Assembly (NCBI GenBank): GCA_951394045.1
Contig: OX595985.1
Location: forward strand, 5,332,001 to 5,396,000
Source of the DNA: Nitzschia sp. DOCU1
Taxonomy: Eukaryota; Bacillariophyta; Bacillariophyceae; Bacillariales; Bacillariaceae
Direction of reading: 5' to 3'
DNA length: 64,000 nucleotides
Shown here: piece after piece, positions 1 through 64,000 of the stretch
Layout of the letters: the number at the start of each line of letters is the position of its first letter
Position numbering within the stretch: the stretch's first letter is position 1
Notes under the pieces: model-generated
Database searches by the model: none
The model's input: only the letters and a program-made list of their open reading frames with translations
Told to the model about the DNA's origin: nothing
Made by a program: the position numbers and the translations under genes

Positions 1-177
1 AAACACCCACCCGGCCCTTCTAGCGTTGAAAGAGCGCTTGGGTAAAACCAGAAAGAGGAAACAGCCTCTCTCTGTAACTGTATAGTAGTAGCATATGCAT
101 CTATTATTATAATAGCTAAAATTGATTTCATTCATGCGACTATTATCGTTGTTACAACTAGGAATAGGAGAGTAGTC

Positions 178-903
178 CTACTTATCTTCCGCCAAGAAGC
201 CCTTCTTGAAGCCAACGTAGTTGCCGCCTTCGGCAGGGTAAGAGTCGCGAATCTCGCGAACGACGCAATCAGGCAATTCCTTTCGATTGCCTTTTCCTAG
301 GTAGCCACTAATAAAAGTAGTGGCGTCCCTGTAAAGGGCATAACGAATCTCGCGATTCGAAATGCCCTGGTTGTAGAGTTCATCGCCCTTCCCACCAAAA
401 AGGAACTCCTTCATTGTCTTTCCACTAGTATCATCGCCAGTCTGATCCAAGAAACAGGGGGTTTCGCCGCAGTAGGCGCACTCCTTGATGGTACCTTCGG
501 CGACGGCAGAGGGTGGAACGAACTTAGGTGGCTTCGCAAGAGTGAACACCTTACAATTGTCGATGTGAGTCTTGAATGCCTTTACATCCTCTTCGGAAAT
601 CCCGTCAGGAAAATCGAAGGTCATGAACCTGGGGTCTGGCCCAGGTTCGGCGAACATACGCACACCGCCACCGATGTCCGACACGACAATCTTCCGAAGT
701 GGGACATTCTTACCAGTGCGACGGTTGTTTTCCTCGTTCGCCAAGAAGAGAGAGGCGGCAATCCGTTTGTCCTCTGGGTCGGGAACAGCACCGCGTTCGT
801 ACTCCAGCACCCCCAAGGACGAATCGTATTCAATGCCGCCAAGGAAGTCCATGCCGTAGGGGTTGTAGGACAAATCCTTCTTCTTCTGATTGTTAGAAGT
901 CAT
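178..903 (-). CDS. Hypothetical protein downstream of a Gag-like gene, possibly transposon-associated
   Basis: The frame from the ATG at 901-903 gives about 241 residues; the open frame runs further upstream without a convincing start. The protein has a Cys pair motif (ECAYCGETPC) near its middle and a C-terminal block of the form PDCVVREIRDSYP followed by YVGFKKGF. I associate this pattern (Cys motif, then a conserved R/Y-rich tail) with multicopy hypothetical genes of diatoms, but I cannot name the family. It lies about 125 bp downstream of the Gag-like gene on the same strand, so the two could form one transcription unit. No protease, integrase or reverse transcriptase lies next to the pair, so the pair is either the relic of a larger element or a non-autonomous one. 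Function unknown. Confidence 0.5.
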   Translation of the reverse strand: MTSNNQKKKDLSYNPYGMDFLGGIEYDSSLGVLEYERGAVPDPEDKRIAASLFLANEENNRRTGKNVPLRKIVVSDIGGGVRMFAEPGPDPRFMTFDFPDGISEEDVKAFKTHIDNCKVFTLAKPPKFVPPSAVAEGTIKECAYCGETPCFLDQTGDDTSGKTMKEFLFGGKGDELYNQGISNREIRYALYRDATTFISGYLGKGNRKELPDCVVREIRDSYPAEGGNYVGFKKGFLAEDK

Positions 904-1043
904 GGTAACAAGATGAAATAAAACAATGCATTGCGACTGTTTGGTGTCGGATGCAGTAGGTTGATTGTTGGATGCAGGTCGTTGCGCATTGTTTCTATGA
1001 TCAAGATAGAGACGGCAGAAGTCGGGTTTACGCAAGGATTTGT

Positions 1044-1799
1044 TCAAAGTCCGCAGGATCGGCACCCAAATTTTATCCACGTATCCCTGTCATTGGCATC
1101 CTTGTCATTCCATTTGTCAATGGCAGTTTCAAGGACGCCTGTCTGGGCTAACGCTGCCAAGCCAGCACTGATGAGGCTTTTGTCATCAATGGGTACGCCG
1201 CCATCGGCTGCATAAGCAGTGACCGTGCGGAATCGGTCCACTAGGACTTGGAATGGTTCCGAGGCGGAGTACGGGAGATGGAGTTTCGCTCGGTTGGCTT
1301 CCACTTCGATAGGGAGGATGGCCCCGTAGGATTCAATGAGCTGGGTAACCAAGTTTTTGGCGGTGACACCCGCCAGACCCGTGTTGGAGTCTTCAAACGG
1401 ACGCATGAAAAGTGGTTCCATTGAGTCGCTGATGAATCGAAGGAGGGCACCATTGAGGTTGTTGAATTCCTTGTGTTCTCTGAGTGCCTCGGCATATTGA
1501 CGATGTGCTTCTGCGATTTGTGCTCCCGTGCCGTCGCCGTCGGGAATGTCGGGTCGTTCGGGGTCGACCCACGCAGTCTCACTGAGGGTTGCGTAGACGG
1601 CAGCTGGCATGACCATTCCAAGGTGTCCGCGGGCGGCACCACCGCGGGTGGAGTGAAACTTGGCTGCATTGCGGTAGACGCCCTGGCGGAGTAGGCGCAG
1701 ATCTTCGTATGTGGGTTGGCCCTCGATTCTGGTGGGGCGGACGGGAAAGGAATTGAAGAACTCCTCTTCGCTATTAGCCTTGAGATACACGGATGTCAT
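1044..1799 (-). CDS. Gag-like protein of retroelement type, probably frameshifted at the C-terminus
   Basis: 251 residues from an ATG at 1799. The N-terminal half (YEDLRLLRQGVYRNAAKF, then GGAARGHLGMVMPAAVY) and the helical remainder resemble capsid regions of copia-type Gag proteins; this is recognition by pattern, not by search. The open frame ends in an unlikely tail (FGCRSCGL). Ignoring one base near 1059 would instead give FGADPADFEQILA and a TAA at 1028-1030, which looks like a natural Gag end, so a 1-bp insertion is suspected. No LTRs were recognised around it. The partner gene follows at 903 on the same strand. Confidence 0.5.
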   Translation of the reverse strand: MTSVYLKANSEEEFFNSFPVRPTRIEGQPTYEDLRLLRQGVYRNAAKFHSTRGGAARGHLGMVMPAAVYATLSETAWVDPERPDIPDGDGTGAQIAEAHRQYAEALREHKEFNNLNGALLRFISDSMEPLFMRPFEDSNTGLAGVTAKNLVTQLIESYGAILPIEVEANRAKLHLPYSASEPFQVLVDRFRTVTAYAADGGVPIDDKSLISAGLAALAQTGVLETAIDKWNDKDANDRDTWIKFGCRSCGL

Positions 1800-1856
1800 G
1801 GTGAGTTGTTACCTTGCAACGGAGAGTGGATCTCGGGACGTTTAGAACAAGGGATC

Positions 1857-1918
1857 TTTAGTAATCTCTGCTAATATCACGTAATTGACGTAGTGACGAG
1901 AAACGGGAGATTACTAAA
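1857..1918. repeat. 12-bp perfect inverted repeat upstream of the Gag-like gene
   Basis: TTTAGTAATCTC at 1857-1868 is the exact reverse complement of GAGATTACTAAA at 1907-1918, with a 38-base spacer. It lies 58 bp upstream of the Gag-like start codon. It could be a hairpin in a leader RNA or the end structure of a mobile element; nothing in the sequence decides between these. Confidence 0.6.
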
Positions 1919-2088
1919 TAATGAGGTTATTGGTAAGTGAGGGTTTCGAGTGGCGCGCCGGGCCATCCTTGAATGGCGCGCAAACGGAAGATAACGGTCT
2001 GATATTGGCTGGCCCGCTCACCAATGCGGCCAACGGACGGAAACGGGTGTCCGGCCGGTGTGGGCATATGTGCTGGATAATGCTAGGA

Positions 2089-2177
2089 TTAGCAATGGCT
2101 GGGGGAATTGGCGGGAGTCGGGGGGAATTGGCGGGAAATTCCCGCCAATTCCCCCCAACTCCCCCCGACTCCCCCAG
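2089..2177. repeat. G-rich palindrome between divergent genes
   Basis: The core is a perfect palindrome with 18-bp arms at 2120-2137 and 2139-2156 around a single A (arm GGGGGGAATTGGCGGGAA). A second, imperfect layer of the same GGGGG-AATTGGCGGGAGTC motif lies outside it on both sides. The runs of five or six G could also form quadruplex DNA. The block lies between the Gag-like gene (minus strand) and the LON-domain gene (plus strand), so it could be regulatory for either. A related non-palindromic copy lies at 4595-4632. Confidence 0.75.
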
Positions 2178-2301
2178 GGCAGAGGCTATGCGGGCGGCGG
2201 GCGGGCGATCTCTGCGAGCACGGCGAGCTTGGTGCGACAGACGCATCAACGACTTGATGGACCGTCATGCCAGGGACACGATGTGTTGATGACCGCAAAG
2301 G

Positions 2302-3777
2302 ATGACTGTTGTCAGCACAAGTCTTACACCTCTTACTACCATCGCTTCTTTGTCTGGTACAAGGTATTCTCGGACGCAGCATCGACTCAGCAGCGACTGG
2401 TTTCCTCTACGGGCTTCCATATCAGGGGATGATTCTTCCTTTTATTCCAGTGGGGGCAGAAGCACTTCCGACGCAGACAAGAAGCAACTCGAGAGACTAC
2501 GACACATCATTTCGAATGCCTTCTTTTCGGACGACGCGATACTGCCGTCTAACTTGACCGCCCTGGAAGGCGACATTATGTCTTCGACCAAGAAGGAAAT
2601 TCCGATGATTCGGCGTCAGGTGGTGGTCAACGACGACGACGACGACGACCCCAGAAGGCCAGTCATAAACTATCCAAATGCGCTGCCAGGGCCGCGAGAA
2701 GACGTCATCTTGGAAAATTTACCTCTGTATTTGTCTTCTGACAACCATGCGATGTTGCCTGGATTTCAGGCAATATGGACGTTGGATTCGACCGACGACT
2801 ATGCGCACTTGTTTCAACGAATTGTCAATGGCACACAACCCTGGCGATTTGGATATTGCTCCATGATTGCTGACGAAGACGACGGCGATGGCAATCTGGA
2901 AGAGAGCCACGGAACGCTTCTGCAAATAGCAGACTACAGGCAATTTCAGAAGGACGGCAGTGATGGATCGAGCATTCGATTGCTCGTCCAGGCGTTGGAT
3001 CCATTTCAGATTGTAAAAGCTACCCCAGCTGCACCCTTTGCCGTTGCCGAGGTACGACTGGTAAGAGACAATGAAATCGAGGCGACTAGTCCATCTGTAG
3101 CGGCCGAAGACGATTGGAAAGCCTTTGAGACTCTGGCGGATGCCTTGCCGAACAACGACAAGGACCTTGCTGACCCCCAAAGCTTGACAAAATACGATTT
3201 GTCAATCGTCCCGGACGAATTGCAGATGGCCACATCTCCAGCGAATCAAAAACATGTACTTCAGGGGACGCTGACCATGATTTTGCATGCAGAATATCAA
3301 TTATGGATTGCCATTGTCGAGTTAGTTTCACTACTAATCTATTTGCAAGAATCCAGCCGGGATACCATGAGGGAGGAAGACTCTTCAACGGATGTTATAT
3401 CTGTCGTCTTGCCACCTGAACTACTTGGACTTCTCCCATCTAATCTCCCCCCGGGCGTCTCCAACTCGTTTGGTATACTAGAAGCGAATCTGAGCGACGC
3501 GGCAAAATTGAATCCTGATCTTCGAGTTGCCGACCGGTACAATGATCCACTTCGTCGGGCTCGACGCCTGTCCTTTGGAGTTTGGCATGTGATGGAACAG
3601 CTGTCTCGAAATCCAAAAATTTCGTCTCTTCTTCCCAAGGGGGCGTTACATGATCCCGCCATTCGGCCAACCCAACAGCAAATCCTGGAAGTGTCAAGCA
3701 TTTTGGAAAGATTGGAACTTGCCAAGTGTTCCATGCAGAGTTGGCATGGTGCAATACGAAAGAATATGGACTGGTAA
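2302..3777 (+). CDS. LON substrate-binding domain (PUA-like) protein
   Basis: 491 residues. Residues from about 135 to 260 fit the N-terminal substrate-binding domain of Lon proteases and cereblon-like proteins: an ENLPLYLSSDNHAMLPG strand-turn block, an FGYCSMIAD segment, a GTLLQIADYRQF segment, RLLVQALDPFQIV, and AVAEVRLVRDNE. The ATPase and protease parts of Lon are absent; the C-terminal half is alpha-helical and of unknown type. The first 40 residues are rich in Ser, Thr and basic residues and could be an organelle-targeting sequence, but no clear signal peptide is visible. An acidic run (seven Asp) lies near residue 110. The protein probably binds protein substrates or acts as an adaptor; this is inferred from the domain only. 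The gene is intact and host-like. Confidence 0.7.
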   Translation: MTVVSTSLTPLTTIASLSGTRYSRTQHRLSSDWFPLRASISGDDSSFYSSGGRSTSDADKKQLERLRHIISNAFFSDDAILPSNLTALEGDIMSSTKKEIPMIRRQVVVNDDDDDDPRRPVINYPNALPGPREDVILENLPLYLSSDNHAMLPGFQAIWTLDSTDDYAHLFQRIVNGTQPWRFGYCSMIADEDDGDGNLEESHGTLLQIADYRQFQKDGSDGSSIRLLVQALDPFQIVKATPAAPFAVAEVRLVRDNEIEATSPSVAAEDDWKAFETLADALPNNDKDLADPQSLTKYDLSIVPDELQMATSPANQKHVLQGTLTMILHAEYQLWIAIVELVSLLIYLQESSRDTMREEDSSTDVISVVLPPELLGLLPSNLPPGVSNSFGILEANLSDAAKLNPDLRVADRYNDPLRRARRLSFGVWHVMEQLSRNPKISSLLPKGALHDPAIRPTQQQILEVSSILERLELAKCSMQSWHGAIRKNMDW

Positions 3778-4242
3778 TAGGACTTATAATGCACAAAAGC
3801 ACAATGACTACTACATCAATTCTTAGACTGTGTTGTATCAGAGTCGCTTGTTGTGCTCCACACATCCACACCAGTCCCGCCCGATACCACTCGCGTTTTA
3901 GTACTACCCCGGCAGATTATTTATTCCTGTATGCGTAGGGCTGAGATTTCTAGGAGTTAACATACACAAACTGCCTTCTAGTAAAGGGAATAGTACGCGA
4001 TGACGAACTTTGAAAGCTCGATTCAAGGGGAATTCTTCCATACTAGAGGCCGGACAGCTACCTTGTAGACGTAGGCTTGGAGTTAGGAGGGGAATCAAAT
4101 GCCAGAAGCTGACACCGGAATACCAGCTAGAATGCAGTGGGGAGAACATATAAACTACTTCTAGCACTAGCTAGATAAGAGTGCCAATAGCTAGTCTGAT
4201 ATCTAGAGCTTTATCAAAGGGCGGTCGCCCATGACGCGTAGT
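3778..4242. other. Intergenic, no gene recognised
   Basis: Short frames occur on both strands, but none has protein-like composition or a recognisable motif. I see no RNA gene or repeat here. Confidence 0.5.
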
Positions 4243-4482
4243 TTATTTGAATCCTTTTAATCCGTTCACACCGCCAATTAAAATGAAGCCAACTGGAAGC
4301 TTCGTGTCGTGCCGCACGACTGTGGGTTGCCGCGGAGCCTCGGCGGCGTTTGGAGCAGCACGTTCTTTGCGCTTTTTCGCGGGGTTGGCAGTGGTGGCAT
4401 CGATTGCCATGGGGACTGAGGCCCCGAAGTTACGGGTATTGACCTCCTTCTTCCTCCTTTTGTTGTTGCTGCTGCTTGCCAT
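4243..4482 (-). CDS. Small basic hypothetical protein
   Basis: 79 residues from the ATG at 4480-4482, with two clusters that look like nuclear localisation signals (NKRRKKE near the start, AKKRKER near residue 37) and a hydrophobic end (GFILIGGVNGLKGFK). No domain was recognised. The G-rich block at 4595-4632 lies about 110 bp upstream of its start, as the similar block at 2089-2177 lies upstream of the LON-domain gene. Coding status is uncertain because the frame is short. Confidence 0.3.
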   Translation of the reverse strand: MASSSNNKRRKKEVNTRNFGASVPMAIDATTANPAKKRKERAAPNAAEAPRQPTVVRHDTKLPVGFILIGGVNGLKGFK

Positions 4483-5222
4483 GGTTTTTGTGATGGATGA
4501 GAAACTTTTGTTGATCGCAATGCACCAAAACCCAAGCAAGCCGTCCGTCTCGCCACGCTCGCGACGCTGCCTGGCAGGCGCGGCATCACTCTTTGGCGGG
4601 AAACGGGGGGAGTCGGGGGGAATTGGCGGGAATAAGGCTTTCATCTTTAAGGGGTGATCTGGCGATTCGTTGAATGACCGACATGCTCGCTGAATTCAAA
4701 AGGCATATATTAAATTGATTATTTCATTTAAGGGAATGATGTCGTTACACATTCAAACGGACCAACCAAAACTGTTCCTGTATCCGTTGCGGTACTCGAA
4801 AATTTGTCTTGCGTGCCTGCATGCCCCCTTTCCCCTTGGCCCTACGGCGGTGAGATCTGTCTGTCGCTCCGTATCGCCAAAACTGGCAACATGCGGTATT
4901 TTCGTTGGTGTCCCTGGCAATCTTCTCAACGCTGTGGCCGGTTATCGCAAGCCAAAATAGACAACATAACCTATTAAAAACGTCGCTCACTCTCACCAAA
5001 ACTAAGCTAAATGGTTATCGTGGTTATCGCAAGGGCCTATCAAACCAGAGCGAAAGCCATCCTCCACGCCGAACCGTCCGACGACTGCGTCGGAAGTAAC
5101 ACAAAAATGATGCATCATCATCATGCCCACCTCCAATGACGAAACTGCCCCCCCCCCATTTTGCAACATAAATTCAACGAATTGGAATTGATTCAACGCA
5201 TTCAGTCGTCTCTTTGCACAAA
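4483..5222. other. Intergenic with a second G-rich block
   Basis: 4595-4632 repeats the motif of the palindrome at 2120 (GGCGGGAA, then GGGGGGAGTCGGGGGGAATT, then GGCGGGAAT), in one orientation only. The rest shows no credible gene. Confidence 0.5.
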
Positions 5223-5726
5223 ATGAGGGGGGTCCATAATCCATACGCACCGGAAAATCTGGAGAAAGAAAAAATTGCTCGCCGTCAACGAGTGGCCCTT
5301 CCCGAGAAACAAATACGGGAGAAGCACACTTTGGAGCTACTAATGAATGCTCAAAAAGGCCAGTGTAAGAAGGCGAAGGCTTCAACGGAGAAGAATCCTA
5401 AATTTGTACAGCGAGCAAAGAAAGCTGTCATCACTCGCAATGCAAACAAAGCGACAAGAGAGAAAGCTACACAAGAGGACGAAAACATCAGAGAAGAATC
5501 CATCCTTCCAGCAGCAACAAGCCAACAAGGATTGTTGGAGGGAACATTTTGGCCAACATCGTTGAAGATCTACATTGAGCTCCAAATCTTTCTGAAAGAT
5601 AGAGTAAGGTTTGAGGAGAATGGTGCCCATCAGTTTGTTGGGAGATGGCCTGCTGAAATTGGAGGGCTAACGACCAACCCAGTTGCTGATCCCTACTACG
5701 GAATCGTCGGTCATAATGACTTTTAG
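5223..5726 (+). pseudogene. Unknown gene, 3' end replaced by a retroelement fragment
   Basis: Open frame from the ATG at 5223. Residues 1-158 (to about 5,696) are lysine- and glutamine-rich at first (ENLEKEKIARRQRVALPEKQ) and then more globular (FWPTSLKIYIELQIFLKDR). From about 5,697 the sequence matches, antisense, the start of the Gag gene of element E2, so the last ten codons (YGIVGHNDF and stop) come from the element. The original 3' end is therefore missing. Function unknown. Confidence 0.45.
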
Positions 5727-7304
5727 ATTTAAAGCTTTCTAGAGAACAGGGTTCAAAGAGAGAACACTAGGAACTCTCACCAGATAAAAGTGTTATAGCG
5801 CAGTAACCCGGACTTTGAACGGGTTCGGATTACGCACTTAAGGAGAAAGAGCTGATTAAATCAGGCCTTATCACTCTCACAACCTCAGTAAGACGCACTG
5901 AAACTGTATACCAATGACGACACGTCACCTGAAGCAAACGAAAGGCCTTGCCGAACGATACGGCAAGCTCGAATCAGGTACTTCGGACAGAAGGGTGTCC
6001 TACTCCGTGCACTGTCCGGCAATTGGTTTGAGATAGGGCTTTATAAGCACACTCTTATCCGTACCGTAGTACAAGAGCTGGCAGTACGTCGCCCACTGGC
6101 CTATCAACCAACGCAGTTTAGCGCGAATATTTAGAACCGCCTCTAAAACAGCGAGCAGCTATCTGTCCTGCGCTGAGTGGCTGCCGATGTTACGTCGGGC
6201 TTTAGTCACGAGGCACGCTGCTTTGCCAGGCAGATTGCTCTCCACTGTGACCCTCTTACCACAGCCAGGATACACTCTCCAATGTATACACTGAGCGCGT
6301 GGACGCTGTCGTCCCTGTCTAGTGTACACTCACACAAGAGAATGTACAGTCGACTAGGGGGTTTTATAAAGGAGGTTCCTTCTCCCGGTATGGACCGCAC
6401 TGTGTAACGTACTGTCGTAAGGCAAGCAATCCAAATGCCACTCGGGGCTTGGGCCTGCACGTTCAGTACGGTACCAGTATGCAGGCTACCAATACCTGAT
6501 GCCACTTTTGTTTAACGAGCTCTTCTCGAATCGGTGTGGTGCGCCTTCGAGCTCGGCCGTCCGTCGGCAGGTGGGAGAGAGTTGTTTCGCGGGTGTGCGG
6601 TTCGCGCGGCTACTCTATACTACAGTCGACAGACAAGCCGACAACACAGCAACCAACCGAAGTTTCGGCGAATCGGACAAAAGGGGCCTAACAACGCGTA
6701 AAAGCGCGGGAAAAGCAGTACTGGTAGGGAACCTACGGCGCCCTACGCAATCAACAAACCAGGAAAACACGCCGTCAACGACGACGACGACGACGATCGA
6801 GGGCTCCGGCGACGGGGCTCAGGTGGACTGATACAGGGCGTACCAGTCACAGGTAACAAACGATAAACGCAGTCTCAGCGGGGCGAAACTGCGACTGTTA
6901 ATCTGACAAGAATCCGGCAGGGACTCTTAAGAAACGTGGCGGCGAACGCGACGACAATCAACAGATGTGGCGGCGCTTGCACAACAATGCTGACGATCCT
7001 CGACGATCGACCCGGGAGAACCAACAACAACTACAACTATGCCTCTCTACGCTAGAGGCGCTCGATATACTTAGCTTTGGGGGGAAATTGGGTGACAATA
7101 CGTTCACGTAAGTGATTCTAAATATTGTGAGTTATCTACGTCTGCCGCCGACGGCGGTCACTCATCTTCGAGCATCACTCCTCGTTGCCATGCGCGGATG
7201 CGCGCGTCGTCCGACCACTCGGAGCGAAAGACTAACTTGACTAACACACTACTGACGTCACGCGCGGACCGTCCGTCCGTCGCTCGTCTACCTTATTTTC
7301 TATC
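5697..7304 (-). mobile_element. Truncated copia element: 5' LTR, leader and first Gag codons only
   Basis: Read on the minus strand, this is a 401-bp LTR (7304 to 6904), a leader of about 1.19 kb and the first five or so Gag codons (ATGACCGACGATTCC), after which similarity to E2 stops near 5,697. The leader is almost identical to that of E2 (22,546-23,735; roughly ten differences noticed), but the LTR differs from the E2 LTRs at about twenty or more positions. No partner LTR or target duplication was found. The LTR end (TGATAGAAAA) is joined directly to the recombinase pseudogene at 7305. Confidence 0.85.
6904..7304 (-). repeat. LTR of the truncated copia element
   Basis: Starts TGATAGAAAATAAGG at 7304 and ends TTGTCA at 6904 on the minus strand, the same termini as the LTRs of E2. 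The 14 bases next to its inner end (6890-6903) are the same anticodon-arm-like primer site as in E2. Confidence 0.85.
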
Positions 7305-7953
7305 ATGCTGGGTGCCCAGCAGCCCCTTGTTACTCGTTGCTCGCGAGTTATGTCACGATTGTTGATCGCAAGAAAATTGTTGGACCCCATGCGCAGACTT
7401 TTGGTTGTAGTGCTTTTGCGATATGATTGGTCACAATATTGACGCAGCCACTTGGTCGTTTGAGTTGCAACTGATGCATCAGAAATGGCATGCAATGAGG
7501 GGAACATGAATTTGGCAATTTGTGCATTGCGTTCCGAGCGATACAGCCCATTCTCAGCTGCAAAAAAGCAAGCAAATGCATGGTAGAGGTCTGTCTCCAA
7601 GTCTGAATCCGGGGGATTGCTCCCAAAAGTAAGGGGTGTCTTCTTCAACACCTTGAGTTGACGCCACATGGTTTCAAAATGTTCAAAATTGGTGTCCCAC
7701 ACAAAGTCGTCGTACCATAGAAACTTGGGCTCGCCACCACAACCTACTCCATAGTAAGTCATCATAATGATGACTCACTTCTCAAAGTTCTGATTTGTTC
7801 TTGTTGCTTCCTTTATAATCATTGACATGATGGAGTGCAGGTCCCTTCCCTGCTTTGAACTCTAATTAGAATTGCTTCGTTCCTTGAAACGAACATACTC
7901 AGAGCGTACAACACGATACAGTGGTCGAGTATTTGCGTCCTGTGAGTCTGTGC
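7305..7953 (-). pseudogene. Tyrosine recombinase (Crypton-like), C-terminal part
   Basis: Continues the frame that starts at 14,965 once element E1 is removed (junction codons read FDKGTDSQDANTRPLYRVVR). The frame holds two in-frame stops, TAG at 7862-7864 and TGA at 7775-7777, but no frameshift. Features typical of a tyrosine recombinase core are a GVGCGGEPKFLWYDD block (the catalytic Arg is expected where Cys now stands in GCGGE), a KSLRMGSNN block resembling the H-x-x-R box, and an RGCW block. The frame then runs into the LTR at 7304, before the expected catalytic Tyr. The family assignment is by motif only. The gene is dead: two stops, a missing Arg and no C-terminus. Confidence 0.5.
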
Positions 7954-8153
7954 TGTCCGAATATGGATGTGGCGTGGGATCATATTGGTCAACTGCGCGC
8001 GGATGCGCAATGGTCATCGGAACAACGAAATCAAGGATACGTAAGCCGACAATGGCACAATTCGTTTTAGTCTTGGTCTATCAAGGGTTGTCTTTAGCTT
8101 TAGGTTATACTATCATCGATACGAAAGGAGTAAGTCACACGGAACTTCGCACA
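7954..8153 (+). repeat. 5' LTR of E1
   Basis: TGTCCGAATATGG...CTTCGCACA; identical by eye to 14,341-14,540 over all 200 bases. Confidence 0.95.
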
Positions 8154-8167
8154 GTTTATCAGACCCA
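8154..8167 (+). promoter_or_regulatory. Candidate primer-binding site of E1
   Basis: GTTTATCAGACCCA directly follows the 5' LTR, and the same 14 bases follow the LTR of the otherwise different element E3 (53,504-53,517). The reverse complement (TGGGTCTGATAAAC) can be drawn as an anticodon arm with loop CTGATAA, which fits priming by a 5' half-tRNA as in Drosophila copia. The tRNA was not identified. Confidence 0.65.
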
Positions 8168-8465
8168 CGTGGCTTTGGGAGATTCTGAAGGTAGTAAAGG
8201 AATCGGCTCGATTTTAACCGAGAAAAAGGGAATAAGGCAATAAGGAGAGTAGGCAACGCCAGGGACTGATCACCCCGTACGGCACCCGAGACGTCCATTA
8301 TCTGAGACGTAAAACTGCCTCGAGAGTGTGACCATTGTGTCAAATAATGCAACTCTTTGTGGGTAGGCTCGAGGAACAAAAAGGAAATAAGGAAAGGAAA
8401 ACTCGGGCTCCGGCCCAGTATTTATTTACTCACACATTACTCTTCGGAATAAAGAGCGGAAAAAC

Positions 8466-11400
8466 ATGGTTGGCTTTACCGTGGCTCAGGCTAATGCCTA
8501 CTTCACCGCCAATGGCGGTAACAACGTGGCCGACGTTGCTCGGCTACTTAACGATGTGCTTGGATTTAGTCGCTTGCAGGCTTACCAGGTCCATCGAGAG
8601 GGGATTGACAGTTTGGAGGACATGATTGGTTTCACCGAGAAGGAATGGAGTGAGATTGGCAACAACATGATTCCAAAACTTAACGCAATTGCCATCAAGA
8701 AGTTGCAGATTCTTGCCTTCTGGGTGCGCGATTTGAACTCTCGCGGTGCGGATTTGAATGCTGCTGATTTCACCCAGGAAGGTTATTCGGATGCCAAGAA
8801 CAGGTACCAACTTGCTAAACAGGAGAAGGAAGCTGGGATTGATGACTCCGAAATTAAAATGCCCGGTAAGCTCAAGGCGGATAAGTGGACTGACTGGGAG
8901 AAGGATTTTGTGAATCATCTAGAAAGCATCAGGGGCGCAAGCAACGTCCCCCTGTCTTATGTTATTCGGGATGACGAGGACCCAGAAAGGGACCCAACCA
9001 AGCCATTTTGGAGTGCATCTCTTGAGGGCAGAGCATTTAAAAAGGATGCAGAGGTGGTATTCCGCAAGATTATGCAGTGCGTCATTGGCACCGATGCGTA
9101 TCACTGGGTAAAAGGAAACGAAGGTAGGAAGGACGGCAGGATTACCATGAACGATCTTCGGGCCCATTACGACGGACCGGACATGAAGCAGCGCCGTATT
9201 GACCAAGCTCGCTACGCCATCGAGCACTTGCATTGGCGCAATGAGCAAAGCAAAAGTTTTGAATCGTACACTTCTGAATTGAAATCGGCCTTTGAAACCT
9301 TGAGGAAATACGGACGCCCCAAGACTGACGAGGAGCAGGTGGATATTCTGACGAAAGGGATCAACTCAAACGCCCCGGAAGTTAAGGCAACGATTGAACT
9401 CATCATGATGAATAGGGAAATGCGCACCAGTTTTGACAGGTGCAGTGCTACTCTCAGCGACACTCTTCGTCGTGCTCACCCCGCAATGTTTGACAGGGCT
9501 GGGGCGTACAGGCGTGGAGCTAACAGGAATATCTCGCAGACAAACAACGATAACCGTGGTGGCGGACGTGGTCGTGGTCGTGGAGGCAGAGATGGAAGAG
9601 GAGGCCGCGGTGGAGGTGGTCGCAATTCTTCTCACAGGATTCCAGGCGTTCCCAGATCGTATGCTGGGGTGGATCTAAGCGATCCTCACAGGTACATGAC
9701 AGAAGAAGAATGGTGGCTGTTGACCCCAGCCATCAGACATGCTATTACCAATGACCCCGACCGCGCTCAAGCGGTAGAGAGGCGCAAGGCTCAGAGGACC
9801 CAAGGAGGAAGAAATTACACAGGTGGCCGCGGAGGGCGCGGTGGCCGCGGTGGCAGAAATGTTTCCGCAGCCACTTCTGACAATACTTCAAGTGTATCTG
9901 CTGAAGCGATAGAACAGGCGGTAGCACGAGGTGTTATGGCTGCAAGCAGCGGACAGGATGTCGCCTCAGCGGCACCACCTGCAAACTCAGGCGCCCAGCC
10001 TCCATGGATGGGGCATGGGGCCTACTCAAGAAACACAAGCATGGTGAAAATCCTTAGTCGCATGACTGGGAAGACTCACAGTCACACCATCTTTGATTTC
10101 CCCATTGGGGAATTTCGCACAAATGAAATTGACAGTCGTTCTGACAATCACTGTTTCGGAAAGAATTTCAGGCCCCTCGAATATACCGGGGAAATCGTCG
10201 ATGTCTCACCCTTTAACCCAGGTTACGAACCCATTCGTGGCGTTCCCATGGTCACAGCTGCCACAGCAATTCAGCTTCCCGACACTGGCGAAACTGTTAT
10301 TCTCGTACTTCCACAGGGTTTAGGTTTCTGGACGTCTATGGAAAATTCACTAATTAACCCATATCAGTGGCGTGCTTTTGGGCACTCTGTTTGCGACGAC
10401 CCGACAGATCCTAACAGGCCATTGGGCGTCACGGCCATTGATGGCACTTTTATTCCGTTCAAAATGCGTGGGACAACTTGTTCTTTTGACAGTTTTTGTC
10501 CTTCTGACTCTGACCTTCGTGATTGTCGTCACATCCTTATGAACGACGATCTTTGGGATCCTTCTTCGGCCATTTTTGGGCTCTCGAAGGAGGAGGCAGA
10601 ATACGATCGTCTTGCATATGGAGTAAACGTTGGAGCCAAGGGACAAGACCCTGGCGATCTTACACTTTCACAAATTTCTTCAATTTATTCAGGTAAAACT
10701 ATGGTTCCTAAGTTGGTTTCGAAGGTTCAGATTGCTCGGACAGCGCAGGTTGAAGTCGCACCCATTGCGACAACTCGACACTCCCCCGTCAATCCCGAAA
10801 CACTGGCTCAGAAATGGAGGATCGGATTGGAGGCAGCCAAGAAAACACTTCAGGTGACAACGCAAGTCGGTATAAGAACAGCAGTCCATCCCCTTCAAAG
10901 ACGGTACCGCACAGACATTCTATCGGATTCCAGGAGGCGCTTACGCGCAAAGTTTTATTCGGATACAATGATCTCTAGCGTCAAATCGATCAGAGGTAAC
11001 AAGTATGCTCAGGTGTTCAGCGGTGAGGGATACGTCAAGGTCTGCCCTATGGCGTCGAAGGCGGAGGCTGGAATGGCATTGCAGGAATTTCTTGACGACG
11101 TTGGAGTACCAGAGATAATGACAGTTGATGGTGCTCTGGAGCAGGTGGCTCCGGGCAGTGATTTTACTAAAACTGCTCGGAAGGTAAGAATGATGTTGCG
11201 TCAAACAGAACCCCACTCTCCCTGGCAGAACCGATGCGAGCGAGATATCGGGACATTGAGGCGCAAATGGAAAAACAGAGCAACAGCTCTAGGAGTACCA
11301 AGGCGAGTTTGGGACTACGGCATGGTCTGGGAGGCGGAAATAATGTCACGAACGGCATCAGGTCGCGACGGTAGGACAGGCATTGAACGTCTCACCGGGG

Positions 11401-14228
11401 ACTCCATTGACATCTCGGAGTGGGTTGATTTCTCATTTTGGGACCGAGTTTGGTTTTGGGATCAACCTGGCGCGGATATTAACCCACAGCTCGGTAGGTT
11501 TGTGGGTGTCGCACACCGCATAGGTGGTGCACTTTGTGATTACGTCATGAGGGAAGATGGCGGAGTATTGGCTCGGACCACAGTCCAACATGTTACTGAG
11601 GAGGATTTCAGGAGCGACGATACTCGAAGACGAATTGACCGCTTTGACCAGAGGTTAAATGAATCACTCAGCGATGGCTTATATGTTGATAGGGACGAGG
11701 AAGGAAAGTTTGGTCAGCAGGATATTTTCATGGACGAACTTGAAGAACACGAGACGGTTCAGGCGGTCGAAGGCGAGGATATGCCCGGCATTGACGTGGA
11801 AGGACACGATATTGATTCACTGGATACGTTTATTGGCGCTGAGGTGATTTTGCCTGTTGGCAACGACTACGTTCGGGGGATCGTATCAAAAAGGGCAAAG
11901 GGACCTGACGGCAGGCCGGTCGGCACCTACAATCCTAACCCAATTTTAAACACCAGGGAATACGAGGTGCAGTTCCCCGATGGGACCACTTCTGAATACA
12001 CTGCAAACATAATCGCCGAAAATCTCTTTTCACAGGTTGACGACGAAGGCCATCAGTTCTTTTACCTCAGGGAAATTCTCGACCACAGGTCTGACGGCAG
12101 GGCCATCAAGAGGGACAATGGCTACGTTACATCGAAGAATGGGAATCAAGTTCCCAAGATTACGACGGCAGGCTGGGACCTACACGTCGAATGGAAGGAC
12201 GGGGCTACGACTTGGGTGGCTCTGAAGGATTTAAAGGAGTCCAACCCAGTCGAAGTCGCCGAGTATGCGGTAGGCAATGGCATCGCAGAGGAGCCCGCAT
12301 TTAAATGGTGGGTCTCTGACGTGTTACGTCGAAGAAATATAATCATCAAAAAGGTAAAAAGTAGATACTGGAGGACGACGCATAAATATGGGATCAAGCT
12401 CCCGCACTCGGTAAAGGAGGCACTTGCAATTGACAGGGAAACCGGCACAACGCATTGGCATGATGCCATCATGAAAGAGATGAAGAATGTTCGACCCGCA
12501 TTCCAAAGGAAGGATGATGTTACAATCGAGGAGGCAAGGTCCGGGAAGGCACTGGTAGGGTACCAGGAAATTGCATGTCACATGGTATTTGATATCAAAC
12601 TTGATGGGAAATTTACTCGAAAGGCGCGGCTTGTTGCTGGCGGTCACACAACTGAGACCCCGGCATCCATCACATATTCTTCTGTTGTTTCCAGGGACAG
12701 TGTGCGAATCGCTTTCCTTGTTGCAGCATTGAACAATTTGGAAATATTGGCGGCAGACATTGGTAACGCGTACCTAAATGCAAATTGCAGGGAGAAGATC
12801 TGGACTATCGCAGGGCCAGAGTTCGGGACGGACGAGGGCTCCGTCATGCTCATCGTGAAGGCTTTATACGGTACGGCGATGAATTTATTCAACAAGTTGC
12901 GTTTGCTATTCGCTTAACACTTTTATTCAGGATTAAAATCAAGCGGTGCGGCGTGGCGGAATCATCTCCGCTCAAGTTTGGTGGATTTGGGTTGGAAGGA
13001 CTCCAAGGCAGATCCGGACGTCTACATCAGGCCACAAGTGAAGCCCGATGGGACTAAATACTACGAGTACCTACTGGTATATGTGGACGATATTATGTGC
13101 ATATCACATGAACCCGAGGTAACGATGAAGGCTATTGCAGGTTTGTATCGTTTGAAAAACGATGAAGTTGCTCCACCGGACAGATATCTAGGAGCAAACG
13201 TTGGGAAATATCAGCTACCGGACGGTCGCCGGGTTTGGTCTATCTCCGCTAACGACTACGTAAAGAGTGCGGTGAAGAACCTCCGCGAAACTTTAAAATC
13301 AGAGGGACGGGACCTACCAATGAAGGATGCCGAAAGGCCGTTCCCGAAATCATATCGGCCAGAATTGGACGTGAGCCCAATGTTAGACGACGAGATGGCA
13401 AATCGGTATATGCATTTGATTGGAGTTTTGAGATGGGCTTGTGAACTTGGACGAATTGACATGCTGGCAGAAGTGGCATCATTGGCAACTCACCTTTGTG
13501 CTCCACGAATTGGACACTTGGAAACTGTTTACAAAATATTTGCTTATCTACAGAAACATGAGAGGTCAACGATGGTGTTCGACGACTTGCAAATTGAGAT
13601 TGACGAAAGCTTATTCGTACCGGTTGATTGGAAGGATTTTTATGATGTGGAAAGTGAGGAACTACCGCCAAACATGCCAACACCAAGGGGGAATACTGTT
13701 CGGATCGTGATCTATGTGGATGCTAACCATGCAGGAAATGTTCTAACAAGGCGGTCGCAGTCAGGGATATTGATATTTGTTAATAACGCGCCGATCATGT
13801 GGCTGTCAAAGAAACAAAATACAGTGGAAGCGGCAACCTTCGGGAGCGAATTCAACGCCATGCGCGTTGCGGTTGAGATGAATAAGGGATTACGCTACAA
13901 GTTGCGGATGTTTGGTATTCCAATTGAGGGACCGACAAGTATCTTTTGCGATAATGAGAGCGTGGTGAAGAATACATCTCTACCACACTCGACTCTACAG
14001 AAGAAGCATCACTCGATATCTTATCACTTTGTCAGGGAAGAGGCTGCTCGCGGCGCGATCAGGATTGCAAAGATCGATGGTAAACACAACCTTGCGGATT
14101 TGTTCACAAAGACAACTATTCCAACAGACGACCGAAAGAGGTTATTGCAGGAAGTATTATATTTCGGAAAGCCGACGAGTTCAGCGGAGGAGAGCGAGGA
14201 AAAGGACAAGAAGATTGGGACGGCGTAG
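8466..14228 (+). CDS. Gag-Pol polyprotein of E1, with one intron (8466-12870 joined to 12931-14228)
   Basis: The joined frame codes for 1,900 residues. N-terminus: SAM-like helical segment (residues 1-95), capsid-like region, then two RGG boxes (about 358-385 and 450-470) where a zinc knuckle would be expected. Protease motif EIDSRSDN near residue 560. Integrase with D in FYSDTM (near 830), D in TVDGAL (near 886) and E in NRCERDIG (near 922). Reverse transcriptase from about 1,310, with KALYGLKSSG across the splice junction and YVDDIMCIS as the catalytic box. RNase H from about 1,745 (YVDANHAGN, QSGI, FCDNESV). Without splicing, translation stops at 12915-12917 after KALYG. No frameshift or stop disrupts the spliced frame, so the element may be active. 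Confidence 0.9.
12871..12930 (+). other. 60-bp spliceosomal intron inside the reverse transcriptase domain of E1
   Basis: Begins GTACGG and ends TTTTATTCAG, with a CTTAAC branch-site match 15 bp before the acceptor and a pyrimidine-rich tail. It splits a Gly codon (phase 1); removal turns TAC-G and GA-TTA-AAA into the conserved YGLK motif. Its length is a multiple of three, and it contains an in-frame TAA (12915-12917). Elements E2 and E3 have no insertion at this point (KALYGLRTSG and KALYGLKSAG). Confidence 0.85.
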
Positions 14229-14340
14229 GTTTCCGCAACGTGGCGGTACCTCCTGGCATTGCGTCGAATACAAACCAGGTACTATTACCCAATTCGGAGG
14301 TTGATAGCTAGCTACTTCGGAGCTGCGCTATCAAAGGGAC

Positions 14341-14540
14341 TGTCCGAATATGGATGTGGCGTGGGATCATATTGGTCAACTGCGCGCGGATGCGCAATGG
14401 TCATCGGAACAACGAAATCAAGGATACGTAAGCCGACAATGGCACAATTCGTTTTAGTCTTGGTCTATCAAGGGTTGTCTTTAGCTTTAGGTTATACTAT
14501 CATCGATACGAAAGGAGTAAGTCACACGGAACTTCGCACA
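14341..14540 (+). repeat. 3' LTR of E1
   Basis: Identical to the 5' LTR; preceded by the purine tract at 14,333-14,340 and followed by the target copy GTGC. Confidence 0.95.
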
Positions 14541-14965
14541 GTGCCCTTGTCAAACTGACTTCGTTTTGCAATGTTTTGGAGCCGGTCCACAACGTCTTTG
14601 GACCATTCTTCATCATTCCAGGCCTCGTGACTTGGAAACTTTGCTTTGAGGGCCTCTCGTACATTCCCCCAGTACTTTGCCTTGGACGAGGCCTCCAAGA
14701 ATTTTCCACTTGTATTGTTCTGTAGAATCTTTGATTCAGCATACCACTCCCCAAATGATTCTAGAAGAAGAATTTGCATGTTATCAGCTTCGACGTATAC
14801 TTCAGTGATGTCATCCAGACGTGGGTCACCACGTTCCTCTTGGAATCGATTGAAGGATGCGATGCCAGAATTACGCAGAGCCTTGGTTGCTGCCTTTGCA
14901 CGACCAAACATCGTCTTGCGTAGGCTAACACCACTGTTCGTTGCAAGGTTGAGCTGAGTAGACAT
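14541..14965 (-). pseudogene. Tyrosine recombinase (Crypton-like), N-terminal part
   Basis: Starts at the ATG 14963-14965 and runs 140 codons to the E1 insertion. It is helical, with blocks ESFGEWYAESKIL, SSKAKYWGNVREALK and NDEEWSKDV, as expected for the DNA-binding N-terminal domain of a Crypton-type recombinase. The frame continues without shift at 7953 on the other side of E1. This half has no internal stop, whereas the second half has two. Recombinase assignment rests on the C-terminal half. Confidence 0.5.
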
Positions 14966-15666
14966 GATGATGATGGTAGGTGAAAAACAATGATGGATGG
15001 AGACTTAGTAGTACAGTACTTGCAGCCGACCTGTGAGCAATGACAATGACGACGAGTCGAGTCTTATTGCATCCACAATTTTGTCGCCGACACGATTCAT
15101 AGGTGAGCACATGATTACAGTACATACCTAGTACATACCCCGAAAGTTGCACGAAACTTGTACGAAACTTGCCTCATTTAGGGCGGAAAGTGCGTTCCCT
15201 GCGTTCCGAACGCACGGTTAAGAACGGTTAAGAACAAGTAGCGTGGTAGGGGGGGGGGGGGGGCGTGGTACGCGTGGAAGGCAGAAGCTGGTTTTAGCGA
15301 AGGGGGAATAATTGAGGGGAAATTACGTAGCGGAATGGCGATGGAACACGATGTGGGTAAAGATGGAAGTGGGATGGCTCGCAGCAAGAGGATTATGATT
15401 CGGGAGGTGGCAACACTTGGTATTGATATTGCACTAGGTTAGGATTCAACGTGTCCGTTGAGGAAGGTTCGCAGCGAGAGGATGAATAGTTGATGTGGAA
15501 GGTTGCGGTGGAAGCATTGATGTGAAATTAGTGCATCCTATTTGGAGCACCAAACCAACGCGTGTGGCGTACCTTGGGAGGTCGTTCGTGATGCGGGAGG
15601 ATAGTATCGCATCGTATTCAGATCGTATTAGAGTAAGGAAAATTAGAGTATGTCTATTTAGAGCAA
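14966..15666. other. Intergenic, with a run of 15 G
   Basis: No convincing gene. 15249-15263 is an uninterrupted run of 15 G, a likely unstable tract and a place to suspect assembly error. Confidence 0.5.
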
Positions 15667-16128
15667 TTATTCAACGCTGTCCATCTGCGAATCTGTGAAT
15701 CGGTAAAGGGATCGTTGTTCAATCTCACTCTGGCTGATAGTTTCTTGGTTAGTGAAGTAGCCCAAACCCATAGTAACGTTGTAGGATACGCTTCCGTCGC
15801 TTGAGCGGACGAAGTCCGTCACACGGCCCAAGGAAGTTTTCAAAAACTCGCCAGCCCAGTCGCGACGCACGACGAGGCGATCCAAGAAATCCACTGGATG
15901 CTCGTCAGAGTTTTCTTTTGACTGCAAGATAATCTCATGCCCTCTTTCAATAGATGAAATTGCACGAATGATACCATTTGAAGTCATTCTTGCGTTAGGA
16001 GGTGGGGTATTTTCATGCGATAAGCGAATAAACGCAGCGCCAAAGTGTGCACCCGGTGGGAAATGCAGAGTGGTTAGAGGCAAAAGGGTTTGGAGAGATG
16101 CGGCGAGCACTGGAGGGGGGGTCCCCAT
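15667..16128 (-). CDS. Hypothetical protein gene directly behind the 3' LTR of E2
   Basis: From the ATG at 16126-16128 the frame codes for 153 residues, including GRVTDFVRSSDGSVSYNVTMGLGYFT and an acidic C-terminus; no family was recognised. The same frame is open upstream through 16,219 and into the E2 LTR (to 16,344), so a transcript starting in the LTR could make a fusion protein. Either the gene starts internally as given, or its 5' part was displaced by E2. Confidence 0.35.
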   Translation of the reverse strand: MGTPPPVLAASLQTLLPLTTLHFPPGAHFGAAFIRLSHENTPPPNARMTSNGIIRAISSIERGHEIILQSKENSDEHPVDFLDRLVVRRDWAGEFLKTSLGRVTDFVRSSDGSVSYNVTMGLGYFTNQETISQSEIEQRSLYRFTDSQMDSVE

Positions 16129-16219
16129 AGATGTCGAGGAGGAGGCATTCGTGGAGTGGGGTGAGGAAGAAGAGGCCAAGCGTTTGGAGTTCGAACGTAG
16201 AGGTAACCGGCTTAGTGAC

Positions 16220-16618
16220 TGACAAGAATCCGTAGGGACTCTGAGAAATGCGACGGCAAACGCGACGACAATCAACAGATGTGGCGGCGCTTGCTCAACA
16301 ATGCTGACGATTCTCCACGTTCGACGCAGGAGAACCAACAACAACTACAACTATGCCTCTCTACGCTAGAGGCGCTCGGTATACTTAGCTTTTGGGGGTA
16401 AATGGGTGACAACACGGTCACGTAAGTGATTCCTATATTGTGAGTTATCTACGTCTGCCGCCGACGGCGGTCACTCATCTTCGAGCATCATTCCTCGTTG
16501 TCATGCGCGCCTGCGCGCGTCGTCCGACCACTCGGAGCGAAAGACTAACTTGACTAACACACTACTGACGTCATGCGCGGACCGTCCGTCCGTCGCTCGT
16601 CTACCTTATTTTCTATCA
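16220..16618 (-). repeat. 3' LTR of E2
   Basis: TGATAGAAAA...TTGTCA on the minus strand; five differences from the 5' LTR (clusters near 16243-16250 and 16312-16319). Confidence 0.92.
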
Positions 16619-19245
16619 CTCCCCTCTTTCGCGCTCGGGGTGGTGCCCTCCTTTCCGTCTTCCTCCAAATCCTCTTCCTCTTCTTCTTCTCCCTCAAATT
16701 CTACTTCTCCCATATTGGCGACGTCACCAGCGAAGAACATAAGTGGCTTGAGCTGTGCCCAGATCTGCTGGTATCCCCAATGCTTTGAGAGGATGTCAGC
16801 GGGGTTCTCTGGCCCAGGCATGTGGTAAAAGCCAACTATGCCCGCTGCAATAGCCTCGCGAACGCGATGGAAGCTAAGTGCAGTGTGCCGCTTATGTAAC
16901 TTGGCATGGGGCTTAGCAGAGCTGTTCACCACTGACTCGTTGTCACCGAACATGTAGCTCTTACCAAGGATTGGGACACCTAAATAACGCAGCGTGTTAC
17001 GTAGGTCCATTACTTGTTCTACACATGTTCTCGCGGCAACGAACTCCGATCCGTAGGTCGCTGTCTCGACGGTCGCCTGGCGTTTGGAGAACCAGTCGAT
17101 CGGAGTGGCGTTAAGGAAGTGGAGTATCCCAGTGACCGAACGACCAGTTAGCATGTCGTGGTACAAGTTCGCGTCTACATAGTGGGACAATAGTACGTAG
17201 TTCCCGAGGGGGTCGGGGGCGTCGTAGGGGATCATCTCTTCGATGTCTCCGTAGACGGACGTCGTCCAATCGTACTCTACCTCTGGTATTCCTGAGTAGT
17301 CGGGCATATGTGTGCGGATACGGATGCACGCGTCGGACATGTTCGCGAGGTACGCGACGACACGCTTCGCCCTATCCAAATGCCCGATCCGAGGAAGCGC
17401 ATGGAAGCGCGACAGGGTCATAACGGCCGTCGTAACGTCGATGCGTCCGAGGGACACGGCCCACTGTAGAGAACCTACGACAGACTGGTAGTCTTTAGTT
17501 TCCTTATCGTTACATAGGCGCGTAGTGTCGAGCTCCGGATGGTCATTCTTCTTCTCAAGCGGGGAACGTACACGACGCTTCGGCATGTGCCCGAAGAGGT
17601 CCTTGTACGTGTCAACCATACGCGAGATGTACTTCTTGGGCTTGAGGCACAGTATGCCATCGGAATCGCGGACAAAATCGCATCCAAGGTGAAAACTTAT
17701 GGGCCCGGTTCCCTTCAACTTGAACTTGTAGGTCTCCATTAGTCGTTCAGTGAAGGACTTAGGGTCCAGCATCGCCATCGTGAGGTCGTCTACATATACT
17801 CCTATGTACTCGTAGACGTCACCGTTCTTCCGCATCCATATGTCCGGTTCCGCCTTACATGGAAAGAACCCTTCGTTTCGGAGACACTCGGCGAATCTTT
17901 CGTGCCATCGTAATCCGCTGGTCCTGAGTCCATATAAGGCCTTCTTGATGACCAATATATGCCCTTCAACTTCGGGCCCGAATTCGGGTCCCGCTAGAAT
18001 ACAGACACGTTCTTTGGTCTTGGCCTCTAAGTAAGCATGACCTATGTCAGTAGCCCAAAGTTGAAGTCCGTTGAGTTCGGAGAGAAACGTGATCATACGA
18101 ATCCCTCTCAACGAAACCACTCCAGAGTACACACTATCCACAGGTATGTCCGTCAGGTGTCCGTCGGCGACGAGCCGGGCCTTGTGCCGTCCGTCGTGCT
18201 TCACGTCGAAGACGAGATGTACACGAATCTTCTTATAACCGGTCGGTACGATCCTACCTACGTCCTGGAAGGTCTGGTATTCGTCCAACTGTGCGAGCTC
18301 TAATTTAGTAGCGTCTGCCCACTTCGAGTTCCGGTTCATCTTGTCGAGCCAGACGGCTTCCTTGTAGTTCCGTGGGATCTGGAATCCGTACTTATACTTA
18401 GGGGCGTTGTTGAACGAACGGAGTTTCGCCTGATTCGCCATGCGGTAGAGCTTCTTCTGCCGCTTGGCGAGGTTGCGGAAACGCTTCCAACCGGGTAACT
18501 CTAGTAGGTTATTCTTAATACCGTACTCTACTAGGGGAATCGGGTCGTCCGCAGCCATCGTCGTAAGGGGTTCGCTAGTGATCTCCCCGTTCTCCCATTC
18601 GACCATGACGTTGTACATAGAGCCCTTGTACCTTGGGTCGCTCGCGGTGAGAGGTCCCTCGTGCGATACAATACCCTTGTACTTCCAGAGAACATTCCCT
18701 TCGAGCTCTCGCTCAATGTGCGAAATGACCTGGTCATACGTCATCAGCTCCTCCTTTTCTGATTGGCCGATGCGAAGCTTGAACATGACCGGCTTCTGCT
18801 GTTCGTGCTCGAGGTCGTAGTGATGGCGGTCGATGGAGTCGACGACTTCGGTGACGGTCGCCCGATGGACCTCCCCGTTCTCGTCCTTGTCGAGCAGGAA
18901 CGACCGTCCGATAAAGTCCGTGTAGTCGATAAGTGACAGGGACGGCTTCGCGGCGTCGACCTCGACGGTGTGGCCGTCGTCAGTGCCACGGTCGGACTCA
19001 TCCGACCTAGATCTAACTACTTGCTCTGGTCCCCTAGCCGCGTCGTCGGCGCGTATATTGGGGGCTAGAGGGTCTTCAGCAGATCTAACTAAGGATCTAT
19101 CAATTACCTTTAGAGTATCGTCCGTTAGTATACGATACGTCATGGCGTGTCCTACATTGTCCGCGATTCCCACGAATCGTCCACGGGCCTCCCGGCTCTC
19201 GGACGGGAAGGCAGGCTCGTTCACGGCATAGTAGACGGGCTCGTA
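16606..19245 (-). pseudogene. Reverse transcriptase-RNase H part of E2 Pol
   Basis: Follows directly, in the same frame, on the TAA that ends the upstream frame (19246-19248): the text reads SPLLRFR-stop-YEPVYYAVNEPAFPSES, a conserved copia linker. The first in-frame ATG is over 100 bases downstream (about 19,141), so this is not a separately started gene. Reverse transcriptase shows KALYGLRTSG and the catalytic IGVYVDDLTM; RNase H shows SHYVDANLYHDM, RQATVETATYGSEF and MFGDNESVV. The frame ends GSDRK-stop inside the 3' LTR. Apart from the single stop it is intact, so it is expressed only if the TAA is read through; otherwise the copy is defective. Confidence 0.85.
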
Positions 19246-22200
19246 TTAGCGGAAGCGCAGGAGCGGGCTAATGTCAGGGGTGACTCCTGTGAGCAGGCGC
19301 ATCGGGATGTTCCAGCCGTGCCCCTTACACGCCGTGTGGTTGAGGACGAAGCAGACATACGTGAGCGCCAGTAGCCAACAGTACGCCGGCGCGCCGGTCC
19401 TGTCCAATACCGTGTTGGTCAGCCGCTTGACGGTTTGGTACCTACGCTCGGCCGCGTTCTGCTGCTGCTGGTGCGGTTCGCTCTGCCAGTCCTGCATGCA
19501 TACGGCTCTAAGTATGTCTTTAACGCCCTGACTAGTCTCTAAGTTAGCTGAGTCACTAATCAGTTTGGTCGGCGCGCCGCGAATACGGATGATGTCCGCG
19601 AGAACCTTCTTGAACTGTCGTTCGTTGCGAAGCGGGAACACATCACATACGCCCGTGTGAACGCCGACGAAGAACTGTGCCTGTGTGGCGCCATTATCAA
19701 CAGCTGGCGTGTCGGAGTAGACAGTGTCCGTTGCCACTGGTTCTTCGCGTCTACGTACATTCAAAGCGGGGAACGGAGATTTAAAAGTACGCTTTAAATG
19801 TGTACCTACCGGCATTCGGGCATACTGGGTTGAGTTCCGGAAGGTATGTTTAACGACCTCGGAAGGCAACCAAGCGAAGAGGGGCCTTTTGCTCTCATAG
19901 TCGGGTTCTTCGGGCTTCACAGCGCGACCACCGGACTTATTGACTTCAACGTCTGGGTCGCCAGTGCCCGGGTGCGGGGATTTCGCGGCTTCGGGTTCGG
20001 GATCCCCAGGGTTCTCGGAGTCGTCGAAAGGTTCATGTGTATCGACGTACATGAGATGGTCTGGAAGAGGTGCCTTGTCTATGACGGTGTAGTCACGGTA
20101 GAGGTTGGCTGCCGATACTACATAACGGTTGGAGAACTCCCGTAGCAGGGCGTCCTCGTGGAGTATAGCAGTTGAGATAACGTAATAGTCTTCATCTACG
20201 TAGTTACCATACTCGTCGAAACCGTCGTGGATGGCATGCTCGGCCGCCGTTGACTTCACACATGGACGCGTGTCGTCCGGGTCCTCCCCGTCATCGTCTA
20301 GGACGGTGGGGTCCCAGTCGACGTCACTAGTCATGATAACATGTGGGAGCGTGGCCAGCTCGGTATCACTGGGCGGGCGCAGGTGGACGTACGGCAGACC
20401 GTTGTGTAGACTAATCGGAATGGCGTATCCATCTACAGTAGTAATACGTTGCTTGATACCAGAAACTTTAGAGGACTTATCGTCTACCTGTTGCTTGTAG
20501 GCCTCCATCTGTACGGCGGACAGAATACTAGGTCCTCTGTTGATGTGCGCGTACTGATGGAAGATACCTATGACCTCCCCGTCGGTGGTACTAAGGACAC
20601 CAGCGGCGGTAACTACAGGTATGTCGACTAGTTGGTGCTTACCCATGCCTTCTACCTTGACAGATCGGTACGGCTGTATGTGTATGACGCGCATGTCATT
20701 CCCTGCTATGCCGCCATTAGCACCGCGGTCGACCAGTGCTTGTCCGTTGGTCTTCCGTTGAACCTTAGAAACAGTATAGGTAATCTCGCAAGTAATAACC
20801 TTACGACTACTATTACTAGGGCGTGCCTTGCTTGGGGACATCATGTTAGCGAGGTTGGCAGGCGACTTCGGCTTCTTCTGTTGGATAGACATAGCCGTTA
20901 CCATGTCGTCAGTCTGCTCGTCTTCCGCTGCCGCAATATCATCAGTATCATCATCGCTCCCCGTATTGCTAGGCGGATACGACGAGGCATACATGGCGGT
21001 GCGCGGGGTGGGCGGGCGGGACGCGCGCCCTGGGGTACGACTGGACCCGGACCCACGACTCGCGGCTGATTGGTTGGCGATAATCACCTCCTTGTCAGCG
21101 TCTGTCAGTGTGTCCCATGCGCGCTGTCCGTCGGGCGAAAGTGCGTGCCACGTGGAAGCCTGGAGGCGCGCCTGGTAGGCCTGATAACGCTGGAGCTCAG
21201 TAATCAGAGTGTTGATCGAGACCTTAAAGGCCTCGAAGGCAGGCGCGTCGTCGGCGACGTCGTAGACCTCCCCGTAGATAGGCTCGGGGTCGTCGTAGGC
21301 GACATCCGTGGCGTAGACGCGTGCAGTACGACGCTTGCCGGCGGCGCGGTGTCCGTGCGTGGCACGTTCCTGGTCATACTGCTCACAGGCGGCGAGCAGG
21401 AGCTGATTAAGGCGTGGTACGCCCTCTACGGCGCACTGGAGCAGGTTGACGGCGAGGTGTTCGGGCATGCGCATGTCGAGCGGCGAGAGACGCTGGTAGT
21501 CCTCGTAGCGAGCGTGCCAGTACAGGACGAACGTGTGCGTGGTATCGGGCCAATCAGCAGTCAGCCTGGTGGCTGATAACCATTTCATCAGCGCATTGGC
21601 CTGCTTGCGTGCCGCGACAGACGTGGTCGCTTCCTTCTTCAAGTCTAGGTACAGAAGGCGGGCGGAGGAACGTTCGCCATACTTAGTAATTAGGGTTCTA
21701 CCATAATTAGTAAGTACACAGTTATTCAGTACAGCCATGACGTAGACCTCTTGCTCCTTGAAGAGTGCACGGTCTTCGTCAGTGACAGGGCGGATATGGT
21801 CACGGTCATCCGCGATGACGTTGTAAACGCCTTGGGCCCGGGCATGTATCTGCATCTGCCGGTCCCAGTCTTGGAAGTTCTCTACTAGCTTCAACTTAGG
21901 GTACACGTTCATGCCACGCTTCATGCCACGCTGAAAGTTAACTACGGAGGCGTAATATGCGCGGGCACGTGCATTCGAGTCATTTGGAGGGTGCATCGCC
22001 CTCTGTGCCATCTCGTGTGCATTGTTACCCCAATAAACGTAAGCGGGGGAAGCAAGCCAGTCCCCGTACTCGAGTGGGGGCGTCGCCAGCCAGGCGGCGT
22101 TAGTCATGTGTGCACCGTCGGCCATCTTGTGGACGGCAAAACCCTTCGCTCGCATTAAGCGATTAATATCAACGAGCTTAGGTAAGTGTACAACCCCATT

Positions 22201-22545
22201 CCCGTCGATGAAGGACAGGTTCGCAAAGTCGTTTCTGCATAGGGCGAACAGGTCGGCGAGGGAACAGATGCCCTGTTCCTCGAGTGCACGGTACACCCAA
22301 TGGTTAGGCTTAATTCCGATAATACCCATGACGTGGTCATACGCCGCTCGGCTGCGCGACGTGACGTTGGGATGATGCGGTGACGTGGTACTGGGTGCAG
22401 TGCTGCTGGCGCTACGTGGCGTTCCAGCGGGGCTGACGTCGGTGTCGATGCCCACCTGCATACCAGTGAATGACGTCTCAATCCCGGATGGGTCCTCCAA
22501 CTGGAGCTGCAACGAAGCCATGCCGGCGGTGGAATCGTCAGTCAT
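19246..22545 (-). CDS. Gag-protease-integrase frame of E2
   Basis: 1,099 residues from the ATG at 22545. Order: helical SAM-like segment (about 65-130), capsid-like region (about 190-420), protease box ALVDRGANGGIAGND (near 620), integrase with D in VYSDTP (near 905), D in LISDSAN (near 955) and E in QNAAERRYQ (near 990). Gag lacks both a zinc knuckle and the RGG boxes of E1 and E3. It ends at TAA 19246-19248 within the integrase-reverse transcriptase linker. Confidence 0.88.
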   Translation of the reverse strand: MTDDSTAGMASLQLQLEDPSGIETSFTGMQVGIDTDVSPAGTPRSASSTAPSTTSPHHPNVTSRSRAAYDHVMGIIGIKPNHWVYRALEEQGICSLADLFALCRNDFANLSFIDGNGVVHLPKLVDINRLMRAKGFAVHKMADGAHMTNAAWLATPPLEYGDWLASPAYVYWGNNAHEMAQRAMHPPNDSNARARAYYASVVNFQRGMKRGMNVYPKLKLVENFQDWDRQMQIHARAQGVYNVIADDRDHIRPVTDEDRALFKEQEVYVMAVLNNCVLTNYGRTLITKYGERSSARLLYLDLKKEATTSVAARKQANALMKWLSATRLTADWPDTTHTFVLYWHARYEDYQRLSPLDMRMPEHLAVNLLQCAVEGVPRLNQLLLAACEQYDQERATHGHRAAGKRRTARVYATDVAYDDPEPIYGEVYDVADDAPAFEAFKVSINTLITELQRYQAYQARLQASTWHALSPDGQRAWDTLTDADKEVIIANQSAASRGSGSSRTPGRASRPPTPRTAMYASSYPPSNTGSDDDTDDIAAAEDEQTDDMVTAMSIQQKKPKSPANLANMMSPSKARPSNSSRKVITCEITYTVSKVQRKTNGQALVDRGANGGIAGNDMRVIHIQPYRSVKVEGMGKHQLVDIPVVTAAGVLSTTDGEVIGIFHQYAHINRGPSILSAVQMEAYKQQVDDKSSKVSGIKQRITTVDGYAIPISLHNGLPYVHLRPPSDTELATLPHVIMTSDVDWDPTVLDDDGEDPDDTRPCVKSTAAEHAIHDGFDEYGNYVDEDYYVISTAILHEDALLREFSNRYVVSAANLYRDYTVIDKAPLPDHLMYVDTHEPFDDSENPGDPEPEAAKSPHPGTGDPDVEVNKSGGRAVKPEEPDYESKRPLFAWLPSEVVKHTFRNSTQYARMPVGTHLKRTFKSPFPALNVRRREEPVATDTVYSDTPAVDNGATQAQFFVGVHTGVCDVFPLRNERQFKKVLADIIRIRGAPTKLISDSANLETSQGVKDILRAVCMQDWQSEPHQQQQNAAERRYQTVKRLTNTVLDRTGAPAYCWLLALTYVCFVLNHTACKGHGWNIPMRLLTGVTPDISPLLRFR

Positions 22546-23735
22546 AATGACTCTTTAGATTTATAGCTTTCTAGAGAACAGGTTCGAAGAGAGAACACTA
22601 GGAACTCTCACCAGATAAAAGTGTTATAGCGCAGTAACCCGGACGTTGAACGGGTTCGGATTACGCACTTAAGGAGAAAGAGCTGATTAAATCAGGCCTT
22701 ATCACTCTCACAACCTCAGTAAGACGCACTGAAACTGTATACCAATGACGACACGTCACCTGAAGCAAACGAAAGGCCTTGCCGAACGATACGGCAAGCT
22801 CGAATCAGGTACTTCGGACAGAAGGGTGTCCTACTCCGTGCACTGTCCGGCAATTGGTTTGAGATAGGGCTTTATAAGCACACTCTTATCCGTACCGTAG
22901 TACAAGAGCTGGCAGTACGTCGCCCACTGGCCTATCAACCAACGCAGTTTAGCGCGAATATTTAGAACCGCCTCTAAAACAGCGAGCAGCTATCTGTCCT
23001 GCGCTGAGTGGCTGCCGATGTTACGTCGGGCTTTAGTCACGAGGCACGCTGCTTTGCCAGGCAGATCGCTCTCCACTGTGACCCTCTTACCACAGCCAGG
23101 ATACACTCTCCAATGTATACACTGAGCGCGTGGACGCTGTCGTCCCTGTCTAGTGTACACTCACACAAGAGAATGTACAGTCGACTAGGGGGTTTTATAA
23201 AGGAGGTTCCTTCTCCCGGTATGGACCGCACTGTGTAACGTACTGTCGTAAGGCAAGCAATCCAAATGCCACTCGGGGCTTGGGCCTGCACGTTCAGTAC
23301 GGTACCAGTATGCAGGCTACTAATACCTGATGCCACTTTGTTTAACGAGCTCTTCTCGAATCGGTGTGGTGCGCCTTCGAGCTCGGCCGTCCGTCGGCAG
23401 GTGGGAGAGAGTTGTTTCGCGGGTGTGCGGTTCGCGCGGCTACTCTATACTACAGTCGACAGACAAGCCGACAACACAGCAACCAACCGAAGTTTCGGCG
23501 AATCGGACAAAAGGGGCCTAACAACGCGTAAAAGCGCGGGAAAAGCAGTACTGGTAGGGAACCTACGGCGCCCTACGCAATCAACAAACCAGGAAAACAC
23601 GCCGTCGACGACGACGACGATGACGATCGGGGGGGCTCCGGCGACGGGGCTCAGGTGGACTGATACAGGGCGTACCAGTCACAGGTAACAAACGATAAAC
23701 GCAGTCTCAGCGGGGCGAAACTGCGACTGTTAATC
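22546..23735 (-). other. Long leader of E2, with a conserved upstream ORF
   Basis: 1,190 bp between 5' LTR and Gag. It contains a sense-strand ORF of 99 codons (23336-23037, MASGISSLHTGTVLNV...) that is also present in the truncated copy (6505-6206) with one amino-acid change. Because the two leaders are nearly identical DNA, this conservation does not prove coding. Antisense frames also occur. The leader could hold packaging or translation signals. Confidence 0.5.
23722..23735 (-). promoter_or_regulatory. Primer-binding site of E2, matching a tRNA-Asn anticodon arm
   Basis: The 14 plus-strand bases TGCGACTGTTAATC, directly inside the 5' LTR, have the sequence of the 5' side and loop of the anticodon arm of eukaryotic tRNA-Asn(GUU): loop CTGTTAA flanked by GA and TC. 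As the minus strand is the RNA strand, the element RNA is complementary to a 5' half-tRNA, as described for Drosophila copia with initiator tRNA-Met. The same bases are present at 6890-6903. Confidence 0.75.
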
Positions 23736-24134
23736 TGACAAGAATCCGTAGGGACTCTATGAAACGCGACGGCAAACGCGACGACAATCAACAGATGTGG
23801 CGGCGCTTGCTCAACAATGCTGACGATCCTCCTCGTTCGACGCAGGAGAACCAACAACAACTACAACTATGCCTCTCTACGCTAGAGGCGCTCGGTATAC
23901 TTAGCTTTTGGGGGTAAATGGGTGACAACACGGTCACGTAAGTGATTCCTATATTGTGAGTTATCTACGTCTGCCGCCGACGGCGGTCACTCATCTTCGA
24001 GCATCATTCCTCGTTGTCATGCGCGCCTGCGCGCGTCGTCCGACCACTCGGAGCGAAAGACTAACTTGACTAACACACTACTGACGTCATGCGCGGACCG
24101 TCCGTCCGTCGCTCGTCTACCTTATTTTCTATCA
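23736..24134 (-). repeat. 5' LTR of E2
   Basis: 399 bp; same termini as the 3' LTR; followed inside by the primer site. Confidence 0.92.
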
Positions 24135-24503
24135 GTCGTCGCAATGCATTAGTGGCGCTTTGTAAGAGGACAAAGCAACTGTAATCCAGGGAATTTGATA
24201 GTCATAGACTGCGTATACCATCATTGTTGTTCTTGGGTCGAAAATGGAATGAAGAAGATGTGACAATGGATTACGATCATGCGGAACCGCGTGTATGAGC
24301 TCGAGTACTCCGTACGGAATTTTTCGAGGCACTACCAATTTATCCTGTAGCTGATCATTTTCGAGTGTGCTACGCGCAATGAATGGTGGATTCTGAGGTT
24401 GTTCGATGGTGTTCGCGTCCGTTTGTGTTTGTGTCCGTTTGCGTCTATGAACAGAACAACCGCATTTTTTTCGCCACTAGAAGAGTTAACTTGAACTCAT
24501 CAT
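24135..24503. other. Right flank of E2, no clear gene
   Basis: A 68-codon minus-strand frame (24338 down to the LTR; IPYGVLELIHAVPHDRN...) could be the 5' part of a gene cut by E2. Joining it to the left flank did not give an obvious continuous protein, so no gene is called. Confidence 0.3.
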
Positions 24504-25013
24504 GTGCGTTGATAGTGCGTGATTTCGACTTCGACAATCCTTTGAAATAGCGTGTTGACCAATGGCAAGGAAAGTACAAACCAAACGGGCTATGTACAAG
24601 GAGGCATTTTACTACTGGTATTTCTTATACTACGGTGTTCCCCCCTAAAAACTTATTCTTCTGGCCAATCAAAATGCGAGGATTGGGACGAACGTTGGTT
24701 CGGCATATCTGGACCACTACCGATCTCGTTACGCCTATTTCCGGCCGAAATTGATTTAACGCGTGCGAAACCCTTGGCACCGTTTTCTAGGCCCAAAGCG
24801 AAACATTCTAACATTGATTCTCTCTGGTATTGCCCTGCCCCTGTGATAGCCATTATTGGCGCGTTGCAGTACAAGATCTCGGAAAGCACGGCGAGCGAGA
24901 GCAGCGGCGCGTAATCTAGTAGCAACGGCGGTGAAGAGGTGCGTTGATAGTGCGTGATTTCGACTTTGACTTCGACAATACTTTGAAATAGCGTGTTGAC
25001 CAATGGCTATAGG
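24504..25013 (+). repeat. Direct repeat of about 65 bp flanking 370 bp
   Basis: GTGCGTTGATAGTGCGTGAT..., ending GTGTTGACCAATGGC, occurs at about 24,504-24,565 and about 24,938-25,006, the second with a small TTTGAC insertion. The sequence between contains no convincing gene. It could be a local duplication. Confidence 0.6.
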
Positions 25014-25017
25014 CATG

Positions 25018-25254
25018 TACCTCACTAACGCACGTGGGCGGCGGCAAAGGCGAGGGCATCCTACTGGCATAGTACAGGACTGCATCACTAACGCACGCGG
25101 GGCGGCGGCAAAGGCGAGGGCGTCCTACTGGCATAGTACAGGACTGCATCACTAACGCGTGCGGGCATCCTATTGTCATAGTACAGGACTGCATCACTAA
25201 TGCGCACGGGCGGCCGCAAAGGCAAGGGTGTCCTACTGGCATAGTACAAAACTG
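25018..25254 (+). repeat. Tandem array of about four degenerate 60-bp units
   Basis: Each unit reads roughly CACTAACGCACG, G-rich stretch, AAAGGCGAGGG, then a CCTACTGGCATAGTACAGGA block. The units resemble the single sequence at 51,780-51,855 in the gene at 50,269-52,004, so the array looks like a dispersed and expanded fragment of that gene or of a repeat inserted in it. Confidence 0.7.
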
Positions 25255-25449
25255 CAGGATCTGAAGATTTCGGTACTAGCGGATCATCTTGAAAAACTTT
25301 TATTGTTGGCATACAGTTTGGTGATAATCGACAAATACATCCTTATGGAGCCAGTCATAATTTTGATCATGACAAAAACTAGAAGCCAAACAAAACGCCA
25401 AACCTCCTATTAAGTAAAGGGAAACGTAAACAATACATCCCTAAAAGTG

Positions 25450-25741
25450 CATTTATCCAACTGTATCAGATTGTACCCAGTTATACAAATATGCTGAGAA
25501 TAAGGTGGGCGGAAGTGATATCAATGTTGCTGGTAGCAAGTTTATTTTACAAGGACCTAAATTGCTGGATGATAAGCAAGGCAAAGATGGGAGGAGAGCT
25601 CCACCAAAGTGGGCAGTAAATAAGCTCAATTTGAAAGAAAAACTGATTCCAATTGGTAATCCCTCTTTTGACTGGAAATCTTTGTTGGAGTATTTCATCA
25701 AACCAGAGTTATTGAAGAAAAAGTGGCTTCCTTGGAAATAA
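25450..25741 (+). CDS. ORF fragment of unknown function
   Basis: Open frame without a good ATG, ending at 25,741; composition is protein-like (GGSDINVAGSKFILQGPKLL, then NPSFDWKSLLEYFIKPELL). No family recognised. It lies just outside the Helitron-associated ORFs and on the opposite strand. Possibly a gene remnant. Confidence 0.25.
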
Positions 25742-26130
25742 TGTGGGATTCTGCCTCTTTTGAAAGGAGTTACCTCAGACTGTTTGAATAAGAATTAAGT
25801 CGTTCAAAATACCATAGAGAATCACACATTTTAGCTGTCATGTATTAACCTTGCTATATCGCAACGTTTCTTAGGGGACAAGAAGAGTTAATCAAGAATG
25901 TGAGATCTAAAGACCAATGGCTACAAATTTTGAACCAGATTTGTCCTTTACTACTCCTCAAAGTCAGGTTGCTAGTATTAGCACAGTGGCAAAACTATGG
26001 TTTGGCAACAATGGCCTTTTGCTGTAGGTCTGAAAGAAAAACAGTTGACAATAGTCTATTCTTGTAGGTGAATATCCTATTGAATGAATTTGGCTATATT
26101 ACTTAAGATATATGGAGTCAAGCATAGGTA

Positions 26131-27348
26131 TTAAACCAGATCAGCACCATTGTCATTGCTTTCATCATCATCGTCATCGTCCTCATGAGGATTGACATTG
26201 TTGTTATGGTTGTTGTTATTACCATCAACTTGTATTTGGCGTCTTTGATTGTGTGCAGAAGGGGTGTATCCAATGCGTAGGGAAGAGAAAGCCTCGGATA
26301 GAATTAGCTCATCACCTGCGGAGGGATAAAGATATGATAACCGAACTGTAACATCAGTGTTCACCACTTTTTCCTTTTCATTTGCAGCATCAGCAACTTC
26401 TCCAAGTTTGAACCATCCAACAATAGTCCAGCCTCCATGGTTGTTAATGTATTGCACCATGTCAGATATTTTGGAACGGTGTGTTCTTTTGACAGCAAGC
26501 ATTTCATCGTCAATTTCAAAGATTGAGACGTACTCATCAAAATTGTGGAAGAAAATTTTTGTAGTCTGAAGAGAACGAAAGCCACTGGTGGTGTAGGAAT
26601 CACCGAATCCAAAGTTGGGCAGAATGGGAAACTCAATATCAAAGGAATAGACAAAAGCTTTGTCCGGTCCATTGTGCAAGCAAGTGCACTCACCCCGAGG
26701 TTTTTGCCTATCACATTGCATACCACTGCATGAAACATCAAATGGCATTGTTGGACGGTGAAGATGAATACTTTGATTCTTTAAGACAAAATAATTTGTC
26801 TCGGCAGGCACAGTAGGCAGGCGCATCTTGGAAGAAGTACTTCTCGTAGACTCTTCCGTGAGCTTGAGAGGAATGAGGGTACGATCCTTGAAATTAACAA
26901 TAGGAAGAGTTTTTCCAATGCTTTATGTTGTTAGGTTTGGTTCAAACAGATAGAAATCTTTGCCAACAAAAGTTGTTCCATGTAAGTGTCTCAGAAGATT
27001 TGTTGTTTCTTGAACATTTTGTGTCATTATGGCACAACAATGAGGCGGATTAGATAGATCGGCACAAAGGGAGAAACGATTATAGCTCTTCACTGTTTGA
27101 GTTGTTTTCATTCTTTTGTTGCCAGTAGTTGCGTAATTGTTGATAGTTGCATTTCTGCTGCTTCCACCCATTGTGCAGGACAGAATCTTCAGATGCAATA
27201 CCTTATCCTCTAGTGCATTTGCATGATCTCTGTTCTGAAAATACACAAGAGGCACAATTTTTGTCTGAGGGCTCAGCACTTCTCCAGGTCCCTCCTCTGG
27301 AACTAAATTCAAATCTACAAAAGATGTTGCCATTGTTCTGTATTGCAA
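26131..27348 (-). pseudogene. Helitron accessory gene with Cys-rich motif, one in-frame stop
   Basis: Two open frames (27348-26923 and 26826-26131) are in the same frame. The only interruption between FEPNLTT and SIGKTLPIVNFKDR is TAA at 26923-26925, and the frame stays open from there to 26131. The likely start is the ATG of MATSFVDLNLVPEEG, about 27,333. A motif DVSCSGMQCDRQ...GECTCLH lies just after the middle (about 26,675-26,735), and the C-terminus is Asn- and Asp-rich (NNNNHNNN, then DDDDDDE). I suspect a single-strand DNA-binding (OB-fold) protein of the kind some Helitrons carry, but no conserved residue proves this. Confidence 0.45.
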
Positions 27349-28019
27349 ATTATGACAGCTGCAGTAACAACTTTGTCAGCATGATATGGGCCAAGATTAT
27401 GAAAAAAATTGTTTTTATTGCGTTTGAATTCAAAGTATAATCCGATTGTGGCTGTTGCATTCTTGTGGCTGGAGATCAGAATGATAGGTGCCAATGACCC
27501 ACATTGTGTGGAAGAGCTTTGGCAAAGTTGTTGGCAAGTTGTTGCAGTCGTGGTTGCTTCTGTTATGTTGGCAGTTTGGTTTCTTGATTCGCATTAGTCG
27601 ATTTGTTCTTTAGAATTCTCGGATCCATGTTATGGAACGAAATGATTGTGGTAGGAGAGAAGGGCTAGGGATTGCCTCAGAGCGCATGGCATTGGTCGTT
27701 TTTGAAGAACACGTGGCTAAAAAGGAGGGAGCGTTAAAGAGCAGGAAGGGGGAAAGGGGGAGTCTCCAGGTCGCAGTATAGTACTCGTTTCTGCCGGATT
27801 TTGTTATGGACCTCTTCGTGTCCTTCGCTGTTGCGAAGTAAGCATATGCTCCTTACTGCGCCATTCTGCTTTGGATTCTAACCGTACGCAGTGGCCACGA
27901 GTTTTGAATGGCAGCTTCTGTAGTAATAACAAGACATCTGGCTAATGAGGTACTCCCATCTTAAGAATTGTAATTATGTATATTCATATAGTTGTAAATA
28001 TTAGTATATATTGCATTGT
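27349..28019. other. Spacer between accessory ORFs, no gene recognised
   Basis: Only short frames without protein-like composition. A Helitron end could lie here, but no CTRR-plus-hairpin end was recognised. Confidence 0.4.
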
Positions 28020-28877
28020 TCAATTGTTGATATTCTCACAATAACCCAATTCATTCATTGCAATGGCTGGAAACGGTTGCGAAAAAAGCGCATTCACTAG
28101 TTTCTCATTCAAGGAATAGAATTGCTTGTGTAAGTGACGGGTTTGGACCATCAGCTTTGTAATTTGGAGTACATCCTCATCATGAAGAAACCAATCAAGA
28201 GCAGAAGGCACAGGTGGAGTTTGATCAAAGTCTGGTGGAACAGTGATGAAATGATCTGAGTTACTACTCGTCATTTGTTCGCCGTATGAATTCTGGTAAG
28301 GGTGACTCTTTCGCCAATTATTAAGGAAAGTGGCAACACACTGAGCCATTTGGTTGCACTGATGACTGGTGAAACCCATAGGTTGGAAACAAACAATATA
28401 ACATTTCTTGTATTGAGTTTTGCCCTGTGTAGTTTTGTAAATAGGAACATTATCTTGTTTGGAAACTCTTCTCGGTGCAACTGCAATTACTGGTACTTCT
28501 TTCAAAAGGGATGATCGTTCCTCATTAGGCTGATCAGTAGAAGTAATTAATTTGATCAAAGGATGAAGGAAAGCTTCATCATTGCCCTGATTAACTTCAA
28601 TTAGAGCAATAAGATTTGAAGAAGTCCGGATAACAGAAACTTCTGCACCCAATGACATGAAGTTTTTGGGTACAATGTTCTAACGGAATATTTGTGACCA
28701 CTGCATAAAGGGCACCACCCTGTTATCTTCTGCGGTTGATTTGAATCTTTTGTCAGGAATGGGAGTAACAACGTTACTCTCTACATCAGCAGTATTGCTT
28801 TTTGAAGCATCTTGTGAAAGTCGAGGGTCAAGATGATCCTGGTTATGATCAAAATCAGCCATGATTAAACGTTTCAT
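28020..28877 (-). pseudogene. Helitron accessory gene, one in-frame stop
   Basis: Two frames (28877-28680 and 28658-28020) are continuous apart from TAG at 28680-28682 (MQWSQIFR-stop-NIVPKNFMSLGAEV). The whole reads as about 280 residues from MADFDHNQDHLDPR. The N-terminus is polar and probably disordered. The rest is globular, with KKCYIVCFQPMGFTSHQCNQMAQCV and a helical C-terminus. No family recognised. It lies between the helicase and the Cys-motif gene on the same strand. Confidence 0.45.
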
Positions 28878-29245
28878 GATTTCTTTTTATGACCTGAAGG
28901 AAATGGTATGCTATGAGTGGTGTTTTCTTATCTGATGACTTTCTACATTGAAAGAAAAACAATTTTTTATGACTTTAGTTACTGGCAAAACTATACAACA
29001 TCATCATAAAAATGCTACTAACTTAGCTTTGCTATGCTGAACACAAATTTATGTCAATGCTTACGCTATAGAACAAACAGGCATAGAATTATATTGTTAT
29101 CTACTTTTTGCAGCAGCGCTTTTTTCCACTGAGTGGAAAAAAGGCGCTTTCATTAATCTCATGCCAAGAATCTAATCACTTTCAGAAAATGTTCATTTCA
29201 ATTATTTGGATACAACATTTATGCTTTAGTAGTATTTTTGGGATA

Positions 29246-30017
29246 CTAACACGTTTTCATCTTTTTTTCAGCTGTGCGTTCAATAAACTTGAGAACTCTA
29301 GGGGCATTTCTGTTGGCAGAATGGACTTCATTTCCTTGTTCGTTACAACCTTTCTTTGTGTTCTTAATCAACATCAATTGATCTTCTTTTAGTATTGGTT
29401 GGGCGATCAGGAGGTTGACCATTTTGATGGTTGAAAGAAGGCGTGGAATAGTTGGGGTCACAACCACTGCAATGGGTTCCTTGAATGTGGAACGTCATGG
29501 CTGGTTGAATGACATTGGGTTGATGCATAACTGGTAGTACTTGATGATATTTGTGTTCATATATGGATTGATCAATAATATCATCTTCTGTTCTGGAATT
29601 TGTTTTCCTTTCTATTTCTGTACTACAAATGTGTGTTAAAATTCCATGCATGGTCAACTTTGTCTTTCCACAATCAAAGCATCCAAAGCATGGAGCCAAT
29701 GATCCTGTGTTGTTAAGACGCTGGGTTCATGGTCATGTGAGATGTGGTCTCAAAAATATTCGTTGGAGTGGTTAATGGCTTACATTGGGATGTTTTGTTT
29801 GGACAAAGATAGTGGTTGGCTCAGCATCTTTGTTCAAACAGACATCATTTGCCCATGAAGTTTCATCGACTAGAACTAAGCCATGATAACGCAATTTATC
29901 ATTAATAGCTTTGCTCCTAGCTTTAGCAAGAGTAAGCTGCAGTTGATGAATATTGATCGACATGTCAGGTACTGTAATTTTATGGCAATGAGATATATGG
30001 GATGGTGGAATGCTCAA
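29246..30017 (-). pseudogene. Helitron accessory gene with Cys/His cluster and a probable 63-bp intron
   Basis: Exon 1 (30017-29784) and exon 2 (from 29720) are in one frame. The 63 bases between them (29783-29721) start GTAAGC, end CCCAG and contain three stops, as expected for a short intron. The joined text reads KHPN then RLNNTGSLAPCFGC. Exon 2 holds a Cys/His cluster (CFGCFDCGKTKLTMHG, then THIC; later HCSGCDPN). The open frame ends at 29364, but an overlapping frame (to 29246, PILKEDQLMLIKNTKKG...) looks like its continuation after a frameshift near 29,400. Function unknown; nucleic-acid binding is plausible. Confidence 0.4.
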
Positions 30018-30131
30018 GAAAGGACTTCCGAATGTGATGAATTTTTGAAATCAATGGAGCAAGGGCGCATTGATGGCGCGGGTTTGGAACGAAAAAGGTG
30101 CGGCAAGGCCCGCTTTCTTGGAAGAAAGCCA

Positions 30132-30288
30132 GGGTTGGTACTACCTTACCAAAGAACAAGGGGGGTTCATCTTTGCTACTACTACCTGTGTCATCATGAT
30201 GCTATGTGACTGCCTGTAGTACAGTTGGATAGTGTGTACGCCCCCGTCGATCCATTCCTAGTAGAGGGTGGGTTGTTGCCGTTGTACC
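30132..30288 (+). repeat. Dispersed repeat, copy 1
   Basis: About 155 bp (GGTTGGTACTACCTTACCAA ... GTAGAGGGTGGGTTGTTG) that recurs at 48,378-48,534 with scattered differences in the same orientation. It lies in a stretch without a credible gene (30,018-30,575). Confidence 0.8.
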
Positions 30289-30575
30289 AGGAGGTGCTGC
30301 AACAACTTCCACAAGAAAAAATCTACCCATGAGCTCCCGCCTATGATTGTCATTAGTTCCTTCACCAACCTTTACTAATCAGTCAGAAGTTCAACTTGTT
30401 GCCTCATGATTATGTGGCTCATTCCTTGGGGCCATTCGTTTTACCTGACTACCACGCTACTTGCAAGATAAGCAATGAAAAGTTACATAAGATAATGTTG
30501 ACAAAGTTGTTACTAAGCCATATTAGAATAATTTGAATGAATAATTCTCTTTTCTATTATTCGTATGTATAATGG

Positions 30576-31737
30576 TTATTGTGTCGTGTTAATGTGACCA
30601 CAACGTATCACTCGAAGGCACGTTCGTCTGATGCGATTCCATTCTTCTGCCATTTCATGGCCAATATGAAGTAGTGCTTCTGCATCTAATGGTTGTTGGC
30701 GCCGTCCTCTGGAGCGTGCTCTCAATTTCCAAATACTCTCGAATGTCTGTCTATTTCTTTTGCTTGTAAACCCAATCACAAATGCATAGACGGCCCATGG
30801 TTGAAGAAATCGTTGCTTTGTCACAGCTGAACCGCCATCTCCGCTGTTATGTTGAGTTAACCGGTGACGAATATTTTTGGTCTCACCAATGTACATCACA
30901 TTAATATCCCTTGTGGAAATCAGTTCATAAACAACACCATGATTTTCTGGTGGTAATTGAGCATCACAAGGGCGGAACATGCAAGGATTTTGGGGAATTG
31001 GTAGACTGTCATTTTCACTGGTAAGTTGAGACAAAAGCTGACGAATGTAAGGTAGAAATCGATTTGTTCTTTGGAGCACTTGCAATAAATGTTCTGACAC
31101 TTCAGATGGATCTCCAACGAAGTAAATATCTTTTGCTTTTCGCGTTCGACTCAACAGTACCACTACTTGCGCAGCTTCCCAAAGATTGTAGTCATATCCA
31201 TCATCTTTATTTGTGACCTGAGTGACAACGGAAGATATGGTTGAACCCATACTGGAATGAATCGTAGCAGCAATTCTGGGTTTCAATCCATATTGTGTTC
31301 GTCTGGCTTGGACACCTCGGAATACAGTTTCGTTTTGTGATGTTGTGTAAGAAACTTGGACTTTTTTCCAGCCTCTTTCGGTTAGACCATTTTCATTGAA
31401 AAAATCTATCGAAGGAAAATCCTTACATCCAGGAGGTCCAGCCCAGACACTTATAGGTTCCTTGCTGTGAATGTGCTCCTCTTCCAATTCCAATAAAATA
31501 GCCAATTGACCCTGTTGGAAGTTCCTATCATTGTGGCAAAATTCAAAGCGTGCATTTTTGTAAAAAACAAGCTGTTTTTTTCTTTTCTGCTGTCTTGAAA
31601 GCTTTCGAACAATTGGAAGAGCAGCTGGGTGCCAATTTCCACCTGTGGTTGACTCTTCATCTGTTGCTAGAGATATAACAAGAGGAATTGACATGCGGCG
31701 AAGCTGCTCAAGCATTTACTTTTCCACTTGAAGACAA
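30576..31737 (-). pseudogene. Helitron helicase C-terminus fused to a GIY-YIG nuclease domain
   Basis: 379 codons from 31715, preceded in frame by TAA (31716-31718) and by seven codons that continue the helicase frame across the E4 insertion. Residues 145-200 contain the late PIF1 helicase motifs (AATIHSSMGSTISSV and VVVLLSRTRKAKD). Residues 260-330 form a GIY-YIG domain: VVYELIS, MYIGETKNIRHRLTQHNSG, then PWAVYAFVIGF and the metal-binding Glu in QTFESIWK. The tail is Arg-rich. GIY-YIG domains cut DNA in UvrC, Slx1, homing endonucleases and Penelope-like elements. The frame from 31715 to 30576 is intact; the helicase upstream is broken. Confidence 0.75.
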
Positions 31738-31742
31738 GGTTC

Positions 31743-31867
31743 TGTCGTCTGTCTGTCTGCGCGGTATGCTCTCGGATGACGTCGCCCTTCCTCCGATGAC
31801 TCAGGACCAATGACACATGCACGATGTAGGCGACAATAACAGATAGTCTCACATTCTTAGCATTACA
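31743..31867 (+). repeat. 5' LTR of E4
   Basis: TGTCGTCTGTCTG...TTAGCATTACA. The single difference from the 3' copy is G at 31830 against A. Confidence 0.95.
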
Positions 31868-31927
31868 GGTTATTGCAGCCCTTTATCGCTTCTCTACTCT
31901 TTCGGTCTTTCTGTTGACTCTGTTACG

Positions 31928-33754
31928 ATGGCTCGTGGTCGTGGTCGTGGTGTTTCTGCCGGCGGCGGAGGTGCCCCTCGCCCTCTTCGTCGGTCAGTTC
32001 GTGCTTCCGGTGCCCCTGCTGCCACCGATCCACCCACTGATGCGGCTGTCATTGCTACTCATGGCGGGACAGCTCCTACCAAAGATCCTTCTGGCAATGG
32101 TGGACCTAATCGTCCCCCTGATGCCCACGTCCTTGGCGCTGCGACTGATCGTTTACCCGCCGGTGACACGGCGGCCAATACCTCGCCGCCCGCTTCCCTC
32201 GTGGATGGTGACGCACTCGCTGCTGCCCAAGGCGGTGGTGCCAGCATTGGTGGCCTATCTGATGATTCCGTTTCCCAGCCTGCGGTGTTGCTTGGTCATT
32301 TTGCCTCGGCAGCTCCTTACTTCGGCTCGCCTCCGCCTCGCGTCCCTGGGACCGACTTGGCATTGCCACCCCACACCAGTCCCCACTCAGCACTGATGGC
32401 TCCTCCTGGCATTGGAAACGTTCAGTCGGTCATGTCGCTCTCGGACTCGAATGCTTTATTCATCCAGCAATCGAGCCCTACTCTGGTTGGATCATTTGTC
32501 CCTGTTCCCCTGGGCTTGGCCCCGGAAGACAGCCTTCGGGCCCTTTTGGATGTGCAAGCTGCGCTCGTTCAACGACGCAACCAGGGCCATTATTTTGGCC
32601 CTATCACGTTCATCTACAAGGGCGAAACGAAGCTCGATCTGTTACTTGACCCTATGGCCCTCACCGAGGATGAGGCACTACGTGCAGCCCGTCATCGTTG
32701 GAGTGTTGAGCGCGCCTTGGAGCTACAGTTTCATGGCATGACTCCACTTTTTGGGGCCCGTTTGCTTGCTACGGTTCTTCAACAGTATTTATCGCCTGAC
32801 CTTTTTCAGACCCTGGCTGGTCGCCTCCACAGTGACAACAGCCCCCTGATTCAAGATGGTGTTCTCCTATGGCTCCTTTGTTGGAATGTTTTGTTTCCAA
32901 CTAAGGCAGTTTTTAACAAGGCTTTCACGGACCATTGTGGAACACTCACAATGTCACGCTTCCAGGGTGATTTCCCGGCGTTTATTCGCTCTTTTCGGCG
33001 CCTGCTTACTATAGCCGTTCGGAATAAACTAGACAGCTCTGAAAGCTTGCTGGAACGGTTTCTGACGGGATGCCTGGAGTGTCCTCGTCCGATCGTTCAG
33101 CATCATTTTCGGGCAGTCTTCATCTCGTTCCTGGCGGATCCAAAATCTGACCAGTGGAATCTGAACAAATTGTTGGACGACGCCGAACGCCTCTTTAGTT
33201 CTGCAGCGGCCTTCAGGCTGCCCGACACATCGTTCGCACAGAATTCTTTCAGTTTGGCTGGCATCCAGTCGAACGACGGCGTTATTGCATTGTTTACTGA
33301 GGCCCTAAAAGCAGCAGTCACTGCCACTGCCGGTGGTGGAAAATCTGCGCCTTCCAAGAAACGTGGGAAATCCAAGCTTTCGGCCTACCGCGGTCGCTAC
33401 GCTAATCTACCTAAACCGACCTGGATGACGGAGGCTCCCTCGGATCCTAATGAGACTCGCAAGTTTAATGAGAAGGACTGGAATTGGTGCGGGTCGTGCG
33501 CTCGCTGGACTACTTGCATTGCTGGTCACAGGAATTGTGCTGAACGAGGCCCCTTGCGCAAGCGCTCCAAATCCGCCCCCTCTACTACGACAGCTACTCC
33601 CACTGCAGCGGTCGCCACCGCTACGAACGTGCCTCCGGCTCCAGCGGTGGTCCCCTTAGACAACAACAAGAACCCTTTCGGCGACATCACTAGCCTGGCA
33701 AATCATTTTGCAGCTCAACTTCGAAGCAGTCGCGAGGCTGCTAGCAAGAAATAG
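31928..33754 (+). CDS. Gag of E4
   Basis: 608 residues. The N-terminal 160 are low-complexity (RGRGRG start, then Ala/Pro/Gly-rich). The capsid-like part spans about 200-450. Near residue 520 there is a Cys/His cluster in the form WNWCGSCARWTTCIAGHRNC, the metal-binding motif seen in diatom copia Gags in place of a CCHC knuckle. The stop is TAG; the Pol frame starts 84 bp downstream in the same frame, and two further stops lie between, so Gag and Pol look like separate reading frames. Confidence 0.85.
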   Translation: MARGRGRGVSAGGGGAPRPLRRSVRASGAPAATDPPTDAAVIATHGGTAPTKDPSGNGGPNRPPDAHVLGAATDRLPAGDTAANTSPPASLVDGDALAAAQGGGASIGGLSDDSVSQPAVLLGHFASAAPYFGSPPPRVPGTDLALPPHTSPHSALMAPPGIGNVQSVMSLSDSNALFIQQSSPTLVGSFVPVPLGLAPEDSLRALLDVQAALVQRRNQGHYFGPITFIYKGETKLDLLLDPMALTEDEALRAARHRWSVERALELQFHGMTPLFGARLLATVLQQYLSPDLFQTLAGRLHSDNSPLIQDGVLLWLLCWNVLFPTKAVFNKAFTDHCGTLTMSRFQGDFPAFIRSFRRLLTIAVRNKLDSSESLLERFLTGCLECPRPIVQHHFRAVFISFLADPKSDQWNLNKLLDDAERLFSSAAAFRLPDTSFAQNSFSLAGIQSNDGVIALFTEALKAAVTATAGGGKSAPSKKRGKSKLSAYRGRYANLPKPTWMTEAPSDPNETRKFNEKDWNWCGSCARWTTCIAGHRNCAERGPLRKRSKSAPSTTTATPTAAVATATNVPPAPAVVPLDNNKNPFGDITSLANHFAAQLRSSREAASKK

Positions 33755-33838
33755 AGTTCCCAGGGTTCTTTCACACGAGTGTGGGCATTATTTCCATCAT
33801 AATTGGTTCTTGGCCCGGTCTAAACTAACGAACCAACC

Positions 33839-36800
33839 ATGAAAACTCACTTCACTGACTACTTTGTGCGCTGGCACAAATTGCTTTGGTCGGTCCTGCC
33901 TGGCCGCCCTGCCCCAACACGGTGTCGTCGTGGCTATCGCTCTGGAATTCGCCGTCCTCGCCCCGTCTCTTCGGCATGTTATCACCGCCCGACCGATATC
34001 CCTATCCTACCTGAATCTTTTGCCCCCGGTCGGACCGTTCCATTATCGGTCGCTCGATCCACTCGTGCCCTCTTAAGCACTCTGATCGATCAGGATCACA
34101 TGGCTCTTCTGAGCCTGACCTCTGACGATGTCCCTGTTGTCCTCGATTCGGGCGCTACAATCGCTATTGGGATCGACAAATCGGATTTTGTCGGCGATAT
34201 CATGCCTTGCCCGATGGCGGAATTAAAAGGCATCGGCAGCGGCCTTGCTGTCAAAGGCATCGGGACCGTCAAATGGAGTTTCCGTGATGTCGATGGCAAT
34301 GTTTGAAACGTCCATTTACGCGCATTGTTTGTTCCGGATTGTCCTGTGCGCCTGCTTCCACCCCAGCAGTTATCCAATGATCCTCACGGATGCTCTGCCA
34401 ATGGGGCCTGGATCGGATCTGGCGACTAGGCTTTGGTATTTTACAATGGCCACTGCCTGCCATTTGCCTACGATATGGCATCAAATTTGCCTATTTGCAA
34501 GACGATCCCTGGCGTTTCCAGATTCCGGGCATTCCTAAGTGGTTTATCCTCGCCGGCCACTACTGATGATGTTGCCTTGGACCCCACGATGGCCTCCCTT
34601 TTCGGCTCGACCCTTTCTGATGATCAGCGTCTGCTTTTGGACTATCATCGGCGATATGGTCACATCGGCATGAGTCGCATCCAGGAATGGGCCCGTGCTG
34701 GTTTATTCCAGATTCCAAAGCGGGTTTCGAAATGTAAAATCCCTGCTTGCCCCGGTTGCCATTTTGGTGGCATGTATCGCCGACCCCACTCTCATGACAT
34801 CGGGAGTACAACCATACCAGTGGCGGCCCCCGGTGATTTTGTGGCGGTCGATCAGATGGAATCGGCATTGGGTGGTCGCATTCCCTTCACTCGTGGCCGC
34901 CCCTCCAAACGTCGATACAAATGCAGCACCGTCTTCGTAGATGCTTTCTCCAAATTTGCAAAGTCGTGTCTTCAGGAATCAACTGCGGCGGATCCGACTG
35001 TCGCGAGTAAATTGTCCTTTGAAGCTGATTGTCGGCAACATGACGTCCACGTCCGGCACTACCGTGCTGATAATGGAGTTTTTACCAGCAAGAAATTCCG
35101 AGACGCTGTGGCCTCTGCCGGCCAATCCATGTCATTCAGCGGGATTGGCGCACATTTTCAGAATGGTGTCGCCGAGCGATATATTGGGGTGTTCACCCGC
35201 ACTGCTCGGATCCTGTTATTGGAGGCAATGTCAAGATTTCCCGGAGTGGTGGACGAGTCCTTCTGGAGCTTCGCCTTCCAGCACGCTGTCCTGTTACACA
35301 ACCACACCCCACGCTATAAGTCAAGCGGTGCCGGTTATGACACCCCTTTCGAGAAATTCACGACGACTGACAGTCCATACGATGTTGCCAGCTTCCACCC
35401 TTTCGGATGTCCCGTTTTTGTTTTACACCCCTCTCTGGCAGATGGTCAGCCACATCCAAAATGGAAGGAGCGGTGCTATCAGGGAATTTACGTTGGCCAT
35501 TCCTCAGAGCACGCTTCGAATGTACCCTTGGTGTACAACCCAAGGACTGAGTTGGTCAGTCCAGCCTACCACGTGGTGTTCGACGATGATTTCCACTCGG
35601 CTGGTTTATTGTCAAATAAGGAAGATCCCACGGCCATTATTGAGGCCATCGGCCGTCTCCTTGCTTCCCCTGAGAATCGATGGAAGCACAAGGACCAGTT
35701 CTCCGTCCTCCCTGACGAGAATATCAATCGGCGGTACATTGATCACGCTGCCAGCGCTACGAGGGAGATGTTGTTTGAGCATCATCGCCACGCTGCAGCT
35801 GCGTTGGCTTCGGCAAAACGGGGTTTATTGTCGTCGACGGCTCCACCCCCAAAACGTCTGCGCACTGACACCCATGATACACCTGCAAGTTTGGCACCCG
35901 AGGGAGTTTCTGTCGGAGCCACTGCGCCCCCACTCATCGGGCCCGATCGGATCCTTGCGCTAATCCGATCTTTGGGGTACTCTCTGCCGCCAGGTGTGGC
36001 TTTCATCGCCAACTCTGCGAGTGGTTCCATTGTCGAACCCGCATCCCTCGACTCCGCTTCCTTATCCCCTGATGATTGGGCTGGTATTGCTCATGCTGCT
36101 CTTGACTGCTCACCGATTGACGGTAGCCTAAATCTAGACAGTCTGCACGCATGCATTGTGAGCGCCAATCCTGACGTTCTGACACAGGGTGAAATGTTCA
36201 AGGCGGCTGATTGTCATGAATTTCTTCGTTCGCAGGTTGATGAAATCGAGACCCTGGAGCGAGAACGCGTCTGGAATGTAATTCCCCGTTCGGACCTTCC
36301 TCCCTCAGCACGGCCTCTGAACGCCGTCTGGTCGTACCGACGCAAGCGCCGCCCCGACGGGAGTCTTCTGAAATATAAGAGCCGAATTTGCGCGGATGGA
36401 AGCATGCAGGAGCAAAACCGTGATTTCACGGAGACCTACGCTCCTGTCGTGCAATGGAGCACGGTCAGGCTGGTCCTCGTTTACGCTGCGATGCTCGGCC
36501 TGGTTAATTGTCAGGTTGACTTCGCTCAAGCTTTTACGCAAGCGGACATTGATACCGACGTTTTCCTGGCGGTTCCTCAAGGTTGGTATTATGACTCTAC
36601 GTCCGGCCGACTCCTGCAGCACTCTGACCCGAAATTCCGAGACCAAGAACACTGTCTCCACTTGATCAAGAACCTCTACGGTACAAGGCAAGGAGCCCGC
36701 AACTGGTTTATTTCCCTTCGGGACATCCTACTCTCTGAGGAATTCGGCTTTCAACAATCAAAAGTCGATCCCTGTCTTTTCATCCGTCACGATTGCCTCC

Positions 36801-37894
36801 TGACGTTGTACACGGATGATTGTTGCATGTTCGGCGCCACACAGGACGTTCTCGACAACCTCAAAGCTACTCTTTCCAGGCGCTTTGTGCTTCGCGACGA
36901 AGGCTCCGTGCAAGATTTCCTTGGCGTCCGCATCCGTCCTGCCCCTGAATTCGGCGAATATGCCTTCGAGATGACCCAGCCCGGTCTCATTGACCAGATC
37001 CTTGCCGATATCGGCCTGTCTCCAGTAGATGATGAGTCCGGTCCCCGCTCGACCAGTGCGAGCAATGCCAAATTCGTCCCCGCAGCAAAAGAACCCCTTC
37101 GGACCAACCCCGACGCCGCACCGTTCGATGCCCCCTGGTCTTATCGGTCGATCATTGGAAAGTTGAATTTCCTTGCAGCGAACACTCGGCCCGACATCTC
37201 ATACGCCGTTCATTCCGCTGCTCGCTTCAACAACGCCCCAAACAAGGATTGCCAGCTCTATGTCAAATACCTCGGCCGGTACCTGCTTGGGACTCGGACG
37301 AAAGGCCTCTTCTTCATCCCCAACATGCTCCATCAACTGACAGCCCATGCTGATGCTGACTTCTGCGGTTTGTTTTCTGCCAAGACGAGTCATTTGCGCG
37401 AGGCCTCCCTTTCACGCAGCGGGTTCATTGTTGCGTATGCTGGTTGCCCTATTTTGTGGAAAAGTGCCCTCCAGACAATTGTTGCCTTGAGCACTTGCGA
37501 GGCCGAATATGTTTCCCTCTCCGATTGCATTCGGTCCCTGCTGCCACTATGCCGGATTCTTGATGAGCTCGCGGCCTTTCAACCCCATCCTGGCACAGGC
37601 TCATCCGACATGACGGTCCGCAACAAACACATTGCTTCTGTTCGTGACGGGCAGCTTGCATCCATCGTTTGGGAAGACAACATCGGTGCCCTCGAGATCG
37701 CAAACCAGGAGCAACAATACCGCCCCCGAACCAAGCACATCGCCATTCGGTACCACCACTTTTGAGACCATGTGGCAGACGGCACGCTGTGTGTCAAAAA
37801 GATTGACACCAAAGAACAGATTGCGGACATTTTCACCAAGCCCCTGCCCCAAGAGACCTTCGTGCACCTTCGGAAGAAATTGAGTGGTTGGTAG
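33839..37894 (+). pseudogene. Pol of E4 with three in-frame stops
   Basis: A single frame of 1,351 codons from the ATG at 33839, with no frameshift but stops at 34304-34306 (TGA), 34427-34429 (TAG) and 37763-37765 (TGA). Protease VVLDSGATIAIG (near residue 105); integrase with a GHIGMSRIQEW zinc-domain region, catalytic D in AVDQME and E in NGVAERYIG; reverse transcriptase with VDFAQAFTQADIDTDV, KNLYGTRQGARNW and LYTDDCCMFG; RNase H with STCEAEYVSLSD and IVWEDNIGALEIA. The last stop replaces the residue in the copia C-terminal motif HHF-R-DHV, where Arg is expected (CGA to TGA). The C-terminus continues DIFTKPLPQ...LSGW. Confidence 0.88.
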
Positions 37895-38078
37895 TAATCT
37901 TTGCTCTTGATCGGTCATAAGACCGGTCGTCTGTTTTCTTTTCTGTCTGTTTTGTTTTGTCTTCTCTCCTGACTCTCCCGCTAGGAGCACGAGGGAGTCC
38001 TGGACCCTTGGAGTCCATTGAGTCCATTGCTCCTTCACTCTACGTCACTCGTTCGCGCCATCCTCGATCACGAGGGAG

Positions 38079-38203
38079 TGTCGTCTGTCTGTCTGCGCGG
38101 TATGCTCTCGGATGACGTCGCCCTTCCTCCGATGACTCAGGACCAATGACACATGCACGATGTAGACGACAATAACAGATAGTCTCACATTCTTAGCATT
38201 ACA
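38079..38203 (+). repeat. 3' LTR of E4
   Basis: One difference from the 5' copy; followed by target copy GGTTC. Confidence 0.95.
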
Positions 38204-39155
38204 GGTTCGCGTCTACCAAAAATGAACACTGCATCTTCTGGGATTCGCGAATCAACCAAACTTGATAGAAACGTGCAGCTTGTAGAAAGAAGAAATGAGA
38301 ATCGATCAATATCTTCAAGGGACCAGGAGGTATTTCTGGTTAACGAACAAATTTCTCGAAGTGCAGCACAGTTTGCTGCTCGTACCGATTCAAGAAGCTC
38401 ATGGAATTTGAATTCAGCAATCATGTTGATGGACATCATGATTGGCGTTCCCTGCCAAGGCATGAGTTGCAATATATCCATTGAAGAAATTATGAGCATT
38501 CCTCCCATAAAGACTCCACTGCGTTTGATATATCTTGCAATAATGTCAAGGGTTGCCAAGACTTCAGCGTACATCAACCCCAACTCATCAATATACAAAT
38601 AATCCAAACATTGCCAAAAAAGAGAAGTTGTGGATTCCGATATATAGCTGCCAAAGCATTTTCGGCCATTCTTCCTGGTGTTAAATTTCCACCAGATGCT
38701 TTCATGGAAGTCAGGCGATGAACGTGAAGACCGCCAAGCTGTTTTGCACGATCTGCAACAATGCTGGTGGAAACACCATTCAGTCCTTTACACAGAGCAT
38801 AAAGGGATGCCATTTCGCATACTGTTGTTTTTCCAGTTCCTGGACCACCAACAACAACAATATTCTTGTGGTTTTTAGTGGGATCAATGTATGCATCCAT
38901 TTCTTTCTTCATTGCCAATAAAGTTTGTTTCTGCTCCTGATAGGATGCAACGTTCTGATCAAAAGAGGGAGGAGGAGGATAAAAACCGGTAGTATTGATA
39001 CTTGTAGGAAATTGTCTTGCATGGAGAATGGCTTCCTTGTCTGGCAAAATGTTGCTGAGGCCACAAGCAACAAGATCGTTCCAAAGAACGTCGATGAACA
39101 AACGTCGCTGCTCTATTTGAAATCTTTGGGTTGTTGACATAGCTTCCTCCACCAT
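38204..39155 (-). pseudogene. Helitron PIF1-type helicase, N-terminal part
   Basis: Walker A VVGGPGTGKTT at 38826-38849; Walker B LYIDELGL near 38578-38600. The two motifs lie in different frames joined by a one-base slip in a run of six T (near 38,615-38,625). The frame then reads through AVFIFGRREP into the E4 junction. When E4 and one target copy are removed, the text continues as REPCLQVEK, then TAA, then MLEQLRRM in the same frame, so the helicase was already one continuous frame (except that stop) at the insertion site. Helitron helicases are fused to Rep; here the Rep frame ends at 39113 and overlaps this one by a frameshift. Confidence 0.8.
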
Positions 39156-42113
39156 ATGAGTGTGTAAAACAGATGGAAGTGTGGTGTTTCAACCAAATCA
39201 TTTGCCAGTAACACTTCTTTCAATGTAGAGTATGCCAAGCATAAATTCCGGTCAAATTGGAAAGTTGATCCGGGTTGAATGGAGAGAAATTCCCGCACGT
39301 ACCGGCTGGTTAGGTTTAGAAGTGATGTCTCTCCTTGAACTGGATCAAATAAGCCTGCATGGATAAAGGCAGAGCGTAGGTTCCCAGTTAGCATCAGTTC
39401 ATATTCTGTTTCAAAGCTGCCTATTGCTAGAAGAAGGTGAACCATAAAACGGTTTCTGTTTTTGGGATAGACAGGAGTGTGCCAGATGATTGGTAAAGCC
39501 TCACTTGATTTTTCTGAAAGAAATCTTTTTTCGATATCCTTGAAATCTTTTTGTGCTCGTAAAAGTGCAGGAAAACGGATTGACACAGTCCTTGTAACAA
39601 AAATATTGTATAAGCACTGGATTTTCAACAAAAGGGCAAGCATTTCCAGTTTTTGAACATTGCTTCCAAAATGAGAAGCATTTGTGTTTTTTGCATAGAA
39701 CAGAACTTCCCCAATTGCTCCCCTTCGAAGTCTTAGCTTTGTATTAAAACCATCAAGCCATTCACTTTCTTCAAGGCGACTTTTGATATGAGTCTTCACG
39801 TATTGCAAAGAAGATTGTGGGTCAAATAAGGGCGTCACAGTTTGCCGCTCAAACCAACGCAAATAGTATTTTTGTTGTCGTATAAAACGTAATTCAGGAG
39901 GACGCATGCTGAAATATGTGGTCACATCAGTTGAAAGTGGTGCACACAATTCATCTTGAATTACAGTGAGTTGGAAAGTGGTGAATAATCTTGAAGCTGG
40001 AAAGCTTGGTATTTCAGCCCGAGCAGTTTGTCCTGTTACTGCCATCATGGCCTGTATGTCATGGGGACGTCTTCCGGACCCCATTACACGGTTAAAAACA
40101 GCAGCACGATATTCCCGAGCACAAGTTGGCATACGAATGAATTGGATTGTACTTGTTACCAGTGAATCTCCTTGAATAACTGTGAGACACTCCATTTGTG
40201 TCAGAGCCCGTCCATGACCATGACGAGTTTTGTTCTTTGTTTTTTCTGCAAGTCTCTTCCAAGAAGTAATTTTAGTGTTGTGGAGTGCTGTGTATTCCCC
40301 GTTCACATTCAGGCTTCCAGGAGTAATACCTTCTGATTCATCTCTTAGGGGAGTTGGAGGTGTCAATCTTACAATTGCAACTTCATCCAATTCAGAAACA
40401 TATTTTGCCAAGTATGCAGAAACACTGTACCCTGTAGTGAATTGCAAGTTTTGAGCACTTGGAAAACAAATGAAAAGTTTTCCATGAGTAGGAGAAAATT
40501 TGGAATCAGTGTTTGCACTTCAAGGAATGTGTCGTTCAGCTTGTAGCAGTTTTTCAGTCATTGTATTGCCATCCATCATTGATAAAAGTTGCAGTACTTC
40601 ACAGCATTCTTTAGAGTGCTGAACTGGCAATGATTGAATGGAATGATTTTGGGGTTGATCTGTTAGCCAAAAATTGCTGGGCACCTTACAAACAAAGTGA
40701 GTTTCTCCATTGCTGTCTATACGTGGCACCTGACACCTATCATGACATTGATGGGCAAGAAACTTCTCTGCATCCCACAAAATTTCTTGAAGCTGCAAAG
40801 AAGAGGATATGAAACCTTCTTCCTTAAGCTGGGCAATTTCATTGTAGTGTATAAGATCTGCCAAACAGCCTCGTATTTTGTATAGAACAGCCTTCAGTCC
40901 TTCCGGAGTAGTGATATCCATTTTTGTGCGAAGGATAGCATGAATATGGCTTGGATTTCTTTGTTTTTCTTGGAACTCGTGACGCCACCATGCCCATTCA
41001 ATTTCATGCAAAGGCGCTTCCACAGAATATACAATATATTTCATCCATAGAGTGCTTACTTCATTCCAGCTCCTTAGGACGTATGGGGCTGCTGACTCGC
41101 GCAAAAGAAAACGGGCTTCGTCCATGGTGACACCATACTTTCTGGAAACTTCTTCAAGGGCTATACTGGATGTTGTCCATTCTCTGAGAACTCGTAATCC
41201 CCGGCATGTCTTTTGATTGCATGATTGAGTAAAAAAAATAGTGGGGAGGTCTGTGTCCAATGAGAGCAGAAAGTTTGTGAACATTGGTGGCATTTTCTGA
41301 AGAATCTCCATACAGTTCACCATTCTCATTGCTCTGAAATGCAATGCCATCTTGTCCTTGCCGGTCTGCAAATCCACGGTGAAGAATTAATCTGCTGTCA
41401 TTGCCACGGAGCCCCAGGTTTACCAAGATATCAAATGTCAAGAATTGATAACGAGATCTGTACTGCATAGGAGCGAAGGGTCCAAAATACGATTTCGTCC
41501 ATGTTGTCGCATTGAAGCTATACCATACTGAGCCAGTGTTTTTTCGTCAGTCCACAAAGCAGTTGGTAAAGCTCCAAGAATGGACCCATCACCAGTATGG
41601 AAATAAAAAATATCTGGAAATAGTAAGCCTTCTGCATACACCAAAGGAACAGTCTGTCCTTTAGATCTTGATACAATTCTTTCGTAGAAGTTTGAATTTT
41701 TTCTTCATTCGAAGCTTTGAGTTCCTTCTGATAAGTAGATGACCTTGCATGTTTAAGAGCACGTGTAGTGGAGAAGAAATAACATCAGTAGGTCCATGTA
41801 AATGTACACCCATTGGTTGGCGAGCAGTATTGGTTGTGGGAATCATCTCATTGCTGTCGTTAGAGCCAAAACTGTCATCATCATTGTATTCTTCGCCATA
41901 TAGATCAGTAGCAAGTTCATGAGCCTCAATTGGTCCATAAGCTGCATAATTTATGTCCTGTCTGGTGCAGTTGCCCATGATGATATCACTGTCATGAAGA
42001 ATTTCTTGTTCTTCACCAATGATGCAATCATTTTCTGAAATAAAAACCACTTTACTTGAGTGGTTTTGTTCCTTCACCATTTCTTCCCAATGTTCCTTAC
42101 AGATTTGGATTCA
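39113..42113 (-). pseudogene. Helitron Rep (HUH/Y2) protein, broken by stops and frameshifts
   Basis: Order on the minus strand: Helitron N-domain (VPLVYAEGLLFPDIF at about 41,640; YRSRYQFLTFD at about 41,450), HUH motif SHIHAIL (His codons 40940-40948), and Y2 motif YSVSAYLAKYV (Tyr codons near 40,412 and 40,400, spaced by three residues as in Helraiser). Breaks: frameshifts near 41,680-41,780, 41,450, 41,230 and 39,150; in-frame TGA at 40520-40522 (AERHIP-stop-SANTDSK). The catalytic motifs themselves are intact. Rep nicks and joins single strands in rolling-circle transposition; this copy cannot make it without repair of the frame. Confidence 0.82.
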
Positions 42114-44300
42114 ACAATTCTTTTCGGGACAAATATAGAGAGGAATATTGGTGCAAACCATTTCGTCATCTCTGTGAAACAAGTTTTTGATTACACAAGA
42201 AGCCTCATCACGCACTGGTTTGTTGAAATATGCATTAGTGACCAATGCAACCTTGTGTCTATCACAATAACATGTACTTTGCCCCCCTAAACACTTCAAA
42301 TAGCGGCGGCGAAGTTCTTCTTGTCGATCTCCACTTTGTCGGCAATATATTGCAACTTGAATATTTTCCAAATCAGTTGGTAGTTCGGTGGTTCGTCCAA
42401 ATTGAGCCATGCTGCCTGGTTGACACCACCATGCTTGTCCTGGATGACGAGCAAAAATAGATACTTCAGCACTGCCCATTAAGGACGGGAGTCCATCAGA
42501 TCCAGCTTCAAGAACACCAAACACCAAAGCACGGATCTCCCAGAAAGGATTTTCAGTCAAGATAGTGGAGGGTCTGACAACTATAACAATGTTACTTTCA
42601 CATTGTTCTTCCATTTCCCATTCTCTGTGCATAACTTTGATGCCATCAATTGAATGAAAAAGATTCAACAGCTGGCCTACATACGAATCTCCAAATAATT
42701 CCAACTTTTCAATTGCTTTGCGTCGAGGCGTCTCAGGATAGAATATTTTCTTGTGTTTTTGCCTGTGTCCTCTCCCAGGAAGTTTCAGACTTGTGGCAGC
42801 CAAAACTAGCCACCAACCAAACCACATCTGGTTATCTTTAACATTGTTCACAAGCACAGACCAAAATTCATCAACCACTGTCATAATACCAAGGAGAAGA
42901 AACCCAACAAAACTCTTTGTTGGGTCAGATATTCGGACAAATCGTTCTCCAAAACCATCATAGGCATGAATCCGTAGCTGGCGACATGGCCAAGGTGGAT
43001 CAAAAAGAATTTCTTCAGAAGCTCCATGTTCATCAAAAACCAATAATACTTGCGATTTTGCTTCATATGACTGTTCTTGAAGCTCAATAGAATCCAAAAG
43101 ATTGACGTAAGTTGAAGCTCTCAATTCCTTCCTATCAGGCAGATCGATGAATGAATTTTCTGCTACCATCAACTTGCGATCGATAATATTGGCGGGAACA
43201 TAGGCCATGTCATATGGATTCTTACTCAATTGTCGAACATATTCACGGATATCACTCCTTCCTTTTATCGATAAAGAATCTCGTAGCAAAGCCAAAGCAT
43301 TCCCATGATGAAGGTTCCCCCTGTTTATAATGTAGGATGAATCAATACCATCATAACCACCCTGTAAAACTCCAGTTTGGTATGTATCAGAAAAATTGTG
43401 TAGCTTGGTTTCTCGCAAAGTTCGGCTCCTGCACACAGCTGGGGATAGTTGATTAGAGTTGTTGGTAAACAAAGTGCCAGTAATTGTTGAAGGTGGAAAG
43501 ACATATCTCTCTTTGGATTGAATTGTATGGTTCCTGCATGATAAAATTTGAGCCCCTTCTTCACCAATGCAAATAGTAGGTTGACACAAAAATTTGTCAT
43601 TTTCCAGAATACAAACTGAGCTTGGAAAATCAGGCCGAATACAATCTGTCCACTTCCTTGAATTTGCCGTTCCAGATTGATAGCAGTCAAAAATCCAGTT
43701 GCTGTAACTGAAAAAAAAATCTTCCAGTGGTAGTTTATTGCATCTGTGGAGAAACTCGCTACAGCCCCAAGGACATCTAACTTCAGGATAAGCTAAATGG
43801 CTATCCATTTGTTTCGCCAGTTCCATCCACCGTAGTTCCGAAATGGTTTGTTGAAATGCATTTGCTTCTAAAGTCATGTCCGAGAATAGAGGTGGTGGAT
43901 TATGCATAGAAATGGGGCTTTGATGAAGAACAGTAGCCGATGCTAACCACCATTCCCGCCATTTAGCAGGGATTAAAGACCAGCGATCACTGAGGGATGT
44001 AGATTGAAGACAATCAAATTTACTTCCATGAGAAAGGAAAGCCCAAACCATTGATGGCCAGTAGTCCTTTGGGTGAGGTTTTCCGGTACTCAACAAATAG
44101 CGCTCACAGTTGGCACATAGTGATATTACTGTAACGGGCCCATCAATTACAGGTAGTTGACAATATTTCTTGCCACGCTTTCGTTTCAGAATATCTGATG
44201 CATGGACAAAAAGGGGCACTTGATGCCGTCTGCAATTGCAACAATGCTCGTTTGTCATAGTTTCACTTTGCAATTTGTGAGCATCACCAGAACAACTCAC
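42111..44300 (-). CDS. N-terminal Helitron protein (729 residues)
   Basis: Long open frame from the ATG at 44300, which ends at TGA 42111-42113; the next codons (IQICKEHWEEMVKEQN) continue in the same frame, so the stop probably divides one protein. Cys-rich motifs at both ends (CCNCRRHQVP and SLCANCERYL near the start; CLGGQSTCYCDRH near the end) suggest zinc binding. The middle is unlike any domain I recognise. Position and strand make it the start of the Helitron polyprotein. Confidence 0.65.
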   Translation of the reverse strand: MSCSGDAHKLQSETMTNEHCCNCRRHQVPLFVHASDILKRKRGKKYCQLPVIDGPVTVISLCANCERYLLSTGKPHPKDYWPSMVWAFLSHGSKFDCLQSTSLSDRWSLIPAKWREWWLASATVLHQSPISMHNPPPLFSDMTLEANAFQQTISELRWMELAKQMDSHLAYPEVRCPWGCSEFLHRCNKLPLEDFFFSYSNWIFDCYQSGTANSRKWTDCIRPDFPSSVCILENDKFLCQPTICIGEEGAQILSCRNHTIQSKERYVFPPSTITGTLFTNNSNQLSPAVCRSRTLRETKLHNFSDTYQTGVLQGGYDGIDSSYIINRGNLHHGNALALLRDSLSIKGRSDIREYVRQLSKNPYDMAYVPANIIDRKLMVAENSFIDLPDRKELRASTYVNLLDSIELQEQSYEAKSQVLLVFDEHGASEEILFDPPWPCRQLRIHAYDGFGERFVRISDPTKSFVGFLLLGIMTVVDEFWSVLVNNVKDNQMWFGWWLVLAATSLKLPGRGHRQKHKKIFYPETPRRKAIEKLELFGDSYVGQLLNLFHSIDGIKVMHREWEMEEQCESNIVIVVRPSTILTENPFWEIRALVFGVLEAGSDGLPSLMGSAEVSIFARHPGQAWWCQPGSMAQFGRTTELPTDLENIQVAIYCRQSGDRQEELRRRYLKCLGGQSTCYCDRHKVALVTNAYFNKPVRDEASCVIKNLFHRDDEMVCTNIPLYICPEKNC

Positions 44301-44477
44301 TGTTTAAAATACCACTTGAGAAAAAAAGCAATTATTATGCCAACTTATTTGAGCAAATTACAATGGCGTTGGTACTACACACTTAGATAATTCCTACTTA
44401 GAGCCATATCAAAATCAACCACCTAATATTATAATCATTCATAAAATTACGTGCTAACTCCGAACACTATTATGGTA

Positions 44478-44768
44478 TTACACTAAAAACGAATAGAAAC
44501 TGAACGCCTGACGGCAAAGAGGGCACGTGGGGCATTTCCTCCGCCACATATCCAAACAGCACCTATGAAACTCATGCACACAACAATCAGGATTCACTAT
44601 GACCTGCACAATACAGTCCATTTGCTCATAACAAATTGAGCACTCTGGGTAGTCCAATGGCTCAACATATAGTAGCTCTGCTTGTGTTCCACTCCTGCGC
44701 ACTTCTTTTTCCACAACGGTCATCCTATCAATTCTTGGCTGCCAAAAACAATGTAAGCCCCATGGCAT
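44478..44768 (-). CDS. Small RING-finger protein
   Basis: 96 residues, with a RING-H2-like domain in the C-terminal half: PECSICYEQMD, then CCVHEFHRCCLDMW and CPTCPLCRQAF. Nothing else is present, so it is nearly a bare RING. RING domains recruit ubiquitin-conjugating enzymes. The nearest neighbours are further RING genes on either strand, a small family cluster next to the Helitron. Confidence 0.75.
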   Translation of the reverse strand: MPWGLHCFWQPRIDRMTVVEKEVRRSGTQAELLYVEPLDYPECSICYEQMDCIVQVIVNPDCCVHEFHRCCLDMWRRKCPTCPLCRQAFSFYSFLV

Positions 44769-44889
44769 GCATGTCGAATTTATGCCTTGTTAAACGCAAC
44801 AATTCTAAATTTATTCCTTGGATGCTATTACGTCACTCACAGCCGATAATGTGCTCACGGAATTCTTCTCACATGCTTGCACCTTCCCG

Positions 44890-44985
44890 GAAACCTAACT
44901 GATGGCAATAATGAAACAACAGTGCTCACCAATTTGCACGTTACCAACAATGCAACAACAGTGCTCACCAATCTGCCATGAAAAA
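44890..44985 (-). pseudogene. Degenerate RING-coding repeats
   Basis: Two copies of ATTGGTGAGCACTGTTGTT-type sequence (minus strand) resemble the DNA coding CRLVNTVV in the neighbouring double-RING gene. They look like remnants of further RING units. Confidence 0.4.
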
Positions 44986-45423
44986 TTACACACGGTCCTT
45001 CAAAATCAAGTTAAAAGCTTTTTTACAGACTGGGCAGTTTGAATGCCCCCTGTTCCACCACATATTGAACCAGGTAACAAAACAACCTTGATGAAATTCA
45101 TGCTCGCACACGTCTAGTTGAACAACAGTGTTTACCAGTCTGCAGTGACAAATTGAGCATGGTGCTCTGATTGTAGTAGCCAATTCTGCAGCAACAAATT
45201 CCACATCTAAAATAAGATCGAATGCTTGATCACAGACTGGGCAGATTGAACGTCCCTGGTTCCACCACATACGGAACCAAGTACGGAAACAACGCTGATG
45301 AAACTCATGCTCACAGTTATCCAATTTAACAACAGTGTTTGCCAATCTGCAGTTACAAATTGCACATGGTGCTCTGGTTGTGGTAGATAATTGAATTACT
45401 GTAGAGTCTTGGTGTGCATCCAT
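44986..45423 (-). CDS. Protein of two tandem RING-H2 domains
   Basis: 145 residues containing two near-identical RING-H2 domains: APCAICNCRLANTVV...CEHEFHQRCF...CPVCDQAF (about 19-68) and APCSICHCRLVNTVV...CEHEFHQGCF...CPVCKKAF (about 90-140). All eight metal ligands appear present in both. The high similarity of the halves points to a recent internal duplication. Probably an E3 ubiquitin ligase or a competitor of one; substrate unknown. Confidence 0.8.
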   Translation of the reverse strand: MDAHQDSTVIQLSTTTRAPCAICNCRLANTVVKLDNCEHEFHQRCFRTWFRMWWNQGRSICPVCDQAFDLILDVEFVAAELATTIRAPCSICHCRLVNTVVQLDVCEHEFHQGCFVTWFNMWWNRGHSNCPVCKKAFNLILKDRV

Positions 45424-45717
45424 CTTTCAAAGTTATGACCAATCTAGTTTCTCTCATGATAACGGCAAGGGTGAATTGAAGATTGTGTCAGTCTCCTGTA
45501 CTATGGTTTTCATTTAAGATGCATGATTACTACCTAGCACGCTATTAAGCCATTCTCTGTTATCAACAGCAGATAATGTCATCACCACAGAGCTCTTTGT
45601 TTCTTGCATGCTCATACATTCCCAGTTACATTGTTCATACCAGGACTAAATTTCTTTGTGGATTGCTAATAGCTCCACCTAGCTAGTTGCTCATCATGCA
45701 AAATACATAAGACTGTT

Positions 45718-46526
45718 TCACAATTGTGAAAATACAGTATTAAATATATTCTTTAAAGATGATTCACTTGTTAGCATGTCATTGTAACTCATACAAGGAT
45801 CATAGGGAAAAGATTCCAATGGAGAATCATCATCAAGAATAGAATGGACATCATCGTCTTCTGGTCCTTCCAATGAATGATTCATGGCAAAACTATATTG
45901 AGTAGGGAAGTAGGATCTACCTCGTACATCCGTACGTCTACCAGACAGTAGTTGATTTTGAGTGCGACTTTGGATAATTTGTCTGCCTGCATAGGGGTGA
46001 ACACGTATATTGGTAACACGGAGCAGAGGGGGCATGTCATCATCAGTATCATCATTCTGCCTGCATAGGGGTGAACACGTATATTGGTAACACGGAGCAG
46101 AGGGGGCATGTCATCATCAGTATCATCATCTGAATCAGACTCAAGATATAGCTGTCCATTAGTAAGTCTAGGAAGAGGAGAATAGTCCTCATCCACTTCA
46201 CTATGACCAAGAGGATCTCCATACTCAACAGCATCACCTAGGAAATCCTCGTAGTAATTGCGTAGCATTTCTCTGATAGGGAGCAGAGGGGGCATGTCAT
46301 CATCAGTATCATCATCTGAATCAGACTCAAAATATAGCTGTCCATTAGTAAGCCTATGAAAAGGAGAATAGTCCTCATCCACTTCACTACGACCAAGAGG
46401 ATCTCCATACTCAACAGCATCACCTCGCAAATCCTGGTAGTAATTGCATAGCATTTCTCTGATATTTGAAAGGGATGCCAGGTCATCATTACATTCTTTC
46501 ACGGGGTAGACAATGTTGGTCAACAT
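45718..46526 (-). pseudogene. Acidic repeat protein broken by a 74-bp tandem duplication
   Basis: From the ATG at 46526. The protein has two copies of a 62-residue unit (IREML.NYY, GDAVEYGDPLG, EVDEDYSP, LTNGQLY, then ESDSDDDTDDDMPPLL), coded by a 186-bp DNA period (46095-46280 and the next unit). A second, 74-bp duplication (45982-46055 and 46056-46129) is not a multiple of three and shifts the frame. Removing one copy joins RVTNIRVHPYAGR to QIIQSRTQNQLLSGRR and continues to 45718. Function unknown; highly acidic and probably disordered. Confidence 0.6.
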
Positions 46527-46624
46527 GGTATCATTGTGTTGAGCAGGTAAAATAATGATCCAAATCAGACGCTTGGTAGCAGTTGGCTATTTAAATCATT
46601 ATCCAAATAATTTACCATTTCAAC

Positions 46625-46935
46625 CCATTAGGGTTTTTTGGAGGGCACAAGGCTGTGCATACCTTCCAGATGTCAAAAGAATAAGTGAGCGCAGAAGCGG
46701 TGGCAAAAAAAGCAGAAATGGCGTGTAGCTTCCACGCGTCAACAGAGTAAGTGGGCGCGGAAGCGGAAGCGGCAACCGGACTGAATTAATAAAATGTCCA
46801 AAGGACGTACCCAGCATGTGGGTTTTTAGAGCGCACAAGGCCGTGCATACTTTCCACGCGTCAACAAAATAAATGGGCACAGAAGTGGAAGGGGAAGGAA
46901 GTGGAAGCGGCGGAAGCAGAAGCGGCGGCAATGGG
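46625..46935. repeat. Three degenerate tandem units
   Basis: Units containing GCACAAGG(C/T)CGTGCATAC, CTTCCACGCGTCAACA and AAGTGGGCGC(G/A)GAAG recur at about 46,629, 46,723 and 46,820. No gene is convincing in this stretch. Confidence 0.55.
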
Positions 46936-47101
46936 ACTGAATTAAAACTTGGAAACTGGCAGCGGGGCATGCTGGGATTGTTGAGTTAAGAGAAACGTGC
47001 ACAGATTCACGTGTCGCAGAAAATGTTGATTACTACGCTCTTTCCCTAAAGGCAACACTAATGTTCACAAGAGTTAAAGCAGATCACATAAATATGGAAA
47101 C

Positions 47102-47317
47102 ATGAATGCGGAACAAGATCACCCTGCAATCAATTTGACTGGAATTTATAAACCGTGTCTAATCTGCCATGTCAGAATGACGCAAGACGACATTGTTCAA
47201 CCTGACACTTGCAGACATGATTTTCATCATGAATGCTTGCGGCTTTGGCAAATGAGGCACCCTAACTGCCCCGTGTGTCATGAGGAATTCAACTACATTT
47301 GCTTTGTAGTCAACTAA
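47102..47317 (+). CDS. Small RING-H2 protein
   Basis: 71 residues from the ATG at 47102: KPCLICHVRMTQDDIV, CRHDFHHECLRLW and CPVCHEEFNY give a complete RING-H2. It is the fourth RING domain within 3 kb and, unlike the others, on the plus strand. A bare RING of this size could act as an E3 ligase module or regulator. Confidence 0.75.
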   Translation: MNAEQDHPAINLTGIYKPCLICHVRMTQDDIVQPDTCRHDFHHECLRLWQMRHPNCPVCHEEFNYICFVVN

Positions 47318-47561
47318 ACAAACTACTAGGACCTATATTGATATACACTTCAACTCGTGTGATGTATTGTTACATTGTTACTAGCTGCCTTTCTAGGTAG
47401 CCATGATTGCTTGGGCGATTTGGCAAGATTGTTCGCCAATGGTGCAGTTAGCTGCTAAGTGGATAGCACACTTTTTGGTGCTTTAATACTAGTAGGATTA
47501 CTCCTAGCTAGTATGTTTAGTTTAAAAGAGTGTTGATGTGTAATAAATAGATGCTATATAC

Positions 47562-48098
47562 TTATGCAGCTGGAGCAGTACATGAAGTAAGTACCCCAAT
47601 GACAGACAATTTGGTAGCAAGAGCTCTACTTTTCGGAGTCGACGGCAATTCTGACAACGAATCGTACGCCTCATTTATAGCCTGAATCATCTCGTACACA
47701 TTGCCGCACAATGAACAAAGATGCCCAATGCTATTCAAAATACCAGCAAACAATAGGGGATTGCCCTTTTTGTCAAAGTTGTCATATCTACAGTATGCTT
47801 CACGTGCCCACCTTAAAACAGCTAGGGCTGTCGAGAGTTGGTTCACTGCTAGATACGATTCACCCAACCAAAACAACATGTTCGCCAATGTATGTGCATC
47901 TTTCTTAGCTATCAGCTTACCTGGTGACATAATCCATTTGTAAACGAGACCACTAGCTACCAAGGCATGACTAAAGTATTCAGTTGCATCTGCGTAAGCT
48001 TCCAAACTGTAGTGCGTTCTTCCCATCCTATAGTATACCCAGTAGAGACTACCGACAACTCTACTGCTGCTAGTACTAGCTGCAATACTTTTTGCCAT
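47562..48098 (-). CDS. TPR-like repeat protein
   Basis: 178 residues, all helical, in tetratricopeptide-like pairs: VYYRMGRTHYSLEAYADATEYFSHAL, then LANMLFWLGESYLAVNQLSTAL, then ILNSIGHLCSLCGNVYEMI with an INEAYDSLSEL helix. The start at 48098 follows no obvious signal sequence. TPR proteins are protein-binding scaffolds; the partner is unknown. The frame is intact and compact, without introns. Confidence 0.6.
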   Translation of the reverse strand: MAKSIAASTSSSRVVGSLYWVYYRMGRTHYSLEAYADATEYFSHALVASGLVYKWIMSPGKLIAKKDAHTLANMLFWLGESYLAVNQLSTALAVLRWAREAYCRYDNFDKKGNPLLFAGILNSIGHLCSLCGNVYEMIQAINEAYDSLSELPSTPKSRALATKLSVIGVLTSCTAPAA

Positions 48099-48812
48099 GA
48101 TGGCTATTTTATGACCATAGTGGAGTGCTTATATGGCTACTCTAAAGTTTATAATATCAGGGAAGATTTGGTAAAATTGGTAGGTTGGATGAAGTTAGTT
48201 ATCGCAATTATCGCAAAAAGCACGCAAATTGATTTAAATGATTAACTAAGTAGAGAATACGGAGTCGTCATCGCTCGTAAGAAAAATGTCGTCGTAGCAT
48301 GCCTCGTTGGAAGGCAGCTCATACCCATCGTCCGAGTCGGTAGGGTAGTCCTCCCAGTAATCGTGGTTCGGAGCAAGGGTTGGTACTACCTTACCAAAGA
48401 ACAACGGGGATTCGTCTTCGCTGCTACTACCTGCGTCGTCATGATGCTTGGTGACTGCCTGTAGTACAGTCGGATAGTGTGTACGACCCCGTCAATCCAT
48501 TCCTAGTAGAGGGTGGGTTGTTGTCGTTGTAGGGATCGTTGTAGGAATCGTCATACCTAGTACTAAAGGGTGAGTTGTTGTCGTTGATTTTGCATCGTCG
48601 CCCTTGCGATTCTTGTCGTCAGGAAAATCTTCGAATGATTCATCATCCGACTCTTCCATTAAAGGAAAACCATCGTAGTTTTTGGGAAAGTCATCGAATG
48701 ATTCATCATCAGGGGTGGAGAGGGAGTTCATTGTTGCAATGGATGAATAGAATGAGCGAGCTAGGATCGAAAAGCATCCCAACACTGGGCAGCAACGTCT
48801 AACCAATAAAAC
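48099..48812. other. Repeat-bearing region without a firm gene
   Basis: Contains the second copy of the 30,132 repeat (48,378-48,534). A minus-strand frame of 104 codons (48806-48492), with a repeated FDDFP/FEDFPDD motif, is possible but overlaps the repeat and is not called. Confidence 0.45.
48378..48534 (+). repeat. Dispersed repeat, copy 2
   Basis: Same sequence and orientation as 30,132-30,288, with scattered substitutions (many T/C differences). Confidence 0.8.
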
Positions 48813-49060
48813 CTAGATCCGACAAAAACGTCCGACAAAGCCGTTTGGTGGCAATATACTAATAGAGTTAAAGTAAGCACTAGTAAGAGTTCCAATACGT
48901 CGAGCAGCAAGCAGCAAGGCCAACCGAAAGACTTCGAATGAGAATAGCAGTGGGACGGTGCATCGAGACGAGTTGACAGAACCAGGTTTGTCCGTTAATA
49001 CCAATCCTTCTCTTCCCCAAGTCTTTGAATGAGAGAATGAGTTCCAAGACGTCGAGCAGC

Positions 49061-50099
49061 AAGGCCGACCGAAGGGCTTCGAATGAGAGTAGTAGTGAGA
49101 CGATTTTGAGAAAAGAACAGCTTGCGTCAAGACGAATTGACAGAACCAGGTTTGTCGCTTGCTACCGATCCTACTCACCTGAAGTCCAAGATCCGCCAGA
49201 CGCTCAAGATCAAATCCGGTGCCGTTGCCGCGGCGAACGAATCAAAACTTTCTGCACAACTTCGTTACAGAAATTCCAACACCCGAGTCTTTGGCAAAGT
49301 TACCGTAACCTCCTGTTCCCCGCACAATCCGCAACTCTTTGGATGAGATTAAGTGTTCCAAGACGTCAAGCAGCAAGGCCGACCGAAGGGCTTCGAATGA
49401 GAGTAGTAGTTCAAGATTAAATCCAGTGCCGTAGCAAATATTCTGTATTCGTAGTCGATGGCTTTCTTTCGATTGAATTGTCTTTAATTCCAGGGCTTTG
49501 AATGAGAGTAGTAGTTCAAGATTAAATCCAGTGCCGCAGCAAATATTCCGTATTCGTAGTCGATGGCTTTCTTTCGATTGAATTGTCTTTAATTCCAGCA
49601 GTGAAAACGAATGTATCCTCCGTAACCACCTGTTCCCCGCACAATCCGCAACTCTTCGGATGAGATTAAGAGTTCCAAGACGTCAAGCAGCAAAACGAAT
49701 GTATCCTCTTCATGCAGTCCTGTGTGAATGCAAGGCCGACCGAAGGGCTTTGAATGAGAGTAGTAGTGAGACGATTTCGAGAAAAGAACAGCTTGCGTTG
49801 AGACGAATTGACAGAACCAGGTTTGTCGCTTGCTACTGATCCTACTCACCTGAAGTCCAAGATCCGCCAGACGCTCAAGATCAAATCCGGTGCCGCGGCG
49901 TCGAGACGAGTTGACAGAACCAGGTAGCAAGGCCGACCGAAGGGCTTGGAATGAGAGTAGTAGTGAGACGATTTCGAGAAAAGAACAGCTTGCGTCGAGA
50001 CGAATTGACAGACGAATCCTTCCACTTACCCCATCACGGTCGTCATAAGCGGTGGCTAATCGTTGCCCCAAGAAATTATGTGACAAACCGAAACGTCTG
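49061..50099 (+). repeat. Complex repeat block, copy 1
   Basis: A unit of about 165 bp (AAGGCCGACCGAAGGGCTTC ... CAAATCCGGTGCCG) occurs at 49061-49224 and 49732-49895, with a partial unit at 49929-50011. Between them is a doubled CAAGATTAAATCCAGTGCCG segment. The block ends in a unique tail (50012-50099, ACGAATCCTTCCACTTACCC...). Long frames on both strands cross the units, but their translations are just the repeat in different frames, so no gene is called. Confidence 0.75.
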
Positions 50100-50268
50100 G
50101 GGGCGCCAATAGACTGTTATCCCGCATCTTCCACTTTGTTATTCGCAATATAATACACTGCAAAACCCCACTAGCTCGGACCCCGACTGATTCTAAAACC
50201 AGGATTGTGCATTACGTTAGCGATAGTAGATGTAATTTCGTAAATCGCTATGCATTTTCGACGATTAT

Positions 50269-52004
50269 TTATGTATGTTGTTCTTCAGCGAACCTCGCCT
50301 CGAGCTCAACAATGTGCCGCTGTAGTTGCAACTTGTCCAGCTCTAGTTGAGACACCTTGAGTTGGAGTTGGGCAATCTCGTCCTTCAGTTCGTACACAAT
50401 GTCTTCGTGTTCTTCGTCGGCCCTTTCTTCAAACGCACCCATTACACAGCTGATATGAAAGCTTTTCTCTCCCTCGTCATCAGTATTGCAAGTGAATGTA
50501 CAGGTACTCGTAGATCCCATGTCGTCATCATGACCCTCAGTACGAATGGAAGAGTTCGGATTGAAGTCAGACAATGTCATAGGGGTACCAATAGATTCTT
50601 CGTCAGCATCGGCATAAGTAATTTCGAGAGGGGGAGGGGCTTCGAGAGCGGGCGGGGCTTGGGCAATAGCTCCGATAGGCCCAGAATTCAGAGCCTTCAT
50701 TTCCCTTGCAAATTCCGAGCCTTTCTTCTCTCTCCGTTTATTGCCCACCCATCTGTCAAACTTGTTCTCCAATTTCAAGCCATAAGCCCCTGTCTCTTTA
50801 CACAAGGCGCAGCGTGCATGCAGTACAAGGTGGCGCAAGCATACGTAGAGCTTACGTTTGTTGAGGTTCGCCTTCAGATGTTCAACATTCCCGAATTCAA
50901 ATATAGTGTCCTTGGTCCGCTTGGCGCTAGTAAGGAGAACCCTCATACAATTCTCAATGTCAATTGCCTCTTCGTCAAAGGTGTCAAACTTTTGTCCATC
51001 GAACATAGGATTGTCCGGTTGGACAGGTCTCAATTTCACGCCACCTGACCACTGTTTAAACTGTTGAAGTTCGTCAGAAGAGCTGGGAATTGCCACGTAA
51101 TTACCGGTTTCTTCGTCATCAAACTCAAGGCGGGGGTGAGAACCGGTAAGTCGACTAAGGCTTCTAAAAGCATCCGCCAGAGAAGTGGTCTTCTTGAAGA
51201 ATGCTCGCACGAGAATCACCAGTCGGCTCATGTGCGTCATCTTATCATCGTATTCCAAATAAGGAAACCGAAGTTTAAACGCCATCAACGCAATAATAAA
51301 GAACTCCAGGTGCTGTTCTCCCTTGTCCTCGTCATTCCGCCTACTGTTACCGGTAGTCTCGACCTTACGCTTTTCCGTCACCAGATCATGAATCTTGTTG
51401 CATATGGAACTCCAATAGCCGTTCGTCTCCCCACGTTTGCTGGCCCCTATATTCAAAAATGTCACGACAATCTTTCCAGTCTTGGTGTCTACTCTGGCAC
51501 GAAATTTCTTCAACTTCAATACGTCAGCGAATGTCACACCATTACCGCCCTCTTGCTTAAGAGCCCAAATGAAGTAGATTGCATGCGTGGCAACATTGTC
51601 AAAGTTCGCAGAAATCCTGGCAAGAGTGAGAACCCTAACAGCCTCTGTGGGTTCCCAATCTAACGAATTAAGCTCAGGATCTCCGAAGAACACAACATCG
51701 TTCGGATGCATTTCCTTAGCCTTTCCGTCGGAGTAACCTGCTGTTCTTCTTCCCACCGCTCAAAGTGCCTCCTGTGCGCATGTACCTCACTAACGCGCGG
51801 GGGCGGGGGCGGGGACGGCAAAGGCGAAGGCGTCCTACTGGCATCGTACAGGACATCGCGAACAACCGACGAATTCGCAGATTCCTCAAAATCGCACCGT
51901 TCGTTCATCAAAGCTTCCGCATATGCCGCGCACTCCGCATACAACATGTCGGAGTAGTCGTCGCTGTCGACGCTTTCGTCGCCTGCACGAATTTGTTTCG
52001 TCAT
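50269..52004 (-). CDS. Unknown protein with C-terminal coiled coil, probably one gene with a frameshift
   Basis: The main frame, from the ATG at 51709-51711 (MHPNDVVFFGDPELN), gives 480 residues. A helical core is followed by a Cys pair (HARCALCKETG), an acidic linker, and a heptad coiled coil at the C-terminus (ELKDEIAQLQLKVSQLELDKLQ). A second frame, from the ATG at 52004 (MTKQIRAGDESVDSDD...), overlaps the first and looks like its N-terminus; the two would join by one base near 51,740 (ERWEEEQQ to GYSDGKAKEM). No family recognised. The N-terminal part contains the sequence that is expanded into the array at 25,018. Confidence 0.5.
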
Positions 52005-53350
52005 TGTAACACTCTATCCTATTTCTATTCTGACTTCACAGGGCGGACCTAAAAAAATGAGCTAGAAACATCGCAACCTCTGGGTAGGTACGTACAACTA
52101 TCTACTTTAGAATATCTTGGCAATACAGCTCTGCACTATTGGTTAGGCCCCTACCCTACAGCCACCATTCTTCACCCCGACAGGGAAACAAAGAATTCAA
52201 GTATTCTACACTAGATTGAGTTAAAAACTATAGTGCAACGAATAATTACGAAAATTATCAAACAGGCTAGAGAAGCTCCGAAGTGGGATCGGTTTTTCTA
52301 AGCATTGATTTACGACGAAAAACGATTTTCGACCGAAACTAATGGTTACAGAAACCTACGAGAATTGACAGAACCAGGTTGGTCGCTTGCTACCGATCCT
52401 TCTAGTCCGCAAGTCTTCGAATGAAAGTAAGAGTTCCAAGACGTTGAGCAGCAAGGCCAACCAAAAGACTTCGAATGAGAATAGTAGTGGGACTGTGCAT
52501 CGAGACGAGTTGACAGAACCAGGTAGCAAGGCCGACCGAAGGGCTTCGAATGAGAGTAGTAGTGAGACGATTTCGAGAAAAGAACAGCTTGCGTCGAGAC
52601 GAATTGACAGAACCAGGTTTGTCGCTTGCTACCGATCCTACTCACCTCCTGAAATCCAAGATCCGCCAAACGCTCAAGATCAAATCCGGTGCCGCGGCGT
52701 CGAGACGAGTTGACAGAACCAGGTAGCAAGGCCGACCGAAGGGCTTCGAATGAGAGTAGTAGTGAGACGATTTCAAGAAAAGAACAGCTTGCGTCGAGAC
52801 GAATTGACAGACGAATCCTTCCACTTACCCCATCACGGTCGTCATAAGCGAATCGTTGCCCCAAGAAATTATGTGACAAACCGAAACGTCGTGGCGGCGA
52901 GTTGCGTCCCATGCCTGGCGGACTACTGGCAGACAGTTCTGCGAGCGGCGGCTGCAGCGCAGTCACGGGCACGACAATGGCGGTTTGGAACAAAAAACGT
53001 CCGACAAAGCAGCTTTCTTGGAAGGCAAATTCTGGATGAGTCCTTCACAACCGGTACAATCATCCATTCATTGAGTGCCTTTGAATGAGCCGGAGAGATG
53101 TCTCCATGGTCATTGTTTGCTTTGATTCCACAACATGAGAAAAACCATCAAAACCGATTCCAGCGGTGTTCGGGCGATTTTCAGTATTTTTCGTAAAAAG
53201 CGCGCGTGATTTACCCGAATTTTCTAAGTAATATCGGCAGTTTTTTCATCGTGAGGATTTCTTATATTTTGCTCTTCACTTCGTACCCTTGAGGCGCCGG
53301 CAGGGCCCCTACCCCACCGCGCCATCGTTTTTCATGGTCTCCCCAGGGAG
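52005..53350. other. Intergenic with the second complex repeat block
   Basis: Copy 2 of the repeat block occupies 52,528-52,892 (below). The remainder, including 53,000-53,350, shows no credible gene. Confidence 0.5.
52528..52892 (+). repeat. Complex repeat block, copy 2
   Basis: Unit at 52528-52694, partial unit at 52728-52810, then the same tail (52811-52892) as at 50012-50099. Order and spacing match 49,732-50,099, so this is a duplicated segment, not independent units. Confidence 0.75.
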
Positions 53351-53502
53351 CGTTATTTCCCCGAAGAAGTGGCGTATACAGTCCAGTTAGTCAAGCCGGG
53401 TGTTCGTATCCCGCGCGTAATGCCATAATATTTTGTTACAATGACTTTTATTGTTGTTACTACGTTTTGAGTGGCTCCGCGTCACTCCGTCGATCATTTC
53501 TC
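53351..53502 (+). repeat. 5' LTR of E3
   Basis: Identical to 59461-59612; followed by GGTTTATCAGACCCA, the candidate primer site (reverse complement has an anticodon-like loop CTGATAA closed by GGGT and ACC). Confidence 0.9.
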
Positions 53503-54065
53503 GGTTTATCAGACCCAAATGCTAACTACAATACCTGGGGAGGTTTTGACAATACCTGGCTCTTCGATTGATGAAGGAAGAGTCGGCGAAAGAGCGAAAA
53601 GAAAGAGGCTCATGGTCGTCAACCATGTTTCGTGTTGAGCATCGCGAAACGACGATTCAGCTGGCGTTGCTCGCTTCGGGCACGCACAGCCGTCTCGCCA
53701 TACGGGTGGACGCACCCACACGCACTCTATGCTCGGAGGGCGGCAGCACGGGTTCACTCCGGTGTCGTGGCAACCGGAGAAACCCTTAAGTAAAATTGAC
53801 CACGTCAGACGGAGCATATGCTTTTGTCTTGATGGGCATATATGGACGACGACGTGTCACTTTATTTTCCCACTCTCTAAGCCAATCAGATGTGACGAAG
53901 ACGAAAAAGGAAATCCAAAAGATGTGCTGCCTCTCAATGCCGACGATTCGCACCTCGGCTCGATGTTTTGTCGTTCTTGAGATGATGTTTGCGTTTTTCC
54001 TCACACCGAAACTCTTGTTATCTTGAGAACTTGTTGCGTTATCTTTTACTCTCTTTATTGTTACG

Positions 54066-55547
54066 ATGGCTGCTGCTGCTGTTGATCCTGCTGTCCAGGA
54101 ATTTGCTGACTACCTTGGCGGCATTCTTGGTTTCGATGCTGAGATTGTCGAGGCGTTGAGCTGGCAGGGATACTCAAAGTTTGATGATGTGAAAGGTATC
54201 GTTGACGAGGATGAGTTGGATGCTTTGTTTTCCGCCATCCGGCGCCCTGGCGGTACCATATTCAACAATAACAACGTGGAGATCAACAACCCCGGTACCT
54301 TCATGGGGACCAATCAGCAGAAACGCTTCCGTCAATTGGTTTACTACATCCATTACATGGAGACAGTCCAAAGGCAGTTTGTCGTTGCGGAGGCTTCGCT
54401 TGGCCGTTTGACCAGATTGTGGAAGTTCAAGGTTGACCTGGATAGGGTGAAGAAAGACGGCAACCCTACCCTACCGGATAAGTTTACTACTGGCAAAAAG
54501 TCGAGGGAGACCATCGAAGACATTGAATCATGGATTGGTTCTTCCTATGGAACCGAAGGGACTCCCCTGGAGTATGTCATTCGTCCCGAAGTTCAGTTGC
54601 CTGCCACCGACCCCGGTTTTGGGAATCCCACATTTCGTTCCGAATTGGTTCGCCGTGCGCACCACACCGGTGACACCTACCAGATTGATAACGAAATGGT
54701 GTTTAACCTTATGCGCCATGTTACTCATGGCACAGATGCATGGGCATTCGTCAAGCAGTTTGATCGCACCAAGGATGGGCGGGGCGCGTACTTGTCTTTC
54801 AAGGCGCAGTATGCTGGTGCCTCGCACATCAGCCAGGTTAAGAATAAGGCGGAGAATACCCTGAACACTATCTTTTGGAACGGCAAGGCTCGGAATTTTC
54901 AATGGGATGGTTTCATTGCGCGCCACAGGAGTGCTTTTGCTGACCTTGAGGCGTATGGAGAAGGCCGAACTGAAGAGGCCAAGGTACGAAATTTACTCTC
55001 CAGTATTACTGACGAGCGTCTTGCTGTCGCGAAGGGAGTTGTTTTCTCGAATGCTACGCTGTTGACGAATTATCAGCTGGCCATCGATTATCTTGGAGGC
55101 CAACTGGATGCAGCTGAGACCATGGTGAAATCAGCACCGGCGAGGAATATTTCGAGCACCGCTAGCTCCGGTGGCGACGGACGGGGTAATGGATATCAAG
55201 CCAAAGGACGTGGTGGAAGAGGCCGAGGACGAGGTTTTGGACGAGGTGTTGGTAGAGGTGGTCGAGGCCGCGGGCGTGGAGGTGGAGGAAGATTTTCCGA
55301 ATCCGGCCACTTGTTGAACAACGGCTCGTACCCCTTTGCTATCTGGAACACGTTCACAAAAGAAGAAAAAGATTATGTTATGGAATTAAAGCGCAAGGCG
55401 GGGAATCGCAATGTATCAAGCGCAAAGTCGGAAGAAACACCTACAACAATTTCAACCGGTCAAAATGAAGCTGCTAGCTCCACCTCTACCATGAGCGTGG
55501 ACAACAGCCATGTTGCGTCTTCAATGACCCAACGAAAGAAAGACTGA
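54066..55547 (+). CDS. Gag of E3
   Basis: 493 residues. SAM-like helical N-terminus (EFADYLGGILGFDAEIVEAL, about 12-60), capsid-like region (about 150-350), then an RGG box (about 375-412: GGRGRGRGFGRG...). No zinc knuckle. It ends ...TQRKKD-TGA at 55545-55547. The same frame is open beyond the stop and leads straight to the protease. Confidence 0.85.
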   Translation: MAAAAVDPAVQEFADYLGGILGFDAEIVEALSWQGYSKFDDVKGIVDEDELDALFSAIRRPGGTIFNNNNVEINNPGTFMGTNQQKRFRQLVYYIHYMETVQRQFVVAEASLGRLTRLWKFKVDLDRVKKDGNPTLPDKFTTGKKSRETIEDIESWIGSSYGTEGTPLEYVIRPEVQLPATDPGFGNPTFRSELVRRAHHTGDTYQIDNEMVFNLMRHVTHGTDAWAFVKQFDRTKDGRGAYLSFKAQYAGASHISQVKNKAENTLNTIFWNGKARNFQWDGFIARHRSAFADLEAYGEGRTEEAKVRNLLSSITDERLAVAKGVVFSNATLLTNYQLAIDYLGGQLDAAETMVKSAPARNISSTASSGGDGRGNGYQAKGRGGRGRGRGFGRGVGRGGRGRGRGGGGRFSESGHLLNNGSYPFAIWNTFTKEEKDYVMELKRKAGNRNVSSAKSEETPTTISTGQNEAASSTSTMSVDNSHVASSMTQRKKD

Positions 55548-58500
55548 AACATCCACTCACAACAGCGTGGCATTTCTTGGCTACGGCGGATTGTTGCATC
55601 TTATTCATCCGACACACACACACTTACATCTCGTTGCGAACTAGATTCGCACGCTGACACATGCGCTTTCTCTCTCGAACATTGTTTTGTACTACATACT
55701 TACAACACCAACATCAACGTCAGCGGCTTCCATGACAGTATGGAACCGATCAGAAATGTTATCGAGGCCCTCGTGGCCGTGGCGTATGATTGCCCGGTAA
55801 CTATGCACACTTACATTCTTCTGTTTGATCATTCACTCGTTTTACCTAATATGTCTTGTCATCTTTTGTGCCCTGACCAACTGAGGGAAAACCAAATAAT
55901 TGTTAATGACGTGGCCTTGCAACGCATCCCACCGGATAAACGAGCAGCCACCGACCACAGTATTATGGATCCCAAAAGCGGGTTACACATCCCGTTACAA
56001 TACGACAAGCCCTTTTCATATTTCCATGTCAGGAAACCGACTCGAGCCGAGGCTACCGATCCCATCAACTACACACATGTCCGTATGACCAGCGAGTTGG
56101 AATGGAGGCCATCGGATTCTAATTCGAATCTCGTGGAAGAGCATCTTCGGCGACAAGTCGGTGGAGATTCTTATTTTAATTCGATTTCCGCTACGCAAAC
56201 GACGAATTTGTTCTCTCTTTCCTCTTTCCTACAGGCTGAGGAACGTATCTGCTCTGCATTTCACAACCTTGCTCTCGCCACCGCTTTAGGGGACAGAGTA
56301 ATGGCCACGCTTTCTGCGATGAAAACGGCAGCGAAATCTACGCTTGTGACCGCTGACCAATTAGCGCGACGATGGCGTATCAGTCTGGAAGCGGCGCAAC
56401 GAACGTTAACGAAGACTACGCAACGAGCTGTCAGAGACTGGAGCCGAGTTTCAGGGGACCGATTATTTCGGCCAACGGAATATGCACTACGATACAGACG
56501 ACTTCGGAGCAAAATGTTTGTCGACGTGTTGAGGGCAACACTTGTATGGCCGTCTACTCCACGCCTTTCCAATGGGTAGCTGGTTTTCCACTCTCGAAGG
56601 AATCTGAAGTTCACACTACCTTGGATAGGGTTTTTCGTACCGTGGGATTCCCAGAATCCATTGTTCCTGACTCCGCTCTCTCTCTCACTAAAGGCGAATT
56701 CTTGAAACGGTGTCAACGCGCACAGGTTCCTATTCTACCAGTCGAACCTTATCGACACAACCAGTCGCAAGCCGAGAATGCGATTCGTGAAGTCAGTCGG
56801 CTTTACGAGCGGACGATGCTGGCCCGAAACGTTCCTGCTTGTCTCTGGGACCGTTGTTATGTCACATGCGCGGAACAACGTAGTCACACTGCCTTAGGTC
56901 ATCCTGAGCAGAACGGTGAATGTGCAGCGACGATAGCTTCAGGGGACACTGCGGATATCTCGCATCTAATTAACTTCGGGTTCTACGATTGGTGCTGGGC
57001 CCGGTCACCACGAGAGTCGAGCCAGCCTCAGAAACAATTGTGTCGTTGGCTAGGACCAAGCTTCGATGTTCCTGATGTTCTTTGCCAAGCTGTTCTCACC
57101 TCGAACGGTAGCATTTTGCACCGCTCTTCTGTTATTCCACTCTCGCAGGACGAACACCAGAACGAGGATATTAAGCAAATGAAGGTGGAGTTTACCGAGA
57201 AGCTTGCGGCGAAGCTTGGCGAACGAATTAAAGGTATTGAAAAGAAGCCAGACGAATTGCTTTTGTGAAAGAGTTTGTTGACCACAGGCGTGACGGCACG
57301 GCTCTGAACTTGGACGACGGATTCATCGAACGAGCGGGACAGAAGATCCCGAAGCGCACCACGAAAGGCTGGGATATTTGTGCTGAATTAAATGACGGGA
57401 GTACCTTGTGGATCCCGCTAAAGGACGCGAAGGAGGCCTACCCAGTGCAGCTGGCCGAATATGCGGTTGCGAATAAGCTCGTTTCGGAACCAGCGTTCGC
57501 ATGGTGGGTTCCGTTCACCCTCAAGAAAAGAGACAGTGTTTTAAAAGCCGTGAAACGTCCTGCCGTGCGACGCAAAAATGAAAAGTTCGGAATTGAAGTT
57601 CCGGGGCCGATGGATGTTGCTCGTGCACTGGAAATCGATCGTGAGACCGGAACGCAACACTGGGCCAACGCCATGGCCAAGGAAGTTAAGACGGTCTTAC
57701 CGGCTCTCAAAGTACTTGATTCGGAGGAAAAAGTCCCGGTCGGATCGCAGCTGATCGACTTAATGGTTGTCTTTGATGTCAAAATGGACCTCACCCGTAA
57801 GGCGAGGATCTGTGCGAGGGGCGACCAAACTGAACCGCCATCTTCCGTCACATACGCGAGCGTTGTGACAAGGGAAAGTATTTGTCTCGCATTCTTACTC
57901 GCGTCTTTGAACGGTTTGTCTGTTCTCTCTGCTGATATAGCTGGCGCCTATCTAAACGCACCATGTGCCGAAAGAGTTCACACTATACTTGGACCTGAGT
58001 TCGGAGCACTACAAGGCAAGACGGCTGTGATAGTAAAGGCCCTCTACGGGTTAAAATCTGCTGGATTTTCATGGAGAAGCTACTGTGCCAAGACTCTTAG
58101 AGAGGAATTGGGGTTCACTCCGTGCCGTGCCGATATGGACGTCTGGTTTCGAGAAGGCGTCAAGCCGAATGGAGAAAAATATTATGAGTATTTGTTGGTC
58201 TACACGGATGATTTATTGGCGATAAGTATGGACCCGAAATTTATTCTCGACGATCTTAACAAGCGTTTCTTGCTCAAAGAGGACTCGGTTGGAGAGCCTA
58301 CGAGGTATCTTGGTGCAACGATTTCGAAGTTTTGGATCGATGGTGACCCTCTACCGAAATGGGCGATCGGTTCAGGGGACTACATCAAGGAGGCAATTCG
58401 TGTGATCAAATCGAGGCTTTCGCAGATGGAGCTTGAGTTAAAATCTGGAGCAAGCGCACCGTTCCCATCTGGTTACAAGCCGGAATTGGATGTCACCTCA

Positions 58501-59280
58501 CTACTCAACGACGAAGGTGCTACTTTTTATATGCAATGCGTGGGAATTTTACGTTGGATTGTGGAGCTCGGTCGCATCGATATTTGTGCCGAGACGTCGA
58601 TGTTGGCTGCGTACAATGCGTGTCCAAGGGATGGCCACCTGAAGGCAGCCCTCCATGTTTTTGCCTATTTGAATAATCATGAGCGATCTAATCTTGTGAT
58701 GGATGATGGGTATCCGGACCACTTGCCGGATTTACCGAAGCACGAATGGAAGGAATTTTATCCATGGGCGAGCGATGACTGGCCGCCTGACGCTCCAACT
58801 CCCCTTGGAAAACCCGTGGTAATTGTTATGTTTGTTGATGCTTCTCATGCTGCTAACGTTGTGACTCGTCAGTCAAGAACAGGTGTTTTGATTTGGGTTA
58901 ATCGTGCCCCTATCGTTTGGTATTCGAAAAAGCAGAATTCTATTGAGACGAGTTCTTTTGGCTCGGAGTTTATGGCGTTGAAGACAGGCGTTGAGCTTTT
59001 GGAAGCCCTACGTTACAAACTACGAATGCTGGGCGTGTCAATCGATGGCTATGCTCATGTTCTTGTTGATAATATGTCGGTTGTTTGCAATACGAGCGTG
59101 CCCGAATCGACGTTGAAGAAAAAGTCGAATTCAATTGCTTATCACTACGTGCGATCAAAAGCGGCGGCTGATATCCTACGAATCGGTTATGTTAATACGA
59201 AGGCGAATCTTGCCGATATGCTGACTAAGGTTCAGAATGGAGCGGAGCGAAAGGAGCTTGCAAGACAGGTGTTGTTCTAA
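55548..59280 (+). pseudogene. Pol of E3, in frame with Gag behind one TGA, with two frameshifts
   Basis: Directly behind the Gag stop the same frame codes for the protease (SRCELDSHADTCAFS, near 55,625-55,670) and the integrase start (SKMFVDVL). A one-base slip near 56,530 moves to the frame with GNTCMAVYSTPFQW, DSALSLTK and QSQAENAIREV. A second slip at 57,255-57,268, in a TTTT run, leads to the reverse transcriptase (KALYGLKSAGFSW, YTDDLLAIS) and RNase H (FVDASHAANVVTRQSRTG, LVDNMSVV), which are intact to 59280. An ATG at 55740 could start Pol separately but lies downstream of the protease motif. With identical LTRs, the breaks are young, copied or sequence errors. Confidence 0.8.
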
Positions 59281-59460
59281 TTCGCGTCTGACGCGTCGAG
59301 GGGGTGGCCTAAGCTTGTTGGCCATTCGTGTTGGACGTCCTGCGATAGGGCAGGTACCTCGGAATGATTTTGATGATGTTGTTGTTATTGGGTTTTGGCC
59401 TTGGATTGGAAAATAGTGCGATGTGATCGAATCCCTAGCTCCGTCTCCCATCGAGGGGAC

Positions 59461-59612
59461 CGTTATTTCCCCGAAGAAGTGGCGTATACAGTCCAGTTAG
59501 TCAAGCCGGGTGTTCGTATCCCGCGCGTAATGCCATAATATTTTGTTACAATGACTTTTATTGTTGTTACTACGTTTTGAGTGGCTCCGCGTCACTCCGT
59601 CGATCATTTCTC
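59461..59612 (+). repeat. 3' LTR of E3
   Basis: Identical to the 5' copy; preceded by the purine tract GAGGGGAC at 59453-59460. Confidence 0.9.
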
Positions 59613-59911
59613 GGGAGAGCCACGGACCATTATCGAGGGTGAAGGAGCGGGTGCCGTTCTCGCTCGCGCGCGCCTACCTTGAACTCTGGGCCAATACTGT
59701 AGGATTTGTGAAACTTATCCATGACTGGTAAAGATCAATGAAGCGCTGACGTTGTGAGAAGGCGAAACCAGGTTCAAATAGGGTCGCCAAGTGGAAGCAT
59801 CAGACGGGAAAGATACGACGTAGCGCCGCCGACGAGAGAAGGAAAGCTGATGCAACGATGGAACTCTGCTCGCAGTCTATTGATCATTCCAGTTGATAAC
59901 CACTTTCGACA

Positions 59912-60547
59912 ATGAAGTACCTCTTTTCTGTTTCCCTCGTTCTTGCCTCGACGGCGGATGCATTCGCTCCGAAGGCGTTCGGAATCGGCCGTTGTGCGGA
60001 TAGCTCATTGTCCGCCGAAATTCGGCCAAAGACAGAAAAGGCTAAAGAATTGGCATTTGGCTGGGATGGAACCACCGCTCTTGGTGGCGCCGTCGAAGTG
60101 GCCAAACCCACGCGAATGTTAGATGCTATTCGGGCGGCCGGAGAGACCATCCCTGATGAATGCGAAGTTTTCAACGCCAATGTTGAAATGTCTGCAGACG
60201 ACCTCAAGTTCGAAGAAGTGATGGAAATCATCGACACTCACTACGAGACTGGACTTATTGAATTTAAGAATGGTGACATCGTCAACAAACCTGGAGAAAA
60301 CGAAGGATCCGCTAAGTTGCTTAGCTATGCCGCTCTCTCTGGAATGGATAAGGACACAACTCTTAAACTGTGGGGACAATACTACCGTGAGGTTCTCAAG
60401 GACCCCGAAGGCACCTCCCACCAAAACATCCGAAACTTCATGAAGTATGGCTGGGAGGGTGTCCCGTTTGAGAACGGAATTGCGTTGACCCGAAAGAACG
60501 CCGGCGATGGCGAGTGGGACGCATTCGCCGAAAGTTGGATTCCATAG
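59912..60547 (+). CDS. HopJ-family protein with plastid-targeting presequence
   Basis: 211 residues. Residues 1-18 form a signal peptide (YLFSVSLVLASTADAF), followed by AFAPK, the Phe-based motif that directs proteins into complex plastids of diatoms. The mature part, from about residue 95, matches the HopJ type III effector family fold: FEEVMEIIDTHYETG, KPGENEGSAKLL, LWGQYYREVLKDPEGTSHQN and RNFMKYGWEGVPFENG. Despite its name the family is widespread in algae and bacteria and its biochemical role is unclear. It probably resides in the plastid. The gene is convergent with the START-domain gene (208 bp apart) and about 300 bp from E3, whose LTR might affect it. Confidence 0.85.
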   Translation: MKYLFSVSLVLASTADAFAPKAFGIGRCADSSLSAEIRPKTEKAKELAFGWDGTTALGGAVEVAKPTRMLDAIRAAGETIPDECEVFNANVEMSADDLKFEEVMEIIDTHYETGLIEFKNGDIVNKPGENEGSAKLLSYAALSGMDKDTTLKLWGQYYREVLKDPEGTSHQNIRNFMKYGWEGVPFENGIALTRKNAGDGEWDAFAESWIP

Positions 60548-60755
60548 AAGCTTTCATAAAATTTTAGTTCGAGTAAAGGATTGCTTACGTCGAACTACCA
60601 TGGTTGGGTCCACAAATTATATGTCGGCCTATTAGAACTGCTATTTTTTGCATTCCAGTTTGCAAACCCGCATGTTTTCGTTGCATCAAGAGCAAGGTGG
60701 GACCATAGGGTATTTGATGTTCAACAAATACTACAAGGTTGGTTATATAGGTCTA

Positions 60756-62252
60756 TCACTTGGTCACAGCATCGCGAATGGCTTCGAGATTGGTGCATAG
60801 ATCTCGTACTATTCGCCCCTCAACCAATTGAACTGGTAGGTATGCGCGAGGGCTGATCTCCACTGCGTATGTGAGCCGCATGGCGTCCTTCCCGGGAGGA
60901 GAACACCCAGGAAGGGGCTGCATTCTCCATACACCTTGGTACAATCTAAATTCCCCATTATCATCTACTATACTTTGCATAGAGATATCCTTCGTCGGTA
61001 AAGAAGATAGAGCGAACGGTCGCGGGAAGCGGTATCGCTGTAGTTTCATCTTGGAATTCTCCCTAGCCCGCGTGTCTCGTGACTTTCCTTCGAACATGTC
61101 ATCAGTAAAGTGGGCAAAGTCTGGCATTCCTTGCGGCCACTCTCGCACTTCCAATGTCGTTCTGGCGGAAAAATTGATGCCTGCCACCTTGGCACCTCCC
61201 ACTTGCTTCAACAAAGACCCTTTCATTTTGTTAGCTACTTGCTTGCATTGTACTTCGGGTGGAGCCTTAGCATCAAAAGTAGCCGTCTCTATTGCTTCTC
61301 CGTCATAGAGTGCCAAAACTTCATTCACGACTAGGTTGGGAACAACATTTTGCAGATTTCCATAGTCGGTGAGTACCTTCCACACATCATCGACACTTGC
61401 CATAATGTCAATGCCGGCAAATATACGCCGGGAATTCTCGGGTGCCTTCTCCACTCGAACCACTGGCTCTCCTGGTATCAAACAAGAATCTGGGTCCAGA
61501 AAAGGGGGAGCCATTTCACTCGAGGCGTAGTCGACGTCGTCAAAAGACAACTTGGAAACATCGACAGTCTGCACCGCACTACCATAGATTTCCTTGATGA
61601 CTTGCCGCTCTGCCACCAGTTCAGCTTGTGCAACAGCAGCAGCAGCGCCTTCAGCCTGCGCAATTGCCGCAACTTGGATCGCCTCGATCGCTTGCGTTGA
61701 TTGTAGTTTGGCCGCCGCGAGGGCCTTCTTTGCCGCTGCTAGAGACGATTCCATTTCTGCAATAGATGCCTCGACGGGTGCAAAGGCATCATCAATGATC
61801 GTTGTCATCATTTCTTTGGACTCTTGCAAAGCTTGCTCTTTGTTCTGTAACGCGTTTCGCTGAATAACTTCGTCAACTTGTTCAACAGCAGCCAAACTTG
61901 CATCCTTCAGAATCTCGGCAATTGCTCGCGGCATGGGAACCGTAGAGGCGAGGGCAAGAGGACGTGACACGAGACCTTTAGCCAAGTTCTTAACACGTGA
62001 TCGAATCTTCCTGCGGCTAAGAGCATCGTTTTGTCCGGAGACTTCCTTCTTGTCGTCGTCGCCCTCGGACGCTTGAAGCAGCCATTTACTTGAAATTTGA
62101 TGGTCGAAATTATCGATTCCTCGACGAATGCTGTATTGTCGGGATTTGATGGATGTCCGTGGTGCAACAAAGCACTCTCCCTGGCCAATACAGCCGGAAG
62201 CGGTACCTTGGACAAGCGTCAGAAAAAGGCAAATCAAGAAAAGATCCCTCAT
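60756..62252 (-). CDS. START/COQ10-like (SRPBCC) domain protein, probably plastid-targeted
   Basis: 498 residues. N-terminal signal peptide (LFLICLFLTLVQGTASG) followed by CFVAPR, resembling the plastid motif. Residues 140-225 are an Ala-rich helical or coiled-coil region (AAAKKALAAAKLQSTQAI). The C-terminal domain (about 270-495) fits the polyketide cyclase/dehydrase (COQ10-like) family: GIDIMASVDDVWKVLTDYGN at its start, and ISPRAYLPVQLVEGRIVRDL ahead of the last helix. These domains bind hydrophobic ligands. Ligand unknown; a thylakoid or lipid role is a guess from location. Intact frame. Confidence 0.78.
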   Translation of the reverse strand: MRDLFLICLFLTLVQGTASGCIGQGECFVAPRTSIKSRQYSIRRGIDNFDHQISSKWLLQASEGDDDKKEVSGQNDALSRRKIRSRVKNLAKGLVSRPLALASTVPMPRAIAEILKDASLAAVEQVDEVIQRNALQNKEQALQESKEMMTTIIDDAFAPVEASIAEMESSLAAAKKALAAAKLQSTQAIEAIQVAAIAQAEGAAAAVAQAELVAERQVIKEIYGSAVQTVDVSKLSFDDVDYASSEMAPPFLDPDSCLIPGEPVVRVEKAPENSRRIFAGIDIMASVDDVWKVLTDYGNLQNVVPNLVVNEVLALYDGEAIETATFDAKAPPEVQCKQVANKMKGSLLKQVGGAKVAGINFSARTTLEVREWPQGMPDFAHFTDDMFEGKSRDTRARENSKMKLQRYRFPRPFALSSLPTKDISMQSIVDDNGEFRLYQGVWRMQPLPGCSPPGKDAMRLTYAVEISPRAYLPVQLVEGRIVRDLCTNLEAIRDAVTK

Positions 62253-62966
62253 TTTTTGACGATCAGGAGTGCCTTGTTTGTTGTACGTTCCACAAGACGA
62301 CCAGAGAAATCAAGTGAAAGAATGCTTCTTCTGCCGAAGACACGAGCGATGAGACTTGATCTGGCTATGCAGCAACTAGAATGAAAGTAGGAGAAAATAT
62401 TTGGGTGTTGTCAGGTGTCAAATCGAAGGCGATGATCCAATTGATACGTACATCAGAGATATGATGCCAGCAAAATGAGCATGACTGACTCATACGATCG
62501 CGTCAGCCCTCCTTGAATGACAAAAGATCGCCAAGGCATTTTGATTAGCTCGATCAACTGTAGCGAGAGAAGTCGAACTAGTCGGCGCTACTACAATCGT
62601 GGCCGACGACGGACAAACGGTCTGTTCTCCACCATGTATTCTCCCAGGTACTAGATTCGGTCTACTACCGGTAGTAGGATACTGCTCAGTTCTCTCGCTA
62701 CAGAAGTAGTAGTAGAGAAGTGAATAGTCAAACGAACAACCATGTCTCCTTGATATTATTAGCTGCTCCTCCTCGAATTAGGCTCAAAGCGGACCTGTCG
62801 CCGTTTATTGTGCGCTGGTGTATGAACTTGACTCGGAGCTGGGCTCAAGCTTGCAGCATTTTCGGAGGGAGTGGTGTAGGTGAACCATCTGGGCACTACA
62901 TACAATGCACCATACATCACACACCCTACAGTAGGAAATGCCGTGGCTCTCTGCCTGGTGCCCAAC
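62253..62966. other. Spacer between RPB8 and the START-domain gene
   Basis: Both genes run on the minus strand; this stretch holds the RPB8 3' flank and the START-gene promoter. No further gene is convincing. Confidence 0.5.
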
Positions 62967-63410
62967 CTAATCCTTCTTCAGCAGCAGGAACAACCTCATA
63001 TCTGGCAAAATATTGGATAGGTGTCTTTGATCCCCCGTTAAGCGCATTAGAAGCCCCCCATAGCTAAATGCAATGACCATTGTTCCATCCTTCTTGTGTG
63101 AGATGTCAAAAACTCGCCCGTGCATAACATATTCATAATTGTCCGCAAGCGTTGGCTCGGTGCTGGGAGCGTATGAAAAGTGGTCGGCCGGACTGCCGTC
63201 CAAATGCAATGTCGATGCTAGCACCAAAGTAACTTTGTCTGCTTCCTTCAGAGAGTATATTTCACAGTTTATATCCAGCAATAAATCGCATTCGAATGTT
63301 GTGCCGACGGCTTGAATTCGATTAACTCGTTCAAACTTGTACCCATCGGGATTCAACGCTGTGACTTCAAAGATATCTTCGAAGAGGGTGACTTTCGACG
63401 ATGTCTCCAT
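62967..63410 (-). CDS. RPB8: RNA polymerase I, II and III shared subunit RPB8 (RPABC3)
   Basis: 147 residues, the usual length for the family. Family landmarks in order: LFEDIFEV at the N-terminus, PDGYKFERVNRI, ECDLLLDINCEIYSL, DKVTLVLASTLHLDG, DNYEYVMHGRVFDI, and the C-terminal SYGGLLMRLTGDQ followed by LFLLLKK. RPB8 is an OB-fold subunit common to the three nuclear RNA polymerases and lies near the RPB1 pore. The frame is complete, intronless and well conserved, which confirms a nuclear eukaryotic sequence. Confidence 0.95.
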   Translation of the reverse strand: METSSKVTLFEDIFEVTALNPDGYKFERVNRIQAVGTTFECDLLLDINCEIYSLKEADKVTLVLASTLHLDGSPADHFSYAPSTEPTLADNYEYVMHGRVFDISHKKDGTMVIAFSYGGLLMRLTGDQRHLSNILPDMRLFLLLKKD

Positions 63411-63828
63411 TTTTGCGTCCAGCAGGTAGATAATAAGGAGATGACTGTGTGCCGTATATCGACGAGGCGACTAAATGATGACAGCAGGTGTAATTAAGAA
63501 GGGGCAACACAGGCTCATGCAGTCCATTGTTTTGTTGCGGGGGCATGGGTGGTGCTGCCGACCGATCGATTCCTTCCGATGGATGCGGGACACCTCTCCG
63601 GTCAGATCGTGTCGAGCGAGTCCTCGTCGTGGAGAAATAACCTGATAGTGTACTAAACTACCTGGTAAGTAAGTATAGTACATACATACCTTACCGGGTA
63701 AGTCTGCATCAGGAAAGAAATACGAAGCGATTTTCGCAACTACAAACATGACATTTGTCTCTATCACTTTCCTTTTTCTTTTTATAGAACGTGATCTGAT
63801 AATGATACTTCAACAAGATCTGGAGTCC
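63411..63828. other. Promoter region of RPB8, no gene
   Basis: Contains short direct and inverted GTAAGTA/TACTTAC motifs at about 63,665-63,700. No ORF is convincing. Confidence 0.4.
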
Positions 63829-64000
63829 CTACTCGTTACCCTGCCGCAGCCGTTCCAAAGCAACCATGGCCCTCTCGAAATCTTTCTCTTGTACAAAGAT
63901 ATGGTCTCGACTGAAGGCAGCGAACGGAAGGACACTTATTTTTTCGTCTGCCAACACTTTCGTAACAGCGTGCATAAATCCAATCAAGTTCGGATCCATG
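63829..64000 (-). CDS. C-terminal part of an ACT-like domain protein (gene runs off the window)
   Basis: The minus-strand frame enters at the window edge and ends at TAG 63829-63831. The visible 56 residues (from an internal Met, MDPNLIGFMHAV) follow the pattern of ACT-like domains: LADEKISVLPFAAFSRDHIFV, then a final helix ERAMVALERL. Such domains bind amino acids and regulate metabolic enzymes. Only the last part is visible, so the enzyme or regulator is unknown. Confidence 0.55.
   Translation of the reverse strand, partial: MDPNLIGFMHAVTKVLADEKISVLPFAAFSRDHIFVQEKDFERAMVALERLRQGNE

Follow-up and report, generated by a model that had tools for sequence, protein, structure and literature searches.

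How can a retrotransposon keep an intron in the core of its own replication gene, when a spliced RNA would lose that intron at the next copying? The question was raised by the initial annotation of a 64,000-nucleotide stretch of Nitzschia sp. DNA (the window, from whose first base positions are numbered below), in which 60 bases within the reverse transcriptase (RT) of a copia element were assigned to a spliceosomal intron.

The interrupted reverse transcriptase and its splice signals

The insertion lies within a 6,587-bp LTR element on the plus strand (7954-14540). The 5' LTR (7954-8153, TGT...ACA) and the 3' LTR (14341-14540) are each 200 bp long and differ at 0 of 200 positions, and the pair is flanked by the 4-bp target-site duplication GTGC (7950-7953 on the left, matched by 14541-14544 on the right). 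A polypurine-tract-like sequence, ATCAAAGGGAC (14330-14340), stands directly 5' of the 3' LTR. The reading frame is open over 8391-12917 (1508 codons) and resumes at 12918 without a change of frame, continuing to 14228; the sole stop separating the two is the TAA (12915-12917) of a branch-like CTTAAC (12913-12918), which would be the in-frame stop of an unspliced RNA. Exon 1 (8466-12870), starting at the first ATG of the frame, was assigned by position and similarity to Gag, protease, integrase, and the 5' part of RT, these names following in part the usual copia order. Exon 2 (12931-14228, stop codon at 14226-14228) holds the remaining RT with its YVDD box (13080-13091) and a region that is presumably RNase H, named from motifs only.

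The RVT_2 domain (PF07727) matched the end of exon 1 and the start of exon 2 at 30.9 and 19.4 bits, each below the cutoff of 31.6 bits, the domain being divided by the intron. It was the only domain matched in the search of the two exons, and neither a zinc knuckle, a protease site, nor an integrase zinc finger was picked up in the element by short patterns. Exon 1 aligned at 49% identity across 933 residues with P0055, which is a relative bearing rve and RVT_2 domains, and the integrase call was made only through similarity to this rve-bearing relative. With its LTR pair, target duplication, and RVT_2-type RT after the integrase, the element has the makeup of a copia-order LTR retrotransposon; the Ty3/gypsy RT of Ogre-type elements was not among the matches, only copia-type RVT_2 being listed for both exons.

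The putative intron (12871-12930, phase 1) begins GTACGG and ends TTTTATTCAG (3' end TTCAG), with junctions reading ...TTTATACG/GTACGG...CTTAACACTTTTATTCAG/GATTAAAATCAAGC. These coordinates and the CTTAAC within them are exactly those given in the initial annotation, according to which removal of the 60 bases restores a conserved motif. Among GT...AG pairs within 12843-12962 (length a multiple of three, with 28 nt or more separating the dinucleotides), two left no stop when removed, and 12871-12930 was the only one of these to yield ALYGLKSSG. No unusual RNA fold was found in or around the intron (z-scores of +1.26, 0.07, and -0.12), and an Rfam search of the whole window returned no match.

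Splice signals were compared with those of nine host introns, which were deduced from reading frames and family matches and of which eight are paralogous, from a single gene family. The 52-Mb genome (63 contigs) contained 18 matches to the silicon transporter family (PF03842), which in themselves make a diatom the probable host. Silicon transporter introns (n = 8) were 78 to 94 nt long, began with GTAAGCT in seven cases and GTATGAT in one, and ended in CAG, with the nearest CTNAC 18 to 27 nt before the end. The ninth host intron, in a TCP-1 gene, was 80 nt long, with a donor, GTACGT, whose first five bases are the same as those of the window intron. The element introns, those of the sister subfamily described below included, thus appear to resemble host introns in their signals, though they are shorter than all nine.

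Genomic copies and the origin of the intron

As the initial annotation had proposed, the genome was searched for copies with and without the intron. With a 601-base query spanning the site, the DNA search returned 22 rows: 8 copies of a subfamily A (the window copy included, 96 to 100% identical), 12 site-spanning copies of a subfamily B (about 71 to 75% identical), of which one, L020, takes two rows, and 1 copy consisting of exon 2 only (L021). A 60-nt insert was present in all eight A copies, the window's among them, and chance can be excluded as the source of the match in the window, because every copy found of the subfamily has, at this position, an insert of identical length and identical ends. 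In subfamily B, 11 of the 12 copies carried a 66-nt insert (GTGAGAGAG...CTAAC...AAG) at a site 7 nt downstream of that in A. Insert length was invariant inside each subfamily. All 19 intron-bearing copies had GT-AG ends, with a branch-like CTTAAC (two copies) or TTTAAC (six copies) in A and CTAAC in B; in-frame stops numbered one in A (8/8 copies) and two in B (11/11 copies). The introns had GC contents of 36.7 and 34.8%, versus 48.7 to 52.3% for their flanks. The outcome that the initial annotation had named as speaking against an intron, a random insertion lacking splice signals in related copies, did not occur.

Only L020 had both exons and no insert, giving 19 copies with the intron and 1 without. 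L020 (C15:989500-999400) reads GGTTTACGGTCGTCC, which is the B exons joined exactly, with no base extra or missing. It is without exactly the 66 bases at the predicted B junction, and its frame is continuous for 1,902 codons; the 1,900-residue Gag-Pol that the initial annotation had reconstructed by removing the intron thus has a natural counterpart. The intron-less state was sought among the eight A copies and found in none, so that precise removal restoring the exon is known in B from natural absence and in A from comparison with the conserved motif only. On either side of the site, L020 was 98.1 to 98.3% identical to L009 and L010 and 82 to 90% identical to other B copies. These three formed one group whichever side was used for the tree (support, 0.999 and 1.000); within it, L009 and L010 were the closer pair with modest support (0.762 and 0.852), and with A as the outgroup the trio nests inside B. 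The L020 LTRs (200 and 199 nt) are one gap apart and are flanked by a target duplication of their own, TCGC. A single loss is simpler than repeated gain, because the other 11 B copies bear recognizably the same intron.

The simplest account of L020 would be a reverse-transcribed spliced RNA. Possibly the locus was instead converted later by such a cDNA, and a spliced RNA would be needed in that case too. L020 apparently serves as a natural test of splicing. The observation that L020 is exactly 66 bp shorter than L011 (6,574 versus 6,640 bp) was dropped as an argument, since other intron-bearing B copies measure 6,642, 6,636, 6,547, and 6,211 bp.

The distribution of the intron among copia relatives was examined by pairing exon 1 and exon 2 protein hits by position (best 150 of 215 and best 150 of 186 candidates, respectively). 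Among the matches listed, the gap between the exon matches was 61 to 72 nt in 19 of the 20 A and B copies and 3 nt in L020. The matches listed included 130 other copia hits, for which pairing succeeded in 112 cases and failed in 18; the gap was 3 to 11 nt in 109 pairs, and larger gaps at C14:70073 and C11:1858897 were accounted for by a second match starting later. Apart from C9:212575, the insertion was absent at this site in 111 of the 112 paired relatives among these matches. At C9 (212575-212922 and 212003-212443, both minus strand), a gap of 131 nt extends beyond the missing residues, and either insertion or decay could explain it.

Two related elements in the window, described earlier as being without the insertion, do read through the site unbroken, with ALYGLRTSG (17605-18249, minus strand) and ALYGLKSAG (57607-58518, plus strand). 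A third RVT_2 match (36269-37018, plus strand) contains no stop; the motif pattern did not match there, and it was left out of the comparison. A copia element at 16606-22554 (minus strand) has a frame that one stop splits into 879 and 1102 codons and is probably a nonsense-mutated copy, relatives elsewhere in the genome being open for 2050 codons. Elsewhere in the window, a frame at 30579-31715 (minus strand) carries a GIY-YIG endonuclease domain (PF01541; E = 6e-11).

Among public proteins (the best 120 of each search), 293 of the 319 relatives listed had the motif unbroken and flanked by sequence on either side, another 8 had it near the start, and 18 fell outside the motif pattern. A product stopped in such an intron was sought, and none of the motif-bearing listed proteins ended 30 residues or fewer after the motif. 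Trees were built from 11 genome copies and 147 (exon 1) or 210 (exon 2) outside proteins, leaving out the genome's more distant copia copies, whose identity in exon 1 reaches 62% at most. Subfamilies A and B formed one group to the exclusion of the outside set, with support of 0.994 and 0.997; the next branch was P0006 in one tree and P0122 in the other, both intron-less. The intron was thus most likely gained in the line leading to A and B. No outside protein of the same family spanning the junction was found among the best 120, the closest spanning proteins being P0122 (77%) and P0006 (72%). One protein of 403 residues from another public source, P0121, begins after the motif, so that it carries no information on the intron, and is 99% identical to exon 2; it therefore represents the same family sequenced elsewhere.

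The A and B introns, 7 nt apart, are in phase 1 and phase 2, respectively. A single gain followed by a 7-nt shift is preferred here, since sister subfamilies are unlikely to have gained introns twice within 7 nt. Such a shift would have turned the 3'-terminal bases of exon 1 into intron and those of the intron into exon 2, and the letters can be laid out in this way. Independent gains at a favored site are unlikely but a serious contender, given that the alignment of the two introns has no clear advantage over shuffles that keep the splice signals: the observed score was reached by 47 to 499 of 1000 shuffles, and by 238 to 651 in the shifted register. Synonymous sites are, however, saturated between A and B, so that a loss of similarity between the introns is expected even from a common origin. 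Two gains would also be a coincidence within a single well-supported group whose nearest listed outside relatives are intron-less, in a genome where at least 111 of 112 paired other copia copies have no insertion here, with 1 ambiguous.

Retention of the intron through copying

Eight intron-bearing copies retained paired LTRs, with 0 to 2 differences over 186 to 200 positions, and matching 4-bp flanks that were all different: GTGC for the window copy, CGCA for L023, TGCG for L025, ATTC for L010, CAGC for L011, AAGC for L012, AATT for L013, and TCAG for L016. L027 has an LTR pair whose flanks do not match, and no pair was recovered for L022, L026, L009, L014, L015, L017, L018, or L019. L024 holds two intron-bearing copies, rearranged. 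L023 and L024 (C1:3150400-3179600), about 20 kb apart, have the same 3' flank, CGCAAGAG; some local duplication or recombination has therefore taken place. Eight intron-bearing insertions with LTR pairs and distinct duplications argue that the usual template of reverse transcription was unspliced RNA. The DNA thus records retention in at least eight separate insertions versus one loss.

Selection on the exons was estimated within subfamilies only, in view of the synonymous saturation between A and B. Broken-frame rows were dropped (upstream of the intron, L026, L027, L009, and L018; downstream, L023, L024, L026, and L018), and the second copy of L024 was excluded from both sets. Between intron-bearing B groups (L011 versus L010, L016, and L017), dN/dS was 0.020 to 0.031 upstream and 0.017 to 0.025 downstream of the intron. 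For the window copy versus L025, it was 0.075 upstream and 0.066 downstream. Several copies are dead, but in intron-bearing lineages the protein sequence encoded after the stop has been conserved. The B intron itself may be under some constraint, with no length change in 11 copies and a larger invariant share (39 of 66 positions in 11 copies) than third codon positions (190 of 380 in 10 copies); p-distances between B introns were 0.11 to 0.26 in four comparisons, in three of which downstream dS was 0.24 to 0.68.

Three other explanations for the intron-bearing copies were weighed against these data. It is improbable that they are defective passengers moved by RT from intron-less copies, of which L020, intact across the site with its long open frame, would be an example. 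Between intron-bearing B groups, strong purifying selection acts downstream of the stop (dN/dS, 0.017 to 0.025), and of the 20 copies that have both exons a single one lacks the intron, its position in the trees being inside a set of intron-bearing copies with near-identical LTRs. Still less probable is translation of the 60 bases with ribosomal readthrough of the stop, by which a single Gag-Pol with 20 extra residues would be made. Intron lengths of 60 and 66 nt are both multiples of three, as in a translated insertion, and A has only one in-frame stop to be passed; B, however, has two in each of its 11 intron-bearing copies, the insert splits a motif that 293 of the 319 relatives listed keep intact, and the ends are GT-AG in 19/19 copies, with exactly that stretch absent from L020. 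Spread of the copies as DNA by segmental duplication, which would make an unspliced template unnecessary and which the flank common to L023 and L024 recalls, is scarcely credible for eight intron-bearing copies that each have their own 4-bp duplication and LTRs at 0 to 2 differences.

Two predicted RNAs and known spliced elements

The anatomy of the intron, its retention, its one nested and exact absence, and the selection acting on both exons are features of the DNA itself, and the spliceosomal assignment of the initial annotation is supported by the exact absence in the sister subfamily, the host-like signals, and purifying selection both 5' and 3' of the stop. The reading preferred here, and very probably the correct one, is that of a spliceosomal intron of a copia-order LTR element with two RNA forms, the unspliced RNA being the usual template and the spliced RNA the source of full Gag-Pol. 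Unspliced RNA would be reverse transcribed, and the intron would so be inherited; its translation would terminate at the intronic stop, short of the YVDD box, giving Gag, protease, and integrase and no RT active site. Spliced RNA would give full Gag-Pol with RT and RNase H and would occasionally be copied, producing an intron-less element. Splicing would be partial, the two RNAs would have separate roles, and the ratio of Gag to RT would result from both. Compared with the host CAG/GTAAGCT...CAG, the donor of A (ACG/GTACGG) and the acceptor of B (AATAAG or AACAAG) appear weak, and such sites could leave much of the RNA unspliced. Frequent intron retention does occur in diatoms; in Phaeodactylum tricornutum, it is described as prominent (PMC5859163). 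The paradox with which the locus was first presented would thus be answered by integrated copies that derive mostly from unspliced RNA, with one intron-less copy beside them. It is possible, as a tentative extension, that splicing is an evolved switch, set by an intron ahead of the catalytic YVDD box, through which RT would come only from spliced RNA, which would not be the normal template, and that this switch predates the split between A and B, whose synonymous sites are saturated, despite the 7-nt move of the intron.

LTR elements with splicing are already known, including Ogre, BARE1, EVADE, copia, and others (PMC3735527, PMC12786077). Ogre, a Ty3/gypsy element of plants, is described as an LTR element with an intron that is spliced in transcripts (PMC12786077, PMC3735527), as that of the window element would be; it is spliced between ORFs (PMC3735527), whereas the window element is of the copia order and has its intron inside the RT domain. 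For BARE1, a copia element of barley, splicing is described as creating a stop just after Gag, so that the spliced RNA encodes Gag only (PMC3735527, PMC12786077). The window element would reverse this arrangement, splicing removing the stop and completing Gag-Pol. EVADE (copia, Arabidopsis) and Drosophila copia are reported to use a separate spliced RNA that raises Gag over Pol (PMC12786077, PMC3735527); there the spliced form is a short Gag message, whereas in the window element it is the unspliced form that would end early.

The CoDi copia elements of diatoms, compared here by description, mostly have LTR pairs more than 95% identical, with a 4-bp target duplication given for one insertion (PMC2806351); neither "intron" nor "splic" occurs in the available text of that source on CoDi. 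Penelope-like elements are reported to keep introns on transposition, but they are retroelements of a different class; the mechanism suggested for them is self-priming, perhaps also with an antisense template (PMC3846280). Among the titles and opening parts of abstracts listed, a set that mostly did not cover subscription papers, no intron inside a diatom copia RT was described. What is new is the place of the intron, its retention beside a natural spliced copy, and its 7-nt difference in position between sister subfamilies.

In the classic yeast experiment, as it is recounted in PMC12786077, an intron was put into a retrotransposon and its loss was the proof of an RNA intermediate. Here, one natural family presents both outcomes, with many retentions and one exact loss, and so provides DNA-only evidence that the RNA usually copied differs from the RNA that makes the polymerase. 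The sister subfamilies A and B also offer a case in which to test whether the position of an intron can shift.
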